From: Cyclobacteriaceae bacterium
GTDB taxonomy: Bacteria > Bacteroidota > Bacteroidia > Cytophagales > Cyclobacteriaceae
Reading direction: 5' to 3'
Length of the DNA stretch: 64,000 nucleotides
NCBI GenBank assembly: GCA_022841475.1
Contig: JALHRJ010000011.1
Coordinates: 1-64,000, forward strand
The notes beneath the pieces were generated by a model. That model was not told the origin of the DNA, did not search any database, and saw only the letters and a list, made by a program, of their open reading frames with translations. Within the stretch, counting starts at the first letter, position 1. Every line of letters begins with the position of its first letter. Of the stretch, positions 1 through 64,000 are shown piece after piece. A program made the translations under genes and the position numbers.

Positions 1-9
1 CTTTATAGA

Positions 10-70
10 TCCTTTGTGGCTTAGTGCCTTAGTGGCTTAAAAGGGGCAATACTTAATTTGAACCACTAAG
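10..70. repeat. Intergenic CTTAGTGG/CCACTAAG inverted repeat
   Basis: The words CCTTAGTGGC and CCACTAAG are inverted copies flanking an AT-rich spacer, with an additional CTTTGTGGC/CTTAGTGCC duplication. Such CTTTGTGG/CTTAGTGG-type sequence is common between genes in this phylum (recalled, not searched). It lies upstream of the first AraC gene and encodes nothing visible. Confidence 0.4.
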
Positions 71-89
71 ACAGTTACGTACGATTTTA

Positions 90-97
90 TAATTTTG
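90..97 (+). promoter_or_regulatory. Putative -7 element TAnnTTTG
   Basis: TAATTTTG matches the Bacteroidota -7 consensus TAnnTTTG and lies 23 bp upstream of the first AraC-type gene. No TTTG -33 element is seen at the expected distance, so this is a weak call. Confidence 0.35.
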
Positions 98-120
98 CTC
101 ATTAAATCAGCATTCAATCA

Positions 121-1269
121 TTGAATAACTTTCAACTCATTCAAATTCTATACTCTGCCGCAAGTATTCAAGGGTTGTTCCTTTCGTTTTTGTTGGTAAG
201 AACGAAAATCAATCAGCCCGCCAACCGGATACTCGCCATTCTTCTGATCATTCTTTCTTTCCATTTGATTCTGGTGGGGTTTGATAACCGCGATTTTTTT
301 CTAGCCTTTCCACACCTGAGCCGTGTGTCGTGGATCATCGGTTCACTTTATTGGCCTTTGATTTATTTGTTTGTGCAATACATTACACAAACCCAACCGA
401 ATAAGATCTGGAAAAGCTTCTGGCTCTTTGTTCCCTTCTTGGTTCTCCTCATGGTTATGCTACCTTACTATACCTCGAGTAGCGATGAGAAGCGTGCCCT
501 GCTAACTAATTTTGAGGAAGCTTCACGCGATGATTTTGGTTGGATCAATCAGGTGGTCTCGGTGCTGCATATCTTTTTTCAAACCTTCATTCTCATTTAC
601 TATCTGAAATTCGAGAAAAAACTCTATGAAGAATTCTCAGAAGTAGAATCCTTGCGTATCCAATGGCTCAAACAATTTTTGATTCTTACCCTCGCAGCTA
701 CCCTATTGGCAGTCTTCTCTTTCTTTGCCCGCACCTGGCACATTCCTGTGCTTTCTCAATTATATTCATTTCACTTTATAGGCATCGTCTTATTATTTTA
801 CTGGCTTTCGTACAAGGCGCTTACCCAACCCGTGCTATTTGGAATTGTGAAAGAACAAAATTCAACAGCTACTATAGCTCCTGAAGAGAAATATAAAAAG
901 TCGACACTTGAAGCCGAACAACTCACGATTATATTCGAAAAAGTAAAGCATGTGCTCCACACCCAAAAGCTTTATCTTAAAAATGACCTGACGCTGACTC
1001 AACTTTCTTTGGCTGTGGATATCCCCCGCCATCAGCTATCACAAGCCATCAACTCCAGCTATACCGGAAATTTTTTTGACCTTATTAATGACTACCGGGT
1101 GGAAGCCTTTAAGCAGTTTGCCTCCCTTCCTGACAAAAAACACCTTAGTCTGTTGGGTATTGCGCAAGAGGCAGGGTTCAACTCGAAAGCCTCATTTTAT
1201 TCAGTGTTCAAGAAAAAAACCGGAATGACCCCGGCCGAGTACCTGGAAAACCAGTCCAAAGCCGCGTAA
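121..1269 (+). CDS. AraC family transcriptional regulator with membrane-embedded N-terminus
   Basis: This 382-residue protein has about seven hydrophobic segments in residues 1-235, followed by an AraC-type double helix-turn-helix at roughly 275-375, including the signature GFNSKASFYSVFKKKTGMTPAEY. This membrane-sensor AraC layout is common in Bacteroidota, where the ligand is usually unknown. The start used is a TTG, because no in-frame ATG occurs upstream; a later start is possible. It probably regulates the two following genes in the same direction (an outer-membrane protein and an S41 lipoprotein), but this is only inferred from position. Confidence 0.85.
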   Translation: MNNFQLIQILYSAASIQGLFLSFLLVRTKINQPANRILAILLIILSFHLILVGFDNRDFFLAFPHLSRVSWIIGSLYWPLIYLFVQYITQTQPNKIWKSFWLFVPFLVLLMVMLPYYTSSSDEKRALLTNFEEASRDDFGWINQVVSVLHIFFQTFILIYYLKFEKKLYEEFSEVESLRIQWLKQFLILTLAATLLAVFSFFARTWHIPVLSQLYSFHFIGIVLLFYWLSYKALTQPVLFGIVKEQNSTATIAPEEKYKKSTLEAEQLTIIFEKVKHVLHTQKLYLKNDLTLTQLSLAVDIPRHQLSQAINSSYTGNFFDLINDYRVEAFKQFASLPDKKHLSLLGIAQEAGFNSKASFYSVFKKKTGMTPAEYLENQSKAA

Positions 1270-1364
1270 ATTAGTCCAAACTGATTGGTATAGACCTTTA
1301 GACATGGATTCGGGTGCAACTTTTAGGTGGGGTTACGTTCATTCCCCCATAAAATAATTGAAAG

Positions 1365-2204
1365 ATGAAACTTACAATAACCCTTGCGGCACTACTCATT
1401 ACCGGGCTGGCCGCACATGCACAAAATTATGAAACAAGGCCGTGGATGCCACTTGAAAACAGGATTGGACTGGCGTTGGGTATCGGGTCGGTAACGTACC
1501 TCGATAAAAACTCGTCACCACTGGTCTATCAAAGCCGACCTAAAAACCTGCGCGTGTTTTACAACCTGGAAAGCAATGACTTCCTTTTTTCTGTGGATCT
1601 GGATGTGCGAATGGGAGGTAATTCTCCTAAATATCATAATGACAGAACCCTGTTTTTTCAGGAGGAAGACTATAAAGGAAATAAAGAAGACAAGAAGTTT
1701 CCAGCGGGCGGTTCATTTTTGGCTGGCAGAATTTCGCTTGGTGCGTATTATAAAATTTCATCTACGCAAGAATCTACCTTTAAGGTAGCCGTGGGCGGAA
1801 GAATTATGAATGAAATGTTTTATCCACAGGGCTGGAACACCGGAGGAATGTTTAACGCGCTGAGTTTTAGTCCAGAGGCGCTGACACAACATCGCATCAA
1901 TGAGCATCATAAGTTTACGGCTTCGGTGCGCATTCCGGTAATCGCACGACTTACCCGCTTACCGTACGATAACACTGTTTCGGCACCAGATAAAGACCAG
2001 GTGCGAGGCTTCTTCCGCAATTCAGAGTGGGTTGGCCCGAGAAAATTTCTTGCTCCGGCTGTGACCCTCGGATATAATTATCAAATCAATCAGCGTTGGG
2101 GTGCCGGACTGAATTATGAATTGGGCTGGTATAACATTCAGCAATCACAATCAATGAAAGCGTTGAGTCAGTCATTACTTGCAAATTTTTACCATCAGTT
2201 TTAA
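1365..2204 (+). CDS. Predicted outer-membrane beta-barrel protein
   Basis: The 279-residue product starts with a clear signal peptide (positive start, hydrophobic core, cleavage after AHA-Q near residue 20). The mature part alternates polar and aromatic residues in strand-like runs and ends in phenylalanine (FYHQF), which is typical of an outer-membrane barrel. I do not recognise a specific family. It sits 95 bp after the AraC-type regulator and before an S41 lipoprotein in the same direction. A periplasmic beta-rich protein is the alternative. Confidence 0.6.
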   Translation: MKLTITLAALLITGLAAHAQNYETRPWMPLENRIGLALGIGSVTYLDKNSSPLVYQSRPKNLRVFYNLESNDFLFSVDLDVRMGGNSPKYHNDRTLFFQEEDYKGNKEDKKFPAGGSFLAGRISLGAYYKISSTQESTFKVAVGGRIMNEMFYPQGWNTGGMFNALSFSPEALTQHRINEHHKFTASVRIPVIARLTRLPYDNTVSAPDKDQVRGFFRNSEWVGPRKFLAPAVTLGYNYQINQRWGAGLNYELGWYNIQQSQSMKALSQSLLANFYHQF

Positions 2205-2210
2205 TAGCCA

Positions 2211-2273
2211 CCACTCCCGCCCCCTCTCCCCAGGGCGAGGGGTGTCCGAGGAACGAGGACGGGGTGAGGGAAG
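2211..2273. repeat. GC-rich intergenic palindromic repeat
   Basis: Left arm CCCTCTCCCC (2222-2231) pairs with right arm GGGGTGAGGG (2261-2270) with one mismatch, around a GTCCGAGGAACGAGGAC core. The composition is strikingly GC-rich against the AT-rich surroundings. Similar 'CCCTCTCCCC ... GGGGTGAGGG' blocks are familiar as dispersed intergenic repeats in Bacteroidota genomes (recalled, not searched). Confidence 0.55.
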
Positions 2274-2299
2274 GAATAAGTTAACTAAAACAAAACAAC

Positions 2300-3361
2300 A
2301 TGAAACCAATAAAATATATCCACAGTCTTTTCATTACCGCAATTTGTTCGTCTTTTATCATGGCCTCTTGCGAGGAAGAATTGATCGGACCCGAAAAAGC
2401 AAACACGCCAACCAATAACTTCGAACAGTTTTGGAAAACATTTGATGAACACTATGGAATGTTCGATGTAAAGAACATCGACTGGAAAGCGATTCACGAT
2501 CAGTTCAAGCCAAAAATTAACGATCAGATGACGGACGAAGAACTTTATAAAGTATTGAGTGATATGATCGTTTTGCTCAACGATAATCATCTCAATCTTT
2601 ATCCCACCAATGGTAAACTCCCCGTTTTTCCAGGAGGAGTGCTGAGTTATCGCAATGGGCAACTGCAAATATTAAAAGTGCAGGAAGATTACGATCTGGA
2701 AGTAGCAAAGAAATACACTACAGACTACAAGCAGGTGACTGAAAATATCGGATATGGAAAACTGGCTACTAACCTGGCGTATATAAACTTAAAGGGCACC
2801 GATGGACTGAATGATGTAGAGAAGCAAATGGAAAAAATAATGACCAGTGTTAACGATGTCAGTGGTGTGATTATTGACATCCGGGGTTTCTATGGCGGTT
2901 ATGATCCGGTATCACAATATGTGGCGGGTTGTTTCGCTTCATCTAAAAAATTATACATGACAACCAAGAAACGCAACGGACCCCTGCATACCGATTTTAC
3001 TGAAACTGCTGAATGGTACATTGAACCTAAGACCAGTATGCCTTATACCAAACCAGTCATTGTGCTTACTTCCCGTTTCACGCAAAGTGCCGGAGAAACT
3101 TTTGCTTTGGCGCTCAAACAGTTTGATCATGTAAAAGCGATAGGAGACACCACGGCCGGAAGCTTTTCCGATAACCCCAACTTCGAAATGTATAATGGCT
3201 GGATGTTCAGTGTATCGGTAGGCGACTATCGCGCACCGGGCGGAGTAAGTTACGAAGGATTTGGGCTGCCACCCGATGTATACAGCAAAACCACGAAAGA
3301 GGATTTACTTGCGGGAAAAGATGTAACGCTGGAGAAAGCGATGGAGATGCTAACCCACTAA
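2300..3361 (+). CDS. S41 family (tail-specific type) peptidase lipoprotein
   Basis: This 353-residue protein begins with a lipoprotein signal; the lipobox MASC puts the lipidated cysteine at residue 24. The S41 domain follows: an IIDIRGFYGGYDPVSQY segment, then TSRFTQSAGETFALAL, where the serine of QSAGE is the expected nucleophile, then GDTTAGSFSD. No PDZ domain is evident between the N-terminal helical region and the catalytic core, as in the CtpA-like lipoproteins of Bacteroidota. It should sit on the periplasmic side of a membrane and cleave peptides; the substrate is unknown. It is last in a same-direction row behind an AraC-type regulator. Confidence 0.88.
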   Translation: MKPIKYIHSLFITAICSSFIMASCEEELIGPEKANTPTNNFEQFWKTFDEHYGMFDVKNIDWKAIHDQFKPKINDQMTDEELYKVLSDMIVLLNDNHLNLYPTNGKLPVFPGGVLSYRNGQLQILKVQEDYDLEVAKKYTTDYKQVTENIGYGKLATNLAYINLKGTDGLNDVEKQMEKIMTSVNDVSGVIIDIRGFYGGYDPVSQYVAGCFASSKKLYMTTKKRNGPLHTDFTETAEWYIEPKTSMPYTKPVIVLTSRFTQSAGETFALALKQFDHVKAIGDTTAGSFSDNPNFEMYNGWMFSVSVGDYRAPGGVSYEGFGLPPDVYSKTTKEDLLAGKDVTLEKAMEMLTH

Positions 3362-3370
3362 AAATTGAAC

Positions 3371-3400
3371 GCGGAGTTTCTATCATAGAAACTCCGCTTT
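3371..3400. terminator. Bidirectional terminator hairpin
   Basis: A near-perfect palindrome, GCGGAGTTTC-TATCATA-GAAACTCCGC (3371-3397), followed by TTT on the + side and preceded by A-rich sequence, lies between two convergent genes. It fits a shared rho-independent terminator. Confidence 0.75.
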
Positions 3401-3409
3401 GAACTAAAT

Positions 3410-4735
3410 CTATTCTTTATCAATGGACAAAATAGTTTGCAAAAGCACGTTTGCTCCATTGGTCATATCAATTGATTTTGTAAACTCTTTGGGTGAATGG
3501 CTGATGCCACCCACGCTTGGAACAAAGATCATCGCCACAGGAGCAAGCATAGCCATCTGTTGCGAATCATGCCCTGCGCCACTTTGCATGAATTTGGTTG
3601 TTAAGCCCAATGCTTTTGCCGACACATCAATTTTTTGCTGTAAATGTTTATCGGTAAGGGCAGGTTTTACCTCGCTGGCCTCACGCTTAAAACTAATTTT
3701 GGTTTTTGAATCAGCTGCAATTATGTCGGCCCGTTTTTGTATGTCACCAAAGAGTTGTTCAATTTTTTCAAAAGACAAATCGCGAATCTCCAAACCTAAT
3801 GTTACATGACCGGGCACCACATTGTATGCACCGGGTAAGGCTGTAATTTTACCAATGGTTCCTACCTGATTTCCGGGCAGGCTATTGATCACTTCATTTA
3901 CAGCGATGATTAATTTTGATGAAGCCAGTAACGCATCCTGACGCAATTTCATAGGCGTAGTGCCTGCATGGTTGGCAAAACCTTCTACAGTTACTTTCCA
4001 ATCCACGATGCCAACAATTCCTTCCACTACACCAATCTGTAAATTTTCAGCATCCAGCATGCCCCCTTGCTCAATATGCAGTTCTAAAAACGCATGAAGC
4101 TCGCCCTTCGTTCTGATGCAGGATTGAATGTGATCCGGATCTCCGCCAATGGCCTTGATTCCTTCTGCCATGGTTACCCCACTTTGACTAATTTGTTTCA
4201 ATCCCTCAGCCGAAAGGTTCCCCGCGATGGCCCGGCTTCCGATAAGACCTCCTTCTTCATTGGCAAAAATGATTACTTCCAAAGGATGATTCGTTAGTGT
4301 TTTATTTTCATTCAACACTTCAATCACTTCCAATGCACTAAGAGAACCTAACGTGCCATCATAGTTACCACCATCGGGAACCATATCAATGTGCGAACCA
4401 AAGGCAATGGGTTTTAAGGATTGATTTTTTCCTTTTCGCTTGCCGCTGATATTCCCGCCTGCATCAATGCTTACATCAAGACCTGCTTTTTCCATTAGGT
4501 CCATAAACCAGGCACGACCCTCAATGTCACCTTTTGTATAGGCAACTCGGTATCCATGACCCTTTTCATCTCGGCCAAATCTGGCTAACTCGTTGATGCG
4601 AGCTTCAATCCGTTGTCCGTTTACCTTGAGATTGTTGCTATCGAACAAACTCTTACCATTTGTGTCAAACGCTCCGAACGCACCCGCACTCATAGCGATC
4701 AGGGATGATTGTTTAATGAAGGTTCTGCGGTGCAT
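3410..4735 (-). CDS. M20-type Zn-dependent amidohydrolase (allantoate/N-carbamoyl-amino acid hydrolase family)
   Basis: This 441-residue enzyme starts with a Tat-like signal (HRRTFIKQSSL, twin arginine, hydrophobic AMSAGAFGAF). M20 metal-site motifs follow: GSHIDMVPDGGNYDG, FANEEGG, LELHIEQGGML and AGHDSQQMA, together with the family-typical GFANHAGTTPM. These match the hydantoinase/carbamoylase and allantoate amidohydrolase branch, which releases ammonia or carbamate from N-substituted amino acids. Export by Tat suggests periplasmic action. No purine- or hydantoin-pathway neighbours are seen, so the substrate remains open. Confidence 0.85.
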   Translation of the reverse strand: MHRRTFIKQSSLIAMSAGAFGAFDTNGKSLFDSNNLKVNGQRIEARINELARFGRDEKGHGYRVAYTKGDIEGRAWFMDLMEKAGLDVSIDAGGNISGKRKGKNQSLKPIAFGSHIDMVPDGGNYDGTLGSLSALEVIEVLNENKTLTNHPLEVIIFANEEGGLIGSRAIAGNLSAEGLKQISQSGVTMAEGIKAIGGDPDHIQSCIRTKGELHAFLELHIEQGGMLDAENLQIGVVEGIVGIVDWKVTVEGFANHAGTTPMKLRQDALLASSKLIIAVNEVINSLPGNQVGTIGKITALPGAYNVVPGHVTLGLEIRDLSFEKIEQLFGDIQKRADIIAADSKTKISFKREASEVKPALTDKHLQQKIDVSAKALGLTTKFMQSGAGHDSQQMAMLAPVAMIFVPSVGGISHSPKEFTKSIDMTNGANVLLQTILSIDKE

Positions 4736-4823
4736 GGTTGGTGAGATTACATAATTATTCGGTTAAGTTACCACAACCCTAAAATATATCAATTATTGAT
4801 CGGTAATATTCCAGCCAAACCAT

Positions 4824-5987
4824 TTAACTCTTCGGCTTTGGTTTCATTCCAAACAAAAAACGCATCACATTAAACGGTCGGATCAGTAGCAGATAAAAAG
4901 CGGTACAACTCATCAGCGTAAGCATGGCAATGGTCCAATACTTGGCTGCTATGCTCCAGTCAAACTGGCAGATATAATAGCCGATGGCAATAATCACAGT
5001 TTGATGTAAAATATAAAAAGGATACAAGCCCTCACTTACTTGGGTCAGCCAGGGGTGAGGTTTATTTAGATAATGCTGACCATAAGCAATAATAGTAATG
5101 ACTGTAAACCAACTGAGAAAAATAGCGGTGATATCAAAGATCAGTTCTACCGTGTCATCCGTCCACGGCAGCGCAATCAAATCGCGAAAGTGAAAGTAAC
5201 AGATATAAAAAGGTATAAGTGTAAATAACATTACCACAAGCAAGTGCTTTCGGTTTTTACCGATGGATAGCCAAAGTTTATTTTCTGAATAGCAGAGCAT
5301 TCCAAAAAAGAAAAAGCACATGTAGAATACAAAGAACGCCCAGTCCGTAAGGTTATGTTCTTCGTCAGGGAAGTAGGGGCGCAGCAATATTTGTGTAACA
5401 AAGATGAATAGCGATGGAATAAGTAAAATACCTGCTGGGCTGGAAAACCAACGGGCAATTTTATCTCTGAATGCTTGTGATTTTGGCGAGCGAATATAAA
5501 TCAGGAATGGAATCAGGATTAATGAATACAATAAAAGGTATAAAATAAACCACAGGTGGTGCCAGCTAAAACTTCCACTCGGGTAAGGTTGAAATTCAAA
5601 CACAGTTTTATAGAAATCCCAATATCCATCATACTTGTTGATATGCTCGTAATAAATCTGTGGCGGCACTACTACAAACATTCCAAATACAAGCGGAATA
5701 AATAATCTGCGGAAACGTTCTCCGGCAAATTGCTTCGGAGTTCGTTTGCCCAAGGCCATGTAAGTGCCCGCTCCTGAGATAAAAAGCAATAAGGGCATCC
5801 GGAAATAGTGAGACCAGATCATCCAGTATTGAAATGTAGTGGTGGTTTCACTATTCTTCACATGCCAGCCCCATTCATTAAACCACATACCGGTGTGGAA
5901 AAATAATAGAATGGCAATGGCAATGAGGCGTAACCAGTCAAGGTCGTGTCTTCGTTGTTGGTTGTTGTTGATCAGGGATTCGTTCAT
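4824..5987 (-). CDS. Acyltransferase family 3 (OpgC/MdoC-like) membrane protein
   Basis: A 387-residue polytopic protein with about ten membrane segments. It opens with RRHDLDWLRLIAIAILLFFHTGMWF, the usual first helix of acyltransferase-3 proteins with the conserved histidine, and later shows an SGAGTYMAL segment. Members transfer acyl groups such as succinate or acetate to glycans; OpgC-like ones modify periplasmic glucans. It lies 75 bp downstream of an AraC-type membrane regulator on the same strand and may be its target. The acceptor is not predictable. Confidence 0.82.
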   Translation of the reverse strand: MNESLINNNQQRRHDLDWLRLIAIAILLFFHTGMWFNEWGWHVKNSETTTTFQYWMIWSHYFRMPLLLFISGAGTYMALGKRTPKQFAGERFRRLFIPLVFGMFVVVPPQIYYEHINKYDGYWDFYKTVFEFQPYPSGSFSWHHLWFILYLLLYSLILIPFLIYIRSPKSQAFRDKIARWFSSPAGILLIPSLFIFVTQILLRPYFPDEEHNLTDWAFFVFYMCFFFFGMLCYSENKLWLSIGKNRKHLLVVMLFTLIPFYICYFHFRDLIALPWTDDTVELIFDITAIFLSWFTVITIIAYGQHYLNKPHPWLTQVSEGLYPFYILHQTVIIAIGYYICQFDWSIAAKYWTIAMLTLMSCTAFYLLLIRPFNVMRFLFGMKPKPKS

Positions 5988-6062
5988 GGGTTTTCTTTTT
6001 GTTCAAAGAAACGGTTCCACAAAACAAAAGTATGCCCGATTTTATAAGCTGGAAGGGCGACT

Positions 6063-7223
6063 TTATAAAGTCGAACGCCATTCGGAGGGTGTTTTGCCGG
6101 TTAGCTTTTTAAAAGCTGTATTAAATGACGATTTGGAGTTGTAGCCTACCTCTTCAGCAATCTCCTCCACTTTAATGTTTGATTTCTCTTTGAGCAAGCG
6201 TTTGGCTTCTTCGATCCGGTATTCGGCCGTCATCTCAAAGAAAGATTGATTGAGTCCATCATTGATCACCTGCGATAAGGTATGCACGGTTGTCTTAAGT
6301 TGGTCGGCCAGGTCGGGCAGGCAGAAATCTGATTTAAGGAATGGTTTTGTTGTGGCCATCAATTCCTTAAGTTTTGACAAGAGCACTTGCTGTTGTTCAG
6401 CAGTTACCGATGAGGTTTTATACTTGGGTTGATCTTCCAGGGAAGCAGGTTTAAAAAATCCGGAATTCTTGATTACCGAAAAACTGGTGAAATAGATCAG
6501 CAATGCTATGTAGGTCGCCAATATATGATCGCCATAATCATTTTCATTAAAGAGTTTTACCAAAAGAATAATCACGAAGGCGGATACCATCTGTATGGTA
6601 CCCATCCGCAACGTTCTTAACACAGGGTGTTGAGGATGCCAGAAGGATTCGGCTTTTTTTCGAAATGCTTTCACCACTTCCAGTGTTCCGATGAGAGCAT
6701 AAAAACAAAGGTTGATAAGCGTTACCTGCGAATGATAATCGGTAAGAATAAAGAAGTAAGGGTTATAAGGATAGTTAACATCACGAAAAGGTAAATCAGG
6801 CCTATACGAATCGACATAGGCATTATATTTAAAATCATCGGGCAAAATCAGAAAAGGAATATGTATCAGAAAATAAAAAACCGGAAAGGCAAAGTGCCAG
6901 TAGTACTTGCGCGGCACCGGGCCTCGGATAAGACTTACTACCAGTAAATAAAAACTGGGGCCAATCACGAAACTTAACGCTTCTGAAAAATCTACCAGGT
7001 AAAGCATTTTCATGATATACCCGGAGTACATCAGAAAAATTTCGAAAATGCAGGCCGTAATCGAAAACAAGAACAGGGCATGAAACAGATTTACTTCATT
7101 TTTCCGATTCTCCGAAGAGAGGAAGAAAAACAAAAGAAACACGCCCTGAACTATGCCCAGAAAAATAAAGATCGAAAAAAGGTCAATCCGGTAATCCACA
7201 AAGGTGACAGTAAACGCTGGCAA
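6063..7223 (-). CDS. AraC family transcriptional regulator with membrane-embedded N-terminus
   Basis: The 386-residue protein repeats the layout of the first gene in the window: seven hydrophobic segments in the first ~235 residues, then an AraC helix-turn-helix (about 285-385) ending with EVGYNSKSSFNTAFKKLTGKTPSEWR. It precedes the acyltransferase on the same strand, 75 bp apart, and diverges from the transporter at 7301. Ligand unknown. Confidence 0.85.
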   Translation of the reverse strand: MPAFTVTFVDYRIDLFSIFIFLGIVQGVFLLFFFLSSENRKNEVNLFHALFLFSITACIFEIFLMYSGYIMKMLYLVDFSEALSFVIGPSFYLLVVSLIRGPVPRKYYWHFAFPVFYFLIHIPFLILPDDFKYNAYVDSYRPDLPFRDVNYPYNPYFFILTDYHSQVTLINLCFYALIGTLEVVKAFRKKAESFWHPQHPVLRTLRMGTIQMVSAFVIILLVKLFNENDYGDHILATYIALLIYFTSFSVIKNSGFFKPASLEDQPKYKTSSVTAEQQQVLLSKLKELMATTKPFLKSDFCLPDLADQLKTTVHTLSQVINDGLNQSFFEMTAEYRIEEAKRLLKEKSNIKVEEIAEEVGYNSKSSFNTAFKKLTGKTPSEWRSTL

Positions 7224-7300
7224 AGTAATATATTTGAAATAATGTTCGGCTACTATTTAATCACTAAGATCGGTGAAAAGGGAGTAGGACTTCTTTAGAT

Positions 7301-8929
7301 ATGATTGATCTGCTCAGTGAATCTTCGCTCCTGCTATTGTTTGTTGTTCTGGCCGTAGGCGCACCCCTGGGCAAAATAAAAATTGCCGGCATCAATCTCG
7401 GTATTGCTTCCGTGCTTTTCACGGGTCTGGCATTTGGCGCATTGTCACCCGATATCAAATTACCCGCTATTATTTATGAAATCGGATTAGTACTATTTAT
7501 TTATTGCATCGGTATTTCCAGTGGCGAACAGTTTTTTGGTAACCTTAAAAAGAAAGGCTGGAAAGAAAATATGCTAGCGTTTGGTGCTATCGGGTTTGCC
7601 TTTGCATTAGTGTTATCCCTCGCGTCATTCTCGTCATTAAAATATTCACACCTTGCCGGAATTTTCGCAGGAAGTCTTACCAATACACCCGCATTAGCCG
7701 CTTCTCTGGAATTTATTAAAGGAATAACTCCTGTCGCCCTCATTGAATCAGCCTTAGCCGAACCCGTAGTTGCCTACTCAGTAGCTTACCCGATGGGTGT
7801 GATTGGAATGATTCTCGCCATCGTATTATTTCAGAAGATTTTTAAAACTTCTTTAAAGACTACTGCGGAAGTTGCTCAAGCCGATAAGATTACAAACGCC
7901 ACGGTGGTGATTACGAATGAGAAAATTATTGGGCATGCAATTCGCGAGATCAAATCAAAATACAAACTCGATGTAGTTTTTGGTCGCATTAAACATGATG
8001 GCTCCTCTTCACTGGCACTGGAAACAATAACATTGGCACCGGGTGATCTCATGACCATTGTAGGCAAACCAGCAGAAATTGAAAAAGCCACTACACTGTT
8101 AGGCAAAAAAAGTGAAATCCATCTGGACGTTGATCATCAGCAACTGGACATGCGCAGGGTTTTTGTTTCCAACCACAATATCATTGGTCAATCATTGAAA
8201 GATCTCAATCTTCCACACACGATGGGCATCATCATCACCCGCATCCGCAGGGGCGACAGTGATATTCTACCCAATGCCAATACCACGCTTCAGTTTGGTG
8301 ACCGCGTGCGGATTCTTACCGGAAGAAATGAATTGGCAGCGGCCAGCAAATTTTTTGGTGATAGTTATTCAGCCCAAAGTGAAATCGATATTCTGACACT
8401 GAGCTTGGGCATGGCAGCCGGATTTTTATTAGGCATGATTCCCATTCCTTTTCCCGGTGGTATCTCATTAAAATTAGGTGTTGCCGGTGGGCCACTTATT
8501 GTTGCCTTACTGCTGGGTGCCATAAACCGGGTTGGCAAATTGGTTTTTGTTATGCCGTATAGTGCAAATCATACTATACGACAATTAGGATTGGTATTGT
8601 TTCTGGCAGGAATCGGTACACGCTCGGGTTATGCTTTCCGCGAAACACTTACCAACAGCGATGACGGCTTAACATTGTTTATTGCGGGGGCCTTTGTTAC
8701 ACTTGCCGTTGCCTTTTTCTTTCTCTTCATTGGTCATCAATTTTTAAAAATCCCATTTCCACGATTGGCAGGTATGCTTTCCGGTGTACAAACACAACCT
8801 GCTGTTTTAGCATTTGTTAATGAGCAGGCAAAAAGTGAACAACCCAATATTGGATACTCGTCTGTCTTTCCTATCGCCACGTTGGCAAAGATTATTTTTG
8901 CACAAGTACTGCTAACCATATTGAGTTAA
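7301..8929 (+). CDS. AspT/YidE/YbjL-type transporter with RCK_C domains
   Basis: A 542-residue membrane protein built as two blocks of about five helices separated by a soluble centre (about 190-345) with two TrkA-C/RCK_C-like repeats (ALETITLAPGDLMTIVG and NTTLQFGDRVRILTG). This is the signature layout of the AspT/YidE/YbjL family, which includes aspartate-alanine exchangers and many uncharacterised members. The regulatory domains suggest ligand gating. It is followed by a GNAT gene 23 bp downstream. Confidence 0.82.
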   Translation: MIDLLSESSLLLLFVVLAVGAPLGKIKIAGINLGIASVLFTGLAFGALSPDIKLPAIIYEIGLVLFIYCIGISSGEQFFGNLKKKGWKENMLAFGAIGFAFALVLSLASFSSLKYSHLAGIFAGSLTNTPALAASLEFIKGITPVALIESALAEPVVAYSVAYPMGVIGMILAIVLFQKIFKTSLKTTAEVAQADKITNATVVITNEKIIGHAIREIKSKYKLDVVFGRIKHDGSSSLALETITLAPGDLMTIVGKPAEIEKATTLLGKKSEIHLDVDHQQLDMRRVFVSNHNIIGQSLKDLNLPHTMGIIITRIRRGDSDILPNANTTLQFGDRVRILTGRNELAAASKFFGDSYSAQSEIDILTLSLGMAAGFLLGMIPIPFPGGISLKLGVAGGPLIVALLLGAINRVGKLVFVMPYSANHTIRQLGLVLFLAGIGTRSGYAFRETLTNSDDGLTLFIAGAFVTLAVAFFFLFIGHQFLKIPFPRLAGMLSGVQTQPAVLAFVNEQAKSEQPNIGYSSVFPIATLAKIIFAQVLLTILS

Positions 8930-8952
8930 CTCACCTTTCTATAAATTTGACC

Positions 8953-9459
8953 ATGATCTCAAAAGCCGTTGTTGAAGACGCTCCCGCCTTGGATAAGCTT
9001 GTTAATTCTGCTTATCGCGGAGACTCCTCGCGCCAGGGTTGGACCACTGAAGCAGATTTGCTGGATGGCACCCGTACCGATGCAGCCGCCATTGCCGAAT
9101 TGATACAAACCCCACGTACCACACTCTTAAAGTATGTGGAAGAAAATGAAATACTCGGTTGCGTTGAGTTGCGCAATCAGGATAGTAAACTCTATTTAGG
9201 TATGCTAACCGTTAAACCTCACTTGCAGGGAAAAGGTATTGGCAAAGAGTTGTTAAATGCTGCGGAAGCAGAAGCCAAAAACCAAAAATGCACTTCGATT
9301 TTCATGACCGTGATCTCCGTTCGCAAAGAACTTATTGATTGGTATCTCCGGCATGGTTATCACCTTACGGGTGAACGAAAACCATTTGCTTTTAACGACC
9401 CCCGCTTTGGTCAGCCTAAAATGAAGCTTGAGTTTATTGTGCTTGAGAAAAAATTATAA
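8953..9459 (+). CDS. GNAT family N-acetyltransferase
   Basis: A 168-residue GNAT fold: the acetyl-CoA-binding loop is visible as LTVKPHLQGKGIGKELLNAAE (Q/R-x-x-G-x-G motif), followed by LIDWYLRHGYHLTGERKPF near the C-terminus. I chose the ATG at 8953 over the TTG at 8947. It follows the AspT-like transporter with a short gap and may share its transcript. The acetylated substrate is unknown. Confidence 0.85.
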   Translation: MISKAVVEDAPALDKLVNSAYRGDSSRQGWTTEADLLDGTRTDAAAIAELIQTPRTTLLKYVEENEILGCVELRNQDSKLYLGMLTVKPHLQGKGIGKELLNAAEAEAKNQKCTSIFMTVISVRKELIDWYLRHGYHLTGERKPFAFNDPRFGQPKMKLEFIVLEKKL

Positions 9460-9460
9460 A

Positions 9461-10255
9461 TCAAATTTGCTCCTGCAATAACAAAGCCGCACATACACCT
9501 GATAATAAGATCTTTTCTTCCGGACTTACGTGCGTGAGATAAACCACTCCTTTATCAATCATAGAAACAGCCGCAACGGCTTTTCCATCTTTGGTTCTGA
9601 TTTCAAAGCCAGCCGAGCCAAAAGGCATAGTGCCTGTTTTTCCCTTCTTACTTACTACTCTCGATAACGGCTTAATAGTATAGTATTCATCTTTGCTCTT
9701 TGATAAATAACCCGTATACGCTTTAGGCCTTGCCTGCGCCTCCTGATTATCTATCATTAACTCCCACCGATTGCTCGCTTGCGCATCATAAAACATTGCA
9801 TAGAAAATATTAGAAGAGTCATCGCCAATACCCAGAATATCACCAAAAATTTCGATTACACTATTAGGATTATTGCCGATGGTAAAATCCTTTGACTTAA
9901 AATTAGTGATGCAATATGCTCGCGCCTGATTGCCAAGACTGTCGGCCAACGCAAAATAGAGGGTTTGATTCTTCTTCACCTTTTCGCTCGTAATTATCTT
10001 CTGAAAGTCCTGATCTGTTGGAATACCCTGCGTAAGTCCAATTATTGAAGACGAGCCCTTCGTCCATGACCGGTCTACCAACAAGGTATGATACTCTCCA
10101 AAAGAAAGTTTCTGATTAATTAAGATGCCTTGTCTTCCCGCCACAGGAAATTCCGATACTGCAGACCATTCCTCGCCTTCCAGGGAAAGTTTCATGGATT
10201 GACTCATCGTGCCCTGCGCAGCGATGAAGTAAACAAAAAGCAATATCTGCTTCAT
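9461..10255 (-). CDS. Secreted hypothetical protein
   Basis: A 264-residue product with an N-terminal signal peptide (MKQILLFVYFIAAQGTMSQS, cleavage near residue 19). The mature part is mixed alpha/beta with no motif I recognise. It converges with the GNAT gene one base apart and follows a lipoprotein gene on the same strand after a 30 bp gap, suggesting a small operon of exported proteins. Confidence 0.55.
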   Translation of the reverse strand: MKQILLFVYFIAAQGTMSQSMKLSLEGEEWSAVSEFPVAGRQGILINQKLSFGEYHTLLVDRSWTKGSSSIIGLTQGIPTDQDFQKIITSEKVKKNQTLYFALADSLGNQARAYCITNFKSKDFTIGNNPNSVIEIFGDILGIGDDSSNIFYAMFYDAQASNRWELMIDNQEAQARPKAYTGYLSKSKDEYYTIKPLSRVVSKKGKTGTMPFGSAGFEIRTKDGKAVAAVSMIDKGVVYLTHVSPEEKILLSGVCAALLLQEQI

Positions 10256-10285
10256 TATATGAATATTTTAATAACTGAATCTAAA

Positions 10286-10834
10286 CTATTTGACACCGGC
10301 CATGATTTCTGTATCCACGGTAGTCCGATAAGCAAAATCATGTATTGTGAATTGTTCCGTTGTCAGATCGAATGAAACACGAATCCAGCCATAGTAATAT
10401 CCTTTATCACCTAACTTAAAACGCATTCCTATAAACTTACTGTTTGCATCCTGCCAATCGCCACTCCAGCTTATGGTTGAATTTGTGATTCTTTTTATCA
10501 CCATCGGCTGAACATTCTTATCAAATGGATTGCCGGGAGCAATTTGCTGGTCATTATCCAACACACCTACACGGCCTGCGATTTCAAATACCTGATTCGC
10601 TCGGGCGGGGTAGATCACGAATTGAAGCTGATCACCAAGATCATCAGCTACAAGTGTTGTAGTAAACAAAAATTCACTGTCTCCATCCTGATCAATATCT
10701 AAATTGAACGATTTATTTTGACTTGCTGTAACATCATTAAGGTTAGTGTAGATGATTGCAGGAGGCAGAAATTCCTCGTCTTGACAAGAAAGAAAAGAAA
10801 GGATCAATACTGGAAAAACAATTAACATTCTCAT
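10286..10834 (-). CDS. Putative lipoprotein of unknown function
   Basis: The 182-residue sequence begins with a lipoprotein signal (VLILSFLSC, cysteine at residue 17). The remainder contains DIDQDGDSEFLF, a DxDxDG calcium-loop-like motif as found in FG-GAP/EF-type secreted proteins, and a beta-rich body. It precedes the secreted gene at 9461. Its ATG overlaps the stop of a small upstream ORF (ATGA). Confidence 0.55.
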   Translation of the reverse strand: MRMLIVFPVLILSFLSCQDEEFLPPAIIYTNLNDVTASQNKSFNLDIDQDGDSEFLFTTTLVADDLGDQLQFVIYPARANQVFEIAGRVGVLDNDQQIAPGNPFDKNVQPMVIKRITNSTISWSGDWQDANSKFIGMRFKLGDKGYYYGWIRVSFDLTTEQFTIHDFAYRTTVDTEIMAGVK

Positions 10835-11082
10835 ATTCTCTTTTTTAATTTCTGGTTTATACGATCCACTGAAAGCAAGGTTTCATTGCCATGATTTCTG
10901 CCATCACGAGCATCCCACATCCGAACAGCTGATGTAAGATTTTGAACAACCACCGATAGCAAATCAAAATCTTTCAACAGGGATTTCCGCTCCTTCACAC
11001 CCCCATAACCGGCAAATCGCATTGATTTAAGTGGTCTTTTACCTGAAACCATCACATCAATCATGTGCGAGCCTTCGTTCAA
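10831..11082 (-). CDS. Small ORF coupled to the lipoprotein gene
   Basis: An 83-codon ORF whose stop overlaps the start of the lipoprotein gene in an ATGA arrangement, typical of translational coupling. The sequence is basic at the C-terminus (INQKLKKRI) and matches nothing I recognise. It could be a fragment or a chance ORF in the divergent promoter region. Confidence 0.3.
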   Translation of the reverse strand: MNEGSHMIDVMVSGKRPLKSMRFAGYGGVKERKSLLKDFDLLSVVVQNLTSAVRMWDARDGRNHGNETLLSVDRINQKLKKRI

Positions 11083-11106
11083 CTCATCAATAAAATTTCA
11101 AAAAAA

Positions 11107-11682
11107 ATGAAAGCGATACTTACAAGTATTATCTGGCTAAGTGCCATGATCTACGCACACGGCCAGGACATGCAAACGGTTTTGGGATCCGATAACCCAA
11201 AAATAATTGGCGCCTATGGTGCAGCCTCTCAAAAATTCAGTTCCATTGATGGCCAGTTTGCCACTCTACTTGGTGGTTATGGCGGACTTCTTTTCAACCA
11301 TAATTTTTTATTAGGTGCCGGGGCCTATGCCTTACTTAATGGTCAACAGGTTAACATTGAAAATGATCCGAATACTTCCCGTCAACTTACCTACATCGGG
11401 TTGATTGTTGAGCGAACATTTAATCCGCAAAAAGTCGTTCATTTCAGCGCAAATATTTTCTCGGGTGCAGCCATCATTGGCGAACAAAGTAAACTTGATG
11501 GTGGTGGCCAATATACTCTTAGTTCACGCGGAGCTTTTTTTATTGAACCGGGCTTACAGGCAGAGGTTAATCTTACAAAATGGTTTCGTATCGCGACAGG
11601 TGCTTCTTATCGGTTAATTGCAGGAGAAAGTAAGTTCTCGGCACCTTCAGCGCACATCAATTTTAAGTTTGGAAAATTTTAA
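11107..11682 (+). CDS. Predicted outer-membrane beta-barrel protein
   Basis: A 191-residue protein from the ATG at 11107, where a clear signal peptide begins (MKAILTSIIWLSAMIYAHGQ). An upstream GTG/ATG extension would bury it and is rejected. The mature chain has alternating strands, glycine-rich turns (LLGGYGGLLF) and ends in INFKFGKF, with a terminal phenylalanine as in small outer-membrane barrels. It is nine bases from the next gene, which has a similar build. Confidence 0.6.
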   Translation: MKAILTSIIWLSAMIYAHGQDMQTVLGSDNPKIIGAYGAASQKFSSIDGQFATLLGGYGGLLFNHNFLLGAGAYALLNGQQVNIENDPNTSRQLTYIGLIVERTFNPQKVVHFSANIFSGAAIIGEQSKLDGGGQYTLSSRGAFFIEPGLQAEVNLTKWFRIATGASYRLIAGESKFSAPSAHINFKFGKF

Positions 11683-11691
11683 TCTAATAAT

Positions 11692-12270
11692 ATGAAATAC
11701 CTGATTAGTGTGTCCATGTTTATTTGTTCAAGTATTATTCTTGAAGCACAAGAAAATACACCGTCCGGTGGAATTCCTTTAACTATTACGATATTCTCCG
11801 AATCTGTAAGTCTGCCCAACTTCAGAAATATTTTGAAAAATGGAAGCCTGGGTGTGCGAATCGGAACGGAACTTTATTATTCAAGGAATTCTTCCCGGCA
11901 ACTCATTCAAACAATAAACCTTTCGTACTATTCACATAAAGAACTGCACAATGCATTCAGCCTGACATCTGAATTTGGGTACCGCAGATTTTTTGGAAAT
12001 GCATTTGCTGATGCAACGGTTGGCGTGGGATATATGCTTATAGATTCGGCCATACCTCGCTATGAAAATGTGAATGGCGATTTTGTAAAGGCATCCTCCA
12101 CCTTTGGAAGGTTTACACCTACACTGGGATTAGGCGCGGGATACCAGTTCAAAAAATTCTCAGCGTTTACACGCTATGAAATGCTTGGCGAAATGCCTTT
12201 TGGCTTCAAAGGAATTCCGGCTTTACCCCATAAAACTATTCACATCGGCACACGCGTTAACTTTAAATAA
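11692..12270 (+). CDS. Predicted outer-membrane beta-barrel protein
   Basis: A 192-residue exported protein with signal peptide (MKYLISVSMFICSSIILEAQ). Strand-like repeats and the ending IHIGTRVNFK suggest a small beta-barrel. It lies between another barrel-like gene and a serine-hydrolase lipoprotein, 8-9 bp apart on each side, so the three are very probably one operon. Function unknown. Confidence 0.55.
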   Translation: MKYLISVSMFICSSIILEAQENTPSGGIPLTITIFSESVSLPNFRNILKNGSLGVRIGTELYYSRNSSRQLIQTINLSYYSHKELHNAFSLTSEFGYRRFFGNAFADATVGVGYMLIDSAIPRYENVNGDFVKASSTFGRFTPTLGLGAGYQFKKFSAFTRYEMLGEMPFGFKGIPALPHKTIHIGTRVNFK

Positions 12271-12278
12271 ACATCTAT

Positions 12279-13415
12279 ATGAAAATTATTGCACCTATAT
12301 TCTTGTGTTTACTACTTTCCGCATGCAGCAACGAAATCATTATTCCTGAACCGCAGTACACAGAAGATGTTTCGTATGAAAATCATCCGAAGCATCAGCA
12401 ATATCAAAGTGAATTAGAGAAATATAAAACTACCACGTATTCTCCAGGCAGTATTTTGCTCATCGATAAGCCCGGTGAGCCTTTATGGATTGGTGCAACA
12501 GGAAGATCAAATCTGGAGTATAAAACCGCGATGAAGACACCTGATCAGTTCCGTACTGGAAGCATCACCAAAGTGTATACGGCTGTTGTCATTATGAAAA
12601 TGGTAGAAGAAGGTAAGCTGTCCTTAAATGATGCGCTTTCTAACCTATTGCCGGAAACCAAAGGAGAAATTGAACAAGCAGATAAAATTACTATCCGGCA
12701 TTTGCTTTCCCACCTGAGTGGGATTATCGATCCTCCTAATGAAAGCCTCAGCTATCAAGCGGAGATTATCAATAATCCAACTTACATGTATAACATGAGC
12801 ATAGAAAACATGTTGAAAAAATATGTATATGGAAAAAAGTTACACTTTGAACCTGGCACCAGTTACTCTTACAGCAACACTAACTATTGGCTATTAGGTC
12901 TGATTGCGGAGCGCAAAAGCGGAGTGCCAATACAGCAGTTAATGAGCAATTATATATTTACACCCTTATCTCTTACGCAAACCTATCTCGAACAACGGGA
13001 TGATCGGAATGTGGTAAGAGGGTATGTTGATTTCTACAATAATGGAATGCTAATGGATGTTTCGCAGTGGGACAGAGCCGAAGGTGATGGCCAGCCTGAT
13101 GGTGGCCTAATCACCAATGCGGAAGAATTGAATAAATTTATGAGAGCACTATTTAGCGGGCAATTAGTTTCAATTGCCACCGTAGAAGAAATGAAAAAGG
13201 TTCAACTACCAGATTGCAACTCACCTGACTGCGAATATGGTTTAGGTCTGGAGCTTTGGCGCACGGATGCAGGTATTGCCTATGGCCACAATGGTTCATT
13301 GGCAGGGCTTGAAGCAAACGCCTTGTATTATGAGGAAACAGGAGGCATTTCTATTCTCTATAAAAACAACGGAAATTTTTCGGACAAGCGCTTCCTTGAT
13401 CAATTGATGAAATGA
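12279..13415 (+). CDS. Beta-lactamase/PBP-like serine hydrolase lipoprotein
   Basis: A 378-residue lipoprotein (lipobox LLSAC, cysteine 16). The beta-lactamase-like fold is marked by S95-I-T-K98 (SxxK, the nucleophile and base), YSYSNTNYW (YxN) and YGHNGSLAG near the C-terminus (HxG, the third motif). These are class C-type esterase/D-aminopeptidase relatives, usually acting on peptidoglycan peptides or small esters rather than antibiotics. It is the third gene of the barrel-barrel-hydrolase row. Confidence 0.87.
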   Translation: MKIIAPIFLCLLLSACSNEIIIPEPQYTEDVSYENHPKHQQYQSELEKYKTTTYSPGSILLIDKPGEPLWIGATGRSNLEYKTAMKTPDQFRTGSITKVYTAVVIMKMVEEGKLSLNDALSNLLPETKGEIEQADKITIRHLLSHLSGIIDPPNESLSYQAEIINNPTYMYNMSIENMLKKYVYGKKLHFEPGTSYSYSNTNYWLLGLIAERKSGVPIQQLMSNYIFTPLSLTQTYLEQRDDRNVVRGYVDFYNNGMLMDVSQWDRAEGDGQPDGGLITNAEELNKFMRALFSGQLVSIATVEEMKKVQLPDCNSPDCEYGLGLELWRTDAGIAYGHNGSLAGLEANALYYEETGGISILYKNNGNFSDKRFLDQLMK

Positions 13416-13431
13416 TTTTAATCTTTACTTC

Positions 13432-14139
13432 ATGAACCCTACCAAAGGAACTGTAAGCAACACTGTTACTTATCTGATTTTTCTGATCGTGGCAGTGATT
13501 GGAATATACTATGGAAGGTCGATTTCAGATTCTTACTCATTTGTAAGAGTTTGGAATTGGTCTACTGTTTTTTGGATGCTACCCGCAGTGCCCCTGTTGT
13601 TTTTACAATCACGTGCAGGTCTTCCTGATTTTTGGACGAAAGAGATTTCTAACATCCAGCGAATTGGCACTCCTGTTTTAATCGGAATTGTATTCGGCCT
13701 CTTGGATGTTTTGGTGATCAAGGTGATGCTGCATCCGGAACCCTACACGGAGCTGCCACCTTTTTTGCAGCCTTTTCCTTATTCTATTTTCCTTTACTTC
13801 TCGGGCGCATTTGAAATAGAAGTATTCTATCGTCTTATACCTCTTACATTGATCTTATTGATCGGTAAATGGTGGAAGCAAGGCAAGTACTTTCAAAAAT
13901 TCTTTTGGGCAGGTGTTGTATTAACTGCGTTAAGAGAACCCATTGAGCATTTACCAGATGGGAATGCGTGGCTGATAGTTTATTCTTTGCTGACTGGCTT
14001 TCTGATGAATTTGTTGCAAGCCATTTGGTTTAAAAGGGCTGGATTTATCGCTTCCTTAGTATTACGTTTGGGTCATTATCTGGTCTGGCATATTTTATTA
14101 GGTGTTTATGTTCAGATGATTGAATTGGGAAATAGTTAA
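13432..14139 (+). CDS. CPBP-like intramembrane protease family protein
   Basis: A 235-residue protein with about seven membrane segments. FEIEVFYRLIPL resembles the EExxxR motif of CPBP (CAAX-protease-like) proteins and RLGHYLVWHILLG resembles their last histidine motif, but the first glutamate pair is not complete (EIE rather than EE). It may be a divergent or inactive member. It starts 16 bp after the serine hydrolase, and its stop overlaps the convergent LytTR gene by four bases. Confidence 0.5.
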   Translation: MNPTKGTVSNTVTYLIFLIVAVIGIYYGRSISDSYSFVRVWNWSTVFWMLPAVPLLFLQSRAGLPDFWTKEISNIQRIGTPVLIGIVFGLLDVLVIKVMLHPEPYTELPPFLQPFPYSIFLYFSGAFEIEVFYRLIPLTLILLIGKWWKQGKYFQKFFWAGVVLTALREPIEHLPDGNAWLIVYSLLTGFLMNLLQAIWFKRAGFIASLVLRLGHYLVWHILLGVYVQMIELGNS

Positions 14140-15011
14140 ACCTTGCTCCCGATCCATTCCTTAAATTCTGCTGCTTTCTTTTTACTGACAGTCACTTCGT
14201 CAGCAGCGGAAGGTTCTAATGTGAGGATCAATTTACCTGAGCTATCTGACTTAAATAATTTGATTGCTTTAATGTTTCCAATCATCTGCCTGTTCAAACG
14301 AAAAAAAGCTGCGGGATCTAACAACTCTTCAAGGGTTTCCAAAGACGATGATGATGTATACTCCTTCGAATCAAATGTTTTAATGAAACTGATTTCATTC
14401 TGCTTATAAATAAAAGCGATGTCATTTGTTTGTATTGGCACCGAAGAGGTACCATAATTTACGATCACTAAATCGCGATAGCCAGAAGGTTTAATAAGAT
14501 CTGCAGAACTCTTTACCCCTGCTACGGAAGTTTCCAATTCGCGCACCCGGTTATGTAAATCCTCTATAGTATGTGTATAATATTGATGGAAGTACATACC
14601 CGTATAAATCATATGAACAAGCACGGTGAATACAATCGTAAGTGGAAAGTCATAAACGAGCAGATAACCGGTATTAAAATTATTGGGTCGGCTAATGATG
14701 AGTTCATTCCAGATATAAATCATGGATGCAACCAGAGGAACTGTAATCAGCAAAGATCCGAATGCCTCAATGATGAATCGTTGAAATCGCTGAGTTATCC
14801 ACGAGTATTGTGCATCCAGGTATATAATTAATCTCCGGTTTGCCTCCCAACTTAGCGCTACGATTAGTGTATTCCATATTAAATCTCCATAATAAAGCGG
14901 TTGCTTCATCAGAGATCCGATCGACTCATACTCGCCAAAGTGGCGAAGTATAAATCCCAGCAGTGGATAGCCAATAATACGAAGCCACTTATCGTGGTAT
15001 TGAATTTTCAT
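14136..15011 (-). CDS. Membrane-anchored LytTR DNA-binding regulator
   Basis: A 291-residue protein with four hydrophobic segments in the first ~145 residues, a short coiled coil (IEDLHNRVRELETSV) and a LytTR domain at about 190-288 (IAFIYKQNEISFIKTFDSKEY, FFRLNRQMIGNIKAI). Unlike LytR response regulators it has no receiver domain; the membrane part replaces it. It converges on the CPBP-like gene and is divergent from the gene at 15119. Confidence 0.8.
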   Translation of the reverse strand: MKIQYHDKWLRIIGYPLLGFILRHFGEYESIGSLMKQPLYYGDLIWNTLIVALSWEANRRLIIYLDAQYSWITQRFQRFIIEAFGSLLITVPLVASMIYIWNELIISRPNNFNTGYLLVYDFPLTIVFTVLVHMIYTGMYFHQYYTHTIEDLHNRVRELETSVAGVKSSADLIKPSGYRDLVIVNYGTSSVPIQTNDIAFIYKQNEISFIKTFDSKEYTSSSSLETLEELLDPAAFFRLNRQMIGNIKAIKLFKSDSSGKLILTLEPSAADEVTVSKKKAAEFKEWIGSKV

Positions 15012-15118
15012 AGGTGGGAATAAACTAACTGATTAAAGTCAGCATGTCGTGAAATCTTTATCATAAAATTAAGGCGAAAATTTACTCAATTTTCCAAGGT
15101 TATAATAAACGCCATGGT

Positions 15119-16216
15119 ATGAAATATCTATTTGCCCTTCTGCTCGCCATGCACGGCCTAGTACATCTTATGGGCTTTGCCAAGGCTTTTGATCTCGCTC
15201 AACTCAATCAACTCACCAAAGAGATTTCAAAACCGATTGGAATTGCCTGGCTAATAACAACTTTGATTTTCCTGATTGCCGGCACATCATTTCTTCTGAA
15301 AAAAGATTTATGGTGGCTTGTAGCTATAACGGGTGCGGTCCTATCACAGATATTAATCATGCTCTTTTGGCAGGATGCCAAATTCGGAACGATTGCCAAT
15401 GTAATTATACTGCTTGTTGTAGTTCCTGCATGGGCAGCGTGGCATTTTGAAAATCAATACAAAAAAGATGTTACTGAAAACCAATCATATGCTGACAGCC
15501 GCGCTGAATATTTACTAACTACTGAAGCCATTACCCATTTACCCGAGCCCGTTCAACGATATATCATTTACTCCGGTGCTATTGGTAAACCCGTACTTAC
15601 AAATTTCAAAATCAAATTTGTAGGCCAAATCCGAGCCGATGAAAAGTCAGCATGGATGCCATTTACAACAGAACAATATAACTTCATCGAACCCCCCACC
15701 CGGCTCTTTTTTATGAAGGCCACCATGAAAGGCCTACCTGTTTCCGGATACCATTCCTTTAGAAATGGAACTGCAATCATGGACATCCGATTGCTCTCGT
15801 TGTTCAATGTTCAGTATCAAGCTGGCAAAGAAATGGATATTGCCGAAACCGTTACCTGGTTTAACGATCTTTGTCTATTTGCTCCGGCAGGTCTTATTGA
15901 CAAAAGAATTGACTGGGAAGCTATTGACAGTCTAACTTCCAAGGCAACTTTTAAAAACAATAACATAACTATCACCGCTATCCTTTATTTTAATAATGAT
16001 GGTGAACTCGTCAACTTTGCATCAGATGATCGGTATCAAATAGTAAGCGAAACCGATCGCAAAACCGTTCGTTTCTCTACGCCCGTAAAAAACTATGTTG
16101 AACTCAACGGCAGAAAGTATCCTTCTTATGGGGAAGCCATTTGGAATCTGCCGGAAGGCGATCTCGTCTACGGTCAGTTCAACACAAAAGAAGTTAAGTA
16201 TAACGCAAAAGACTAA
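15119..16216 (+). CDS. Membrane protein with DUF6544-like domain
   Basis: A 365-residue protein with three or four hydrophobic N-terminal helices (about 1-110, opening MKYLFALLLAMHGLVHLMGF) followed by a soluble domain rich in beta structure (FKIKFVGQIRADEKSAWMPF ... RLFFMKATMKGLPVSGYHSF). This resembles the DUF6544 family as I recall it. No enzymatic motif is apparent. Confidence 0.6.
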   Translation: MKYLFALLLAMHGLVHLMGFAKAFDLAQLNQLTKEISKPIGIAWLITTLIFLIAGTSFLLKKDLWWLVAITGAVLSQILIMLFWQDAKFGTIANVIILLVVVPAWAAWHFENQYKKDVTENQSYADSRAEYLLTTEAITHLPEPVQRYIIYSGAIGKPVLTNFKIKFVGQIRADEKSAWMPFTTEQYNFIEPPTRLFFMKATMKGLPVSGYHSFRNGTAIMDIRLLSLFNVQYQAGKEMDIAETVTWFNDLCLFAPAGLIDKRIDWEAIDSLTSKATFKNNNITITAILYFNNDGELVNFASDDRYQIVSETDRKTVRFSTPVKNYVELNGRKYPSYGEAIWNLPEGDLVYGQFNTKEVKYNAKD

Positions 16217-16281
16217 CAGCAAAAATCAAGCATAGCTTTTTCACGAGGTAATGCTTAGTTTCGTTTTGCAAAATTTTATTT

Positions 16282-16962
16282 ATGCTAAAAGTAATTGCGT
16301 TCGATGCTGATGACACGCTGTGGCACAATGAGGCTTATTTTCAGGAAACGGAACATAAGTTCTGTGCCTTATTAGAAAATTATCTACCTCAACATACCGT
16401 TGCCCGTGAGTTGTTGCAAACTGAAATTGCAAATATTGCCCTTTACGGATATGGCATAAAAGCTTTCATGCTCTCCATGATTGAAACTGCCATCCGCATC
16501 ACTGACAAACAGATTTCAAATGAGGCAATTGAAAAAATAATCAGTTATGGCCGTGAACATCTCGACAAGCCTGTTGAAATTATTGAAGGAGTGGAAGAAG
16601 TATTACAAAAGCTAAAAGGTAAATACAGGCTGGTAATGGCAACCAAAGGTGATTTACTAGACCAGGAACGCAAGCTGAAAAAATCAGGGCTGGATCATTA
16701 CTTTCATCATATCGAGATCATGTCAGAAAAAAAAGAAGCGGATTTCAAAAAACTTATCAAACATCTTGATATTCATCCGGAGGAATTTGCCATGGCGGGT
16801 AATTCTCTTAAGTCGGATGTCTTGCCCGTATTAAACCTGGGGGGACATGGATTTCATATTCCATACCACATCACCTGGGCCCATGAACGGGTAGAATCCA
16901 CCATCGAACATGACAATTTTAAACAGCTAAATTCTATTATTGAATTGCTAAACTATGTATAG
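16282..16962 (+). CDS. HAD superfamily hydrolase
   Basis: A 226-residue HAD phosphatase: motif I is FDADDTLWHNE with D8 as nucleophile and D10 as acid/base, motif II is the MATKGD segment, and motif III/IV is the MAGNSLKSDV segment. The helical cap lies between motifs I and II, as in subclass I enzymes. The substrate cannot be read from the sequence. Convergent with the LytTR response regulator at 16986. Confidence 0.85.
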   Translation: MLKVIAFDADDTLWHNEAYFQETEHKFCALLENYLPQHTVARELLQTEIANIALYGYGIKAFMLSMIETAIRITDKQISNEAIEKIISYGREHLDKPVEIIEGVEEVLQKLKGKYRLVMATKGDLLDQERKLKKSGLDHYFHHIEIMSEKKEADFKKLIKHLDIHPEEFAMAGNSLKSDVLPVLNLGGHGFHIPYHITWAHERVESTIEHDNFKQLNSIIELLNYV

Positions 16963-16985
16963 CCAATCTGTACTTTATAATTTAA

Positions 16986-17732
16986 TTAAACTACTTTCTT
17001 CCTGATCAACTTTGCATACGTGCGGCTCACCGGAAAACTCTTTCCGTTTTGCATCTTCACCACCATGCCACCATTAAAGTGACGTTCAATTTCTTTTAGA
17101 TAATTAACATTGACAATGGTAGAGCGATGCACGCGAATAAACGTATCCGGATTCATAATCTCTTCGAGCTTTCCAATACCTGAAGAGCTTACAAACTGAT
17201 CGTTCTTGGTAGAGATTACTGTATAATCCCCAGATGCCTCCAGGTAAATAATTTCATCTACAGGAAGGTTAAAAAGCTTCTCTGATTTTTGAACAAAAAT
17301 GTGAGAGTCGTAAGACGTTCTGGCATTTACCGGGCGTAGGCTTCCCAATAAATCTTCGATGTTTCCTTCTTCCATCTTTTTTCTTTTCAGTGCCCGATCA
17401 ACGGCTAACTTAAATCTGTCTTGATCGAGCGGCTTTAACAGATAGTCGACAGCGTTTCGTTCAAATGCTTGAATGGCATATTGATCATAAGCCGTTGTAA
17501 AGATTACATAGGGCTCATGCTCAATTTCATCCAGCACATCAAACCCATTCATTCCAGGCATCTGCACATCGAGAAAAATCATATCTGGTTTAAGCTTATT
17601 GATTTGCTCAACAGCATCGGTTCCTTTATTGCACTCACCAATAATTTCTATTTGTGGAAAAGTCTCTAAAAACTCGCGCAATAATTCACGCGCTAATTTT
17701 TCATCATCAATAATCAAACAGGTAGTATTCAT
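16986..17732 (-). CDS. LytTR family response regulator
   Basis: A 248-residue regulator with a receiver domain (acidic pair D9/D10, phospho-acceptor D55 in MIFLDVQMPG, conserved lysine in YLLKPL) and a C-terminal LytTR domain (about 145-248; IIYLEASGDYTVIST, FIRVHRSTIVNVNYL). It follows its sensor kinase on the same strand, separated by 120 bp containing a palindromic repeat. Together they form an AlgZ/AlgR- or LytS/LytR-type pair. Confidence 0.92.
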   Translation of the reverse strand: MNTTCLIIDDEKLARELLREFLETFPQIEIIGECNKGTDAVEQINKLKPDMIFLDVQMPGMNGFDVLDEIEHEPYVIFTTAYDQYAIQAFERNAVDYLLKPLDQDRFKLAVDRALKRKKMEEGNIEDLLGSLRPVNARTSYDSHIFVQKSEKLFNLPVDEIIYLEASGDYTVISTKNDQFVSSSGIGKLEEIMNPDTFIRVHRSTIVNVNYLKEIERHFNGGMVVKMQNGKSFPVSRTYAKLIRKKVV

Positions 17733-17759
17733 ATGTTTATAATTTTTTGTTTAAGGTCA

Positions 17760-17855
17760 CATGCCTGCATGCAGTAGTGGCATTTCGGCACGCAGGCATG
17801 GAATGCCCAAAATAAATATTTCCAGTTGGCGCGAAGCGCTTACATGGGCATTTCA
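17760..17855. repeat. Nested palindromic repeat between kinase and regulator
   Basis: CATGCCTGCATGC (17760-17772) pairs with GCACGCAGGCATG (17788-17800) with one G-T pair. A second pair, GGCATTTC near 17780 and 17848 against GGAATGCC near 17800-17806, is interleaved, and GCGCGAAGCGC lies nearby. The block looks like a REP-type mobile palindrome inserted in the HK-RR intergenic gap, or an attenuating hairpin. Confidence 0.5.
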
Positions 17856-18974
17856 TAATAATTGGTTTTCAATAATTGATTCTTTATTTTTTTCTTGCAT
17901 TACTTTTTTATCCTCTAAAAAAAAGCTGACCGAATATCCGTGTTCACTGGCCAGTACCCGCAAATGAGATTGAACACCAAAATAGCTCTTCAATCGGAGA
18001 TTTGTGTTCATCATACCCACCCCACTGGAACTTCCATCCATTACTTTCTTGGCTTTAGACCCGAGCCCATCATCCTTGATCTCGAAAAAAATCACGGAGC
18101 CAGAACGCCTGACAGTTAATGATATTGTACCGCCCTCCTCTTTGGGGGCTATTCCATATTTCACTGAGTTCTCCACCAGCGGTTGAAGGATCATGGGTGG
18201 GATATAAATACCCAAACAGGTGGAATCAATATGCTTTTCAAATTTTAACCTCTCACCAAAACGCACCTGTTGAATTCGAATATAATTTTCAATAAACTCA
18301 ATCTCATGTAGCAGTTTAACCATATCACCACTGTGCGAGTCTAAGGCATACCTAAAAATATCTGACAATTGGCTAATCACTTTGCGGGCCTGATCCTTGC
18401 TTGAATGAACAAGTGTGCTGATCGAGTTTAACGTATTGAACAAAAAGTGTGGATTGATCTGGGATTTTAAAAGTGAAATCTGCATTTCTTTATTGCGTAT
18501 GGCCAATTCACTTTTCTCCTGTTCTTGCTTTTGAAGTCCCTGAAAATATCTAATTACATAATACACCCCTACGGTAATAATATATTGATCATTAATCCGG
18601 AGTGCAGACAAATTTCCGAGCATCTCTACCAGGTATTCCCGCCAATGCTCAAAGTAGGTAAATCCTTCCAGGTAGAGCGTAAAGTAATAGGACAGGGTTC
18701 CCATGAGTAAAAAGAAAACAATAATCCCCGATACATGACCGGCAATTTGCCACCGTGCGCTAAAATTGAATAACCAATGCGACCAGATAAAAATGAGTAA
18801 AATAAATACACAAAGTGCTTCCAGTAAGAAAAGCTTAGTCCACAAAACATAATATTCAGGATTAACGAACCTAAATTCCCACACGGCACTCACGGCAAAA
18901 TTTATCGCATACCAAAGGCAAATGAGCAGATAAGCTCGTTTCCAGATCCCCGGTATTGCATCCAACCATTTCAT
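17853..18974 (-). CDS. Sensor histidine kinase, LytS/YpdA-type (His_kinase family)
   Basis: A 373-residue protein with four hydrophobic segments (about 10-140), a coiled-coil linker (about 150-180) and the His_kinase motif LKSQINPHFLFNTLNSI, where the histidine of NPHFLFN is phosphorylated. An ATPase domain follows (LQPLVENSVKYG N-box, DDGLG). This is the usual partner of LytTR regulators, and the response-regulator gene lies directly downstream. Confidence 0.92.
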   Translation of the reverse strand: MKWLDAIPGIWKRAYLLICLWYAINFAVSAVWEFRFVNPEYYVLWTKLFLLEALCVFILLIFIWSHWLFNFSARWQIAGHVSGIIVFFLLMGTLSYYFTLYLEGFTYFEHWREYLVEMLGNLSALRINDQYIITVGVYYVIRYFQGLQKQEQEKSELAIRNKEMQISLLKSQINPHFLFNTLNSISTLVHSSKDQARKVISQLSDIFRYALDSHSGDMVKLLHEIEFIENYIRIQQVRFGERLKFEKHIDSTCLGIYIPPMILQPLVENSVKYGIAPKEEGGTISLTVRRSGSVIFFEIKDDGLGSKAKKVMDGSSSGVGMMNTNLRLKSYFGVQSHLRVLASEHGYSVSFFLEDKKVMQEKNKESIIENQLL

Positions 18975-19096
18975 AATTGGGAAGATTATTCTATAAAGTT
19001 AAACATTCGAAGGCAAAGCCGACTAATGTAATGTATTAACGCTTAATGGAGGTTTTACTGCGTTAGGTTACCTGAGTCTTTTGTTCGTGAATACAC

Positions 19097-19104
19097 TATC
19101 TTTG
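19097..19104 (+). promoter_or_regulatory. Putative -7 element TAnnTTTG
   Basis: TATCTTTG matches the Bacteroidota -7 consensus, 32 bp before the ATG at 19137. No well-spaced TTTG -33 element is present. Confidence 0.45.
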
Positions 19105-19136
19105 AATCTAAATCGTTGAAATCGTAATTTCTTTAC

Positions 19137-20351
19137 ATGAGGAATATTTTTCCCATCTTCTGTTTTCTTTTAGCTGCCATTACCGGGCAAGCTCAGAAAA
19201 TTACCATTTCTGGTACAGCGGTGGATAAGGAAACAAAAGAACCATTGGCGTTTGCTTCTATTGGCATTAAGGGAAAATCTATTGGAACCATTACTAACCT
19301 TCAGGGCGATTTCGACTTTCATATTCCGCGCGAGTTTCAAAACGACTTGTTTTCTATCAATATGCTTGGGTATAAAACATACGAGGCTCCTGTATGGACC
19401 TTATTAAACGTTAGCCCATTGATCATTGAAGTGGAAAAATCAACGTTAGTATTAAATGAAGTCTTGATCTCTGATTCTTTAAGTGGGAGTGATATACTTC
19501 AGATTGCCCTTTCACGAATTGATCAAAATTATCCGATGACTCCCTACCTGATGGATGGGTTCTATAGGGATATTAAAAAAGTTGGGGGCACTTACATCTC
19601 CCTCTTGGAAGCTGCCGTCAAGATTTATGATGAAGATTATAAAGAGCCGCGCAACAAATTCAAATTGCGCGAGCGCGTTTCACTTTTGGAGATCCGTAGA
19701 AGCATTGGTTACGAAAGCAAATTCACTACCTATTTTGATCAGGATAATCTGCTGGAAGATTTACTGCTTCATAATAGTGTTCGATACCGGCATTTCCCTG
19801 TGGAACAAATCTTCTTTAATAGTCTTAACCGGGAACGGGATTCCTACTACAACGGCCATGAAGTATTTGTGGTGTCTCATAAGGATGAGTACTTATTAAA
19901 TGTGTATGTAGAAAAGGGCACGTATGCAATATTGCGTACAGAGTTTGAAAGCAATCAAGAGGAAGCACTAACAAAAAAAAGAGGCTTAGAAAGCAAGTTT
20001 GTTAACTTAAGGCGCGTAATTGAATTTAAGCCCTATGAAGGGAAATATTATTTGAATTATATCACAGTTGATTCCAAGGTGAATTGGTATGACATAAAAA
20101 CTAAAGAGTTAAAATTTGAAACCGATCTCAATCAATCACTGCTGATTAACGAAGTTTTCCCCAACACCAGCAGCCGTATTGCTTCAACTGAAAAAATGCG
20201 GAACTATGGATTGCAATATCAGGATCAACCCTACAATAAAGAATTCTGGGACAACTATAATGTGATTAAAGAAAGTCCACTCGATAGAAAAATAGTTGAG
20301 GATCTTGAGAAACTGGGCCCGCTAGAAAAGCAGTTTAAGGATAATCGGTAA
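19137..20351 (+). CDS. CarboxypepD_reg-like domain outer-membrane-associated protein
   Basis: A 404-residue exported protein: signal peptide MRNIFPIFCFLLAAITGQAQ, then a carboxypeptidase-D regulatory-like beta-sandwich at about 22-105 (ISGTAVDKETKEPLAFASIGIKGK, a hallmark also found at the N-terminus of TonB-dependent transporters). The remaining ~290 residues resemble the DUF5686-type or barrel-less partner region found with such domains, but I do not assign it. No TonB plug is visible. Transcribed alone. Confidence 0.7.
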   Translation: MRNIFPIFCFLLAAITGQAQKITISGTAVDKETKEPLAFASIGIKGKSIGTITNLQGDFDFHIPREFQNDLFSINMLGYKTYEAPVWTLLNVSPLIIEVEKSTLVLNEVLISDSLSGSDILQIALSRIDQNYPMTPYLMDGFYRDIKKVGGTYISLLEAAVKIYDEDYKEPRNKFKLRERVSLLEIRRSIGYESKFTTYFDQDNLLEDLLLHNSVRYRHFPVEQIFFNSLNRERDSYYNGHEVFVVSHKDEYLLNVYVEKGTYAILRTEFESNQEEALTKKRGLESKFVNLRRVIEFKPYEGKYYLNYITVDSKVNWYDIKTKELKFETDLNQSLLINEVFPNTSSRIASTEKMRNYGLQYQDQPYNKEFWDNYNVIKESPLDRKIVEDLEKLGPLEKQFKDNR

Positions 20352-20364
20352 ATCGGCAAGATTG

Positions 20365-21354
20365 TTATTCTAGAATCTCAAGCGCCTCCTTCAATAATTC
20401 TTGCTTATCAATCGGCACCACACCCACATGCTGACATACAAGTCCGCCCCCTAAATTAGAAAGCGCTGCAATTTGCCTCGGTGGCAAACCCAGCGCTACA
20501 CAAAGTGCGGCAATACTGACGACAGTATCCCCGGCTCCGGAAACATCGGCAATCTCGCGCGGATGTGCCGGAAGCAGAATTTTTTCATTTCTATAATCTA
20601 TATAGACACCATGCTCCGAAAGTGTTGCCATCACTCCTTCTATAGCCAATCTTTCTTTCAGGATGTTGATGGCATTTTCCAACTGATGTTGATTTCCCGA
20701 TTCGAGATCTAGCTTTAATCCCTCACGCATTTCTTTCAGGTTGGGTTTAAACAAGCTGACTTCCTTATAGGCTAAAAAGTTTCTTTTCTTGGGATCAACC
20801 ACGGTTGGGATCTGATTCTTTTTTGCCAAGGCTACAGTTTTTTCAATGATTGATGCATTCAGCGCTCCCTTATCGTAATCTTCAAAAATTACAACCTGAC
20901 AGGTGGTTAATAAACTTTCAATCCTTCTCAATAACTGCGCTTCTTCTTCAGCATCGGCTACCCGGTCTGACTCTTCATCTACACGAACCACATGTTGCTG
21001 ACTCGCAATAACACGAGTCTTTACTGTGGTGGGTCTTGATGTTGAAGTTACCAGGCCACTGGTTGACATCTTCAGCTCTGCCAGGATAGAGCAAAGTTTC
21101 TTCCCGTTATCGTCATCTCCACAAAGGGCTACCAAAACAGGTGTGGCACCAAGCGCTTGCACATTGAGCGCTACATTAGCCGCACCTCCTAAACGCACAT
21201 CCCGTTTCTTAACATGAATGATCGGCACTGGTGCTTCTGGCGAAATTCGTTCCACCGCACCCCAGATATAACTATCCAGCATCACATCTCCGATAATTAA
21301 AACCCGGAGATTATTGAAGGATTGAAAAATATTCTGGAGTGACCGTTGGTCCAT
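20365..21354 (-). CDS. rfaE1: D-glycero-beta-D-manno-heptose-7-phosphate kinase (RfaE domain I, PfkB family)
   Basis: A 329-residue PfkB-type sugar kinase. It has the RfaE-like start (NLRVLIIGDVMLDSYIWGAVERISPEAPVPI), RLGGAANVALNVQALG and DVSGAGDTVVSIAALCVALG, where the GAGD aspartate is catalytic. Only the kinase half of E. coli HldE is present; the adenylyltransferase domain is absent and must be elsewhere. It supplies ADP-heptose for lipopolysaccharide core. Its ATG is one base beyond the aminotransferase stop (TAG-C-ATG). Confidence 0.85.
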   Translation of the reverse strand: MDQRSLQNIFQSFNNLRVLIIGDVMLDSYIWGAVERISPEAPVPIIHVKKRDVRLGGAANVALNVQALGATPVLVALCGDDDNGKKLCSILAELKMSTSGLVTSTSRPTTVKTRVIASQQHVVRVDEESDRVADAEEEAQLLRRIESLLTTCQVVIFEDYDKGALNASIIEKTVALAKKNQIPTVVDPKKRNFLAYKEVSLFKPNLKEMREGLKLDLESGNQHQLENAINILKERLAIEGVMATLSEHGVYIDYRNEKILLPAHPREIADVSGAGDTVVSIAALCVALGLPPRQIAALSNLGGGLVCQHVGVVPIDKQELLKEALEILE

Positions 21355-21355
21355 G

Positions 21356-22552
21356 CTATTTAAAATTTTCTAAAGCTTTTTTCATTCTGCTCATGGCCTC
21401 GATCAAATCCTTTTCAGAAGCTGCATAGGATAGTCGTACACAGTTCTCTTCACCAAAGGCGCCTCCGGGCACTAATGAAACATGACCTGTCTCCAACATA
21501 TATAAACAAAAGTCATCGCCATCTTTAATGGTTCTTTCACCATTTGATTTTCCATAGTAATAGCTTACATCCGGAAAAAAGTAAAAAGCACCCTGCGGAT
21601 AATGCGTTTTAATACCTGGTATTTCTTTCAATAATTTATAAACAATATCTCTGCGCTTATGGTATTGCGCCACCATTTCCTGGGTTGGTTTCAGATCTCC
21701 TATAATCGCGGCCAAAGCCCCGCGCTGTGAGATCGAACAATTGGCTGAAGTTATTTGGCCTTGCACTTTATTACTTCCATCTGCAATCCACTTGGGCGCA
21801 GCAATGTAGCCCACGCGCCAGCCCGTCATGGCGAAACCTTTTGCAAAGCCATTTACTGTAATGGTTCTTTCAAACATACCGGGTATTGATGCCATACTGG
21901 TTTGATCGCCAGTAAAATTGATGTGCTCATAAATTTCATCGGCAATCACCAAAACGTTTGGATGCTTTAATACAACCGTAGCAATTGCTTCCAACTCCTT
22001 ACGGGTAAACACCGAGCCTGTAGGATTACACGGTGAGGAAAAAATCAAGGCTTTAGTTTTAGGAGTGATGGCCTTCTCTACTTGAGCTGCCGTTACTTTA
22101 AAATCATTTTCAATAGTTCCCTTCACCAACACGGGTGTTGCTTCCGTCAGGCGAACCAGCGCATCGTAACTTACCCAATACGGAGAGAAGATTATCACCT
22201 CGTCACCGGGGTTAAGCAAGGCCAGCATGACATTGGCAATCGACTGCTTGGCTCCATTGGATACGACAATATTTTCAGCCTTATAGGGCACATTATTTTC
22301 CTTCTGATATTTGGCTGCCAAAGCTTCGCGCAAATCTTGGTAGCCGGCTACGGGCGGATAGGAAAAATATTTTCCATCATCTATGGCAGTTTTAGCGGCA
22401 TCACAAATATGTTTGGGCGTTTTAAAATCGGGCTCACCCAAACTTAAGTTGATCACATCAATGCCGCGGCTTTTGAATTCGCGGGCTTTCGCAGCCATGG
22501 CGAGTGTGGCAGATTCCTGGATGGCTTCAATACGGTTGGACAGGTGGTTCAT
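21356..22552 (-). CDS. Class I pyridoxal-phosphate aminotransferase (aspartate aminotransferase-like)
   Basis: A 398-residue fold-type I aminotransferase. SSPCNPTGSVF, the DEIYEHI segment and NGFAKGFAMTGWRVGYIAAP, with the internal-aldimine lysine in FAKGFAMTG, place it in the aspartate aminotransferase subgroup I-gamma. It links the vapC-like gene upstream and the heptose kinase downstream with a single base between genes on both sides. Confidence 0.92.
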   Translation of the reverse strand: MNHLSNRIEAIQESATLAMAAKAREFKSRGIDVINLSLGEPDFKTPKHICDAAKTAIDDGKYFSYPPVAGYQDLREALAAKYQKENNVPYKAENIVVSNGAKQSIANVMLALLNPGDEVIIFSPYWVSYDALVRLTEATPVLVKGTIENDFKVTAAQVEKAITPKTKALIFSSPCNPTGSVFTRKELEAIATVVLKHPNVLVIADEIYEHINFTGDQTSMASIPGMFERTITVNGFAKGFAMTGWRVGYIAAPKWIADGSNKVQGQITSANCSISQRGALAAIIGDLKPTQEMVAQYHKRRDIVYKLLKEIPGIKTHYPQGAFYFFPDVSYYYGKSNGERTIKDGDDFCLYMLETGHVSLVPGGAFGEENCVRLSYAASEKDLIEAMSRMKKALENFK

Positions 22553-22553
22553 G

Positions 22554-22922
22554 CTATTGATAAATAATGATTTCAGAAAAATTGGTTGACTTAAAATCCA
22601 AGTCAGAAGTAATTAGGGGTAAATTTAAGTATCTCGCTGTGGCTAGCACAATGCAATCCGGAAGTTTTAATTTACTAGTCTTCCGAATGGAAATAACCGC
22701 GTGCTTAATCTCGTCATTGATGTCAATAACAATACAATCCTGAATAAACTTTGAGATTTCTATTTGTTGTCTTCCTGTAATGCCCTTAAAAGCCAGCAAC
22801 TCCAACTGGGAAATAAATGAAAGATAAAGTTTCTTCTGATAAAGCAATTCTGATAAGACCTTATCCCCTCTTAAGAGATACAAAACAATGTTTGTATCCA
22901 AGACAACGCTATTCCCATTCAT
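22554..22922 (-). CDS. vapC: PIN-domain toxin, VapC-like
   Basis: A 122-residue PIN-domain nuclease: D9 in VVLDTNIVLYLLRGD, a glutamate in LELLAFKG and the C-terminal LPDCIVLATARYLNLPLITSDLDF provide the acidic metal site. VapC toxins cut structured RNA, often initiator tRNA or rRNA. Its start overlaps the upstream small antitoxin gene by 14 bases, and its stop is one base from the aminotransferase start, so the toxin appears to be carried in a housekeeping operon. Confidence 0.85.
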   Translation of the reverse strand: MNGNSVVLDTNIVLYLLRGDKVLSELLYQKKLYLSFISQLELLAFKGITGRQQIEISKFIQDCIVIDINDEIKHAVISIRKTSKLKLPDCIVLATARYLNLPLITSDLDFKSTNFSEIIIYQ

Positions 22923-23073
22923 CCCTAAGTTCTTTTTGAATCAATAGCGGGTCTCTTTTTAGTTTAATCACACCACAATACTTGCGGGTATCAACTCCCT
23001 TGGATATAAGTGCCTTGTTAAACAACTTCGAGAGATTTTTCTTTTCAGACTTTTTCTTAATGATTGTTGCCAT
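22909..23073 (-). CDS. vapB: Small antitoxin partner of the VapC-like toxin
   Basis: A 54-codon gene missed by length cut-offs: ATG at 23073, TAG at 22909. It encodes a basic N-terminal part (MATIIKKKSEKKNLSKLFNK), then a C-terminal segment (KLKRDPLLIQKELRDEWE) of the amphipathic, acidic-ended type that wraps PIN toxins. The 14-bp overlap with the toxin gene is typical of toxin-antitoxin pairs. The N-terminal DNA-binding fold is not assignable by eye. Confidence 0.7.
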   Translation of the reverse strand: MATIIKKKSEKKNLSKLFNKALISKGVDTRKYCGVIKLKRDPLLIQKELRDEWE

Positions 23074-23196
23074 GTCTTATCCTATTTCTACCCTTAAAAC
23101 TATAGTAAAAGCCTCTCTAATCTAAGCATGCGACCTCTCCAAACCCAAAAATACTAAAGAATTTATCGTATGTATAGAATAATATTCTTTCCAACT

Positions 23197-23805
23197 TTAA
23201 CTGAACAAAGTTCTCCCCGTAATACTCCGCCCCAATGTAATCTCATCGGTATATTCGAGATCACCGCCCACGGAAACACCACGTGAAATTGTGGTGAGTT
23301 TGACAGGATATTCTTTAAGTCTGCGGTTAATATAAAACGCTGTGGTGTCGCCTTCCATGGTAGGACTAAGTGCGAGAATAATTTCTTTAATACTGCCTTG
23401 CGATTTTGCAACTCGATCCACGAGTGAGTCAATCTTTAAATCGGCAGGCCCTATACCATTCATGGGAGAAATGATGCCACCTAACACATGATAGACACCG
23501 AGAAATTGAGACGTGTTCTCAATTGCCATCACATCGTTGGGTTCTTCCACGATGCATAACAAACTTTTATCCCTCCGGTGGCTCTTACAAATCGAGCACT
23601 CTTCTTCATCTGAAATATTATGACAGGTTTTACAGAACCGAATGTTTTGCCGCATCTTATCAAGGGCCTCAGTAAGTGCCGTTGTTTTCGATTCATTCTC
23701 CTTCACCAAATGTAAAACCAACCGAAGCGCAGTCTTTTTTCCGATGCCTGGTAATTTGGCAACTTCATTTACGGCATCTTCAATTAGTTTGGAAGGGAAC
23801 TCCAC
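23197..23805 (-). CDS. recR: Recombination protein RecR
   Basis: A 202-residue RecR: helix-hairpin-helix near the N-terminus (AKLPGIGKKTALRLVLHL), a four-cysteine zinc finger (CKTCHNISDEEECSICKS) and a Toprim domain (LLCIVEEPNDVMAIE ... EIILALSPTMEGDTTAFYI), ending with the Walker-like SVGGDLEYTDEITLGRSI. It works with RecO/RecF in gap repair. On the same strand as clpS, 31 bp apart. Confidence 0.96.
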   Translation of the reverse strand: MEFPSKLIEDAVNEVAKLPGIGKKTALRLVLHLVKENESKTTALTEALDKMRQNIRFCKTCHNISDEEECSICKSHRRDKSLLCIVEEPNDVMAIENTSQFLGVYHVLGGIISPMNGIGPADLKIDSLVDRVAKSQGSIKEIILALSPTMEGDTTAFYINRRLKEYPVKLTTISRGVSVGGDLEYTDEITLGRSITGRTLFS

Positions 23806-23836
23806 CGGCAGGGTTCGTGGTTAAATAATTATGCAG

Positions 23837-24118
23837 TTATACAATTCGGGCGTCAATGCCGGCATCACAAATTGCTTCGCGCATCGGCTTTAATTCATCC
23901 ATCGCTCCGGACTTCACCGCGCACTTTCCTTTATAATGAATCAGCCAAGTGCATTGTTCGGCTTGCTCTGTAGTATGTTTACATACTCGGATCAGCGTTT
24001 GAATAACATGGTCAAACGTATTGAAGTCATCATTGAACACAATAAGGTCTTTGACATCCGTCACGTCTATGACCTCCAGCACGTCTATCAACTCCTGCTC
24101 CTGATGTGATGTTTTCAT
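23837..24118 (-). CDS. clpS: ATP-dependent Clp protease adaptor ClpS
   Basis: A 93-residue protein with the ClpS core: LIVFNDDFNTFDHVIQTLIRVC (N-end-rule-binding pocket), EQAEQCTWLIHYKGKCAVKSG and the helical C-terminus. ClpS delivers N-degron substrates to ClpAP/ClpCP. It lies between recR and a divergent symporter gene; no clpA/clpC is adjacent. Confidence 0.95.
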   Translation of the reverse strand: MKTSHQEQELIDVLEVIDVTDVKDLIVFNDDFNTFDHVIQTLIRVCKHTTEQAEQCTWLIHYKGKCAVKSGAMDELKPMREAICDAGIDARIV

Positions 24119-24227
24119 ACTCTATAATAAACCCTGATTCCTCCACAAAAGTAAAAAAATTGAACTTGATAAATGGTATTTATTTATCCTGATGATTTTT
24201 ACTTTCTTTATGCGGTTAATTTTTCCG

Positions 24228-25667
24228 ATGAATCCGATTCTGGTAGTTTCAATCATTTCGGTCTATTTCTTTGTCTTGATTAGCATCTCCTATGTAACAT
24301 CGAGAGGGGCTGACACCAATACGTTTTTTACAGCCAACCGGCAATCGCCCTGGTATCTGGTTGCCTTTGGCATGATTGGAGCCTCGCTATCCGGGGTCAC
24401 ATTCATCTCCGTACCAGGCAATGTGGGCAAAATCGGGTTTTCTTATTTCCAAATTGTGTTAGGATATCTCGTGGGCTATTGGGTAATCATTGGTGTGTTA
24501 ATGCCTTTGTATTACCGACTTAACTTAGTTTCCATATACACCTATTTAGAACAACGATTTGATCAATGGTCGTACAAAACCGGTGCACTCTTCTTTTTAA
24601 TTTCACGAACCATTGGATCTTCACTCAGGCTATTTTTGGCGGCTACCGTTCTGCAACTGTTTTTATTTGATGCCTGGGGAGTACCTTTTATTGTAACTGT
24701 GGCCGTAACAATCATCTTAATTTGGGTGTACACATTTAAAGGTGGTATAAAAACCATTGTATGGACCGATACCTTTCAGACATTTTTTCTCGTAACCGCA
24801 GTAATTGTTACGGTAGTAAAAATATCCGGAGACCTGGGGCTGGATTTTGCTGAAGTAATTGGCGCCATTAAAACTCATGGTTATGACAAGGTCTTTCATT
24901 TTGATGATGCCAACTCCACCTTATTTTTTCCCAAACAATTTTTTGGAGGCGCCTTCATTGCCATTACCATGACAGGAATGGATCAGGAAATCATGCAGAA
25001 AAACCTGACCTGTAAAACGCTGGGCGATGCGCAGAAAAATATGTTTTGGTTTAGCCTGACTCTGGTTTTCGTCAATCTGCTTTTTTTGACACTGGGCGCA
25101 CTACTCTATTTATATAGTACAGCAAAGGCATTGCCGCTACCTGCTTATTCTGATGAATTATTCCCAAGACTTGCTTTCACTGAGTTAGGTCCGCTGGTGG
25201 GTATCTTCTTTCTGCTTGGGATAACCGCCTCGTCTTATGCCAGTGCCGACTCTGCGTTGGCTGGGTTAACTACTTCTTTTTGTATTGACTTTCTAAACTT
25301 CAAAGACAAAAGCGAAACTGTAAAACAAAGGCAGAAATTTATGGTACACATTTCATTCTCCCTTTTGTTTCTGATCATTATTGTAGTCTTTAAAGAGATC
25401 AATGAAAAATCGGTTATTGATGCCGTGCTTAATGTGGCGGGTTATACCTATGGCCCACTACTCGGTCTCTTTTCATTCGGCTTGTTTACCCGCAGGCAAA
25501 TAAAAGGAGTAGGTGTGCCGTTGATTTGCATTGCTTCACCACTTCTCTCCTATTTGATAAGTCTAAACTCAGAAGTCATGTTGAACGGATATAAATTCGG
25601 AATTGAAATTTTGATTTTGAATGGCCTGATTACATTTCTGGGGCTTTTCCTTATCTCAAAAAAATAA
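24228..25667 (+). CDS. Sodium:solute symporter family protein
   Basis: A 479-residue protein with about thirteen membrane segments and SSS family features (ANRQSPWYLVAFGMIGASLSG, GGIKTIVWTDTFQ, ASSYASADSALAGLTT). The ATG at 24228 (MNPILVVS) is preferred over that at 24192, since the extra twelve residues are not family-like. The substrate (sugar, proline, vitamin and others are known in SSS) cannot be told. Alone, divergent from clpS. Confidence 0.9.
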   Translation: MNPILVVSIISVYFFVLISISYVTSRGADTNTFFTANRQSPWYLVAFGMIGASLSGVTFISVPGNVGKIGFSYFQIVLGYLVGYWVIIGVLMPLYYRLNLVSIYTYLEQRFDQWSYKTGALFFLISRTIGSSLRLFLAATVLQLFLFDAWGVPFIVTVAVTIILIWVYTFKGGIKTIVWTDTFQTFFLVTAVIVTVVKISGDLGLDFAEVIGAIKTHGYDKVFHFDDANSTLFFPKQFFGGAFIAITMTGMDQEIMQKNLTCKTLGDAQKNMFWFSLTLVFVNLLFLTLGALLYLYSTAKALPLPAYSDELFPRLAFTELGPLVGIFFLLGITASSYASADSALAGLTTSFCIDFLNFKDKSETVKQRQKFMVHISFSLLFLIIIVVFKEINEKSVIDAVLNVAGYTYGPLLGLFSFGLFTRRQIKGVGVPLICIASPLLSYLISLNSEVMLNGYKFGIEILILNGLITFLGLFLISKK

Positions 25668-25669
25668 AA

Positions 25670-25705
25670 AAAAGAGCCACACTTTCATGCGACTCCTTTT
25701 CGATT
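25670..25705. terminator. Possible bidirectional terminator
   Basis: A-run, imperfect stem GAGCCACAC ... GCGACTC, and T-run in the gap between two convergent genes. The stem is weak. Confidence 0.4.
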
Positions 25706-25723
25706 AAAACCAAACCACCACCA

Positions 25724-26023
25724 TTATTTTCTTACATACTCGTATTTCTGCACAAGATCATTTTTGCTAACTATAATTGTATAGATGCCCGACTTTACAT
25801 CACAAAAGTCAATGATCATTTTTCTTTTCATTAAACGCTGAGCGGTTACTCGATTTCCATCCGCAGAAAGAACTTCTACCTGGGCGCCCAATAATTTTCT
25901 GTTCGCTTTAAACACAAACAGATTCTGGTGTTTCGAATAAACCACATCAACTTTTTCTTGCGGCCCCGCTGCAAAAGCGAAAGTTGAAATAATCAGAAGA
26001 ACCGCAATCAATAAATTTTTCAT
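25724..26023 (-). CDS. Small secreted protein resembling a T9SS C-terminal domain
   Basis: A 99-residue product: signal peptide (cleavage after AFA, near residue 19), then about 80 residues resembling a type IX secretion sorting domain (VEVLSADGNRVTAQRL, then SGIYTIIVSKNDLVQKYEYVRK at the end). Such domains normally cap large exported proteins; here it stands alone. It may be a periplasmic beta-sandwich of that fold rather than a T9SS substrate. Confidence 0.55.
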   Translation of the reverse strand: MKNLLIAVLLIISTFAFAAGPQEKVDVVYSKHQNLFVFKANRKLLGAQVEVLSADGNRVTAQRLMKRKMIIDFCDVKSGIYTIIVSKNDLVQKYEYVRK

Positions 26024-26143
26024 GCCTGAATCATTTTATTTTTGATCCATAGGCCAATTACCCTGCCATGAGAAAAATGGCAGAAATTTTATTGATTTCG
26101 TATGTTTTGGGCCATACGGAATCCCAGAATGGGATTGATTGTC

Positions 26144-26503
26144 CTATAACAGTTCCTTAGCGGGATCCCAGAATCTGGTTTTGAAATCCTGAACCTGATC
26201 TTTGATCACGTGAATACCTTCCTTTTCAAGGCGGTTTTTCATTGCAGTGGGAGTCTCAAAATGATGTTTACCGGTTAGCAATCCCGCACGGTTAACAACC
26301 CGGTGGGCTGGAATTTTTTTGTTTTTATGAGCGGCATTCATAGCCCACCCTACCATGCGGGCGCTCATTTTGGTTCCCAGGTAACTGGCAATTGCCCCAT
26401 AACTTGTTACCCTGCCTTTCGGGATCAACATAACCACTGCATACACATTTTCGAAAAATGGATAGTCGCCTGAACTAGTCTTTATGTTTTTGTTTTTTGT
26501 CAT
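26144..26503 (-). CDS. Alkyltransferase-like (ATL) protein, DNA-binding domain of MGMT family
   Basis: A 119-residue single-domain relative of O6-methylguanine methyltransferase. The core (IPKGRVTSYGAIASYLG, SARMVGWAMNAAHKN, then PAHRVVNRAGLLTGKHHF) is family-like, but the methyl-acceptor cysteine of the PCHRV motif is replaced by alanine. ATL proteins bind alkylated guanine without repair and recruit nucleotide excision repair. Confidence 0.87.
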   Translation of the reverse strand: MTKNKNIKTSSGDYPFFENVYAVVMLIPKGRVTSYGAIASYLGTKMSARMVGWAMNAAHKNKKIPAHRVVNRAGLLTGKHHFETPTAMKNRLEKEGIHVIKDQVQDFKTRFWDPAKELL

Positions 26504-26557
26504 TCGATTGAAGGAAGGTAAACTCCATGAATGGGTGAAATTCCATTCCTAAACGTT

Positions 26558-26565
26558 TAACTTTG
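26558..26565 (+). promoter_or_regulatory. Putative -7 element TAnnTTTG
   Basis: TAACTTTG fits the -7 consensus, 31 bp ahead of the ATG at 26597. No matching -33 TTTG is visible. Confidence 0.4.
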
Positions 26566-26596
26566 CCGCTTTAAATTTATAAAAACCTTAACCGAA

Positions 26597-28123
26597 ATGA
26601 AGTATTGGCTTCTGGCCCCTTTCCTGCTCTGTCTTACCAACAGTTTAGCACAACAACTAATCGCAAACGACTCAACAGGATGGAGTCAGCTGCGCGAAGG
26701 GGCCTATCTTTCTTTCAAGATGGAATCAACGGATCCTATTAAACCGAAATTCACACTTGAAGGTATCAACGGACATGCCATTCAGTTTGACACCCTTGGC
26801 AATTTTTATTGGCAACCATCCTACGACCTGGTAGATCGGCTTGAGAAACAAAAAGAGGTAAGCGTGATCGTGCAGGCAGAATGGAAAGATGGTCGCAGGG
26901 TGCGCAGGCCGTTGCATTTTATTGTACTTCACCAGAACAGACCACCGGTAGTTGAAGACTTACCCATATTTTATGTGAAGCAAGCAGCAGCGAATAGTTA
27001 CCAGATTCCCAATGAATATGTGAACGACCCGGATGGAGATCCACTTGTCTTCAAATCGATACAATCTCAATTACCTGAGGGAGTCACACTCTCTTCCAAT
27101 GGATTGCTCACCTGGACCCCGTCACGAAATCAATTCAATGCGCTCAAGAACAACCCGCTTGTGGTAGAGTTTATAGTTCAGGATCAGCCTGAAAAACTGG
27201 AAACAAAAGGGAAAATAAAAATTGCACAGACACAACTTGATTTGCCCCCGGAAATACTCCTGGTGCCTGGTGATACCAGCTTAGTCATCAAAGAAGATGA
27301 ACGGGTTCATTTTAAGATTTATGTTTCTGATCCAAACGGAGATGAAAACATTAGCAGCGTCAATTTTGTGTGTTCTGATAGTCGTGTAACCGCTGAAAAC
27401 TTTATTCAAAACACCAAGGTTCAATCAGAATTTACATGGTCGCCTGGTTATTACTTTGTTGAGGAAGTTGAGAAATCGAAGACTATAGAAATCATTTTTT
27501 TTGCTTTGGATAAATCCAACAACAGGGTACAGCGCAAGATTCGGATAAAAGTGCAAGACACTGAAAACCTCCATGAAAAGGATAAATTCCTCTATTTAAA
27601 ATATAGAAATTCTCTGGTACAGGCTAAGTCCTTATTAGATCTGCTGGATCAGAACAATGAGCGATTGAATAAAGCCTATAAACAAGCTAAGAAAGGTAAA
27701 AAGAACAGGTCGATCATTAATGCCTCGCTGGGCGCCACAACAGGTCTTGCCCCGGTGGCGATCCCCAATGACCCGGGCACTTACAAAGCCGTGTCGGCCA
27801 TTGGCGGCACAAGCGTAATGACATTGGGTACCCTGGAGGCAACCGAAGTAATTGGCAAGTCAAAATCTGATATTTTAGAGAAGATGAAAATCAATGTAGA
27901 GATCAGAAATCAATTACAATTGGAGGGTGACAATTTCGCCAGGAAATATGCGCTAAAAAGTATGCGGAGAAATAAGGAATTTGATCCCGACCGGGACAAA
28001 CTACTTCCTATTATCAATAATCAAAAGTTGGTAATACTTGAATTGGATGCCAGCAAACCAACAACACGCGAGTTCGAAAACAAAGAAATAAAAAAGACTT
28101 TCCCTGATTTTAGTGAGCAATAG
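26597..28123 (+). CDS. Exported protein with cadherin/Ig-like repeats
   Basis: A 508-residue protein with signal peptide (MKYWLLAPFLLCLTNSLAQQ). Two or three repeats share the putative-Ig/cadherin signature: NDPDGDPLVFKSIQSQLPEGVTLSSNGLLTWTPS (about 140-185) and SDPNGDENISSVNF (about 245-260). The C-terminal ~170 residues hold a coiled coil and a glycine/alanine-rich region (ASLGATTGLAPVAIPNDPGT). It is probably a cell-surface or periplasmic scaffold. The gene ends about 100 bp before tRNA-Ser. Confidence 0.65.
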   Translation: MKYWLLAPFLLCLTNSLAQQLIANDSTGWSQLREGAYLSFKMESTDPIKPKFTLEGINGHAIQFDTLGNFYWQPSYDLVDRLEKQKEVSVIVQAEWKDGRRVRRPLHFIVLHQNRPPVVEDLPIFYVKQAAANSYQIPNEYVNDPDGDPLVFKSIQSQLPEGVTLSSNGLLTWTPSRNQFNALKNNPLVVEFIVQDQPEKLETKGKIKIAQTQLDLPPEILLVPGDTSLVIKEDERVHFKIYVSDPNGDENISSVNFVCSDSRVTAENFIQNTKVQSEFTWSPGYYFVEEVEKSKTIEIIFFALDKSNNRVQRKIRIKVQDTENLHEKDKFLYLKYRNSLVQAKSLLDLLDQNNERLNKAYKQAKKGKKNRSIINASLGATTGLAPVAIPNDPGTYKAVSAIGGTSVMTLGTLEATEVIGKSKSDILEKMKINVEIRNQLQLEGDNFARKYALKSMRRNKEFDPDRDKLLPIINNQKLVILELDASKPTTREFENKEIKKTFPDFSEQ

Positions 28124-28140
28124 ACAATTTGCAGCTTGCT

Positions 28141-28171
28141 TTTGCAGATACCGATTTTCGCCTTACTTTTG
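28141..28171 (+). promoter_or_regulatory. Bacteroidota promoter of the tRNA-Ser gene
   Basis: TTTG (28141-28144), 19 bp spacer, then TACTTTTG (28164-28171): an exact TTTG-N19-TAnnTTTG match to the primary-sigma promoter of this phylum. It is about 53 bp upstream of the mature tRNA 5' end. Confidence 0.75.
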
Positions 28172-28223
28172 CAGTCCTTAAAAGGAATCTTTAATCGAAT
28201 GCTCACGGTTAAAGGTAATACAC

Positions 28224-28313
28224 AGAGGAGTGGTAGAGCGGTTTATTGCACCGGTCTTGAAAACCGGAGAACCTTTACGGGTTCCGGGGGTTCGAATCCC
28301 TCCTCCTCTGCCA
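28224..28313 (+). tRNA. tRNA-Ser (anticodon UGA)
   Basis: Acceptor stem AGAGGAG (28224-28230) pairs with CTCCTCT before discriminator G and an encoded CCA (28311-28313). The anticodon stem CCGGT/ACCGG encloses loop CTTGAAA with anticodon TGA at 28258-28260. A long variable arm and a GGTTCGAATCC T-arm complete a class II serine tRNA. The integrase gene 240 bp downstream makes the 3' end a likely attachment site. Confidence 0.95.
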
Positions 28314-28335
28314 AGTACAAACCAAACAAAGTCAA

Positions 28336-28369
28336 AACCTCGAAATCCCTATGATTTCGAGGTTTTTTT
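28336..28369 (+). terminator. Rho-independent terminator after tRNA-Ser
   Basis: A perfect 12-bp stem, AACCTCGAAATC / GATTTCGAGGTT (28336-28347 and 28353-28364), with a 5-nt loop and a T7 run. Confidence 0.85.
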
Positions 28370-28410
28370 GTTTCTGGGCTATTCAAAGTCAATCATAATA
28401 TCATGATCCC

Positions 28411-28458
28411 TGTGGTACCAATGTGGTACCAAGGCGCTAATAAAATCTTGGTACCACA
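28411..28458. repeat. Three GGTACC-centred repeats, possible integrase/excisionase arm sites
   Basis: TGTGGTACCA occurs at 28411-28420 and again at 28422-28431, and inverted as TTGGTACCACA at 28448-28458. They lie between the tRNA terminator and the integrase gene, where arm-type binding sites of tyrosine recombinases are expected. Confidence 0.55.
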
Positions 28459-28486
28459 AAATTGGTCAAATGCATAGTTAATCGAC

Positions 28487-28505
28487 ATGTTCAACACCTG
28501 AACAT
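28487..28505. repeat. Inverted repeat ATGTTCA-N5-TGAACAT
   Basis: A perfect 7-bp inverted repeat 50 bp upstream of the integrase start. The same two half-sites, with an 8-bp spacer, recur at 60458-60479 beyond radC. It may bind the integrase, an excisionase or a repressor. Confidence 0.5.
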
Positions 28506-28555
28506 CTTGATTCTGTGTATTCGAAATGTGAAACTTAACTAAACCAATAAGGATT

Positions 28556-29770
28556 ATGAGACAGACTATTTCGGTAAAATTTTTCGCCCGTAAGGATAGA
28601 GCTATCGCGGGAGGGTTAATTCCAATTTCAATGAGAATTGGTGTCAATAGACAAAGAATAAATATTGTTACGAAGATCCATGTCAAAGAAACAGACTGGT
28701 CTGCAACTGAAGGTAGATACAAAGGAAAAACCCGTGAAAGTCAAAAAATAAATGAATTGCTTGATGGTTTTAGAATGAAAGCCTTTGATTGCCAAAGAAT
28801 GCTAATGAATGAAGGTAAGCCAATTTCAATTGAAAATATGAAAGCAACATGGTATGGCAAGTCACTTGAACGAAAGGTGATGTTAATGGAGGTATTCAAA
28901 CAGCACAATGAACAAATGGAAGCATTAATCAATAAAGAATTCTCGCCACTCACATTTGAGCGGTATGAAACTTCATTTCGACACACCCAGGAATTCATGA
29001 AATGGAAATACAAGATCAACGACCTGGATGTTAAGGATCTGAAATATGAATTCATTGCAGACTATGAATTCTGGTTAAAATCCATTCGAGATTGCGATCA
29101 TAATACTTCCATGAAGTATCTATCAAACTTTAAAAAGATCGTCCACATTTGCATTAAAAATGGTTGGTTAAGCAGAGATCCGTTTGTAGGGTTTAAACTT
29201 GCAAAGCATGAAATTGAAAAGCCATTCTTAGTCGAAGAAGAACTCAATAAAATTACAGATAGAAAATTTGCGATGGCGCGGCTGATGCAAGTGCGCGATA
29301 TTTTTCTCTTCTGTTGCTATACAGGTCTCGCCTATGCGGATGTTGAAAAGTTGACAAGAGAGGAAATAACAATTGGGATTGACGGGGAACGATGGATATG
29401 GACAAGGCGACAAAAAACCGATACAGCTACCAGAATACCTTTGCTCCCACCTGCATTAGAAATTCTTGAACGTTATAAAAATGATCCGCAATGTTTAAAT
29501 AGTGGAAGGCTACTCCCAGTACTTAGCAATCAAAAAATGAATGCTTACTTAAAAGAAATTGCTGACCTATGTGAAATCACCAAGAAGATGACCTTTCACA
29601 CAGCCCGTCATACTTTCGCCACAACCGTAACATTAACCAATGGTGTGCCTATAGAAACAGTCAGCAAAATGCTTGGACATAAGAATATGAAAACAACTCA
29701 GCATTACGCAAAAATTTTAGACAAGAAAGTAAGCGAGGATATGAAATTACTTAGGTCCAAATACAGCTAA
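28556..29770 (+). CDS. Tyrosine recombinase/integrase, IntDOT-like
   Basis: A 404-residue integrase: Arm-DNA-binding region (1-100), SAM-like core-binding domain (about 105-215) and catalytic domain (about 225-395) with K287, H348-x-x-R351, H375 and nucleophile Y384. At the position of the usual first arginine there is alanine (A259 in TGLAYADV). The absence of ArgI recalls IntDOT of CTnDOT, where serine occupies this place. It lies directly behind tRNA-Ser and probably catalyses integration of the downstream element there. Confidence 0.93.
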   Translation: MRQTISVKFFARKDRAIAGGLIPISMRIGVNRQRINIVTKIHVKETDWSATEGRYKGKTRESQKINELLDGFRMKAFDCQRMLMNEGKPISIENMKATWYGKSLERKVMLMEVFKQHNEQMEALINKEFSPLTFERYETSFRHTQEFMKWKYKINDLDVKDLKYEFIADYEFWLKSIRDCDHNTSMKYLSNFKKIVHICIKNGWLSRDPFVGFKLAKHEIEKPFLVEEELNKITDRKFAMARLMQVRDIFLFCCYTGLAYADVEKLTREEITIGIDGERWIWTRRQKTDTATRIPLLPPALEILERYKNDPQCLNSGRLLPVLSNQKMNAYLKEIADLCEITKKMTFHTARHTFATTVTLTNGVPIETVSKMLGHKNMKTTQHYAKILDKKVSEDMKLLRSKYS

Positions 29771-29831
29771 TCTTCAAAAAAGAAGTACAAAGAACTCCAT
29801 TGGGATTTTCGGTTTGAATATTCGAAATTTG

Positions 29832-30035
29832 ATGAACCATGAACTCAAAGAGTTCATTAGGAGTCATATGATAAAGCCCATAGTATATCGACATATAGAA
29901 GAAAAGGAAACACTGGAAAGGAAGCTTATGGCGACTATTCCAAAGGAGCAACGTGCGTCCGCTTCAAAGGCTTTAATAAATATATTCGCCCGGTTGCAAA
30001 AGAAACGAGCGGCTACCAAGCTGAGAAAAAAATAA
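29832..30035 (+). CDS. Small basic protein of unknown function
   Basis: A 67-residue, mostly helical, very basic protein (C-terminus RLQKKRAATKLRKK) starting at the ATG at 29832. It follows the integrase by 60 bp. Small basic proteins next to integrases can be excisionase-like, but no helix-turn-helix motif is evident. Confidence 0.45.
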   Translation: MNHELKEFIRSHMIKPIVYRHIEEKETLERKLMATIPKEQRASASKALINIFARLQKKRAATKLRKK

Positions 30036-30042
30036 TTGTGCC

Positions 30043-30522
30043 ATGATAAGTGAAGAGATTAAAGGATGCCTTACTAAGGTATGCGCGATCCTAAATTCCC
30101 ATTATGTCGAATACATGGTGGTGGGGAGGCGCAGCCGTTAGCTATTACGGATTTAACAGACCTCCGGGGCATAGATGGTTACAATTCCAATCTTAAAGTC
30201 GATCTTGATTTTTGGTACAGACCAACTATCGAAAATTATGAAAACCTCGTGCAAGCACTTGATGAAATGCAAATTGATACAAGTGACCTGAAAAAACTTG
30301 TCTTTGACAAAGACCAAACATTTCTTAAAATCTCACATAAAGATTTTCACACCGACTTTCTTCCGATTATGGAAGGGCTAGATTACTTTCTCGATTGTAG
30401 GAGTAAAGCAGAATCGGTTACCATCGATGGTTACTACTCTGTGCATTATTTCGTATGATGATTTGATAAAAAACAAAAGAATAGTTAATCGGAAGACAGT
30501 TAGCTTTTTAATTGATAACTGA
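30043..30522 (+). pseudogene. Frameshifted nucleotidyltransferase-like gene
   Basis: The reading frame starts at ATG 30043 (MISEEIKGCLTKVCAILNSH, then VEYMVV). At the GGGG run near 30123 it must shift by one base to continue the nucleotidyltransferase motif GGAAVSYYGFNRP, and near 30165 it shifts again to DGYNSNLKVDLDFWYRPTIENYENLV. It shifts a third time near 30455 to YDDLIKNKRIVNRKT, ending at TGA 30522. The pieces line up in order as one MNT/AbiEii-like domain, so this is a decayed gene. Confidence 0.75.
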
Positions 30523-30544
30523 TTCCTTACGTCAGTTTCTAAAA

Positions 30545-31310
30545 GGGCATTGATATAATATTTATTTCTTTTTTTTATTTTCTGATCTGAGGTTTTCGTC
30601 ATATTAGATGTGAATATCAGTTCCTGGGCTTTGTTTAATGCATTACCAGCTAGTGTTTTTTCATTTGGAAGTGCATGCCTGTTCCTTCCCTGTCTGTCTT
30701 GGTAATGGGTTTGAGTGAACGTGCAAAAGGTATGTACACAACGAAACCTTGGTTTATAGAGAATGGCATCTGGGGATCTGCCCCACCACCCGTTGTCTCT
30801 CCCACAACAATCGCTCTTTTAGCAATCTGAATCCAATAGCAAAAGTCTTCTGCTCCTGAAACGTGTGACTACTTGTTAAAATGTAAATTGGAATCGGAAA
30901 ATATATTTCATCTGCTTTAGCAGGATCAGCATTAATCTTACTGTGTCCTGTGTTAACCGGTTAATCAGACTATTCATTTCAGTCTTTTCATTAAAAAAAT
31001 AATTCTCTATTTAGCTGACCATTTTAGGGTTGCCACCCATATTGTCTCTTAAATCGATAATGAGCGCATCAGCATTCCTTAAAAAGGTCAATGCGGCTTT
31101 TATGGTAGGTTGGACTGATTCAATGTCATCAACAAATAAGTTGAAAGAGAGATAACCTATATTCCCTTTTAGCCATACCACTTTATGAAAGCTATAATTG
31201 TGCTCCTTCCAATATTTTTTACATTCAACACTTCTTCTTCGGTAGGATGATGATCAATTCATCAATTCTAATGGGCATTTGCGAAGTTCAACTGCGGTTC
31301 ATGCGTTAAA
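30545..31310 (-). pseudogene. Degraded S41 peptidase remnant
   Basis: Reverse-strand pieces in different frames, in order: NYSFHKVVWLKGNIGYLSFNLF, FLRNADALIIDLRDNMGGNP, a scrambled TSS-x-TF-x-GAE nucleophile region, RAIVVGETTGGGADPQMPFS and GNALNKAQELIFTSN. Together these retrace an S41 peptidase with multiple frameshifts and stops. This fills the ~870 bp gap between the nucleotidyltransferase remnant and the rrf2 gene; nothing else is seen there except the operator. Ends are approximate. Confidence 0.75.
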
Positions 31311-31327
31311 ACTCCGCTGATTTGCTT

Positions 31328-31351
31328 ATAGTGGATAAATATATCCACTAT
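31328..31351. promoter_or_regulatory. Operator 1: ATAGTGGATA-N4-TATCCACTAT
   Basis: A perfect 10-bp inverted repeat 40 bp upstream of the rrf2 gene, just before its -7 element. The same 24-bp palindrome recurs at 31841-31864, in front of ccoN. It fits the binding site of the Rrf2 protein encoded between them, blocking the -33 region. Confidence 0.75.
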
Positions 31352-31364
31352 TATTATAAAATAT

Positions 31365-31372
31365 TATATTTG
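31365..31372 (+). promoter_or_regulatory. -7 element of the rrf2 gene
   Basis: TATATTTG matches TAnnTTTG, 19 bp before the ATG. The -33 area is occupied by operator 1, consistent with repression or conditional activation. Confidence 0.55.
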
Positions 31373-31391
31373 TGTCGCAAAGACAAAAATT

Positions 31392-31826
31392 ATGTTTTCA
31401 AAAGCGTGCGAATACGGAATACGGTCAGCCATTTACATTGCTGAGAAGGCATTAGAAAACGATAAAGTAAGTTTAAGGGAGGTTTCGAAAGCGATTGATT
31501 CACCAGAGGCCTACACTTCCAAAATATTGCAACTACTTTCACGAAATCAAATCATTCTGTCTGAGAAAGGACCTACAGGTGGTTATTTCATTGACCGCAG
31601 CAAATTAGAAAAGATAATGTTAAGTGACCTGGTATTTGCAATTGATGGCAATAGTGTATATGAAGGATGTGGCCTTGGATTAAAACGGTGTAATGAAAAT
31701 AGGCCCTGTCCTGCTCACTTTCAATTTAAAAAAATACGAAATGACCTTAAGGAAATGCTTGAGGCTACTACCCTGCTGGATTTAGCCCTGGGATTGAAAA
31801 ATGGGGTATCGGTATTGAAGAGGTAA
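31392..31826 (+). CDS. Rrf2 family transcriptional regulator (probable Fe-S / NO sensor)
   Basis: A 144-residue Rrf2 protein: winged helix-turn-helix in the first ~70 residues (CEYGIRSAIYIAEKA, EAYTSKILQLLSR, GPTGGYFI) and three cysteines C93, C100 and C106 in EGCGLGLKRCNENRPC, the position used by IscR and NsrR to hold a cluster (spacing x6, x5 here). The operon it heads encodes NO- and oxygen-related proteins, pointing to an NsrR-like role; cluster type and signal are inferred. It probably binds the two identical palindromes flanking its own gene. Confidence 0.88.
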   Translation: MFSKACEYGIRSAIYIAEKALENDKVSLREVSKAIDSPEAYTSKILQLLSRNQIILSEKGPTGGYFIDRSKLEKIMLSDLVFAIDGNSVYEGCGLGLKRCNENRPCPAHFQFKKIRNDLKEMLEATTLLDLALGLKNGVSVLKR

Positions 31827-31840
31827 AAAAAATTAAACTA

Positions 31841-31864
31841 ATAGTGGATATAATGATCCACTAT
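31841..31864. promoter_or_regulatory. Operator 2: ATAGTGGAT-N6-ATCCACTAT
   Basis: Same total length (24 bp) and half-sites as operator 1, placed 12 bp before the ccoN start. Because it sits inside the possible 31844 extension of ccoN, it supports ATG 31877 as the true start. Confidence 0.75.
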
Positions 31865-31876
31865 TGTCGAGAAAAA

Positions 31877-33625
31877 ATGGAAAGTAATAATTTGCTAAGT
31901 GAAGGCGGTATCATCATCACTCTTGGGTTGATTATAATACCTGTGATAGCAGCCTTACTGATTGTCATCTATAAAATCTATGGCATCGTTTATATCCTTA
32001 AAAGAAAAAAGGAATTAGAGGTATTTAACGATACCCTGAAAGGTTTGAGTCCCCAGGAAGTGCAGCGCTTAGAACAAAGAAAGAGAGAATTGGGCTTCGG
32101 TTTGTCAAATAATGAATTAGCCCGCACAATAATTTTATCCGATAGCAGAGGGTTAATTGATAACATCAGTAGTGCAGAGGAACTTCGTTTCGTTGAGAAG
32201 AAGAAAAAAAGTCAACCCCGCCCACATATACATCCACCTTTAACAAAACTTATTCTATGGTACCTCGGTTGCGCAGTGTTCTGGCTGTTATTTGGTACTA
32301 CAATAGGCGAATACGTAGGTATTAAATTTCTTGCACCAGATGTGGACCATATTAGCTGGTTAAGCTTCGGCCGCTTACGGCCGGTTCACACCAATTCAGT
32401 ATTCTGGGGCTGGGCTTCAATGGCCATGTTAGGCCTTGCCTACTATGTTGTTCCAAGAATAAGCAATACGGCTATAGCCAATATAAAAATGGGTTATTAT
32501 TCACTTATTCTTATCAATGCTTCGGTCGTTCTTGGAACTATAAGCCTAATGGCGGGAGTCAATAATGGTGGTGGCGAATATCGCGAATACATTTGGCCGG
32601 TGATGATGCTATTTGGTGTTGCCATTATTATTTCGCTAAGAAATTTTCTTAATACGATTGCCAAAAGAAATACGAAAGAAATATATGTTTCGAATTGGTA
32701 TCTGATTTCCGCCATGATGTTTCTGCTGGTGATTGCTGTAGTGGCCTACTGGCCAACCTGGCAATCTGGACTGGGCGAAACTATTGTGCAAGGCTATTAC
32801 ATGCACCAAGGTGTAGGTATGTGGTTTATGCTTTTTAGTTTGGGCTTGATGTATTATTTCCTGCCGCAACAACTAAACAAACCCATCTATTCATATAGCC
32901 TGGGTATTCTTGCCTTTTGGACGCAGATCCTTTTTTATACGTTAATAGGAACGCACCATTTTATCTTTAGTGCTATTCCATGGTGGTTGCAAACTGTGGC
33001 TATTGTAGGTAGCGCTGGTATGGTGATACCTGTCGTAGCAGGAACAACTAACTTCTTAATGACCTTCAAAGGTTCGTGGAATAAACTTTCAGGCAGCTAT
33101 ACGCTTCCATTCTATTTGATTGGAATCATTTTCTATTTCACAGGTTCACTCCAAGGCACTGCTGAGGCATTTCGGTTTACAAATTTGATTTGGCATTTCA
33201 CTGATTTTACCGTAGCGCATTCTCATCTCACGATGTATGGTATAATTTCCTTTATGTTATGGGGCTTTATCTATACCCTCGTGCCAAGACTAACGGGAAA
33301 GGAACCTTCACAAATACTCGTTGGCGCTCATTTTTGGCTTGCATTAATTGGGTTACTCTTCTACACATTCCCCCTAATGTATGGTTCCACCTTACGGGGA
33401 TTGATGTGGATGGAGGCAAAACCATTTATTGATAGTGTAGAATTAATGGCACCCTATTGGTTGTGGCGAGCCATTGGTGGATCGTTGATGTGGATATCGC
33501 ATATTCTTTTTGCATACAATTTTTATGTAATGACGAAACGCAAAAAAGAAATAAGGATCCCCGTAACACCTTTAGAAATTTTAAAGGCAAAAGAAGAATT
33601 CGAAAATAAGCGTGAAAGAATTTAG
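31877..33625 (+). CDS. ccoN: cbb3-type cytochrome c oxidase subunit I (CcoN)
   Basis: A 582-residue heme-copper oxidase catalytic subunit. Histidines are in expected places: RPVHTNSVFWGW (low-spin heme), YYMHQGVGMWFM (CuB), GTHHFIFSAIPWW (two CuB ligands) and FTVAHSHLTMYG (hemes b and b3). A tyrosine six residues before the HH pair (FYTLIGTHH) is in the position of the CcoN cross-linked tyrosine, favouring an O2 reductase over an NO reductase. An extra N-terminal helix and linker (~1-115) precede the core. It leads a long operon with NO-related genes, so NO reductase activity remains an alternative. Confidence 0.88.
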   Translation: MESNNLLSEGGIIITLGLIIIPVIAALLIVIYKIYGIVYILKRKKELEVFNDTLKGLSPQEVQRLEQRKRELGFGLSNNELARTIILSDSRGLIDNISSAEELRFVEKKKKSQPRPHIHPPLTKLILWYLGCAVFWLLFGTTIGEYVGIKFLAPDVDHISWLSFGRLRPVHTNSVFWGWASMAMLGLAYYVVPRISNTAIANIKMGYYSLILINASVVLGTISLMAGVNNGGGEYREYIWPVMMLFGVAIIISLRNFLNTIAKRNTKEIYVSNWYLISAMMFLLVIAVVAYWPTWQSGLGETIVQGYYMHQGVGMWFMLFSLGLMYYFLPQQLNKPIYSYSLGILAFWTQILFYTLIGTHHFIFSAIPWWLQTVAIVGSAGMVIPVVAGTTNFLMTFKGSWNKLSGSYTLPFYLIGIIFYFTGSLQGTAEAFRFTNLIWHFTDFTVAHSHLTMYGIISFMLWGFIYTLVPRLTGKEPSQILVGAHFWLALIGLLFYTFPLMYGSTLRGLMWMEAKPFIDSVELMAPYWLWRAIGGSLMWISHILFAYNFYVMTKRKKEIRIPVTPLEILKAKEEFENKRERI

Positions 33626-33636
33626 CATAAGGTAAC

Positions 33637-34644
33637 ATGGATTTTTTTAATAATCATATAAAACTCTTCGGCACAGCGTTGGTATTTTTTGTTGGGTTAA
33701 CCATTATGGTAGCTATACTACCTGCTATTAATAATCAACAAAATAATGCTCCTCTACCAAACGCTGTTGAGTTAAGTGAAGAAGCGTTTTTAGGAAAGCA
33801 AAGTTATATTGCCAATGGTTGTGTAGCCTGTCACACTCAGCAAGTTCGTAATGTAGATATGGACAAAGTGTGGGGCAAGCGTCCTGGAATTGCTGCCGAC
33901 TATGCCGGCATTACCCGAACCAGTTTCTGGATCAATACCGCCACATTGATGGGTACAGAAAGAACTGGTCCCGATTTAACCCATGTCGGTTCACGTCAAC
34001 CGAGTACAGCGTGGAATTTATTGCATTTGTATCAACCAAGAGCAGTAATTGATCAATCCATTATGCCCGCTTATCCTTGGTTATTTGAAATAAAAAATAA
34101 TCTGGAGGAAAGCGATGTAGAGGTAATCGTGCCCGAAGAGTTTAGAAAAAATGTTAGTGGAAAAATAGTAGCCTCTAAAGAAGTCTTGAACCTGATAACC
34201 TATCTGCAGAGTTTAAAACAAACGCCATTGCCAGATGGAAAATCAACTGCAGCGTTTTTGTATAAAAAACAAGAAAGTCCTTCGCCAAAAGATGAACAGC
34301 CTTCCATGCTACCGGATGGTCAATTGTTGTACGCTACTAATTGTCAGGCATGCCATCAAGCCAATGGTGAGGGATTGAAAGGAGCTTTTCCACCGCTTAA
34401 GGGAAGTGCGATTGTAACAGGGGAAGACCTTGAATTATTTGTGAACATCATCATGCTTGGGTATGATGCGAGCCCAGCGTATGCCACCATGAGTGCGGTA
34501 GGAACAGACAATAATCTGACGCCCGAAGAAGTGACTGCGATCATTAATCATGAAAAAACGAATTGGGGTAATAATGCCCAACCCGTTACGGTGGAAGAAG
34601 TGAGTAAACTAATTGATTTTATAAAAACAACTGCTAAAAAATAA
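33637..34644 (+). CDS. ccoO: CcoO-CcoP-like fusion: membrane-anchored diheme cytochrome c
   Basis: A 335-residue protein with one N-terminal membrane anchor, a CcoO/FixO-type domain carrying CVACH (about residue 62-66; neighbours QQVRNVDM, RTGPDLTHVG and SIMPAYPWLF are characteristic) and a second cytochrome c domain with CQACH (about residue 235-239), as in CcoP. The two subunits are separate genes in classical cbb3 oxidases; here they are fused and one heme is missing relative to CcoP. It passes electrons to the CcoN core encoded 11 bp upstream. Confidence 0.9.
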   Translation: MDFFNNHIKLFGTALVFFVGLTIMVAILPAINNQQNNAPLPNAVELSEEAFLGKQSYIANGCVACHTQQVRNVDMDKVWGKRPGIAADYAGITRTSFWINTATLMGTERTGPDLTHVGSRQPSTAWNLLHLYQPRAVIDQSIMPAYPWLFEIKNNLEESDVEVIVPEEFRKNVSGKIVASKEVLNLITYLQSLKQTPLPDGKSTAAFLYKKQESPSPKDEQPSMLPDGQLLYATNCQACHQANGEGLKGAFPPLKGSAIVTGEDLELFVNIIMLGYDASPAYATMSAVGTDNNLTPEEVTAIINHEKTNWGNNAQPVTVEEVSKLIDFIKTTAKK

Positions 34645-34648
34645 AAAT

Positions 34649-34885
34649 ATGGAAGCAACAGAAATTTGGTTGTCAACACTACTTGTAAACACACCACAGG
34701 AAGGCCGGGATCTAGCCATTAAAATGGCACGTAAAAGTATAGCGGCTATACAAACAGATGCTGAGACACGTAAAAAATTACGGTCCGCATACGCCACTGA
34801 TACAGCCCAACTCATCACGTCTGCACATGTAATCGCTACTGAATTTCAAACCATTGCTGCTGCTAATAACTATTGGAAAAAATGA
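34649..34885 (+). CDS. Small helical protein in the oxidase operon
   Basis: A 78-residue protein without signal or membrane segment, mostly helical (EGRDLAIKMARKSIAAIQTD). I do not recognise a family. It lies four bases after the cytochrome gene, and its stop overlaps the next start (ATGA), so it is expressed as part of the oxidase operon. Confidence 0.6.
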   Translation: MEATEIWLSTLLVNTPQEGRDLAIKMARKSIAAIQTDAETRKKLRSAYATDTAQLITSAHVIATEFQTIAAANNYWKK

Positions 34886-35163
34886 AAAGGGTAATAAAAT
34901 ATGGTAGCCTTTTGGTGGTCATTTTGTTAATCCATAGCAATTCGTGGGCGTGTGAGGTTTGTAAAAAACAGCAACCAGAAATTACACAAGGCCTTACCCA
35001 CGGTGCCGGACCTCAAAGTAACTGGGATTGGGTAATCATTGCTGTGATATCGGCTATCACGTTGCTTACGCTGATCTATTCTGTAAAATATTTAATCAAG
35101 CCCCAAGAGGATAATGCAAACCACATCAAACAGTCTATTTTAATCTCTTTGGAAAATGAGTGA
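34882..35163 (+). CDS. Small exported membrane protein with CxxC motif
   Basis: A 93-residue protein from the ATG at 34882 (ATGA overlap with the previous stop). A signal-like helix is followed by ACEVCKKQQPE, a periplasmic CxxC, then one membrane helix (WVIIAVISAITLLTLIYSV) and a hydrophilic tail. It could be a redox or metal/heme delivery factor for the oxidase, but that is inferred only from the motif and place. Confidence 0.6.
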   Translation: MKRVIKYGSLLVVILLIHSNSWACEVCKKQQPEITQGLTHGAGPQSNWDWVIIAVISAITLLTLIYSVKYLIKPQEDNANHIKQSILISLENE

Positions 35164-35560
35164 CAATAAAAGTAAAATTTTGCTTTTTGTTGACAATGAT
35201 ATCCAATCCATTGCCGAGCTGACAACACCGGTACAGTTTGAACTGGACACCAGTAAATTGACTGACGGTGAACATATTTTGAAAATCATTAGTAAGTCAC
35301 CTTCTGGCAGAGAAGGAATCAGAAAAATCAACTTCGTAGTTCGAAACGGCCCGGCCATAGCGCTGGAAGGATTGCGCGAAAATGAAGTGGTCGATGGTGT
35401 TATCCCCATAATGATTAATGCGTATGACAAAGGAAATCAAAAGCAATTTATAATTGAGGGAAGTGAGACTCCCCAAAGCATACCAAGCTGGTTATGGATT
35501 TTATTAATCGCCTTTATTGGATGGGCCGCTTACTATTTAATAACAAATTACAGTTTGTAA
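35156..35560 (+). CDS. Tail-anchored Ig-like protein of the oxidase operon
   Basis: A 134-residue protein with a beta-sandwich-like region (VQFELDTSKLTDGEHILKIISKSPSGREG, typical of an Ig-like domain) and one C-terminal membrane helix (IPSWLWILLIAFIGWAAYYLI). It has no cysteines or heme motif. It overlaps the preceding gene by eight bases. It may be an accessory subunit of the oxidase. Confidence 0.6.
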   Translation: MSDNKSKILLFVDNDIQSIAELTTPVQFELDTSKLTDGEHILKIISKSPSGREGIRKINFVVRNGPAIALEGLRENEVVDGVIPIMINAYDKGNQKQFIIEGSETPQSIPSWLWILLIAFIGWAAYYLITNYSL

Positions 35561-35568
35561 CTATTCAA

Positions 35569-35958
35569 ATGGAAAGAGATATTAGTAATCTGGAAGATAT
35601 TAAACAATTGGTTGATCGCTTTTATGGCAGCGTTCGGGAAGATGACCAGTTGAAAGATATATTCAACGAAAGAATACAAGATCGCTGGCCACAGCACCTC
35701 GAAAAAATGTATCGCTTTTGGCAAACCGTATTGCTTGAAGAACACACCTATTATGGAAGTCCCTTTGTGCCTCATGCAAGACTACCCGTAGAACTGAAAC
35801 ATTTTGAACGATGGATGAAGTTATTTGATGAAACCGTTGATGCGCTCTTTAAAGGAGAAAAAGCAACCCGAGCAAAATGGCAAGGCGAAAGAATGGCCGA
35901 AATGTTTCATTCCAAAATTGAGTACTATAAAAACAATACAGCGACACCAATACTTTAA
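35569..35958 (+). CDS. Group III truncated haemoglobin
   Basis: A 129-residue globin from ATG 35569; the upstream in-frame extension overlaps the previous gene and is not globin-like. Family features: RFYGSVREDDQLKDIF at the N-terminus, MYRFWQTVLLEEHTYYGSPFVPHARLP, in which the histidine of VPHARLP is the proximal heme ligand, and HFERWMKLFDETVDALF. Group III globins bind O2 and NO; the setting suggests NO dioxygenation or scavenging. Confidence 0.85.
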   Translation: MERDISNLEDIKQLVDRFYGSVREDDQLKDIFNERIQDRWPQHLEKMYRFWQTVLLEEHTYYGSPFVPHARLPVELKHFERWMKLFDETVDALFKGEKATRAKWQGERMAEMFHSKIEYYKNNTATPIL

Positions 35959-35974
35959 TTAAACACTATTAGTC

Positions 35975-36271
35975 ATGAAAGAAAGTCTTCCCCAAATGAT
36001 CGTTCTCCATACCGGAAATTCATACAAAGTTTTACAAGTAACCGGAAGTGAAGGAATGAGCATGCCGGAGCACATCAGTACAAAGGAAGTAGTCGTAATC
36101 ATCCAAAAGGGGTCAGCTGTATTAACGATGAAAGGAAACGACTACCTCTTGCGAGAGCATGAGTCTATGATTATTCCGGGTGGAGAAAAACATACGTTAC
36201 AGATAACCAAAGATTTTCAAGCCCAGGTAATCATGGAAGCAGATTCACAAATAAAATTTAGCAACTCATAA
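35975..36271 (+). CDS. Cupin domain protein
   Basis: A 98-residue single cupin barrel: MSMPEHISTKEVVVIIQKGSAVLTMKG, then MIIPGGEKHTLQI at the second motif. Histidines in PEHIS and EKHTL could hold a metal. It lies between the globin and RIC genes. Its function is unknown. Confidence 0.75.
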   Translation: MKESLPQMIVLHTGNSYKVLQVTGSEGMSMPEHISTKEVVVIIQKGSAVLTMKGNDYLLREHESMIIPGGEKHTLQITKDFQAQVIMEADSQIKFSNS

Positions 36272-36282
36272 AAAAATATATT

Positions 36283-37017
36283 ATGGAAATAAATCAAGAT
36301 CAAATCATTGGCGAATTGGTAGCACATGATTACCGCACTGCCTCAGTTTTTAAAAAATATGGTATTGACTTCTGTTGTCAGGGCAACCGAACCATTGCCG
36401 AAGCGGTTGAGAAGAAAAAACTTGATACCCAAACCGTGCTGCGCGATCTACAGTTGGTAGCGGAATCAAAAGATGCAACAACGGACTTTAACTCCTGGCC
36501 ACTTGATTTACTGGCCGATTATATCGAGAAAAAACATCACCGATATGTAGAAGCAAAGTCATTAGAGATAAAACCCTATTTAAACAAAATATGTAGTGTG
36601 CATGGAGATCGTCATCCTGAGTTGTTTGAAATTCAACAACAATTTAATGCGTCTGTTGGTGAACTGGCCGCACACATGAAGAAAGAAGAATTCATTTTAT
36701 TCCCATTTATCCGCAAACTGTCAAAAGCCAGTCAGGAAAATGTATTATTAGATCCACCCCCTTTTGGCACAATCCATAACCCCATTGCCATGATGCATCA
36801 GGAACACGAAACCGAAGGAGATCGATTCAGAAAAATTGAAGAGTTAAGTAATAACCATACGCCCCCGGATGATGCGTGCAACACCTATCGTGTTACCTTT
36901 GCATTGCTCCATGAGTTTGAACAGGATTTGCACCAGCATATTCATTTGGAAAACAATATTCTATTTCCCAAGGCCATTGAACTGGAAAAAGAATTAATAA
37001 CGAGTAGGGTTGTCTAA
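36283..37017 (+). CDS. ric: Iron-sulfur cluster repair di-iron protein RIC (ScdA/YtfE)
   Basis: A 244-residue protein: ScdA_N domain (about 1-60; AHDYRTASVFKKYGIDFCCQGNRTI, with the conserved CC pair) then a hemerythrin-like four-helix bundle with HHRY, H in CSVHGDRHPEL, HMKKEE, HEHET-like and HIHLENNILFP metal ligands. RIC repairs Fe-S clusters damaged by NO or oxidants and is a classic Rrf2/NsrR target. This supports an NO role for the operon. Confidence 0.93.
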   Translation: MEINQDQIIGELVAHDYRTASVFKKYGIDFCCQGNRTIAEAVEKKKLDTQTVLRDLQLVAESKDATTDFNSWPLDLLADYIEKKHHRYVEAKSLEIKPYLNKICSVHGDRHPELFEIQQQFNASVGELAAHMKKEEFILFPFIRKLSKASQENVLLDPPPFGTIHNPIAMMHQEHETEGDRFRKIEELSNNHTPPDDACNTYRVTFALLHEFEQDLHQHIHLENNILFPKAIELEKELITSRVV

Positions 37018-37043
37018 CTAAGATTCATGTTTAATGGAGTGAA

Positions 37044-37328
37044 ATGGATATCGTGAAAAGCATTTTAGACTATTTTGAAAAACATGACCATGCCTCACCT
37101 GAAGCGGCTCCCGAAGGTTTCTGCCCTGTATGCTGGGGGTATCAGCAATATGATGGGAAAATCAGGTCTTTATTTAAAGAGAAGCAGATTGATGTAAATA
37201 ATCATAAGGCTAAATACCTGATTGTTCAGGATTTTCTCAAAAAACATATTGAGGGAATTCACATAAGACAAGGAAAAGTTGAGTCTTGTCTACACTGTTC
37301 AAATCAAAAAAGAATTATAAAACTGTGA
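37044..37328 (+). CDS. Small protein with CPVC and CLHC motifs
   Basis: A 94-residue soluble protein with FCPVCWGYQQYDGKIRS near residue 27 and CLHC near residue 83. Paired CxxC suggests a zinc or iron knuckle. Its stop overlaps the GTG start of the following hemerythrin gene. No named family is recognised. Confidence 0.6.
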   Translation: MDIVKSILDYFEKHDHASPEAAPEGFCPVCWGYQQYDGKIRSLFKEKQIDVNNHKAKYLIVQDFLKKHIEGIHIRQGKVESCLHCSNQKRIIKL

Positions 37329-37789
37329 ACCCTATACATCGAAACGAAGCCCTCAAACCCCTTAGCCGAGAGCATCATCAAAGCTTATTACTTTGTTGGA
37401 AAATCAGAACTGGATTCAGTAAGAAAATTGAAATCAGTCTTATAAAGTCCTATGCAGACTGGTTTTATAAAAATTATTTGCTTCTCCATTTCGAAATAGA
37501 AGAAAAGTATGTGTTCTCTATTTTAGGAAATGATCATGAATTAGTGAAGAGGGCGTTAGCGGAGCATCGAAAACTAAGACGTTTATTTGAAGATGGAAAT
37601 GAAGTAACTAAAAGTCTTGGATTAATTGAGGAGCTACTGGAAACTCACATACGGTTTGAGGAGCGGGTACTTTTTAATGAGATTCAAAAAATAGCAACAC
37701 AAAAAGAACTTGAAGAAATGGAGGTGATACATGCAGATATGGATAGCCATAAGAAACCTAAAGAATGGAAATACGAATTCTGGAAATAG
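37325..37789 (+). CDS. Hemerythrin HHE domain protein
   Basis: A 154-residue four-helix protein beginning at GTG 37325, which overlaps the previous stop (GTGA). Metal-ligand pattern: LSREHHQSLLL, LLHFEIEEKYVFS, LAEHRKLRRLF and ETHIRFEERVLFNEI. A TTG-initiated extension of 13 codons into the previous gene is not family-like and is rejected. Such proteins bind O2 or NO at a di-iron centre; with RIC, it is the second in this operon. Confidence 0.82.
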   Translation: MNPIHRNEALKPLSREHHQSLLLCWKIRTGFSKKIEISLIKSYADWFYKNYLLLHFEIEEKYVFSILGNDHELVKRALAEHRKLRRLFEDGNEVTKSLGLIEELLETHIRFEERVLFNEIQKIATQKELEEMEVIHADMDSHKKPKEWKYEFWK

Positions 37790-37805
37790 ATTCCTAAAAT
37801 AAAAA

Positions 37806-38153
37806 ATGAGTCGTACATGTGATATTGGTATTACTGTATTTCTTGATAATAAAAAGCACGCTGTTCAGACCTATCAGGGAGAGTATCGCAATCTTATGGC
37901 ATTGATACATGATAAATTCTACGTGGAAGATTTTGGAGAATGTAAAGGAATAGGCCGATGTGGTACATGCCATGTTCGCATTTTAAACCTTTCCGATAAA
38001 CTATTTCTCAAACAGGGAAACGAGCTCACTACTTTAAACAAAATGGAAGTAGTGTTTCAGAACAGTAGATTGGCATGCCAGATTAATGTAGATAAAAGTC
38101 TTGATGGAGTAGAAATTCAACTAATCTCTGACGATTTCACCCCAAGGGACTAG
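37806..38153 (+). CDS. 2Fe-2S ferredoxin
   Basis: A 115-residue plant-type ferredoxin: GECKGIGRCGTCHVRI gives three of the cluster cysteines and RLACQINV the fourth. It could donate electrons to the RIC, hemerythrin or globin proteins encoded upstream; a partner reductase is not encoded nearby. Last gene of the Rrf2-controlled row, convergent with terC. Confidence 0.85.
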   Translation: MSRTCDIGITVFLDNKKHAVQTYQGEYRNLMALIHDKFYVEDFGECKGIGRCGTCHVRILNLSDKLFLKQGNELTTLNKMEVVFQNSRLACQINVDKSLDGVEIQLISDDFTPRD

Positions 38154-38176
38154 ACACGTATCACTTCGAATCATTA

Positions 38177-39100
38177 TTATTTCACCCCACGATCAGTCCG
38201 AGAGGCAACGGAGGCCACCATTGTAATTACTAGAACAAAAGCGATGATGATCAGGGATAGATCCACTGGTATTTTGTAGAAATCGTTAATACACATTTTG
38301 ATACCCACAAAGATTAAAATGGCTGAAAGACCCTGTTTAAGGTATTTAAAATATTTTTCAATACCGGACAAAGCAAAATAAAGTGATCGAAGGCCGAGAA
38401 TGGCAAACACGTTGGACGTGTAGACAATGAACGAATTATCGGAGATAGCCAATATCGCAGGAATGGAGTCCACTGCAAAAATCAAATCAGTTGCCTCAAT
38501 AAGAATAACAACTAAGAATAAGGGTGTTGCCCAAAGATTTGAATTGATTCGTATAAAAAAATTATCACCAGAATACGTTGAGGTAAATGGAAATATTTTC
38601 CTTGCTAGTTTTACCAAAGGATTTTTCTCCGGTTCCAACTTAATATCTTCGGCAGTAAGCATCTTGATTCCAGAGATAACGAGAAACCCACCAAAAATGT
38701 AAATAAGCCAATGAAAGCGATGGATTAACTCAATGCCAGCAAGTATAAAAATTACACGCATTACTAATGCGCCAAGAATCCCCCAGAATAGTACTTTGTG
38801 CTGATAGGCAGAAGGAACCTTGAAGTATGAAAATATCATGATGATAACAAAGATGTTATCAATGCTTAACGATTTCTCAATCAGATACCCCGTAAAAAAT
38901 TCAACGGCAGTTTCCCTATCAAAATAATAGTAAATGAAGAGATTGAATACCATCGCTAATGCGATCCACACACCCGTCCATGTGAGTGCTTCTTTCACAC
39001 CTACTTCATGTGATTTACGATGGAACACGCCTAGATCGAGTGCGAGCATACCCAGCACAAACACATTAAAAACAGTCCATAAAACAAAAGACTCGCTCAT
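38177..39100 (-). CDS. TerC family membrane protein
   Basis: A 307-residue protein with about nine helices. The motifs FTGYLIEKSLSIDNIFVIIMIF and ATDLIFAVDSIPAILAI carry the acidic residues conserved in TerC/Alx. The start at 39100 is preferred, with ATG 39127 as the alternative. TerC/Alx proteins are implicated in metal (often manganese) export and tellurite resistance. Here it is alone between the Fe-S operon and the signalling cluster. Confidence 0.88.
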   Translation of the reverse strand: MSESFVLWTVFNVFVLGMLALDLGVFHRKSHEVGVKEALTWTGVWIALAMVFNLFIYYYFDRETAVEFFTGYLIEKSLSIDNIFVIIMIFSYFKVPSAYQHKVLFWGILGALVMRVIFILAGIELIHRFHWLIYIFGGFLVISGIKMLTAEDIKLEPEKNPLVKLARKIFPFTSTYSGDNFFIRINSNLWATPLFLVVILIEATDLIFAVDSIPAILAISDNSFIVYTSNVFAILGLRSLYFALSGIEKYFKYLKQGLSAILIFVGIKMCINDFYKIPVDLSLIIIAFVLVITMVASVASRTDRGVK

Positions 39101-39196
39101 ATTGTCTGGATAATTATGCAAATCCAATACAGCAAAACAATGTATATTATATGGAAACTAATTCTCTGCTTTTTCATATTCGGGTGAACTTTAATA

Positions 39197-39550
39197 CTAT
39201 TTATTATCAAATTCTTTTATTAAAATATTGTTAATAAATAACAACGACATTTTATAAACTCCATTCTCATCATAGACATTAAAAAACCCTTCTCGCTTTC
39301 CTTTTTGATAGAAACCTTCACTTAACACTTTTCCATTTCGGTGATAGGATGCAAAACGTCCCTGAACAATTCCGTTTTCGTAGCTTTCTTCAATCATCAG
39401 TTCACCTGTATCGTAGAATTCTTTCCAACCGCCCTGTTTAATACCATGCCGATAATTACCAACTGAAATTAAAGTGCCATGCTTATTGAACTCTTTCCAT
39501 CGCCCGTCCTTTACGCGCGGTTTCTTCTTAGCAAATAGTGTTTCAAACAT
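39197..39550 (-). CDS. MORN-repeat (YwqK-like) protein
   Basis: A 117-residue protein made of repeated W/G-x-x-x-Y/F-x-x-G units: GRWKEFNKHGTLISVGNY, GGWKEFYDTGELMIEESY, GRFASYHRNGKVLSEGFY, GFFNVYDENGVYKMSLLF. This is the MORN_2/YwqK repeat. No toxin partner is visible. Role unknown. Confidence 0.8.
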   Translation of the reverse strand: MFETLFAKKKPRVKDGRWKEFNKHGTLISVGNYRHGIKQGGWKEFYDTGELMIEESYENGIVQGRFASYHRNGKVLSEGFYQKGKREGFFNVYDENGVYKMSLLFINNILIKEFDNK

Positions 39551-39570
39551 AGTGCTTGATTAAATTAAGT

Positions 39571-39843
39571 TTACTCATACTCTTCACAATGCCATATTCC
39601 TTCATTTTTTCCTGGTAATTGGCACCCATCAACCTTGACACAATTCACACAAAGGCCTCTCTGAATTGAAATGGGCTTGGAAGTATTCGTGGTTTCTCCC
39701 CTCAGCTGATACAATTCACATTGGACTATGATCTTATTTGTAGCCATTCGGTAGATACAATCATTTGATAGTGCACAGTTCGTGCAAAGCCCTTTTAGCT
39801 CTAGTTCTATTAAATGTTTTATCTGTTCTTGTTGTATAGGCAT
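39571..39843 (-). CDS. Small cysteine-rich protein, duplicated CxxC ... C ... C motif
   Basis: A 90-residue protein from ATG 39843, with an internal duplication: GLCTNCALSNDCIYR ... CELYQ and GLCVNCVKVDGCQLP ... CEEYE. Each half has four cysteines, fitting two zinc or Fe-S sites. It lies between a MORN-repeat gene and the sigma-54 regulator. I do not recognise a named family. Confidence 0.6.
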   Translation of the reverse strand: MPIQQEQIKHLIELELKGLCTNCALSNDCIYRMATNKIIVQCELYQLRGETTNTSKPISIQRGLCVNCVKVDGCQLPGKNEGIWHCEEYE

Positions 39844-39967
39844 GGCGCATTTCCTTTTGGATATAATCCAAAACACGTACCATTATTAATCCTTGAATGG
39901 AGCCTGATTAGGTAGAACCGGTTTTTATTGTCTGTTGAGATTCGAATCGGTGGTACATTTTACCCCA

Positions 39968-41311
39968 CTAAGCTGAGTTATATTTTTTTAATTTATCCCT
40001 CAGCGTTTTTCGATCGATACCAAGACTAAGAGCAGTATGAGAAATGTTGTTTTTATTTGCAGCCAATGCGTCTTGAATGTATTCACGCTCCACATCTTCA
40101 AGTTTGCGATCAAGTCCTTTCGTTCGTTTTCCTGAAAAACGAAATAATTCCGGAAGGTCAGGTATGTCGATGGTACTGCCTTCCGTCATGATGACAACTC
40201 TGTGGATTAGATTTTGGAGTTCTCTGATATTACCTGGCCAAGCGTAATCTTTCAAAGCCTGTATAGCCTTTGTTGTGAACTTCATGGAGGGTTTGCCCAA
40301 TTCCTTCACATACTTTGCCAGAAAGAATTGGATCAATTGCAGTATGTCATCCCCTCTTTCACGAAGCGGTGGTAAATCTATGGTGATGATATTCAAACGA
40401 TAATATAGATCCTCGCGGAACAATCCTTTCTTCACTAACTGCATGAGGTCAACATTTGTGGCAGCCGTTACCCGAACATTTACTTTTAATGTTCTTTTGG
40501 ATCCAACCATATAAAACTCCTTTTCCTGAAGTACCCGCAAGAGCTTTGCCTGCATCGCCAGGCTGGTATTGCTAATTTCATCCAGAAAAATAGTACCACC
40601 ATCTGCGGTTTGGAAAAAACCAGCCCGGGTTTCTGTCGCCCCAGTAAAGGCTCCTCGCACATAACCAAAGAGTTCGCTTTCCAATAGTGAATCAGGAATT
40701 CCCCCGCAATTAACCGGCACAAAGGGAGCAGCAGAAACTGAACCTCCGTAATGCAAAGCTCTTGCAACTAATTCTTTTCCTGTTCCACTTTCTCCATAAA
40801 TTAATACAGTAGCATTGGTTGATTTTGCTTTGTGTATTGTATTAAAGACTTTCCGTATTCCATCAGAATCCCCAATGATTCCAAAATTCTGGATGGGTGT
40901 AAGCTCGGCTTTTCGTTTACTATTTCTTGTTTTGCTCAACACCCTGTCCACGGCTTCAAACAATTCTTCATCCGTAAAAGATTTTACCAGGTATTCCTCA
41001 GCACCAATCTTAATGGATTCAACAGCACCCTTAATAGAGGGAAATCCCGTGACCACTAGAATTCCAATTCCCTTATAATTTTCAGAGGTATGCCGAACCA
41101 ATTCAATTCCATTCTCACCCGGCATTTTTAAGTCCGTGACTAAAAGATCAATTGAGAGCGATGCCAAAAGTTTAATGGCTGATTGTACATTATTTGCAGT
41201 ATAAATTTGATATCCCTTCGACTGAAGGTTTCGCTTGATAAGTTCTACGCTTTCAGGGGAATCATCAACTACTAATACATTGATGTTACTTAGTTCTTTC
41301 TTTTTCTTCAT
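39968..41311 (-). CDS. Sigma-54-dependent response regulator (NtrC family)
   Basis: A 447-residue protein: receiver domain (VLVVDDSPES, phospho-acceptor D in LLVTDLKMPG), AAA+ domain with Walker A GESGTGKE, the sigma-54-contacting GAFTGA loop, Walker B GGTIFLDE and arginine fingers, and a Fis-type helix-turn-helix (NKNNISHTALSLGIDRKTLRDKLKKY). It should activate sigma-54 promoters; a near-consensus one lies at 45504. It is encoded directly after its sensor kinase, one base apart. Confidence 0.95.
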   Translation of the reverse strand: MKKKKELSNINVLVVDDSPESVELIKRNLQSKGYQIYTANNVQSAIKLLASLSIDLLVTDLKMPGENGIELVRHTSENYKGIGILVVTGFPSIKGAVESIKIGAEEYLVKSFTDEELFEAVDRVLSKTRNSKRKAELTPIQNFGIIGDSDGIRKVFNTIHKAKSTNATVLIYGESGTGKELVARALHYGGSVSAAPFVPVNCGGIPDSLLESELFGYVRGAFTGATETRAGFFQTADGGTIFLDEISNTSLAMQAKLLRVLQEKEFYMVGSKRTLKVNVRVTAATNVDLMQLVKKGLFREDLYYRLNIITIDLPPLRERGDDILQLIQFFLAKYVKELGKPSMKFTTKAIQALKDYAWPGNIRELQNLIHRVVIMTEGSTIDIPDLPELFRFSGKRTKGLDRKLEDVEREYIQDALAANKNNISHTALSLGIDRKTLRDKLKKYNSA

Positions 41312-41312
41312 G

Positions 41313-42431
41313 TTACTTTTTGCTTTGTCGCAGCGGTAATACAATTTCGAATTTAGTGCCTTTTCCCAGAGCACTCTTAACCATTATTTTCCCTTTATGT
41401 TCTTCTATAATGCCGTGTACTACGGAAAGACCTAATCCAGTCCCTTGCCCAACCGGTTTGGTCGTGTAGAACGGTTCAAATATTTTCGCTTTTACCTCAG
41501 CAGACATTCCACTTCCCGTGTCAGTTACGATTAGGCTGACCTTGTTACCCTTATGTTTAGTTGCGACAGTTATTTTTCCTCCTTCCGCTAACGCATGAAT
41601 GGAATTGGTAATCAGATTTACAAGCACTTGACTTATCTGAACAGAATCTGCCTGGATAACGGGTAAACGTGGATCTAACTTCTCGATAATTTTTATACCT
41701 CGACTTTGAAAACGTATGTCGATAAAATAGAGGATGTTCGTGATGGTAGTATTGAGATTTACCGAACCAATTTGTCGGGGCATCTGCCGTGAGAAAATCA
41801 TTAATTTTTTAACAATTTCCCGGGTATAGAGAGATGCTTTAATAATCCGATCAATGTCACTATCCTGTTGTTCAGTTAACGCCCCGTTCTTCTTTATCAA
41901 TTGGGCAAATCCTAAAATTCTTCCCATTGGTTCATTTAATTCATGCGCTATACCAGCCGATAATTCACCCACAAAGGCTAGTCTTTTTGAGTGTTGCAAT
42001 TGTAATTCCAAGTGCTTACTGTTCTCCTCGGCATTGGCGCGCTTCAGCGACAGCGCTAATTCCCTTGCTACAATCTTGATTAAGTTTTTCTCCTCTGGAA
42101 GAAATAAATTTCTTGCATTCGCTTTTTTGGGGATTGTTCTGTATCCGACTTTTAGAATGCCGACCTTTTTTTTACCGATGCCAATCGGAGAAGAGATGTA
42201 GTATTTACATTTTTCAAATCCCTTTGTCGCATAACTTGCCTTACCTTCCGTAATACTAACTTCGGCATGGGTGGGAAACTGCATGGCGTTTGGAAGAATT
42301 TCCAACGTTCTGCCCAATATGGCTTTTACATCGTTGCCTTCTTGCAACGCAATTTTTGATAGATCGTAAAGACACTTCAGTTCTTTTACTCGTTCTCTGA
42401 GTTTTATATCGGCCGTAATCATGGTATGCAT
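41313..42431 (-). CDS. Sensor histidine kinase with GAF-like sensor
   Basis: A 372-residue cytosolic kinase starting at ATG 42431 (the longer 42518 start adds no conserved domain). Residues ~15-145 resemble a GAF domain (LSKIALQEGNDVKAILGRTLEILPNAM ... YYISSPIGIGKKKVGILKVGY). The kinase core has the H-box SAGIAHELNEPMGRILGFAQ, then VLVNLITNSIHAL, DTGSGM and GQGTGLGLSVVHGI. No membrane helix is seen, so it senses an internal signal. It pairs with the NtrC-type regulator. Confidence 0.9.
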   Translation of the reverse strand: MHTMITADIKLRERVKELKCLYDLSKIALQEGNDVKAILGRTLEILPNAMQFPTHAEVSITEGKASYATKGFEKCKYYISSPIGIGKKKVGILKVGYRTIPKKANARNLFLPEEKNLIKIVARELALSLKRANAEENSKHLELQLQHSKRLAFVGELSAGIAHELNEPMGRILGFAQLIKKNGALTEQQDSDIDRIIKASLYTREIVKKLMIFSRQMPRQIGSVNLNTTITNILYFIDIRFQSRGIKIIEKLDPRLPVIQADSVQISQVLVNLITNSIHALAEGGKITVATKHKGNKVSLIVTDTGSGMSAEVKAKIFEPFYTTKPVGQGTGLGLSVVHGIIEEHKGKIMVKSALGKGTKFEIVLPLRQSKK

Positions 42432-42591
42432 TTTCAATTTATAAAGGTATAAAGACATCTTGAGTATTTTCTTGGTTTGAACTACTTTATTTGAATATGC
42501 CGGGGAGAAATTACCCATTGGACATTATTGAACCACCTCCTTTTTAGTAAAAGCCACATTTCTCAACACTAGCATTGAACTTTATCTGGCA

Positions 42592-42607
42592 TGGATAGTG
42601 TCATGCA
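42592..42607 (+). promoter_or_regulatory. Candidate sigma-54 promoter before osmC-like gene
   Basis: TGGATAGTGTCATGCA keeps GG (-24) and GC (-12) ten bases apart, with the ATGCA end of the 45504 site, but lacks the CAC of TGGCAC. TGTGGGACA (42612) and a GACAAGA-N5-TCTTGTC inverted repeat (42617-42635) lie just downstream; TGTGGGACA recurs inverted before the 45504 promoter. Confidence 0.35.
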
Positions 42608-42677
42608 CCAATGTGGGACAAGAAGATATCTTGTCACGCTAGCGCTCGTGATTAATAAAGATTAAAAATATACAACT

Positions 42678-43127
42678 ATGAAAAAATCAAATTGGAAAGC
42701 TCGATGGAATGGCATAATAAAAAATGGTTATGGTAGTAGATCTTTTAACAATTTCATGGGGCCTTACAACTTCTCTTCTCGTGTTGAAGACGTTGAAAGC
42801 AATAACCCTGAACAATTGATTGCGGCCGCCCATGCGGGAAGTGTTTCAATTTATCTCACGATGTTATTGGCGGAAGAAGGATTAAAGCCATCTAATATTG
42901 ACACCACTGCGATTGTCACTCTTGACAAGGACCCTATAGGCCCCACTATTAGTAAAATTGATTTGGTTAGTAAAGTCACCTGCGAGGGTTTAAGTGAGGA
43001 ACGGCTCAGAGAACTTGCCTCAATTGCTAAAGCAAAATGTCCGGTTTCACGACTTTATGAAGGTGGTACAGCCGAAATAACTCTTACAGTGTCAGGCGTT
43101 CCAGTGAATTCAATATCACTTAATTGA
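42678..43127 (+). CDS. OsmC/Ohr family protein
   Basis: A 149-residue OsmC-like protein: NPEQLIAAAHAGSVSIYLTMLLAEEG and AKAKCPVSRLYEGG. One catalytic cysteine (in KAKCPVS) is visible, but the usual first cysteine (HAACF/HAGCF) is replaced, reading HAGSVS. This suggests a variant that may lack peroxidase activity or use one thiol only. It lies downstream of the sensor/regulator pair, in the opposite direction. Confidence 0.8.
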   Translation: MKKSNWKARWNGIIKNGYGSRSFNNFMGPYNFSSRVEDVESNNPEQLIAAAHAGSVSIYLTMLLAEEGLKPSNIDTTAIVTLDKDPIGPTISKIDLVSKVTCEGLSEERLRELASIAKAKCPVSRLYEGGTAEITLTVSGVPVNSISLN

Positions 43128-43238
43128 AGATATTCAATGATTGCATTTTTCGACTGCAAATGAAAGAAATGTTGTTTGCCAGGCGTGTTGAACCATTTTA
43201 TATCAACTTAAACAAACACTTAATTAATTTCCAATCTT

Positions 43239-43571
43239 ATGAAAATTAACATCCAAGAAATATCGTTTCAGGCGAGTATCAATTTGATAGAATTTACTGA
43301 AGATAAAGTCAAAGGTCTTTATCAGTACAATAAGGCAATTACAGATGCTCATGTGATTTTAAAAGTGGATAGGTCGGGCACTAAGCATGACCGATTCTGT
43401 CAAATCAAGCTAACAATTCCAGGTAAGGATATTATCGCAAGCAAGCAATGTGAGACATTTGAAGAATCCATTTTGAGAACGTGTGAAGCAATCAAAAATC
43501 AATTGGATAGAAAGAATAGTTTCCGAAAAGTGTTTCCAGAAAAGCACAATAGTGCAATACAAAGCGGTTAA
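43239..43571 (+). CDS. HPF/RaiA family ribosome hibernation factor
   Basis: A 110-residue short HPF-like protein (IQEISFQASINLIEFTEDKVKGL, HVILKVDRSG, CQIKLTIPGKDIIASKQCETFEESI). HPF/RaiA bind the 30S decoding region and silence ribosomes in stasis. A second HPF-like gene lies at 51367. No long C-terminal dimerisation domain is present. Confidence 0.8.
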   Translation: MKINIQEISFQASINLIEFTEDKVKGLYQYNKAITDAHVILKVDRSGTKHDRFCQIKLTIPGKDIIASKQCETFEESILRTCEAIKNQLDRKNSFRKVFPEKHNSAIQSG

Positions 43572-43621
43572 CGCATAAAATAAAAATAAGCGTTACAATT
43601 ATTGGGGCTTAATGTAAACGT

Positions 43622-44398
43622 ATGATTATGAGAAACAGAAACACTTATTTATTTACGAATCAACGGCATGCAACGGAACAGTTAATTTTCAGACTTGAAA
43701 ATTATAAGAATAAAAAGTGTTGCGTAATCGCTGTTTCGAATAATGGTGTAACGATGGCAAAAGAAATAGCAAGGAAATTGAATAGCGATATGTTTTTTAT
43801 TCCGAGCATAACCATGAAAGATCCTGCTGGCTCAGATAAATCGTTAGGTGTCATAAGTTTTGATTATGCAGTAACTTACGATTTTCATAAGGACATTCCA
43901 CAGAATTATATTTATCGCCAGACGCGATCACTACGATCTGAACTCTCTGCAAGATATCCTGGATTGTATACTCCAGTTTTTTCTGCGTTTCGTAACCGAA
44001 TAGTGATTTTAGTTGACGATCTAGTTCAACACGGTGAAAAGATACTTGGTTTGTTGGAAACCATTCAAAGACAGCAACCCGAGAAAATGGTTGTAGCAAT
44101 TCCAGTTATCACGCACGATGCGGCCCATAGGATAGAGAAGGACGGGGTATCCACACTATTTATTCATAAGGTCTTAGAGCACTCAATGGATATGGCTTAT
44201 CTCAATTACAGTCCTTTAACGGACAGGGAAGTTACAGGGCTGCTGCGATCTGCGATTAGAAAAGAAGTTAAAGATAATGCCCCCTTTTATAAGACTGTAA
44301 CAGTTAAGAGGGTAGGAAGGAACTCCTTAAATTGCCCTGAGCCATTTATGCGTAAGTCAATGATTTTGATCATTAACAACAAACCTAAATGTAAATGA
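43622..44398 (+). CDS. Phosphoribosyltransferase family protein
   Basis: A 258-residue protein with a type I PRTase core: [19 protein letters not shown] and [22 protein letters not shown], where VDD binds the PRPP ribose. The P-loop usually reading T-x-x-T/S-G is altered to VQHGEK. Such PRTases are found with universal stress and hibernation genes in low-oxygen regulons. Its stop overlaps the DUF488 remnant start (ATGA). Confidence 0.75.
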
Positions 44399-44748
44399 AT
44401 ATTAAGATAAAAAGGGTGTTCGTGAAACCTGACAGTGAAGACGGCATTCGAATTCTTGTTGATAGACTTTGGCCAAGAAGCCTTAAGAAAGGATGTGCGT
44501 AGATTTTTGGTTGAAGTTGTTCCAAGTACAGCCCTTTGAAATTGGTTTGATCATGATGCAAACACGTGGAATGAATTCAAAAACGCTATTCCTTAGAACT
44601 TGAACAAAATGAAGAGCATGTCTTGTTTTTGAAAGAGCAGGCAACGCATGCAACAATAACGATACTTTGTGGTGCAAAAGATGAAGAGCATCATGAAGCG
44701 TGCGTCCTCAAAGAGGTATTTACTGCCAAACACGTTAAAGATAATGAC
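44395..44748 (+). pseudogene. Broken DUF488 family gene
   Basis: The frame from ATG 44395 reads [30 protein letters not shown]-like sequence and stops at a TAG (44500-44502). DUF488 sequence then continues in other frames: WNEFKN near 44570 and LEQNEEHVLFLKEQATHAT followed by ITILCGAKDEEHHEACVL from about 44605. At least one premature stop and one frameshift make it inactive. Its last frame runs into the universal stress gene. Confidence 0.75.
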
Positions 44749-45267
44749 ATGAAAAAAATACTGATCGCACTCGACTATAGTTCAACTGCACAATACGTTT
44801 TAGAAAAGGGTAATGAGCTAGCAAAGGCTATGAATGCCCAGGTCGTCTTATTACATGTTGTATCCGATGTGACCTACTACTCTTCTCTCACGTATTCGCC
44901 CATATTTGGTTTTGATTGCTTCAGCAGTACCAGCATCGTTCAAACGGATACAGCTGAACAATTGCGGGTTGCTTCGTTAAGGTATCTGGAGAAATCAAAG
45001 AAACATTTAAAGAACTCTGCCATCAAGACGATTGTAAAGAGTGGTGACTGCAGTGAAATGATTTTAAGTACAGCGAATGAATTTCAGGTAGACGTAATTG
45101 TTATGGGTAGTCATAGTAGACGGGAATTTGAGAAAATACTACTAGGAAGTACATCCGAACGTGTGTTGCGAAAAAGTATAACTCCCCTATTTATTATTCC
45201 GATTAAAGTTGTTCAAGAAAAAGAACCAACCCTATTTCAATTGGACAAAATCAAACCCGTGCTGTAA
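44749..45267 (+). CDS. Universal stress protein (UspA family)
   Basis: A 172-residue single Usp domain from ATG 44749 (MKKILIALDYS); the 42 codons upstream belong to the DUF488 remnant. The ATP-binding G-x2-G-x9-G-S/T motif appears in VIVMGSHSRREFEKILLGSTSERV. It lies in a cluster of hibernation and stress proteins. Confidence 0.9.
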   Translation: MKKILIALDYSSTAQYVLEKGNELAKAMNAQVVLLHVVSDVTYYSSLTYSPIFGFDCFSSTSIVQTDTAEQLRVASLRYLEKSKKHLKNSAIKTIVKSGDCSEMILSTANEFQVDVIVMGSHSRREFEKILLGSTSERVLRKSITPLFIIPIKVVQEKEPTLFQLDKIKPVL

Positions 45268-45503
45268 AGCAAGAAGACTTTAACCCTTGTAATTTCAGAG
45301 GAGGCCATGATGAATTGATTCTGCGAGTGACACCTGCTGCCACTGCTCATTGGTTGCCAATGTTCGGAAAGACGTAAGACTTATGTCCTTGATAAAGGAA
45401 TAGCAAATTCAAGTTACTGATTCAATTATACTCACTGAGTATTTATGACTCAGTTGTAATACACATTAGTCTGTCCCACATGTCCAGAACCACTATTTTA
45501 ATC

Positions 45504-45519
45504 TGGCACGGATAATGCA
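45504..45519 (+). promoter_or_regulatory. Sigma-54 (-24/-12) promoter
   Basis: TGGCACGGATAATGCA differs from the sigma-54 consensus TGGCAC-N5-TTGCA at one base only. It lies 25 bp upstream of the Rnk/GreA-like gene. The upstream word TGTCCCACA (45472-45480), also present inverted at 42612, may be part of an activator site. The NtrC-type regulator at 39968 is the obvious activator. Confidence 0.75.
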
Positions 45520-45544
45520 AAAGAGAAAGTTGAATTAATATGCT

Positions 45545-45955
45545 ATGGAAACGAAAATGGTGATAACAAGTAATGATTATCAACGACTAATAGGATTGAT
45601 GGAATTAACTCCATTAAAGATGAAAATGCCTAAAATTGTTACGCGACTTTATGAAGAGATCATGAAGGCAAAAATACTTCCTCAAGAGAATATATCCAGA
45701 AACGTAATTACTATGAATTCGCGTATCCTGTTGAAAGAGATTTCAAATGGTCGAGAAGCAGAACTGACTATTACTTATCCTGACGATGCAAATAGTCGTG
45801 ATAGAAAAGTTTCAGTATTTTCGCTTATAGGGATTGCTTTGCTTGGTAAACAATCTGGTGATATAGTTTCCTGGAAGACTCCGCTAGGAATTGGACGTTT
45901 CGAAATTTTAAAGGTTACCTATCAACCAGAATCAGTAGGTCATTATTCATTGTGA
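45545..45955 (+). CDS. Rnk/GreA-GreB C-terminal-like protein
   Basis: A 136-residue protein resembling regulator of nucleoside diphosphate kinase Rnk: helical N-terminus (SNDYQRLIGLMELTPLKM) and a GreA/GreB C-terminal beta-domain (ISNGREAELTITYPDDANSRDRKVSVFSLIGIALLGKQSGDIVSWKTPLG). Rnk-type proteins bind RNA polymerase near the secondary channel. It lies directly behind the near-consensus sigma-54 promoter, and the next gene overlaps its stop. Confidence 0.82.
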   Translation: METKMVITSNDYQRLIGLMELTPLKMKMPKIVTRLYEEIMKAKILPQENISRNVITMNSRILLKEISNGREAELTITYPDDANSRDRKVSVFSLIGIALLGKQSGDIVSWKTPLGIGRFEILKVTYQPESVGHYSL

Positions 45956-46500
45956 TGCAGATATTCAGACTTGTTATGTTGCTTCTTCTCCTATTCGTAG
46001 GTGGGTACTCTACTCACGTTGCTGGAAAGCGTGTTAAAGAGCATAAGGTAAACCAAAAGCGAATGGCTCAATCTAAAAACGACCTAACTGAAAGTGATTT
46101 TGCTTTTATGCGTATGGCATTAAATCATGATCACGTTCCTACTTCGAAAAGTCTGATCGTGATGGATGGGGGAATAATAGGTACAGGATGGAATGGAATC
46201 ACATCTGCTTCAGATCCCGCAGAGCATTCTATGCTGAGTGCAGTGCGTGAAGCAACGAATCATTTGAACTCGCTATCACTGAAAGGCAGCGTAATTTATT
46301 CAAGTACTCAACTGTGCCCAATGTGTCTTTCATTACTTTATTTAATGGAGGTAGACAAGATCGTCTATTTTGAGGATTCAGAAAGTCCTGGTTTATCGTG
46401 CGGTGGATTACAGAACCAGTTGTTCTATGGATCACTATTAAAGGTTTCGTCAGAACGAGCTATTCCGGAAATAGTCTTAGGTCCAAACGATCTGTTATAG
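45955..46500 (+). CDS. Membrane-anchored cytidine/guanine-deaminase-like protein, catalytic Glu missing
   Basis: A 181-residue protein with an N-terminal hydrophobic helix (MLLLLLFVGGYSTHVAG) and a CDA-fold domain. The zinc ligands are kept: H91 in DPAEHSML and C121/C124 in LCPMC. The motif should read H-A-E with glutamate as proton shuttle, but reads H-S-M (M93), and the P before CPMC is L. Deaminase activity is unlikely. ATG 45955 overlaps the previous stop (TGATG); a GTG one codon earlier is the alternative. Confidence 0.75.
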   Translation: MQIFRLVMLLLLLFVGGYSTHVAGKRVKEHKVNQKRMAQSKNDLTESDFAFMRMALNHDHVPTSKSLIVMDGGIIGTGWNGITSASDPAEHSMLSAVREATNHLNSLSLKGSVIYSSTQLCPMCLSLLYLMEVDKIVYFEDSESPGLSCGGLQNQLFYGSLLKVSSERAIPEIVLGPNDLL

Positions 46501-46572
46501 AGTGCTCTTGCGTTTTAAATAAAATTCACCTCACTACAATCCTATCGTGTGAAAATAAACATCAAAACAAGT

Positions 46573-46716
46573 ATGCTTGAATATTGTAAGATTGTATTGA
46601 CCAAATTGAGTTTTGATAAAAATCTATTCAGAAAAGAATACAAGAAATCCTTTCAATACCTGACCATCCTGGAACGTCAGGAATTAAAGAATTGGCTACG
46701 GGACATTGAGCGTTAA
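46573..46716 (+). CDS. Small conserved-looking 47-residue protein
   Basis: ATG 46573 to TAA 46716 encodes a charged helical protein beginning MLEYCKIVLTKLSFDKNLFR and containing KEYKKSFQYLTILERQEL. I recall similar very short proteins beginning MLEYCK in Cytophagales, function unknown. It follows the deaminase-like gene by 72 bp and is convergent with mscS. Confidence 0.6.
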   Translation: MLEYCKIVLTKLSFDKNLFRKEYKKSFQYLTILERQELKNWLRDIER

Positions 46717-46766
46717 CACTTCCCTATTGACACGAACTTAAACCCAAACTGTGTTAAAACCGGACT

Positions 46767-47312
46767 TTACTTTACCTGAGCATGTTCAACTTTTCGTTGG
46801 TGCTCTGAGATCTCAAGCTTGTTTGATTTTTTTCTTATCATCTTTTGCATGAAAATATTGCTAGGCATGATTATTTCCTCATCATTTTCGGTTTTTAATG
46901 TTAAGAAAAAAATCCCGACATCTAATACCTTGCCTTCAATCTTGTAATCGTTGTCCATCACCATGATAGAGTCGCCAATTCTTACAGGATGATTGAAATA
47001 AATTATTAGGGTTGAGGTGATATTGGAAATAATAGACCATTGAGCAAAGAGTGCTATTCCTATTACCGTTAAAATAGAAGTAGTAAAATATACCAATTCA
47101 TCTTGATCAACTCCCCAAATAGACAGGATAAAACTTGTAAGTATTATAAATAAAATAGCATTGACCATATTATTAACCATTTTTATGCGTGATTGGGGAT
47201 AGTCGAATTTCTTCCCAGCGCCACGTATAATTTTTGATCCGATGTATTTAAGTATAAAATAAATACTTAGAGCCACTATCGTTTCCACTAATTGTATTTT
47301 ATGTTCTACCAT
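46767..47312 (-). CDS. Short mechanosensitive channel (MscS family)
   Basis: A 181-residue protein with three membrane helices and an MscS beta-domain: TSILTVIGIALFAQWSIISNITSTLIIYFNHPVRIGDSI is the pore-lining and first beta region. It ends after the beta-domain, without the large C-terminal vestibule, so it is a minimal MscS. Encoded opposite to the deaminase row and next to aconitase. Confidence 0.85.
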   Translation of the reverse strand: MVEHKIQLVETIVALSIYFILKYIGSKIIRGAGKKFDYPQSRIKMVNNMVNAILFIILTSFILSIWGVDQDELVYFTTSILTVIGIALFAQWSIISNITSTLIIYFNHPVRIGDSIMVMDNDYKIEGKVLDVGIFFLTLKTENDEEIIMPSNIFMQKMIRKKSNKLEISEHQRKVEHAQVK

Positions 47313-47514
47313 TTCTTTGTATTCATTTTTTTACCATTTTAGACAGACTGTTCAATCAGCATCTATATTCGATTTAGGGATTACTTTTGACAAAGCCGTC
47401 TGGTTTAAATTACCCTAGAACAGATGAAAATAATGTTTACGACTATTAAACAACCATGACATTGTTTATACAAACTCACTCGTAATATTGCAAAGGAAGT
47501 GTGTGCGACAATTT

Positions 47515-50298
47515 TTATTTTAAAAATTGTCGCAGCACATATTGTAAGATACCTCCATTGCGGTAGTATTCAATTTCTATTTTAGAATCAAGACGGGCTA
47601 TGGCGTGAAACTTAATTTCTTTCCCCATTTCGTCTTTAGCAATTACCTGGATTTCTTTTAATGGTTTGATATCGTTCGCAATTCCTGTTATTGAAAATAT
47701 CTCTTTCCCTGTTAATCCTAAACTTTCAGCAGTTTCTCCCGCTTTGTATTGAAGCGGCAACACACCCATTCCAACCAGGTTGCTTCGGTGGATTCGTTCG
47801 TAGCTCTCTGCTAACACACAATTTATACCCAAAAGAAATGCACCTTTTGCAGCCCAATCCCGCGAGGAGCCACTTCCGTATTCCTTTCCAGTCAAAACAA
47901 GCAAAGGAGTTTGCTCCTCTTTGTATTTTAAGGAGGCATCATAAACAGTCATTTCTTTACCAGAAGGCAAATGGTTTGTGTAACCACCCTCTTTTTCAGC
48001 TAGTTTATTTTTGATTCGCACATTGGCAAATGTTCCTCGTACCATCACCTCATCGTTCCCTCTCCGTGATCCGTAGGAATTAAAACTTTCTTTTTTCACG
48101 CCTCGTTCCAACAGGTATTTACCTGCGGAAGAGTGTTCATTAAAACCACCTGCTGGAGAAATATGGTCAGTAGTTATACTATCTCCCAATACCATTAGGG
48201 CGCGTGCACCATTTATATCTTGCAGTGGGTTTGGCTTTTCGGATATGTCATGGAAAAATGGGATTTCCTTAATATAGGTTGAGTCCTCATCCCATTCATA
48301 CAACTTGCCTTTAGGCACTTCTAGGTTCCTCCAAATCTCATTGCCTTCGAATATCTCTCCATAGTTTTTTGCAAAATCATCAGGAGATAGGACTCGGCTC
48401 AGTATTTCATTGATCTCATCGTCAGATGGCCAAATATCTTTCAGGTAAACTGGTTGTAGATTGGAATCGTAACTTATGGGTTCATTGACTAAATCAATAT
48501 CTACTCGACCGGCAATAGCATAAGCGACCACCAGCATGGGAGACATCAAGAAATTCATTTTGACCTGGGGATGTATCCTGGCCTCAAAATTTCTATTTCC
48601 AGAAAGAACAGAAGCCACGACCAAGTTATTGTCGTCAACAGCTTTTGCAATTTTGGGAGATAATGGACCTGAGTTTCCGATACATGAAGTGCAGCCGTAG
48701 CCCACTAAATGGAATTGAAGTGTCTCCAAATCTTTCATCAAATCTGCCCTTTCCAAATAGTCCGTTACTACTTTAGAGCCAGGTGCGAGCGAAGTTTTCA
48801 CCCAAGGTTTTACATTGATCCCGTGCTCTCTGGCTTTTCTGGCTACCAATCCCGCACCTACCATCACAAATGGATTGGAGGTGTTAGTGCATGATGTAAT
48901 AGCTGCTATTGCAACCGAGCCATCTGAAAGCATAAATTTCTCCTGGCCATTTGTTATCCAAACGGTTTTTAAACCATTCTTTTCTTTGGTTTCTATTTCT
49001 GTTGGAAGTGGGCTTGTCGTAACAGAAGAATACGGCAAATCTCCTCCCTCACCATCAAAACGTGTAATAGCCTTTTCCATGGCACGATCCTCATGAGAAA
49101 TATATTTCCTATCGAAGGACTCGTCTAACAAATCAATAAACTTATTTTTAAAATCCTTCAAAAGGATTTTATCCTGTGGCCTTTTCGGACCTGCCACAGT
49201 GGGTTCGATGGTTGAAATGTCTAGCTCTACAACATCCGTATAGTTGATTTTATCTTCGTGTTCACGCCACAGCATATTGGCTTTACAATACGTTTCCACC
49301 AATTTGATTTGTTCTTCGGAGCGATTACTTTTCCGCATATACTCCAACGTTTTATTATCTATGGGGAAATAGGTAATTGTACTCCCGAATTCAGGTGACA
49401 TATTTCCAATGGTTGCCCTGTCAGGAACTGAAAGATTGTCTAGTCCTGAACCGAAAACTTCTACGAATTTTCCTACTACACCTCGTTTCCTCAGCAAATT
49501 GGCAATGGTTAAAACAAGGTCAGTGGCAGTGGAACCTAATGGAAGTTTACCCGTGAGCTTGAGTCCAATTACTTCCGGCATAATAAAGTAAAGAGGCTGT
49601 CCCAAAATAGCAGCTTCTGCTTCGATGCCACCAACGCCCCAAGCCACTACACCAATACCATTGACCATGGGCGTATGACTATCCAGTCCTACTGCCGTGT
49701 CAGGAAAAATTTCTCCATTTCTTTCAATCACGCCTTTAGATAAATATTCAAGGTTTACTTGATGACAAATACCCATACCAGGAGGCACCACTGTAAAATT
49801 ATCAAACGAATTCTGCGCCCATTTCAAAAATTGATAACGCTCTTTATTGCGTTTGTATTCTTCTTCTATATTGCGCTCATAGGAATAGTCAGTTCCAAAA
49901 AAATCTACTTGCACCGAGTGGTCTATCACCAGGTCAACAGGTATGAGTGGATTGATGGCATTCGGATCCTTTCCTTTTCTTGCAACTTCTGCTCGAAGTG
50001 CAGCAATATCAACTACTGCAGGAACCCCTGTAAAATCCTGCATCAAAACACGGGCAGGCTTAAAGGGAATATCTTTGTCTGAGGCTTTAGGCTGCCAATG
50101 CAAAAGTGTTTCAATATTTTCCTTCGTTACTGCAAAGTCATCAAAATTACGCAAGGCATTTTCCAACAAAATCCTAATGGAAAACGGTAGCTTATCAACA
50201 GCGTGTCCCTGTTTTTGCAATTCAGGAAGACTATAGTAATTGAACGTGTCGTTTTTAATAGTCAACGACTTCCTTATCTGATAGGGATCTTTGGACAT
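47515..50298 (-). CDS. acnA: Aconitate hydratase A
   Basis: A 927-residue AcnA-type aconitase. The cluster cysteines lie in ITSCTNTSNPFVM and YGCTSCIGNSGPL; catalytic and C-terminal swivel motifs are GDSITTDHISPAG, YGSRRGNDEVMVRGTFANVR and GSGSSRDWAAKG. It converts citrate to isocitrate in the TCA cycle and, without its cluster, can bind mRNA. Unusual here is its placement inside a stress-gene island rather than with TCA genes; whether the genome has another copy cannot be told. Confidence 0.96.
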   Translation of the reverse strand: MSKDPYQIRKSLTIKNDTFNYYSLPELQKQGHAVDKLPFSIRILLENALRNFDDFAVTKENIETLLHWQPKASDKDIPFKPARVLMQDFTGVPAVVDIAALRAEVARKGKDPNAINPLIPVDLVIDHSVQVDFFGTDYSYERNIEEEYKRNKERYQFLKWAQNSFDNFTVVPPGMGICHQVNLEYLSKGVIERNGEIFPDTAVGLDSHTPMVNGIGVVAWGVGGIEAEAAILGQPLYFIMPEVIGLKLTGKLPLGSTATDLVLTIANLLRKRGVVGKFVEVFGSGLDNLSVPDRATIGNMSPEFGSTITYFPIDNKTLEYMRKSNRSEEQIKLVETYCKANMLWREHEDKINYTDVVELDISTIEPTVAGPKRPQDKILLKDFKNKFIDLLDESFDRKYISHEDRAMEKAITRFDGEGGDLPYSSVTTSPLPTEIETKEKNGLKTVWITNGQEKFMLSDGSVAIAAITSCTNTSNPFVMVGAGLVARKAREHGINVKPWVKTSLAPGSKVVTDYLERADLMKDLETLQFHLVGYGCTSCIGNSGPLSPKIAKAVDDNNLVVASVLSGNRNFEARIHPQVKMNFLMSPMLVVAYAIAGRVDIDLVNEPISYDSNLQPVYLKDIWPSDDEINEILSRVLSPDDFAKNYGEIFEGNEIWRNLEVPKGKLYEWDEDSTYIKEIPFFHDISEKPNPLQDINGARALMVLGDSITTDHISPAGGFNEHSSAGKYLLERGVKKESFNSYGSRRGNDEVMVRGTFANVRIKNKLAEKEGGYTNHLPSGKEMTVYDASLKYKEEQTPLLVLTGKEYGSGSSRDWAAKGAFLLGINCVLAESYERIHRSNLVGMGVLPLQYKAGETAESLGLTGKEIFSITGIANDIKPLKEIQVIAKDEMGKEIKFHAIARLDSKIEIEYYRNGGILQYVLRQFLK

Positions 50299-50501
50299 GA
50301 TTTTAGTGTTTACTTTTTACGCTAATTGTATTCCGTTAATTATTATCAATGGTCATTTCTGTTTTATAAACCTCACGACTATAGCCATTCTGTAAAAATC
50401 TGCTTACCAACTGATTCGAACGTTTCATAATATACCCTTTTAATGTTGATTTTCATACCCTTCCATTATGATGGGGAATTATTCATTGATTCAAAATTCT
50501 C

Positions 50502-51150
50502 TCACTGGAAACTTGGACTTATTCTTAATTGCATTTTTTCATCCTTGATTATTCTAATAACTAGCAGCAAAAAGACAATAGTCATTGCAATTTCCAGGTG
50601 GCTCGTATTATTACTAGAGCCTACGATTACATAAGAATTGTCGAGCAGCTTTTTTCCTTCGCTAAGTTGTGTTTTTGATAGCCTCATTAAGTCCGCCAAA
50701 ACCGAATCATATTTTTTTACTAGTTCATCAACAATTATTTCTCGTTGTGGTGGTGCAGGATTAAGGAGGAATTTATTTTCATATTGTTCTGACATTCGAA
50801 TATTGCCTTTTAATGTTGCCAACAACAGTTCTTCAAATTTGGTTAACTCAGTTTTCTCATAGCTTTTTATAAGCTGTTGTATAGAATCATTCATTTGAAT
50901 ACTTTGTTCAAGAAATACACCTTCAAATTGTGTCATGGTTTTCCTGCGATAAATCTTTTTGGATAGCTGGAAAATATAGTCCTTGGCCACCAATCGGTCT
51001 TCATAAATGGATGTAATGGTTTCTTGTAATTCTGAAAAATGATTTTTATTCACTTGACGAATCATTACCATCATAATAAAGATCATAATTAATTGAACCG
51101 AGCAGTAACCTTCGGTTACCTTTTTCGCTGAAAATGTCTTTCCACTTCAT
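50502..51150 (-). pseudogene. Frameshifted 4HB chemoreceptor-like sensor protein
   Basis: An intact 194-codon frame (start 51086) encodes a four-helix-bundle periplasmic sensor (HFSELQETITSIYEDRLVAKDY ...) with a C-terminal membrane helix. Upstream, ATG 51150 encodes MKWKDIFSEKGNRRLLLGS in the neighbouring frame, the natural cytoplasmic start of such proteins. The two parts are separated by a one-base shift near 51088. It is either a true frameshift or a sequencing error. No kinase or methyl-accepting domain follows. Confidence 0.55.
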
Positions 51151-51198
51151 AATTGTATTTTGTTTCTTGGGTTATAAATTTTAGCAAATGATTGCGCC

Positions 51199-51362
51199 TT
51201 ACATCTTCAGTTTGACTTCATCAATAAACTCTTTGCTTGCTGAAACAAAGCCCCATTCAATAAATCGTCCTTCACGAAAAGGTTCACCACTAAAAATATA
51301 AATGGTGCTATTTAATCTACCAGAGATTGATGACTCAGTTATTGCGCCATTACCAGATAAGA
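51199..51362 (-). pseudogene. Pirin C-terminal fragment
   Basis: A 54-codon open stretch ending at TAA 51199 reads IYIFSGEPFREGRFIEWGF and then VSASKEFIDEVKLKM, matching the end of pirin proteins (GGEPF-x-E-x-x-x-x-WNFV-x-S-S-KE). The first three quarters of the gene are missing. Confidence 0.6.
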
Positions 51363-51366
51363 AATT

Positions 51367-51672
51367 TTATCGCTTTTCCAATTGACTTTTTAGTTTGTCT
51401 TCTACACTGGCCAACAGTGCATGGAAATTATCTCCATACTCTGATGCGAAGGGTTCATTACGTGGAATGCCCAGGCGGATACTGACCTGCTTCTGTTGTG
51501 TGCCTTTTTCCTTTTTTTCTTCGAAAAAGATATCTGCCCAATGTATTTTGTCGTAAACATGATTCAGGCGCTTGATACATCCACGTACCATAACCTTCAC
51601 ATCATCTCCGATGGTGGTACCTGCCGCCTGAACGCTAATTCTTGTTCCCGTGATATTTTCAGTGTAATTCAT
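51367..51672 (-). CDS. HPF-like ribosome-associated protein
   Basis: A 101-residue protein of the HPF/RaiA type: RISVQAAGTTIGDDVKVMVRGCIKRL, HWADIFFEEKKEKGTQQKQVSIRLGIPRNEPF, then a C-terminal helix. It is short, without the S30AE dimer domain. This is the second such gene of the island; the two share little sequence. Next to Dps, likely part of a stasis programme. Confidence 0.75.
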   Translation of the reverse strand: MNYTENITGTRISVQAAGTTIGDDVKVMVRGCIKRLNHVYDKIHWADIFFEEKKEKGTQQKQVSIRLGIPRNEPFASEYGDNFHALLASVEDKLKSQLEKR

Positions 51673-51738
51673 AATTCGTTTTTAAGGTTTCATCCATTTA
51701 TCATTCGAGCGTTTTTCCAACACTTCACGTTTAAAATA

Positions 51739-52212
51739 TTATTTTAAATACGCGGAATACATCCAGACCAATTTTTCCTGTTCACGAATGTAATCACTCA
51801 TCAATGCATTGGTTCCTTCATCATCTGTTTCTGCCGATAGCTCCAGAATTTCCCGTTGAAGGGTGATAATAATTTTTAATGAGTCAAGCGTGTCTTTTAC
51901 ATCTTGTATGCCGTCAGACACTTCGGTACTTTCCTTGACTTTTGAGTCCTTTAGATAGAATGAATATTTATGGATTGGGGTGTGACCCAATGTTAGAATT
52001 CGTTCTGCTATCTCATCAATTTTTACAAATAAATTTTCATACAGTTCTTGGAATTTATCGTGTAACTCAAAGAATTTATCACCTTTTATGTTCCAATGAT
52101 ATCCTCTGGTATTTTGATAAAAGATTGAATAATCTGCCAAGAGCTCATTGAGTTTTTCTGCAAGTACTTTAGATTTCCCTACGTCTAGTCCTATCGAGTT
52201 TATTTTAGTCAT
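51739..52212 (-). CDS. dps: DNA-protecting ferritin-like protein Dps
   Basis: A 157-residue Dps. The ferroxidase ligands are in DYSIFYQNTRGYHWNIKGDKFFELHDKFQELYENLFVKIDEIAERI (histidine of YHWNIKG and acids of HDKFQELYEN), with the family C-terminal helix. Dps stores iron and protects DNA in starvation and oxidative stress. It lies between the HPF-like and DsbA-like genes. Confidence 0.93.
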   Translation of the reverse strand: MTKINSIGLDVGKSKVLAEKLNELLADYSIFYQNTRGYHWNIKGDKFFELHDKFQELYENLFVKIDEIAERILTLGHTPIHKYSFYLKDSKVKESTEVSDGIQDVKDTLDSLKIIITLQREILELSAETDDEGTNALMSDYIREQEKLVWMYSAYLK

Positions 52213-52296
52213 TTTCTTCGCTTTTAAGTGTTATAGGTTAATATCTTTTTTTAGAAATTTTTTCTGTCACGTGACCTCTCAATCAATGTATTCCGG

Positions 52297-53235
52297 TTAT
52301 CCTGCATTTAGATAACAGCATGTCCAAATAGAACCATTCTTTGTAATCAATTTTTCTAATGTTCCATTGTCAGAAAGTTCATTCATTAAAGTTTCACTTT
52401 CGATTCTTGGTGTTCCTGATAGTACGGAAAACTCTTTTGCCGTGAGTGAATTATATTTTGAAAAAAGTGTTTCCCAATTTTTACTGTATTCTCCTTTCGT
52501 AATAATAGAATTAAGTTTTAGAATTGCTGCTTCGTAAAGAGCATATGGTTTTGAGCCATAAACGATTTCTCTATTTCCCGAATCATCTAAAAAGAGCATG
52601 GTTGGAAATCCTCTTACGCCTTGTTCTGATCCTAATTTCAAATCTTGTTCAAACATCGCTATTGCATTGCCTTCAAAGTCGGTTTTGAACTGCTCAATAT
52701 TTAATCCTACATTTTTAGCAGCAACTTCGAGATGTTCCCACTTTGCAATATTTTTCTTTTGTAGAAAAACCATTTCTCTAATTTCGCGAAGAAAAAGAAT
52801 TGCCTTTTCATTGTCTTGCATTTGTGCTGCCTTAAATGCTATGGATGGTGGATAAGATGAATCTAAGGGGTCTTCCAACCATAGATCTCCGTCAATGGGC
52901 ATATCGTAATGAACACTCACTTCATCCCAGTGAGCTGCCACGTCCGATGGTTTTCCGATGCCACCGCTATTGTAACTCCAGTTTGGTAATAAACCTCCCA
53001 TTCTATATTCTATTTCAATGTCGTTACCATATTCCAATTTGAGTTTTCGCAATTGTGGTTCTATGCCCCAACAGGATGAACAAATAGGATCCGTATAATA
53101 AATTAGCTTTACGGATTTCTTAGTTGATTGCGTATTGCTTTGCGATGTAGAATCCATACCTACATCTTCTATTTCACACATTCCAGTTTCTATGTCGCAT
53201 AGAAGCGGATTGTTTTTCAATGTTTCGTTTTTCAT
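52297..53235 (-). CDS. DsbA/FrnE-like thioredoxin-fold protein
   Basis: A 312-residue protein with IYYTDPICSSCWGIEPQL, a CxxC (CSSC) active site on a DsbA fold, and the helical insertion AAHWDEVSVHYDMPIDGDLWLEDP typical of FrnE/YjbH relatives. A signal peptide is absent, suggesting cytoplasmic redox or adaptor work. An unusual N-terminal segment (~1-40) has the cysteines NPLLCDIETGMCEIEDVG. Confidence 0.82.
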   Translation of the reverse strand: MKNETLKNNPLLCDIETGMCEIEDVGMDSTSQSNTQSTKKSVKLIYYTDPICSSCWGIEPQLRKLKLEYGNDIEIEYRMGGLLPNWSYNSGGIGKPSDVAAHWDEVSVHYDMPIDGDLWLEDPLDSSYPPSIAFKAAQMQDNEKAILFLREIREMVFLQKKNIAKWEHLEVAAKNVGLNIEQFKTDFEGNAIAMFEQDLKLGSEQGVRGFPTMLFLDDSGNREIVYGSKPYALYEAAILKLNSIITKGEYSKNWETLFSKYNSLTAKEFSVLSGTPRIESETLMNELSDNGTLEKLITKNGSIWTCCYLNAG

Positions 53236-53323
53236 AAGTTTCTTTTTATTGACCTTGCCAAGCTGTGACGCTTAACAAGAAATTAGTAATGCGTACCGGA
53301 TTTACTCTTCTTTAAATACTACA

Positions 53324-53758
53324 TTATGCATAAACCGTCTTCAAGAATCTCTTTCTGATAATATTATCCAGCGAATATTTACCTCCGCCCATAATGAATA
53401 GGAAGGTAAAGCCAAGCAAATAAAGAGCTGCCATTTCTTTGATTGAGAAAGGATCTGCACTATGAATATAAAACACTGCTACGGCCATCGTAAAAATCAG
53501 AGGAATAGCTGCGAAACGTGTCCCCAATCCGACAAGAATTAGAATGGAACAGAATACTTCAGCAAAAACGGCAAGCGCTAGTGTAACGGGCTGACTCATC
53601 CCAAATAGACTGGCAAACACGATGGGTTCATCTGAAAGGAACATTGTAAGTTTTGGCAAGCCATGTGTAAGCATTAGTAATGCAATGCTGACGCGAATGA
53701 ACACGAGAGCCACATCGGCATTACCTAGTCGTAGTGATTTGTTTAATACTTGTTTCAT
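53324..53758 (-). CDS. DoxX family membrane protein
   Basis: A 144-residue protein with four membrane helices and the DoxX signature (LVFIRVSIALLMLTHGLPKL, AVFAEVFCSILILVGLGTRFAAIPL). DoxX-like proteins are often tied to redox or thiol stress. It is the last gene of the reverse-strand stress row; a TAGTTTTG -7 element lies upstream at 53782-53789. Confidence 0.85.
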   Translation of the reverse strand: MKQVLNKSLRLGNADVALVFIRVSIALLMLTHGLPKLTMFLSDEPIVFASLFGMSQPVTLALAVFAEVFCSILILVGLGTRFAAIPLIFTMAVAVFYIHSADPFSIKEMAALYLLGFTFLFIMGGGKYSLDNIIRKRFLKTVYA

Positions 53759-53781
53759 TTTTTTTACTTTTAATTGTTATT

Positions 53782-53789
53782 CAAAACTA
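53782..53789 (-). promoter_or_regulatory. Putative -7 element for doxX gene
   Basis: TAGTTTTG on the reverse strand matches TAnnTTTG, 24 bp before the doxX start. No -33 TTTG is seen. Confidence 0.35.
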
Positions 53790-53852
53790 TATTGATGGAT
53801 AAGCAGGCTGATATCTGATAAGAAAAAACTTGATACATATTAAGAGACTGAC

Positions 53853-53936
53853 TTATACTGCATAGCGGCTTATCATCCATAAGCATATGACAATAAAAGT
53901 AGCCAGGGCGAGGTATGATTTAAATTGATCTCTCAT
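53853..53936 (-). CDS. Possible 27-residue single-helix membrane peptide
   Basis: ATG 53936 to TAA 53853 encodes MRDQFKSYLALATFIVICLW and then MISRYAV, a single membrane helix with a positively charged start. No convincing ribosome-binding site is seen (typical for this phylum). It could be a small membrane protein of the stress row or a chance ORF. Confidence 0.3.
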   Translation of the reverse strand: MRDQFKSYLALATFIVICLWMISRYAV

Positions 53937-55111
53937 AGGTAAAGTTTTTTATTTGTTGTTTAGTGAATAAATTACTATTACTGTATCCTATTCCAACATC
54001 CATACCAAATAAAAGCAGCCATTCAACCGTTTCATGGAGGTAATTAGAAAAGTTGAGTGGGTAATAATTACTCAGCGAGGTATTTCCCCCTTGTCATTAC
54101 AAGTAATTCTTATCCGCAACTTGGAACGTATGCCCTCCAAATTTTTCATTTAGATATTTATGTCAACAAAAATGTAATAGCCATTCAGAGTAGTTGGCTC
54201 GGTTACAAGAAATGGTTGAGACTGAAACCCGTATGAAACGGAAATGATAGCGTGTGATTTAAAGTGAATACAAAAGATTATCAGGCTAAACATTCTCGTC
54301 TGCGTTCTGTATATTTTTGATCGGAAGAAGTCGATTTTATTATCAGGCGTTGTCGGAAGTTTGCCTCCTGTCCCCGCGCCTACAAAGCCGTCAAAATGTG
54401 CCTTTCGCGGTTTTTTTTTGGCGGCCTTTTATTCCAAAACAATTCAGTTCTGAAACGGAATTAATCTCTAACATTTCACTTTCACTCAGGAAGTGTCCTA
54501 TGAAAATGATACGCTGAAATCATCAGAATTTGAAAATTCTTCCCTTTGAAAAATTTGGGGCAATTACATACGGCATATTCAGTGCTCACAGTAAAAGTGC
54601 GAAATTTGGGATCAGTTGAACCACCGCCAGCACAGTCTGTATATACTTCTATTCCATTGTAACCGCACAAAGCAGCAAACGTGAGGTAATTGGTAGTAGA
54701 AGTAAACGAATAACCTGGAGTAATGCCTGGGTACAAGGCCATAGCCTGGGTATCTTCGGTGAATCCAAACACTCATTCAGAGTCAAACACACTCAAAAAT
54801 ATTCATGCAAAAAAACTTCAATCCATTTCGGCACTTCTATGTTCATTTCGTAATTATGCGCCTATCCCAGGCACAAAATCTCCGTATACTTCTCAAGAGG
54901 AGTTCAATTTTTTCTTTCCCCAGTTGGTAACAACTTGTGATTTTCTAAGTGCTGCCTTTTTGATCTTTCAAGAAAAGAAGGATCTGTATGTGCATCACTT
55001 GGTGAACAACTGATTTATGAATGTTGCATAGTTGGAGAATTCAGTAGCGAGTATAGACTCGGTACCTAGGATTGCTATGTTCATTCTAATTGAGAATAAA
55101 ACGGATGAGTT
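53937..55111. other. Long intergenic region, no confident gene
   Basis: About 1.2 kb between the stress cargo and the mobilization module. The largest reverse ORF (54482-54772) contains a cysteine-rich stretch (CGYNGIEVYTDCAGGG ... YAVCNCP), perhaps a fragment of a secreted protein. A forward ORF at 54723-55013 shows no recognisable motif. I see no promoter or repeat worth naming. It may be the scar of a cargo junction. Confidence 0.4.
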
Positions 55112-55426
55112 ATGTTAGAAAAGAAACCAAATGATAGTGAGAAAAATATCGCCATCTACAGGGATCAACTAATTACCCTTGGAGACTTAGAATCTTTCAA
55201 GCTCTCGCTCCTTGAAGAAATAAGATCAATCCTTCGAGAGTCACCAGGTCAACCCACTAAACAATGGTTAAAATCAAAAGAGGTTCGGAAACTTCTTGGT
55301 ATATCTCCCGGTACTTTGCAAAACCTGCGTGTGAATGGAACTCTTTCATTTACAAAGATTGGCAGCATCGTGTTCTACCGCTATGAGGACATAGCACGTC
55401 TATTAAATAATCAACCATCGAAGTGA
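55112..55426 (+). CDS. Helix-turn-helix (excisionase-type) DNA-binding protein
   Basis: A 104-residue protein with an HTH_17/MerR-like winged helix: WLKSKEVRKLLGISPGTLQNLRVNGTLSFTKIGSIVFYRYEDIARLL, preceded by a helical segment. Such proteins open the mobilization module of many Bacteroidota elements and act as regulators or excision factors. It is four bases from the next gene. Confidence 0.85.
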   Translation: MLEKKPNDSEKNIAIYRDQLITLGDLESFKLSLLEEIRSILRESPGQPTKQWLKSKEVRKLLGISPGTLQNLRVNGTLSFTKIGSIVFYRYEDIARLLNNQPSK

Positions 55427-55430
55427 AGCT

Positions 55431-55748
55431 GTGACAGACGGGTACCACCAACTTGCCCAGTTCATCAGCCGCATGGCTTCAGACAATCGCCTGAAGCCTG
55501 TGCATATCTCTTTATCTGTTGCACTATGTCACAGTTGGATGTTAAACCATTTTCAATACTCCTACCGAACCTCGAGAAGGATGCTGATGAAAGCATCGCG
55601 GATTCGGTCGAAGGCAACTTATCATAAAGCTCTGAAAGAGCTTCAACTGTACGGGTACCTCAAATACGCTCCTTCATATCATCCTGTGAAAGCGAGTGAG
55701 GTCATTCTCATTGGCGAGGCAAATAACAATGGTGATGAGCATGAATAA
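55431..55748 (+). CDS. Winged-helix-like mobile-element protein
   Basis: A 105-residue basic protein (SYRTSRRMLMKASRIRSKATYHKALKELQLYGYLKYAPSYHP), with the architecture of a winged helix; similar proteins sit between excisionase and primase genes in Bacteroidota mobile elements. It overlaps the primase start. Confidence 0.65.
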   Translation: MTDGYHQLAQFISRMASDNRLKPVHISLSVALCHSWMLNHFQYSYRTSRRMLMKASRIRSKATYHKALKELQLYGYLKYAPSYHPVKASEVILIGEANNNGDEHE

Positions 55749-56658
55749 ATTATCATTCACCGAAGCCAAACAAATTCCGATTACAGACTATCTGAGCCGT
55801 TTAGGATTTGAACCGGCTTACTCACGAGGATATGATTCTTGGTATCATTCACCCTTGAGAGAAGAGCGAACACCTTCTTTCAAAGTCAACACTCGCTTAA
55901 ATGTCTGGTTTGATCATGGTAGCGGAGATGGGGGAACGATTATCGACCTGGGTGCCAAACTTCATCATTGTTCTTTGTCCGAATTTTTAGAAAAGCTTTC
56001 CAATGAAAATCTTCATACGCTTTCCCTTCACCGGGAACCTCCAAGAATCCATCCTCCTGAAAATAAAGTGGAAGTTCTCTCTGTAAAGGAATTAACTGAT
56101 CCCAATCTTATTCATTACCTCACTACCCGCAGCATCGATCTGGATACTGCTCGTTTATATTGTAAAGAGGTAGACTTTCAAATTGGAGAACGGGTTTATT
56201 CTGCGATCGGGTTTCCCAATCAACAAGGTGCCTATGAACTTCGCAATCATTGGTTCAAAGGTTCGTCTTCACCCAAAGACTTTTCTTTCATCGATAACAA
56301 TGAAAAAAAAGTAGCCTTACTGGAAGGGTTTATTGATTTCTTATCCATTGGTAAGATTGATACCCCTGAGTTTAAGGAACTGGTGATGAATTCAGATTTC
56401 CTGATCCTTAATTCCCTTCGCTTACTCAACCGCACGCTTCGTGTCCTTCAGGATCATAAAGTAATAAACCTCTTTCTCGACAATGATGCACCTTCCGAGG
56501 AAGCCAAGGTGAGTCTGAAGCAAAAAGGAATTGTGTTCTACGATGCGGCACCTCTTTACACCAATCACAAGGATGTGAATGAGTATCTCAAGGTGCTAAC
56601 CAAATCAAAACAAGGTCAGGCTATTTCTAAAAGAAGGTCGCATGGCTACAGACGCTAG
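55741..56658 (+). CDS. Primase-like protein with CHC2-type finger and Toprim domain
   Basis: A 305-residue protein: an N-terminal primase zinc-binding-like region (ITDYLSRLGFEPAYSRGYDSWYHSPLREERTPSFKV, with the SPLR-x-E-x-TPSF signature, but here the finger cysteines are missing), then a Toprim domain (KKVALLEGFIDFLSIG, NLFLDNDAPS). It would prime replication of a transferred element. The start at 55741 is chosen over 55735 and the longer 55696 form; all overlap the previous gene. Confidence 0.85.
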   Translation: MNKLSFTEAKQIPITDYLSRLGFEPAYSRGYDSWYHSPLREERTPSFKVNTRLNVWFDHGSGDGGTIIDLGAKLHHCSLSEFLEKLSNENLHTLSLHREPPRIHPPENKVEVLSVKELTDPNLIHYLTTRSIDLDTARLYCKEVDFQIGERVYSAIGFPNQQGAYELRNHWFKGSSSPKDFSFIDNNEKKVALLEGFIDFLSIGKIDTPEFKELVMNSDFLILNSLRLLNRTLRVLQDHKVINLFLDNDAPSEEAKVSLKQKGIVFYDAAPLYTNHKDVNEYLKVLTKSKQGQAISKRRSHGYRR

Positions 56659-56746
56659 GTCAGAATCATGTGCTGAAGGTATTTGTAAATCAGCAGCTAG
56701 GTGTAAAAAGATGTAGAAGTTATCCAGTAACTCAAAACTCATACTT

Positions 56747-57343
56747 ATGAAAACCATCGTTCACTATCTCCAAAGCAAAGAAGCTGTCTTTCATGGCTCT
56801 CTCTGCCTCATCATTCTCTATGTGCCGCATGCTGGTCATTTATTCCGCCAACTGGAACACCTGGATATGTCAGTCTTCGGTTTTACATTCTTTAATTGGG
56901 TTTATGGATTAGGATTAGCCGCTGTGATTGAATTCCTCATCCTGGTCTTTATAATAAATGGCTATCGTTCAACAGGCAAATTCTACGCTGTAGTCAGCTT
57001 CTTTCTCAATGTCTTCTATTACGATTATTGGTTTATCTCCTTTCAAAGTCCCACAGCAGCCAATGTTAAAACCACCTTGATCAGCTTTTGTATTTGTCTC
57101 ATTCATTCTCTTGCAGTCTGGCAACTAAGCGAACTATTCTTTAGAAGGCTAAAGGAAGAGAAAGACAACCTGACAGCTTTTTGTTCGGAATGCGGTGCCG
57201 GTCCGTTCCCAAGCAAACGCGCACTCGATGGTCATTTCTCTAAAGCTCATAAGGCAAAGATGAAAGCTGCATCAATTGATCGTGTTCAACACCGGAATAG
57301 GTTAACTAAATCGGAATCAGTAAAAACAATCTTAAAAGAATGA
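56747..57343 (+). CDS. Four-helix membrane protein with C2H2-type zinc finger tail
   Basis: A 198-residue protein with four membrane helices (about 15-130) and a cytosolic C-terminus with FCSECGAGPFPSKRALDGHFSKAHKAKMK, a C-x2-C-x(12)-H-x4-H finger, followed by a basic tail. A nucleic-acid-binding finger on a membrane protein inside a mobilization module suggests docking of relaxosome DNA to the membrane or an exclusion function (speculative). Confidence 0.65.
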   Translation: MKTIVHYLQSKEAVFHGSLCLIILYVPHAGHLFRQLEHLDMSVFGFTFFNWVYGLGLAAVIEFLILVFIINGYRSTGKFYAVVSFFLNVFYYDYWFISFQSPTAANVKTTLISFCICLIHSLAVWQLSELFFRRLKEEKDNLTAFCSECGAGPFPSKRALDGHFSKAHKAKMKAASIDRVQHRNRLTKSESVKTILKE

Positions 57344-57358
57344 ATACAAAACCAATCT

Positions 57359-57378
57359 ATGATCATTTGAATGATCAT
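57359..57378. repeat. Perfect inverted repeat ATGATCATT-N2-AATGATCAT
   Basis: A 20-bp dyad in the gap before mobC. It is a likely binding site for MobC or another relaxosome protein, or an operator. Part of the candidate oriT. Confidence 0.55.
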
Positions 57379-57450
57379 TCCAGTGATCTCATCAAAGATA
57401 AAATCCTGCTAGTTACTTGCAGGACATTTACTTCTATGATACCGTTAGTC

Positions 57451-57510
57451 TTGAGGAGCAAGCAATGTTTCCGCTACGCTTCAACCTGCTTGCCCCAAGG
57501 ATTTTTTTAA
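57451..57510. other. Candidate oriT hairpin upstream of mobC
   Basis: GGAGCAAGCA (57455-57464) pairs with TGCTTGCCCC (57487-57496) with one mismatch, 22-nt loop, extended outward by CTTG/CAAGG. An oriT commonly has such an inverted repeat next to the nick site and close to the relaxase genes. A T7 run follows at 57502, so a terminator reading is also possible. Confidence 0.5.
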
Positions 57511-57543
57511 GTATCCATTGACCACTTCGTTCGGAATAAAGTC

Positions 57544-57900
57544 ATGAGCAGACCCAAACTAGCAGATCAAAACAAACGACTCGTTCAGGTGAACATCAGG
57601 CTCACTAGCGCTGAGAATGAAAAAGTAACAGAGTCTGCAACAACTGCTGGCCTTAGTCCCGCTAACTGGATCCGATATAAAATATTCATTGGAAAAAATC
57701 CGCCTGCCAGAGTGTCGCCTCTCGATGTCTCTATCTATAGAGAACTAAAGAAGATCGGAGTTAACTTAAATCAGGCTACTCACAAACTCAACCTTGGAGA
57801 ATTTCCAAAAGAGATTGCCATACTACAGGTTGAACTGGTCTCTTTATTAAACACCATTCTTAAAACCTTACTCGATGACCGCAAACATGATCAAGGGTAA
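57544..57900 (+). CDS. mobC: Mobilization protein MobC-like
   Basis: A 118-residue MobC-type accessory: ribbon-helix-helix-like N-terminus (LVQVNIRLTSAENEKVTESATTAGLSPANWIRYKIF) and the C-terminal IYRELKKIGVNLNQATHKLN typical of the family. It helps the relaxase melt oriT. The stop overlaps the relaxase start. Confidence 0.88.
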   Translation: MSRPKLADQNKRLVQVNIRLTSAENEKVTESATTAGLSPANWIRYKIFIGKNPPARVSPLDVSIYRELKKIGVNLNQATHKLNLGEFPKEIAILQVELVSLLNTILKTLLDDRKHDQG

Positions 57901-59029
57901 GGGCTTTCGTGGCGCGTTACGCTACAACCTGGAGAAAGTATCCAAAGGGGTTGCTGAAGTACTCGACCATTCTTTTGTGGCCGTATCTGAAAAGAGTATC
58001 CTCAAGGAAATTCAAATGATCAAAGTCCTGCGTCCCAACCTTCAAAAGTATTTTTACCATACCTCCATCAACTTTCCACCTTCTGAAGACCTTACCAATG
58101 AGAAGATGGTATTGATCGGCAACGACTACCTTCAACAGAGTGGCTTCACGCAGAACCAATACATCATGTTCCGTCACCATGATGCCGATCATCCGCACCT
58201 TCACATTCTGGTCAACAGAATCAACTATGATGGCAAGGTGCTTTCCGACAGCAATGACTTTGCCAGATGTGAGAAAATTCTTCGCGACCTTGAAAAGAAG
58301 TATAATCTCACCGAGGTAATCTCCAGCAAGCAGGCACAGGAGCGGGCGATGACCAAAGACGAACTGGAGATGATGAAGCGCACGAACACACCTTCTCACA
58401 AAATGACCTTGCAAGTACTCATCAAGGATGCAATCACTTCCAACAAAAAGCTAACCTGTTCAGAATTTATACAGGCGCTCGAAAGCAAGGGCATCAACCT
58501 TTTATTCAATCAGGCTTCTACAGGTTTCGTCAGCGGGATCACTTATTCCTATGAAGGAATGATCGTCACCGGAGCCAAACTTGGCAATGACTATAAATGG
58601 GCTTCCATCAAAAACACAATCGACTATGAACAAGAAAGAGATCGCGCAGCAATTCACCAGGCAAATGGTAGAACAAAATCCAACTCATCTTTCATCCGAA
58701 CAGGTACTCCTGATCCTGAAAGAAATCCAAACGCTTTATCTCAAAGCTCAGGAAAGCAGTCAGCAACATCTCATCAACGTTCGAATCTTAAACAGCATGA
58801 CAGAAAGCAATCTCAAACAGGTCCGGGAGGTAAGCATCTTACTAAACCAGCAAACGCAAAAGCTTCTCGACTCTACCACCTCGCTTCAGAAAACTCAAAA
58901 GGCCTCGATCTGGCAGCGCTACTGGATGGCCATCCTCATGGGAATCTTCTCGACCCTGTTAACCAACCTGATCTGGGTGTTGAGAATCGGATGAAAAGAA
59001 AGAAGAGGAAAAAACGAAGGAGGCTTTGA
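57875..59029 (+). CDS. Relaxase/mobilization nuclease
   Basis: A 384-residue relaxase. N-terminal MTANMIKGKGFRGALRYNLEK fits the usual M-x-A-x-x-IKGK start and the catalytic tyrosine region. The metal site is HHDADHPHLHILVNRI (H101 to H110). Residues ~130-240 form the rest of the domain; the last ~140 residues are low-complexity, basic and rich in S/Q/K. A second gene is encoded in another frame over that tail. It would nick oriT and pilot the element into a recipient using another element's mating pore, as no transfer genes are present. Confidence 0.9.
   Translation: MTANMIKGKGFRGALRYNLEKVSKGVAEVLDHSFVAVSEKSILKEIQMIKVLRPNLQKYFYHTSINFPPSEDLTNEKMVLIGNDYLQQSGFTQNQYIMFRHHDADHPHLHILVNRINYDGKVLSDSNDFARCEKILRDLEKKYNLTEVISSKQAQERAMTKDELEMMKRTNTPSHKMTLQVLIKDAITSNKKLTCSEFIQALESKGINLLFNQASTGFVSGITYSYEGMIVTGAKLGNDYKWASIKNTIDYEQERDRAAIHQANGRTKSNSSFIRTGTPDPERNPNALSQSSGKQSATSHQRSNLKQHDRKQSQTGPGGKHLTKPANAKASRLYHLASENSKGLDLAALLDGHPHGNLLDPVNQPDLGVENRMKRKKRKKRRRL
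58626..58994 (+). CDS. Coiled-coil, tail-anchored protein encoded inside the relaxase gene (+1 frame)
   Basis: ATG 58626 opens 122 codons wholly within the relaxase 3' part. The product has a long heptad-rich stretch (ILKEIQTLYLKAQESSQQHL, TESNLKQVREVSILLNQQTQKLL) and a C-terminal membrane helix (RYWMAILMGIFSTLLTNLIWVLRI). The composition and domain plan look like a real protein, while the relaxase frame here is low-complexity, so this frame probably drives sequence constraint. It is perhaps a relaxase partner anchoring it to the membrane. Confidence 0.6.
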   Translation: MNKKEIAQQFTRQMVEQNPTHLSSEQVLLILKEIQTLYLKAQESSQQHLINVRILNSMTESNLKQVREVSILLNQQTQKLLDSTTSLQKTQKASIWQRYWMAILMGIFSTLLTNLIWVLRIG

Positions 59030-59078
59030 TATTATTGAGTGGTCGAATCAACTTCCTTCTCATTTAAGAACACTTCTT

Positions 59079-59705
59079 TTATAAATAGAATCCAATTACA
59101 CATCCAATACTGCGCATCCGTAATGAATCATCAAGTGTCTGCCCGGTTCCTGATGTCACATGATTCGAAGCAACTTCTTTAACACCTAAGTAGTAGTTAA
59201 GCTGTAGATAGGGGCGCAGGGTATGGGATAAAAGCGAAACACGCAAGGTTCCATTAACGCCTAAATCAGAATTGCTTAAAGAAGGACCCGCATAATAATT
59301 GCTATAATTCTCTTTAATAAGGCGACTCACACGGAAATTTACACCTCCCTTAAATCCAATTTTTTCGTGATTCAATGAATAAACGGGTCCCAACTCTAGA
59401 CTTAAATAAGAAAGATTGATCTGCTTGACTGAATACACGGTGCCGATCTGGCGCCCGGCATTAAAAGAATGCAGAGCCAGACCTAACATAGCAATTCCAG
59501 AGAACCGCCTGCTCCCAAAAAAGTCTCGACTAAATGCACACTGAAAATTCGGAATTGTTTTTTTTAAACTCTCTTGATTGAAATAAATAAAAGTAGGAGT
59601 GGAAAGATTAACCCCAAGACTAAAACTATAAGGAGAGGGAACCCGCTGTTGGCAAACAGCGGGAACCCAACTTAACATAATCAGCCAAAAGAATAGAATT
59701 CGCAT
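59079..59705 (-). CDS. Predicted outer-membrane beta-barrel protein
   Basis: A 208-residue exported protein: signal peptide (MRILFFWLIMLSWVPAVCQQ), glycine/aromatic alternating strands (FSLGVNLSTPTFIYFN, LSYLSLELGPVYSLN) and a final strand ending CVIGFYL. It is on the opposite strand to the mobilization genes. Function unknown; possibly cargo or a surface-exclusion factor. Confidence 0.55.
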   Translation of the reverse strand: MRILFFWLIMLSWVPAVCQQRVPSPYSFSLGVNLSTPTFIYFNQESLKKTIPNFQCAFSRDFFGSRRFSGIAMLGLALHSFNAGRQIGTVYSVKQINLSYLSLELGPVYSLNHEKIGFKGGVNFRVSRLIKENYSNYYAGPSLSNSDLGVNGTLRVSLLSHTLRPYLQLNYYLGVKEVASNHVTSGTGQTLDDSLRMRSIGCVIGFYL

Positions 59706-59983
59706 TCTTCAAAGTAAACTAATAGTAGCGGAATAAGTACAATATTGATTACTAGGCTCTACTACCGTAGTAAATTCAAAAATTGTTTGAGTTTGTTTTT
59801 CCATTTTCTTAGAATTTAATTCTGTCACAAAGATGCTTCAGACAGCTTCGACCAGTCAAAAGCTTACGGCATAAAGTTCATGGTGCCTTTCGGCTTTGTT
59901 TCTTGTCTCAAATTTATTCCGTTTCCTTTTGACAGGTCGGCTGTCCTGCGCTGTGAATGCTCCATAATTAAATTCTTACGACT

Positions 59984-60439
59984 ATGGAAAATCAACATGC
60001 ACAAGTTTCAGAAATTCAACTTTCTTACTCCCATCGAATCAAGCCTTCACTGCTTCCGAAGATTACTCACTCCAAGGATGCCTATCAGATTCTGAAGAAC
60101 TCCTGGGATTTCAACAAGATTGAATTCGTAGAGCAGTTCAAGGTCATGCTCCTTAACCGGGCTAACAAAGTATTAGGAATTTGTGAAGTGTCAACCGGTG
60201 GGACGTGCGCAACAGTAGCTGATCCTAAAATTATTTTCAGTGTAGCTCTCAAAAGTATGGCAAGCGGGATCATCGTTGCTCACAACCATCCTTCCGGTAA
60301 TCTTAACCCCAGTCAGACAGATCTTGACCTTACTAAGAAGCTGAAAGAGGCTGGTAAGTTTCTTGAACTTCAACTCCTCGATCATGTCATTATCACAAGT
60401 GAAGGGTATTACTCTTTCGCAGATGAGGGATTGATTTGA
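59984..60439 (+). CDS. radC: RadC/JAB-domain protein of mobile element
   Basis: A 151-residue JAMM-type protein: the metal site is GIIVAHNHPSGNLNPSQTDLDLT, the classical H-x-H-P-S-G-x-x-x-P-S-x-x-D motif, with EVSTGGTCA upstream. Its short length, without the HhH part of chromosomal RadC, is typical of copies carried by Bacteroidota mobile elements. It is the last gene before the palindrome cluster at 60451. Confidence 0.88.
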   Translation: MENQHAQVSEIQLSYSHRIKPSLLPKITHSKDAYQILKNSWDFNKIEFVEQFKVMLLNRANKVLGICEVSTGGTCATVADPKIIFSVALKSMASGIIVAHNHPSGNLNPSQTDLDLTKKLKEAGKFLELQLLDHVIITSEGYYSFADEGLI

Positions 60440-60450
60440 CATTTCAAAAG

Positions 60451-60564
60451 TTAACATATGTTCAACCGCAGATGAACATATGTCAACGCATTCTTAACAA
60501 ATGCGTAGACTGAAAAAAGTTTTTCAAAAAAATATCTCAACACAATTACTTAACATCTGTTAAG
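60451..60564. repeat. Cluster of three palindromes containing TTAACA
   Basis: TTAACATATGTTCA-N8-TGAACATATGTCAA (60451-60464 and 60473-60486, 13 of 14 pairs), CGCATT-N7-AATGCG (60487-60505) and CTTAACA-TC-TGTTAAG (60549-60564). Located between the converging radC and sigma-factor genes. The first shares ATGTTCA/TGAACAT half-sites with the repeat at 28487. Confidence 0.55.
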
Positions 60565-60613
60565 ACTTACGCCCAATCACAAAAATAGTATTACATGTAG
60601 GTAGGGTTTATAT

Positions 60614-61204
60614 CTACTTTAGTGTGTCGCAACTTTGCCAACCTCGCTTCACAAAAAGTGCTCTCGCAATTTTTCTAGCAATCGCCAAACTTTTCTCCAC
60701 AGCTTTCACACTCACATCCAATTCACCAGCAATCTCTGCTTGTGATTTTCCTTGCTCAACCCGTAACTCAAAGATCTTCCGCACATGCGGCTTCATCTTT
60801 TGTTTCGCATTGTCAACACACCGCTGAATCTCATTCACATGAATTTGGGAGTCGGCAGCCTCAGCAAGCAACACCTGTTCATGGCGATGACTTTCTTCAA
60901 TGGAGAACATTTTAACTCGTTGATGATAGTTGTCGCGCAGGGCGTTACGGATGCGATTTTGCACTGATTTCAGCAAATATCGAAGCAAGGGGCGCTTCAT
61001 ATTCAACCGGGTGCGCCTGTACCAAATGGTAATAAACAAGTTCTGAACAATTTCATCCGCTTCATCTGGACTATGCAATTGCGCCTTGGCCATAATAAAC
61101 AACGACCGATAATATTGATTGTATAGAAAAGCAATCGCACGCTCATCTCCATCTATCAACATGGCTAATAGGGTATCATCAGGATGTGGTTCAAGCGGTG
61201 TCAT
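60614..61204 (-). CDS. ECF-type RNA polymerase sigma factor
   Basis: A 196-residue sigma-70 family protein: region 2 (AIAFLYNQYYRSLFIMAKAQL, DADEIVQNLFITIWYRR-like) and region 4 helix-turn-helix (ELRVEQGKSQAEIAGELDVSVKAVEKSLAIARKIA). Such Bacteroidota factors often pair with a FecR-type anti-sigma gene; none is adjacent. It is divergent from the MauE-DUF6520 row, which may be its regulon. Confidence 0.88.
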   Translation of the reverse strand: MTPLEPHPDDTLLAMLIDGDERAIAFLYNQYYRSLFIMAKAQLHSPDEADEIVQNLFITIWYRRTRLNMKRPLLRYLLKSVQNRIRNALRDNYHQRVKMFSIEESHRHEQVLLAEAADSQIHVNEIQRCVDNAKQKMKPHVRKIFELRVEQGKSQAEIAGELDVSVKAVEKSLAIARKIARALFVKRGWQSCDTLK

Positions 61205-61475
61205 TACTCGAATTCATTTTGACTGGCCGTCTCATCACAGATCTATTATCAGAATCACATCTGATTTTGTTCAGAGCATCGGGCCTTAAACAAGTTACTA
61301 TCACCTCAGCGTTCGTGGCATGATGATTTGCGCGTTTATCTTACATCCACAAAAATCATTTTCAACAATCCGTTTAGAAATTATTCGGTAGCGTGCTTAC
61401 TACTCCGAGCATCACTGGTAGGGTACTACTCCGTTTTGGTGTTATATCAGTAGGGAGTCCTTCGACACACAGCTT

Positions 61476-61907
61476 ATGAAATACAGGAATGAGATCGTGC
61501 TCACCATTGCTACCTGCTTTATCCTGCTGCTAGTGTATGCTGCGCTTACTAAGTTACTCGACTATCAAAAGTTTGTCGTGCAGATCGGACAATCCCCGCT
61601 GCTCACAAACTATGCATCATTTATTGCGTGGTTGATCCCGGCCGTTGAAATTCTGATTGCCGTCTTGCTGGCGTGGCCGAGGTTCCGCTTAGTCGGACTT
61701 TATGGCGCCTTTATACTCATGGTCATGTTCACCGCCTACATTGCCGCCATCCTCAGCTTCAGTGAAGATATTCCATGCAGCTGTGGCGGTGTCCTGGAGC
61801 AACTAGGTTGGAAAGAACACCTCGTGTTTAATGTGGTGTTTATACTTCTTGCATTAGCCGGTATTGTCCTGACAAGCCAATCCAATAAACCGGAAGCACT
61901 TAAGTAA
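61476..61907 (+). CDS. MauE/DoxX-like redox-associated membrane protein
   Basis: A 143-residue protein with four membrane helices and the MauE-type CSCGG-x-x-x-x-x-x-W motif (DIPCSCGGVLEQLGWKEH). MauE relatives take part in disulfide chemistry of exported proteins. It is followed 5 bp later by a membrane-anchored protein and then by a cysteine-rich secreted DUF6520 protein, the probable client. Confidence 0.8.
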   Translation: MKYRNEIVLTIATCFILLLVYAALTKLLDYQKFVVQIGQSPLLTNYASFIAWLIPAVEILIAVLLAWPRFRLVGLYGAFILMVMFTAYIAAILSFSEDIPCSCGGVLEQLGWKEHLVFNVVFILLALAGIVLTSQSNKPEALK

Positions 61908-61912
61908 GCGGT

Positions 61913-62962
61913 ATGAAAAATGCTACTGCTTTTCTGGTCACACTCGCCACGCTCTTCGCGCTCACCATCGTAAGCCTGCTATATCTGCTTTCAGATAAAC
62001 AAGTGAACCACCGCTATGCAAGCTTTGAGCGCCACTTCATAAAAGATACACTAACACCAACACATTCGCTCAACCTGAAATACACCGGATACTACTTTGC
62101 AGGAAACACTCCCCACACGCTTTACCTCGGCAATACAAAATCTCCTGCGCACCTTGTGGCTATTGATGCTACACTTAAAGACACGCTAAATCATACCCTA
62201 CAGGTTAGCACAGATAGTCTCACCTTTCGTGCCATACGCGTTGCAGTCGATTCTCCATTTTACTATTTAAGTGATGGTTCCAAACCCTTTATCTATCGCG
62301 GTGCATTAGGAGGTGTGGCCACTCCGTGGATAACCGATGCGCGCTTTACCAAAGCTATTCCGATCTCGTCTAACTCTGCCATCCTTATTTCTATTCTTTC
62401 TTATGAAAACACTTTTGTGAAAAAGACTCGGGGCAAGTCTGCAGAAATGCATCCCGATATTTTAGAAGAACAAGGTGAAGGGATCTTCAGCACCGATGGC
62501 ATGTTGCTGCATGACAAGGAAACCGCACGCACCATCTATGTCTATTACTATCGCAATGAATATATCGTTCTGGATACAACACTGCACGAGGTGCTGCGCG
62601 GTAACACAATTGACACCATCAGGCAAGCACAAATTAAGACAGCACTCATCACCTCAAAAAATTCCCGCACGCTAGCTGCGCCAGCTCTCAAAGTAAATAA
62701 CCACGGTGCCGCGAGCCGCAACTTATTATATGTGCAATCCAACCTGCTCGCGAAAAATGAAAATGTAAAAACCTTTGAACAATCATCAGTAACCGATATC
62801 TATAACCTAACCACACAGTCTTATTTATATAGCTTTTACCTACCTGCTTTTAACAAGAAGAAAGCAACAGAATTTGTGTGCGTGACAGATAATCTCTACG
62901 CATTGCATGGATCCTACCTGGTGCGTTACCAGCTGCCAGGAGATAAAAATATTGTACAATAA
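61913..62962 (+). CDS. Single-pass membrane protein of unknown function
   Basis: A 349-residue protein with one N-terminal helix (ATAFLVTLATLFALTIVSLLYLL) and a ~320-residue extracytoplasmic region with repeating strands resembling a six- or seven-bladed propeller (LYLGNTKSPAHLVAID, ILISILSYENTF, TIYVYYYRNEYIVLD). Not recognised. It lies between the MauE-like and DUF6520 genes, a recurring trio in this phylum. Confidence 0.65.
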   Translation: MKNATAFLVTLATLFALTIVSLLYLLSDKQVNHRYASFERHFIKDTLTPTHSLNLKYTGYYFAGNTPHTLYLGNTKSPAHLVAIDATLKDTLNHTLQVSTDSLTFRAIRVAVDSPFYYLSDGSKPFIYRGALGGVATPWITDARFTKAIPISSNSAILISILSYENTFVKKTRGKSAEMHPDILEEQGEGIFSTDGMLLHDKETARTIYVYYYRNEYIVLDTTLHEVLRGNTIDTIRQAQIKTALITSKNSRTLAAPALKVNNHGAASRNLLYVQSNLLAKNENVKTFEQSSVTDIYNLTTQSYLYSFYLPAFNKKKATEFVCVTDNLYALHGSYLVRYQLPGDKNIVQ

Positions 62963-63039
62963 CTCCGGTGCAGTGGCCACTACCCGGAGCAGGAATGCTG
63001 ATGCCTGAATCAAGTAAGCACAATGTAAATTCTTACTTT

Positions 63040-63318
63040 ATGAAAAAGATTAAAATCATGTTACCCATGCTGGCGTTTCTCTTCGCCATTGCCAGCGCAT
63101 TCGCTACACAAAATGCCAGGGAAAGTGCCGGCACCACTTATTTCTGGGATAACTCAGGAACCTGCGTGGCCTGTGCGTCAGGACTCTCGATGGCGGATGA
63201 AGCAGTCTGCGATCCCAAGAATGACGGAGAAATTTGTCAGTGTCAAAACCCGGTTCAAAATGCAGGTATAAATCCGACTGCGTTAGACTGTGAGCCTGTC
63301 AGATATCCCAAAGAGTAG
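63040..63318 (+). CDS. DUF6520-like small secreted cysteine-rich protein
   Basis: A 92-residue protein from ATG 63040: signal peptide MLPMLAFLFAIASAFA, then a short mature part with NARESAGTTYFWDNSGTCVACASG and further cysteines in VCDPKNDGEICQCQNP. This matches the DUF6520 family pattern of Bacteroidota. The upstream 24 codons of the longer ORF are rejected because they precede the signal peptide. Follows the MauE-like gene that may oxidise its cysteines. Confidence 0.75.
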   Translation: MKKIKIMLPMLAFLFAIASAFATQNARESAGTTYFWDNSGTCVACASGLSMADEAVCDPKNDGEICQCQNPVQNAGINPTALDCEPVRYPKE

Positions 63319-63341
63319 TGCTGAACACCGGGAGTTGAAAC

Positions 63342-64000
63342 CTAACTCCCGGTTCTTTTCTGTAATGCAGTTTCTATTTCAGCTAGCATGTGCTGCCAAT
63401 GTAAAATCAGCATTTCATCTTTCGCCTTCTTCAGGTTCAACCGAACCTGCTTCCTCCAATCCATCAGCGCCTGACGCGCCACCAATGTAAGCTCATAACT
63501 TTGAAAAGTAGTTGAAGCATTTCCGGTTAAAATATCGGTTGCAAAGTTGATCATTATCTGATGCAAGTTGAACTCCATTGCATTCGCCTGAAGCCGATTC
63601 TTAAAAACCAGTTCTCCGGTTTCACGCATTAACGCCAATGCCTGCTCTGACTTTCCCATACTGATAAAATAAGACGAACGTTTAAACACGATGTCATATA
63701 AAACTTTTTTTTGTAGGTCATTCAACTCACTGTTTATAAATGACCGACTACCAATTTTATGAAGTGCTTGTTCATTGATGAGCCAGTCTGGTGATTTAAA
63801 AAAATACAAATCAAAAAATGCCAGCGATGATGTTTGCAAATCTGCATACCCTTCTTGCGACACTCTCGTAGGCATCCATTCCATCAACACATTCTCTACA
63901 TAAACACCATATTGTTTAAGCACCTTCAAATAAATTTTCTTCAGCTGTTCTTTATCAGTTGCTCCCGACCAGGGTTCCAGATTTTGAATAATCAATTGTA
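63342..64000 (-). CDS. Helical protein of unknown function, N-terminus beyond window
   Basis: At least 217 codons on the reverse strand with no stop before the window edge, so the start lies outside. The chain is all-helical with TPR-like spacing (YDIVFKRSSYFISMGKSEQALALMRETGELVF), perhaps the C-terminal half of a sensor or regulator. Not recognised. Confidence 0.55.
   Translation of the reverse strand, partial: QLIIQNLEPWSGATDKEQLKKIYLKVLKQYGVYVENVLMEWMPTRVSQEGYADLQTSSLAFFDLYFFKSPDWLINEQALHKIGSRSFINSELNDLQKKVLYDIVFKRSSYFISMGKSEQALALMRETGELVFKNRLQANAMEFNLHQIMINFATDILTGNASTTFQSYELTLVARQALMDWRKQVRLNLKKAKDEMLILHWQHMLAEIETALQKRTGS

Follow-up and report, generated by a model that had tools for sequence, protein, structure and literature searches.

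Genes and features at the locus

The window, meaning the whole 64,000-nucleotide stretch of DNA analyzed here, carries a gene for an Rrf2-family regulator that lies between two 24-bp inverted repeats, designated O1 and O2, and is followed on the same strand by 11 readable open frames from 31877 to 38153, which we infer from their spacing to be one operon. The features of the locus, with the evidence for each, are as follows.

31328 to 31351, no strand: O1, 24-bp dyad ATAGTGGAT-N6-ATCCACTAT upstream of rrf2 (sequence, related loci)
31365 to 31372, + strand: predicted -7 box TATATTTG (TAnnTTTG), 37 bp past the start of O1 (sequence)
31392 to 31826, + strand: rrf2, 144 aa, Rrf2 family (PF02082, 3.8e-20; predicted model)
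31827 to 31837, + strand: A-rich stretch and TTAAA directly before O2, a weak version of the A5-TTT(G/A)A element conserved at this place (comparison)
31841 to 31864, no strand: O2, second 24-bp dyad, past the rrf2 stop (sequence, related loci)
31877 to 33625, + strand: divergent CcoN-like haem-copper oxidoreductase subunit I (family scans, alignment with solved CcoN chains)
33637 to 34644, + strand: FixO/CcoO-like subunit carrying an additional cytochrome c domain (PF02433, PF00034)
34649 to 34885, + strand: HTHP, hexameric tyrosine-coordinated haem protein (PF11534, 2.7e-34)
34873 to 35163, + strand: open frame with no Pfam match (ORF list, Pfam scan)
35156 to 35560, + strand: open frame without a family match, also found behind the oxidase subunits at several related loci (ORF list, family scans)
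35569 to 35958, + strand: truncated-globin-like protein (PF01152, 2.6e-07)
35975 to 36271, + strand: cupin protein (Pfam scan)
36283 to 37017, + strand: RIC/ScdA/YtfE-type di-iron repair protein (TIGR03652)
37044 to 37328, + strand: open frame without a family match (ORF list, family scans)
37286 to 37789, + strand: hemerythrin-like protein (PF01814)
37806 to 38153, + strand: 2Fe-2S ferredoxin-like protein, the final gene of the predicted operon (PF00111, 1.3e-4)

The product of the RIC gene scored 242.1 bits against TIGR03652, above the equivalog cut-off of 204.7, and family scans found no isc or suf genes in the operon. This RIC-containing gene set is one that we take to be of the nitrosative-stress and iron-repair type. 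The first gene of the operon had been called ccoN in an earlier note on this DNA; its product is CcoN-like but not a canonical CcoN, as it scored 257.3 bits against TIGR00780, whose equivalog cut-off is 583.15. Alignment with solved chains of CcoN (cbb3, the C family of haem-copper oxidases) showed that the motifs with His residues and the Tyr preceding GxHH are in place, whereas the Glu of the TFEGP motif is Gln in 13 of 13 CcoN-like sequences compared, the window's own included, and the protein is only about 30% identical over 457–486 aa to those of other, presumably canonical, oxidase loci (L055, L059, and L074). Molecular oxygen and NO are both candidate substrates for this protein.

Several other elements surround the locus. 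A tRNA-Ser(tga) at 28224–28313 is followed by a tyrosine integrase at 28556–29770 (Arm-DNA-bind_5, SAM-like), and this stretch is possibly an island; no long direct repeat that would form an att pair was found in 27900–46000 or 28150–31400. On the minus strand at about 31020–31140, the reverse complement (ALIIDLRDNMGGNPKMV) resembles by eye a fragment of an S41-type peptidase and, since no long frame is listed there, is probably a gene remnant. Downstream of the operon lie a TerC protein on the opposite strand (38177–39127) and, on the minus strand, a histidine kinase with a sigma-54-type response regulator (39968–42518).

Two 24-bp dyads flank the rrf2 gene

Both dyads, O1 at 31328–31351 (ATAGTGGATAAATATATCCACTAT) and O2 at 31841–31864 (ATAGTGGATATAATGATCCACTAT), are exact matches to the 24-bp motif ATAGTGGAT-N6-ATCCACTAT and lie 513 bp apart. 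The spacings given in the earlier note were found to be correct, with 40 bp between O1 and the rrf2 ATG (31392) and 12 bp between O2 and the ccoN-like ATG (31877). With up to 3 mismatches allowed, these were the 2 matches in the window compared to 0.02 expected, and 2 matches occurred in none of 100 shuffles. The claim that there are no more copies also held across the source genome (G000; 5,695,934 bases, 94% complete), where O1 and O2 were the only exact matches, no site had 1 or 2 mismatches, 5 additional sites appeared at 3 mismatches, and a reversed-pattern control gave 0 matches. The dyad observation is confirmed, and both palindromes are very probably the landing sites of an iron-sulfur type repressor that would control its own gene and the stress-defence genes downstream.

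The regulator is a three-cysteine Rrf2 protein

The window Rrf2 protein contains Cys6, Cys93, Cys100, and Cys106 as well as Tyr41 and Ser43, and a predicted model of it (mean pLDDT 91.6) places residues 41 and 43 within the recognition helix, residues 39–51. It belongs to the Rrf2 superfamily by PF02082 (72.8 bits, gathering cut-off 30) and falls slightly below the cut-off of the TIGR00738 superfamily model (71.6 compared to 73.3 bits), below that of the IscR model TIGR02010 (49.1 compared to 207.55), below that of the NCBIfam SUF regulator model (46.4 bits), and below that of the NsrR model NF008240 (24.2 compared to 182). A Foldseek search with the predicted model matched structures of CymR, RsrR, NsrR (7b0c), and IscR (4hf1, 4hf2, and 4chu).

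The description of this protein as a three-cysteine regulator is borne out by its relatives, as Cys93, Cys100, and Cys106 are kept in all 165 related loci, 121 of 121 with sites and 44 of 44 without. The window protein thus has the three conserved cysteines by which NsrR is recognized, cluster binding itself being predicted. Of the 121 loci with sites, 118 have Cys6 and 117 have Glu7, and a hand alignment at Arg puts Glu7 at the position of Asp8 of ScNsrR, which is a cluster ligand in that protein according to the available part of PMC5411485. The remaining cluster ligand in the window protein could be the fourth cysteine or the glutamate. The rrf2 product is probably an NsrR/IscR-like repressor dimer that binds an Fe-S cluster.

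Operators of the same family occur at related rrf2 loci

Related loci were collected by searching the Rrf2 protein in 295 genomes of the class, 131 of which had a match at E ≤0.001, by a profile scan of genomes that gave at least 579 confirmed relatives, and by adding 60 regions from further genomes. The best 80 of the at least 579 relatives were used; judged by eye from their titles, these were 79 Bacteroidota and 1 Verrucomicrobia (L066). After removal of 6 duplicates (L040, L054, L057, L077, L096, and L147), 165 rrf2 loci remained. L147 was dropped because it and L135 shared one gene as their best match, leaving one paralogue missing from the set. Near-copies were kept in the main counts and the main count was repeated after collapsing them, and the first residue of each related protein was set to M. 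A dyad was scored when GAY-N6-RTC was complete, no fewer than 2 of the 6 outer pairs were present, and 5 or more of the 6 ends were A/T.

In the stretch from -100 to -24 relative to the rrf2 start, 113 of 164 loci had an O1-type dyad (the remaining locus had too little upstream DNA). As controls, dinucleotide shuffling of these upstream 100-bp stretches gave 51 passes in 4920, and windows taken from other parts of the loci, mostly coding DNA, gave 27 in 2975. O1 was present at 97 of 110 loci with at least 50% tblastn identity to the window Rrf2, at 12 of 24 with 45–50%, and at 4 of 30 below 45%. The 51 loci without O1 by this rule are mostly distant relatives and count against the explanation that we favor below. 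Letters outside GAY vary among loci (TGGAY, CGGAY, AGGAY, AAGAY, and others), and the exact window motif is one variant of an operator family.

At the 19 loci where a ccoN-like gene (at least 45% identity, within 600 bp of rrf2) lies directly behind rrf2, O1 was present at 15 and O2 at 13. The check proposed in the earlier note, enrichment of the motif at rrf2/ccoN loci of related genomes, thus does not refute its reading, and the 4 loci without O1 stand against our explanation. Downstream content was compared at the 121 loci whose downstream DNA extended 3 kb or more, counting same-strand genes within 8 kb at identities of 38–45% or more and minimal lengths of 50–250 aa, with many loci having less than 8 kb available; this gave RIC at 65 loci, hemerythrin at 35, globin at 32, ccoN-like genes at 12, cupin at 6, and HTHP at 5. 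A stress gene (RIC, globin, hemerythrin, ccoN-like, or HTHP) was present at 62 of 74 loci with O1 compared to 14 of 47 without, such that 62 loci had both, 33 neither, 12 O1 only, and 14 the genes only. Conservation of the dyads at related rrf2 loci supports the earlier prediction of autoregulation together with control of the operon behind rrf2.

The same motif had also been offered as a marker of a regulon across the genome, and this part was rejected. When 7 genomes were scanned with a relaxed motif, exact matches were found at rrf2 loci only (5 of 7 genomes, the other 2 having a 1-mismatch match there), two 1-mismatch matches lay away from rrf2 loci (G000 C8:36044 and G074 C2:239132), and the total of 51 matches showed no excess over the 68 of the reversed-pattern control. 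The sites appear to mark a local operon and not a genome-wide regulon. Also dropped was a perfect AAAGGAT dyad in genome G002 (L189), which sits past the end of an rpoN-like gene that faces a gene in the other orientation and is likelier a terminator; a similar dyad was noted on another contig of G002.

In the genus of the source organism, 21 of 58 genomes (its own included) have an Rrf2 relative at E ≤1e-25. Piecewise DNA similarity extends from O1 into the ferredoxin gene between window positions 31329–37973 and positions 9939–17031 of L040, whose rrf2 and upstream 100 bp are identical to those of the same-genus genome G311, and the flanks of L040 available for comparison showed no DNA similarity to the window. 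Regulator, operators, and effectors may travel as one cassette. The L066 record, titled as a Verrucomicrobia MAG, has rrf2, both operators, and ccoN-like genes, reflecting either cross-phylum transfer or a binning error.

O1 overlaps a predicted promoter and O2 lies within a narrow range of distances from O1

TAnnTTTG, the -7 box of Bacteroidota, occurs at +33 to +39 of O1 at 98 of 113 loci compared to 36 of 8200 control positions further upstream. In Flavobacterium psychrophilum, this box spans positions -12 to -5 (PMC9723704, available part). From the box at 31365–31372, transcription is predicted to start at about 31377, so that O1 would cover about -49 to -26 and repression by occlusion would be expected. 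The tetramer TTTG is present at dyad positions 13–16 in 51 of 113 O1 sites compared to 6 of 71 O2 sites, and we presume that it may be a -33 box; the window's own O1 has no TTTG at this supposed -33 position, which is a point against our explanation.

An O2-type dyad was found 5–35 bp past the rrf2 stop at 71 loci, with both O1 and O2 present at 63, and a search from 5 to 59 bp past the stop gave 72 of 164 loci compared to 21 of 4920 shuffles. Over half of the loci lack O2, which is again a point against our explanation. The distance between O1 and O2 ranges from 498 to 519 bp (63 loci), the commonest value being the 513 bp of the window. A proposal of helical phasing was dropped because this range is too narrow for a meaningful test.

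Base ±8 of the operators covaries with residue 43 of the recognition helix

A role of residue 43 in Rrf2 proteins is already known from mutants of IscR and NsrR. Counting back by hand from the wing Gly-Pro, residue 43 of the window protein corresponds to Glu43 of IscR, a residue that touches bases 7 and 8 and determines which type of site is bound (PMC5411485), and the E43A variant of IscR accepts other sites (PMC5411485 and PMC9338935). The Salmonella NsrR has Val43, and the V43A and V43E changes alter its repression (PMC10783083; all three papers as far as their text was available).

Counted per half-site, T at ±8 was found in 66 of 70 with Tyr41/Ser43, 6 of 14 with Phe41/Ser43, 2 of 262 with Phe41/Ala43, 0 of 6 with Tyr41/Ala43, and 0 of 16 with Phe41/Gly43. 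Half-sites reading TGG made up 72 of 84 with Ser43 and 0 of 284 with Ala43 or Gly43 in the first set, and 62 of 74 and 0 of 208, respectively, after proteins at least 80% alike were collapsed (97 of 121 loci left). A scan of all 144 alignment columns, blind to structure, ranked residue 43 first for base ±8, residue 58 second with a score nearly as high, and residue 41 third. A further 52 loci (8 + 40 + 4; 2 duplicates excluded), whose operators were unused for the rule and of which the last 4 had already been seen, provided 23 passing sites; among their half-sites, TGG accounted for 3 of the 6 from Ser43 loci, 1 of the 22 from Ala43 loci, and none of the 18 from Gly43 loci. The sole Ala43 exception is one half of L262, and L258, which could not be aligned at residues 41 and 43, has no passing site. 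When all sets were combined, TGG made up 75 of the 90 half-sites paired with Ser43, compared to 1 of the 324 paired with Ala43 or Gly43.

On a tree built without columns 38–46, residue 43 changes 8 times and base ±8 changes 6 times. A single group (23 rows including L050, SH-aLRT 92) contains all 22 Tyr41/Ser43 loci, and strongly supported branches hold a single independent residue/base pair, leaving a sign test without power; since most of the covariation lies within one clade, independence is not proven. Outside the main group, Ser43 accompanies TGG in both halves of O1 and one CGG and one TGG in O2 (L025), TGG (L134), one TGG and one CGG half (L149 and L233), CGG (L029 and L127), or CAG (L173 and L229). 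These exceptions suggest that Ser43 is needed for T at ±8 and is not sufficient, with Tyr41 and Ser43 together nearly sufficient. Relatives with Gly43 (L026, L120, L252–L254, and L259) have operators with mostly A at ±8, e.g., AAAAGAY and TTAAGAY, possibly a further step of the same specificity code.

Paralogues in single genomes were also found with differing half-sites: TTCTGAC (L130) and ATTGGAT (L134) in G222, AAAAGAT (L026) and ATAGGAT (L121) in G232, and TGTGGAC (L008) and TCCGGAC (L127) in G144. Such differences would fit insulation of one paralogue from another.

A model for regulation of the operon and its alternatives

Given the conservation of the dyads, their position at the predicted promoter, and the covariation with the regulator, the explanation that we regard as likely to be right overall is that of an autoregulatory Rrf2 dimer acting at both dyads, released by an NO-type signal, with residue 43 reading base ±8. 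The part that treats the dyads as autoregulatory operators is well supported by the sequence comparisons. The dimer would bind both O1 and O2. Bound to O1, it would mask the -33 region of the TAnnTTTG promoter and shut off rrf2 along with the genes behind it, and on O2 a second dimer would most likely block polymerase that had escaped from O1, or would bridge to O1, such that the 11 downstream genes would be held tighter than rrf2 itself. Damage to the cluster would free both sites and turn on the genes for NO handling and for repair of iron centres, the signal being most likely NO as judged from gene content. Base ±8 would be read by residue 43 with the help of residue 41, with Tyr41/Ser43 pairing with TGGAY and Ala43 with CGGAY, AGGAY, or AAGAY; the covariation is observed, and the contact is modeled on IscR.

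Two other readings concern what the dyads are. O2 might be the ordinary operator of a second, non-canonical promoter before the ccoN-like gene, one repressor then serving two promoters with neither roadblock nor loop, a possibility that we take seriously and still find the weaker one. In its favor, an A-rich run and TTT(G/A)A stand at a fixed distance from O2, between it and the rrf2 stop (-9 to -5, with T at -8 in 69 of 71 sites and at -7 in 70 of 71); this element was not seen at O1 and could be -33-like, and a rough ATG search often put the start of the next frame within 40 bp of O2. In contrast to the fixed place of TAnnTTTG behind O1, just 3 scattered cases were found from -60 to +90 around the 71 O2 sites, past which no other conserved letters were seen. 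That the palindromes are RNA hairpins (an attenuator, a translational control element, or a terminator) and not protein-binding sites is highly improbable. The window copies do form perfect 9-bp stems, O2 lies 12 nt before an ATG, and a terminator scan picks out O2 on the minus strand. The same scan, however, gave 5 terminator-like sites compared to 5.5 in shuffles, and O1, lying ahead of the promoter box, would fall outside a transcript made from that promoter. Further, positions 9/16 are an unpairable C/A in 35 of 184 sites and a T/G wobble in 65 of 184, loss of the outer pairs is frequent (the rule itself demanded GAY and RTC), and the letters of the dyad covary with the recognition helix of a protein.

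The remaining two concern the signal and the specificity code. The regulator may sense something else (iron, oxygen, or cluster status, as with IscR, RirA, or RisR), the genes answering general Fe-S damage, which we judge rather unlikely. This reading draws on the order of the sub-cut-off NCBIfam scores, in which the superfamily, IscR, and SUF regulator models all rank above NsrR, and on the RisR operator being the nearest published one found, and it is opposed by family scans showing an operon without isc or suf that has RIC, globin, HTHP, hemerythrin, and an oxidase-like enzyme. Shared ancestry alone could also account for the link of residue 43 with base ±8, TGG operators and Ser43 having been inherited together with no contact between them. 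The single Tyr41/Ser43 group, the few supported independent changes, and the rank of residue 58 all speak for this; we nevertheless think it a rather unlikely account, as L025, with Ser43 and a TGG O1, clusters with Ala43/CGG relatives (SH-aLRT 90), L050, with Ala43 and CGG, sits inside the Ser43 group, L134, L149, and L233 pair TGG half-sites with Ser43 outside it, and the split persists after near-copies are collapsed. The available part of PMC5411485 also has the equivalent IscR residue contacting the same bases.

Beyond the autoregulatory model, we suggest with considerable reservation that the locus could represent a transplantable Bacteroidota switch, in which a repressor gene sits between its own operators about 513 bp apart, an O2 roadblock or loop would hold the effectors tighter, and a natural specificity code of one or two residues (41 and 43) for base ±8 would insulate paralogues within a genome. 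If the model is true, the RIC, globin, and oxidase operons at several hundred Bacteroidota loci (at least 579 relatives) would gain an operator that can be read from sequence, and natural protein/site pairs would allow a test of what residue 43 does.

Comparison with known Rrf2 systems

The window protein shares its fold with IscR, in which helix residue 43 faces the base pairs about 7–8 from the centre, and the window dyad presumably resembles IscR type 1 sites. It differs from IscR in having Ser43 where the recognition helix of IscR has Glu43, in its score against the IscR model, and in an operon without an isc gene. The likeness to NsrR extends to the common fold, the three cysteines, a carboxylate near the cluster (Glu7 by hand alignment, compared to Asp8 in ScNsrR), and the gene content, since NsrR controls dnrN/ytfE-type (RIC) genes in other phyla (PMC1274295) and the window operon has RIC. 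On the other hand, the protein falls below the NsrR model cut-off, its family has an extra, nearly invariant Cys6, its Ser43 stands where NsrR has Val or Ala, and by eye its operator ATAGTGGAT-N6-ATCCACTAT does not fit the NsrR operator gATGyAT-N5-ATrCATc (PMC1274295, available part).

The earlier note had considered the motif new, and it is indeed unlike that published NsrR consensus, but it is not far from every Rrf2 site. According to the available part of PMC9973013, RisR of Myxococcus xanthus binds Tt/gGAC-N7-GTCCt/a flanked by A/T, a half-site nearly that of the window dyads and the nearest published operator that we found. The two differ in the spacer and core, GAC-N7-GTC in RisR compared to GAY-N6-RTC here, and RisR regulates isc and suf, unlike the window operon. 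In the literature searched, no Rrf2 operator or NO regulon like this one was found described in Bacteroidota, which is weak evidence that none exists, given the thin coverage of subscription papers. We regard the system as a form of Rrf2 regulon in which the operators are paired and the specificity has visibly changed, and not as a new kind of system.
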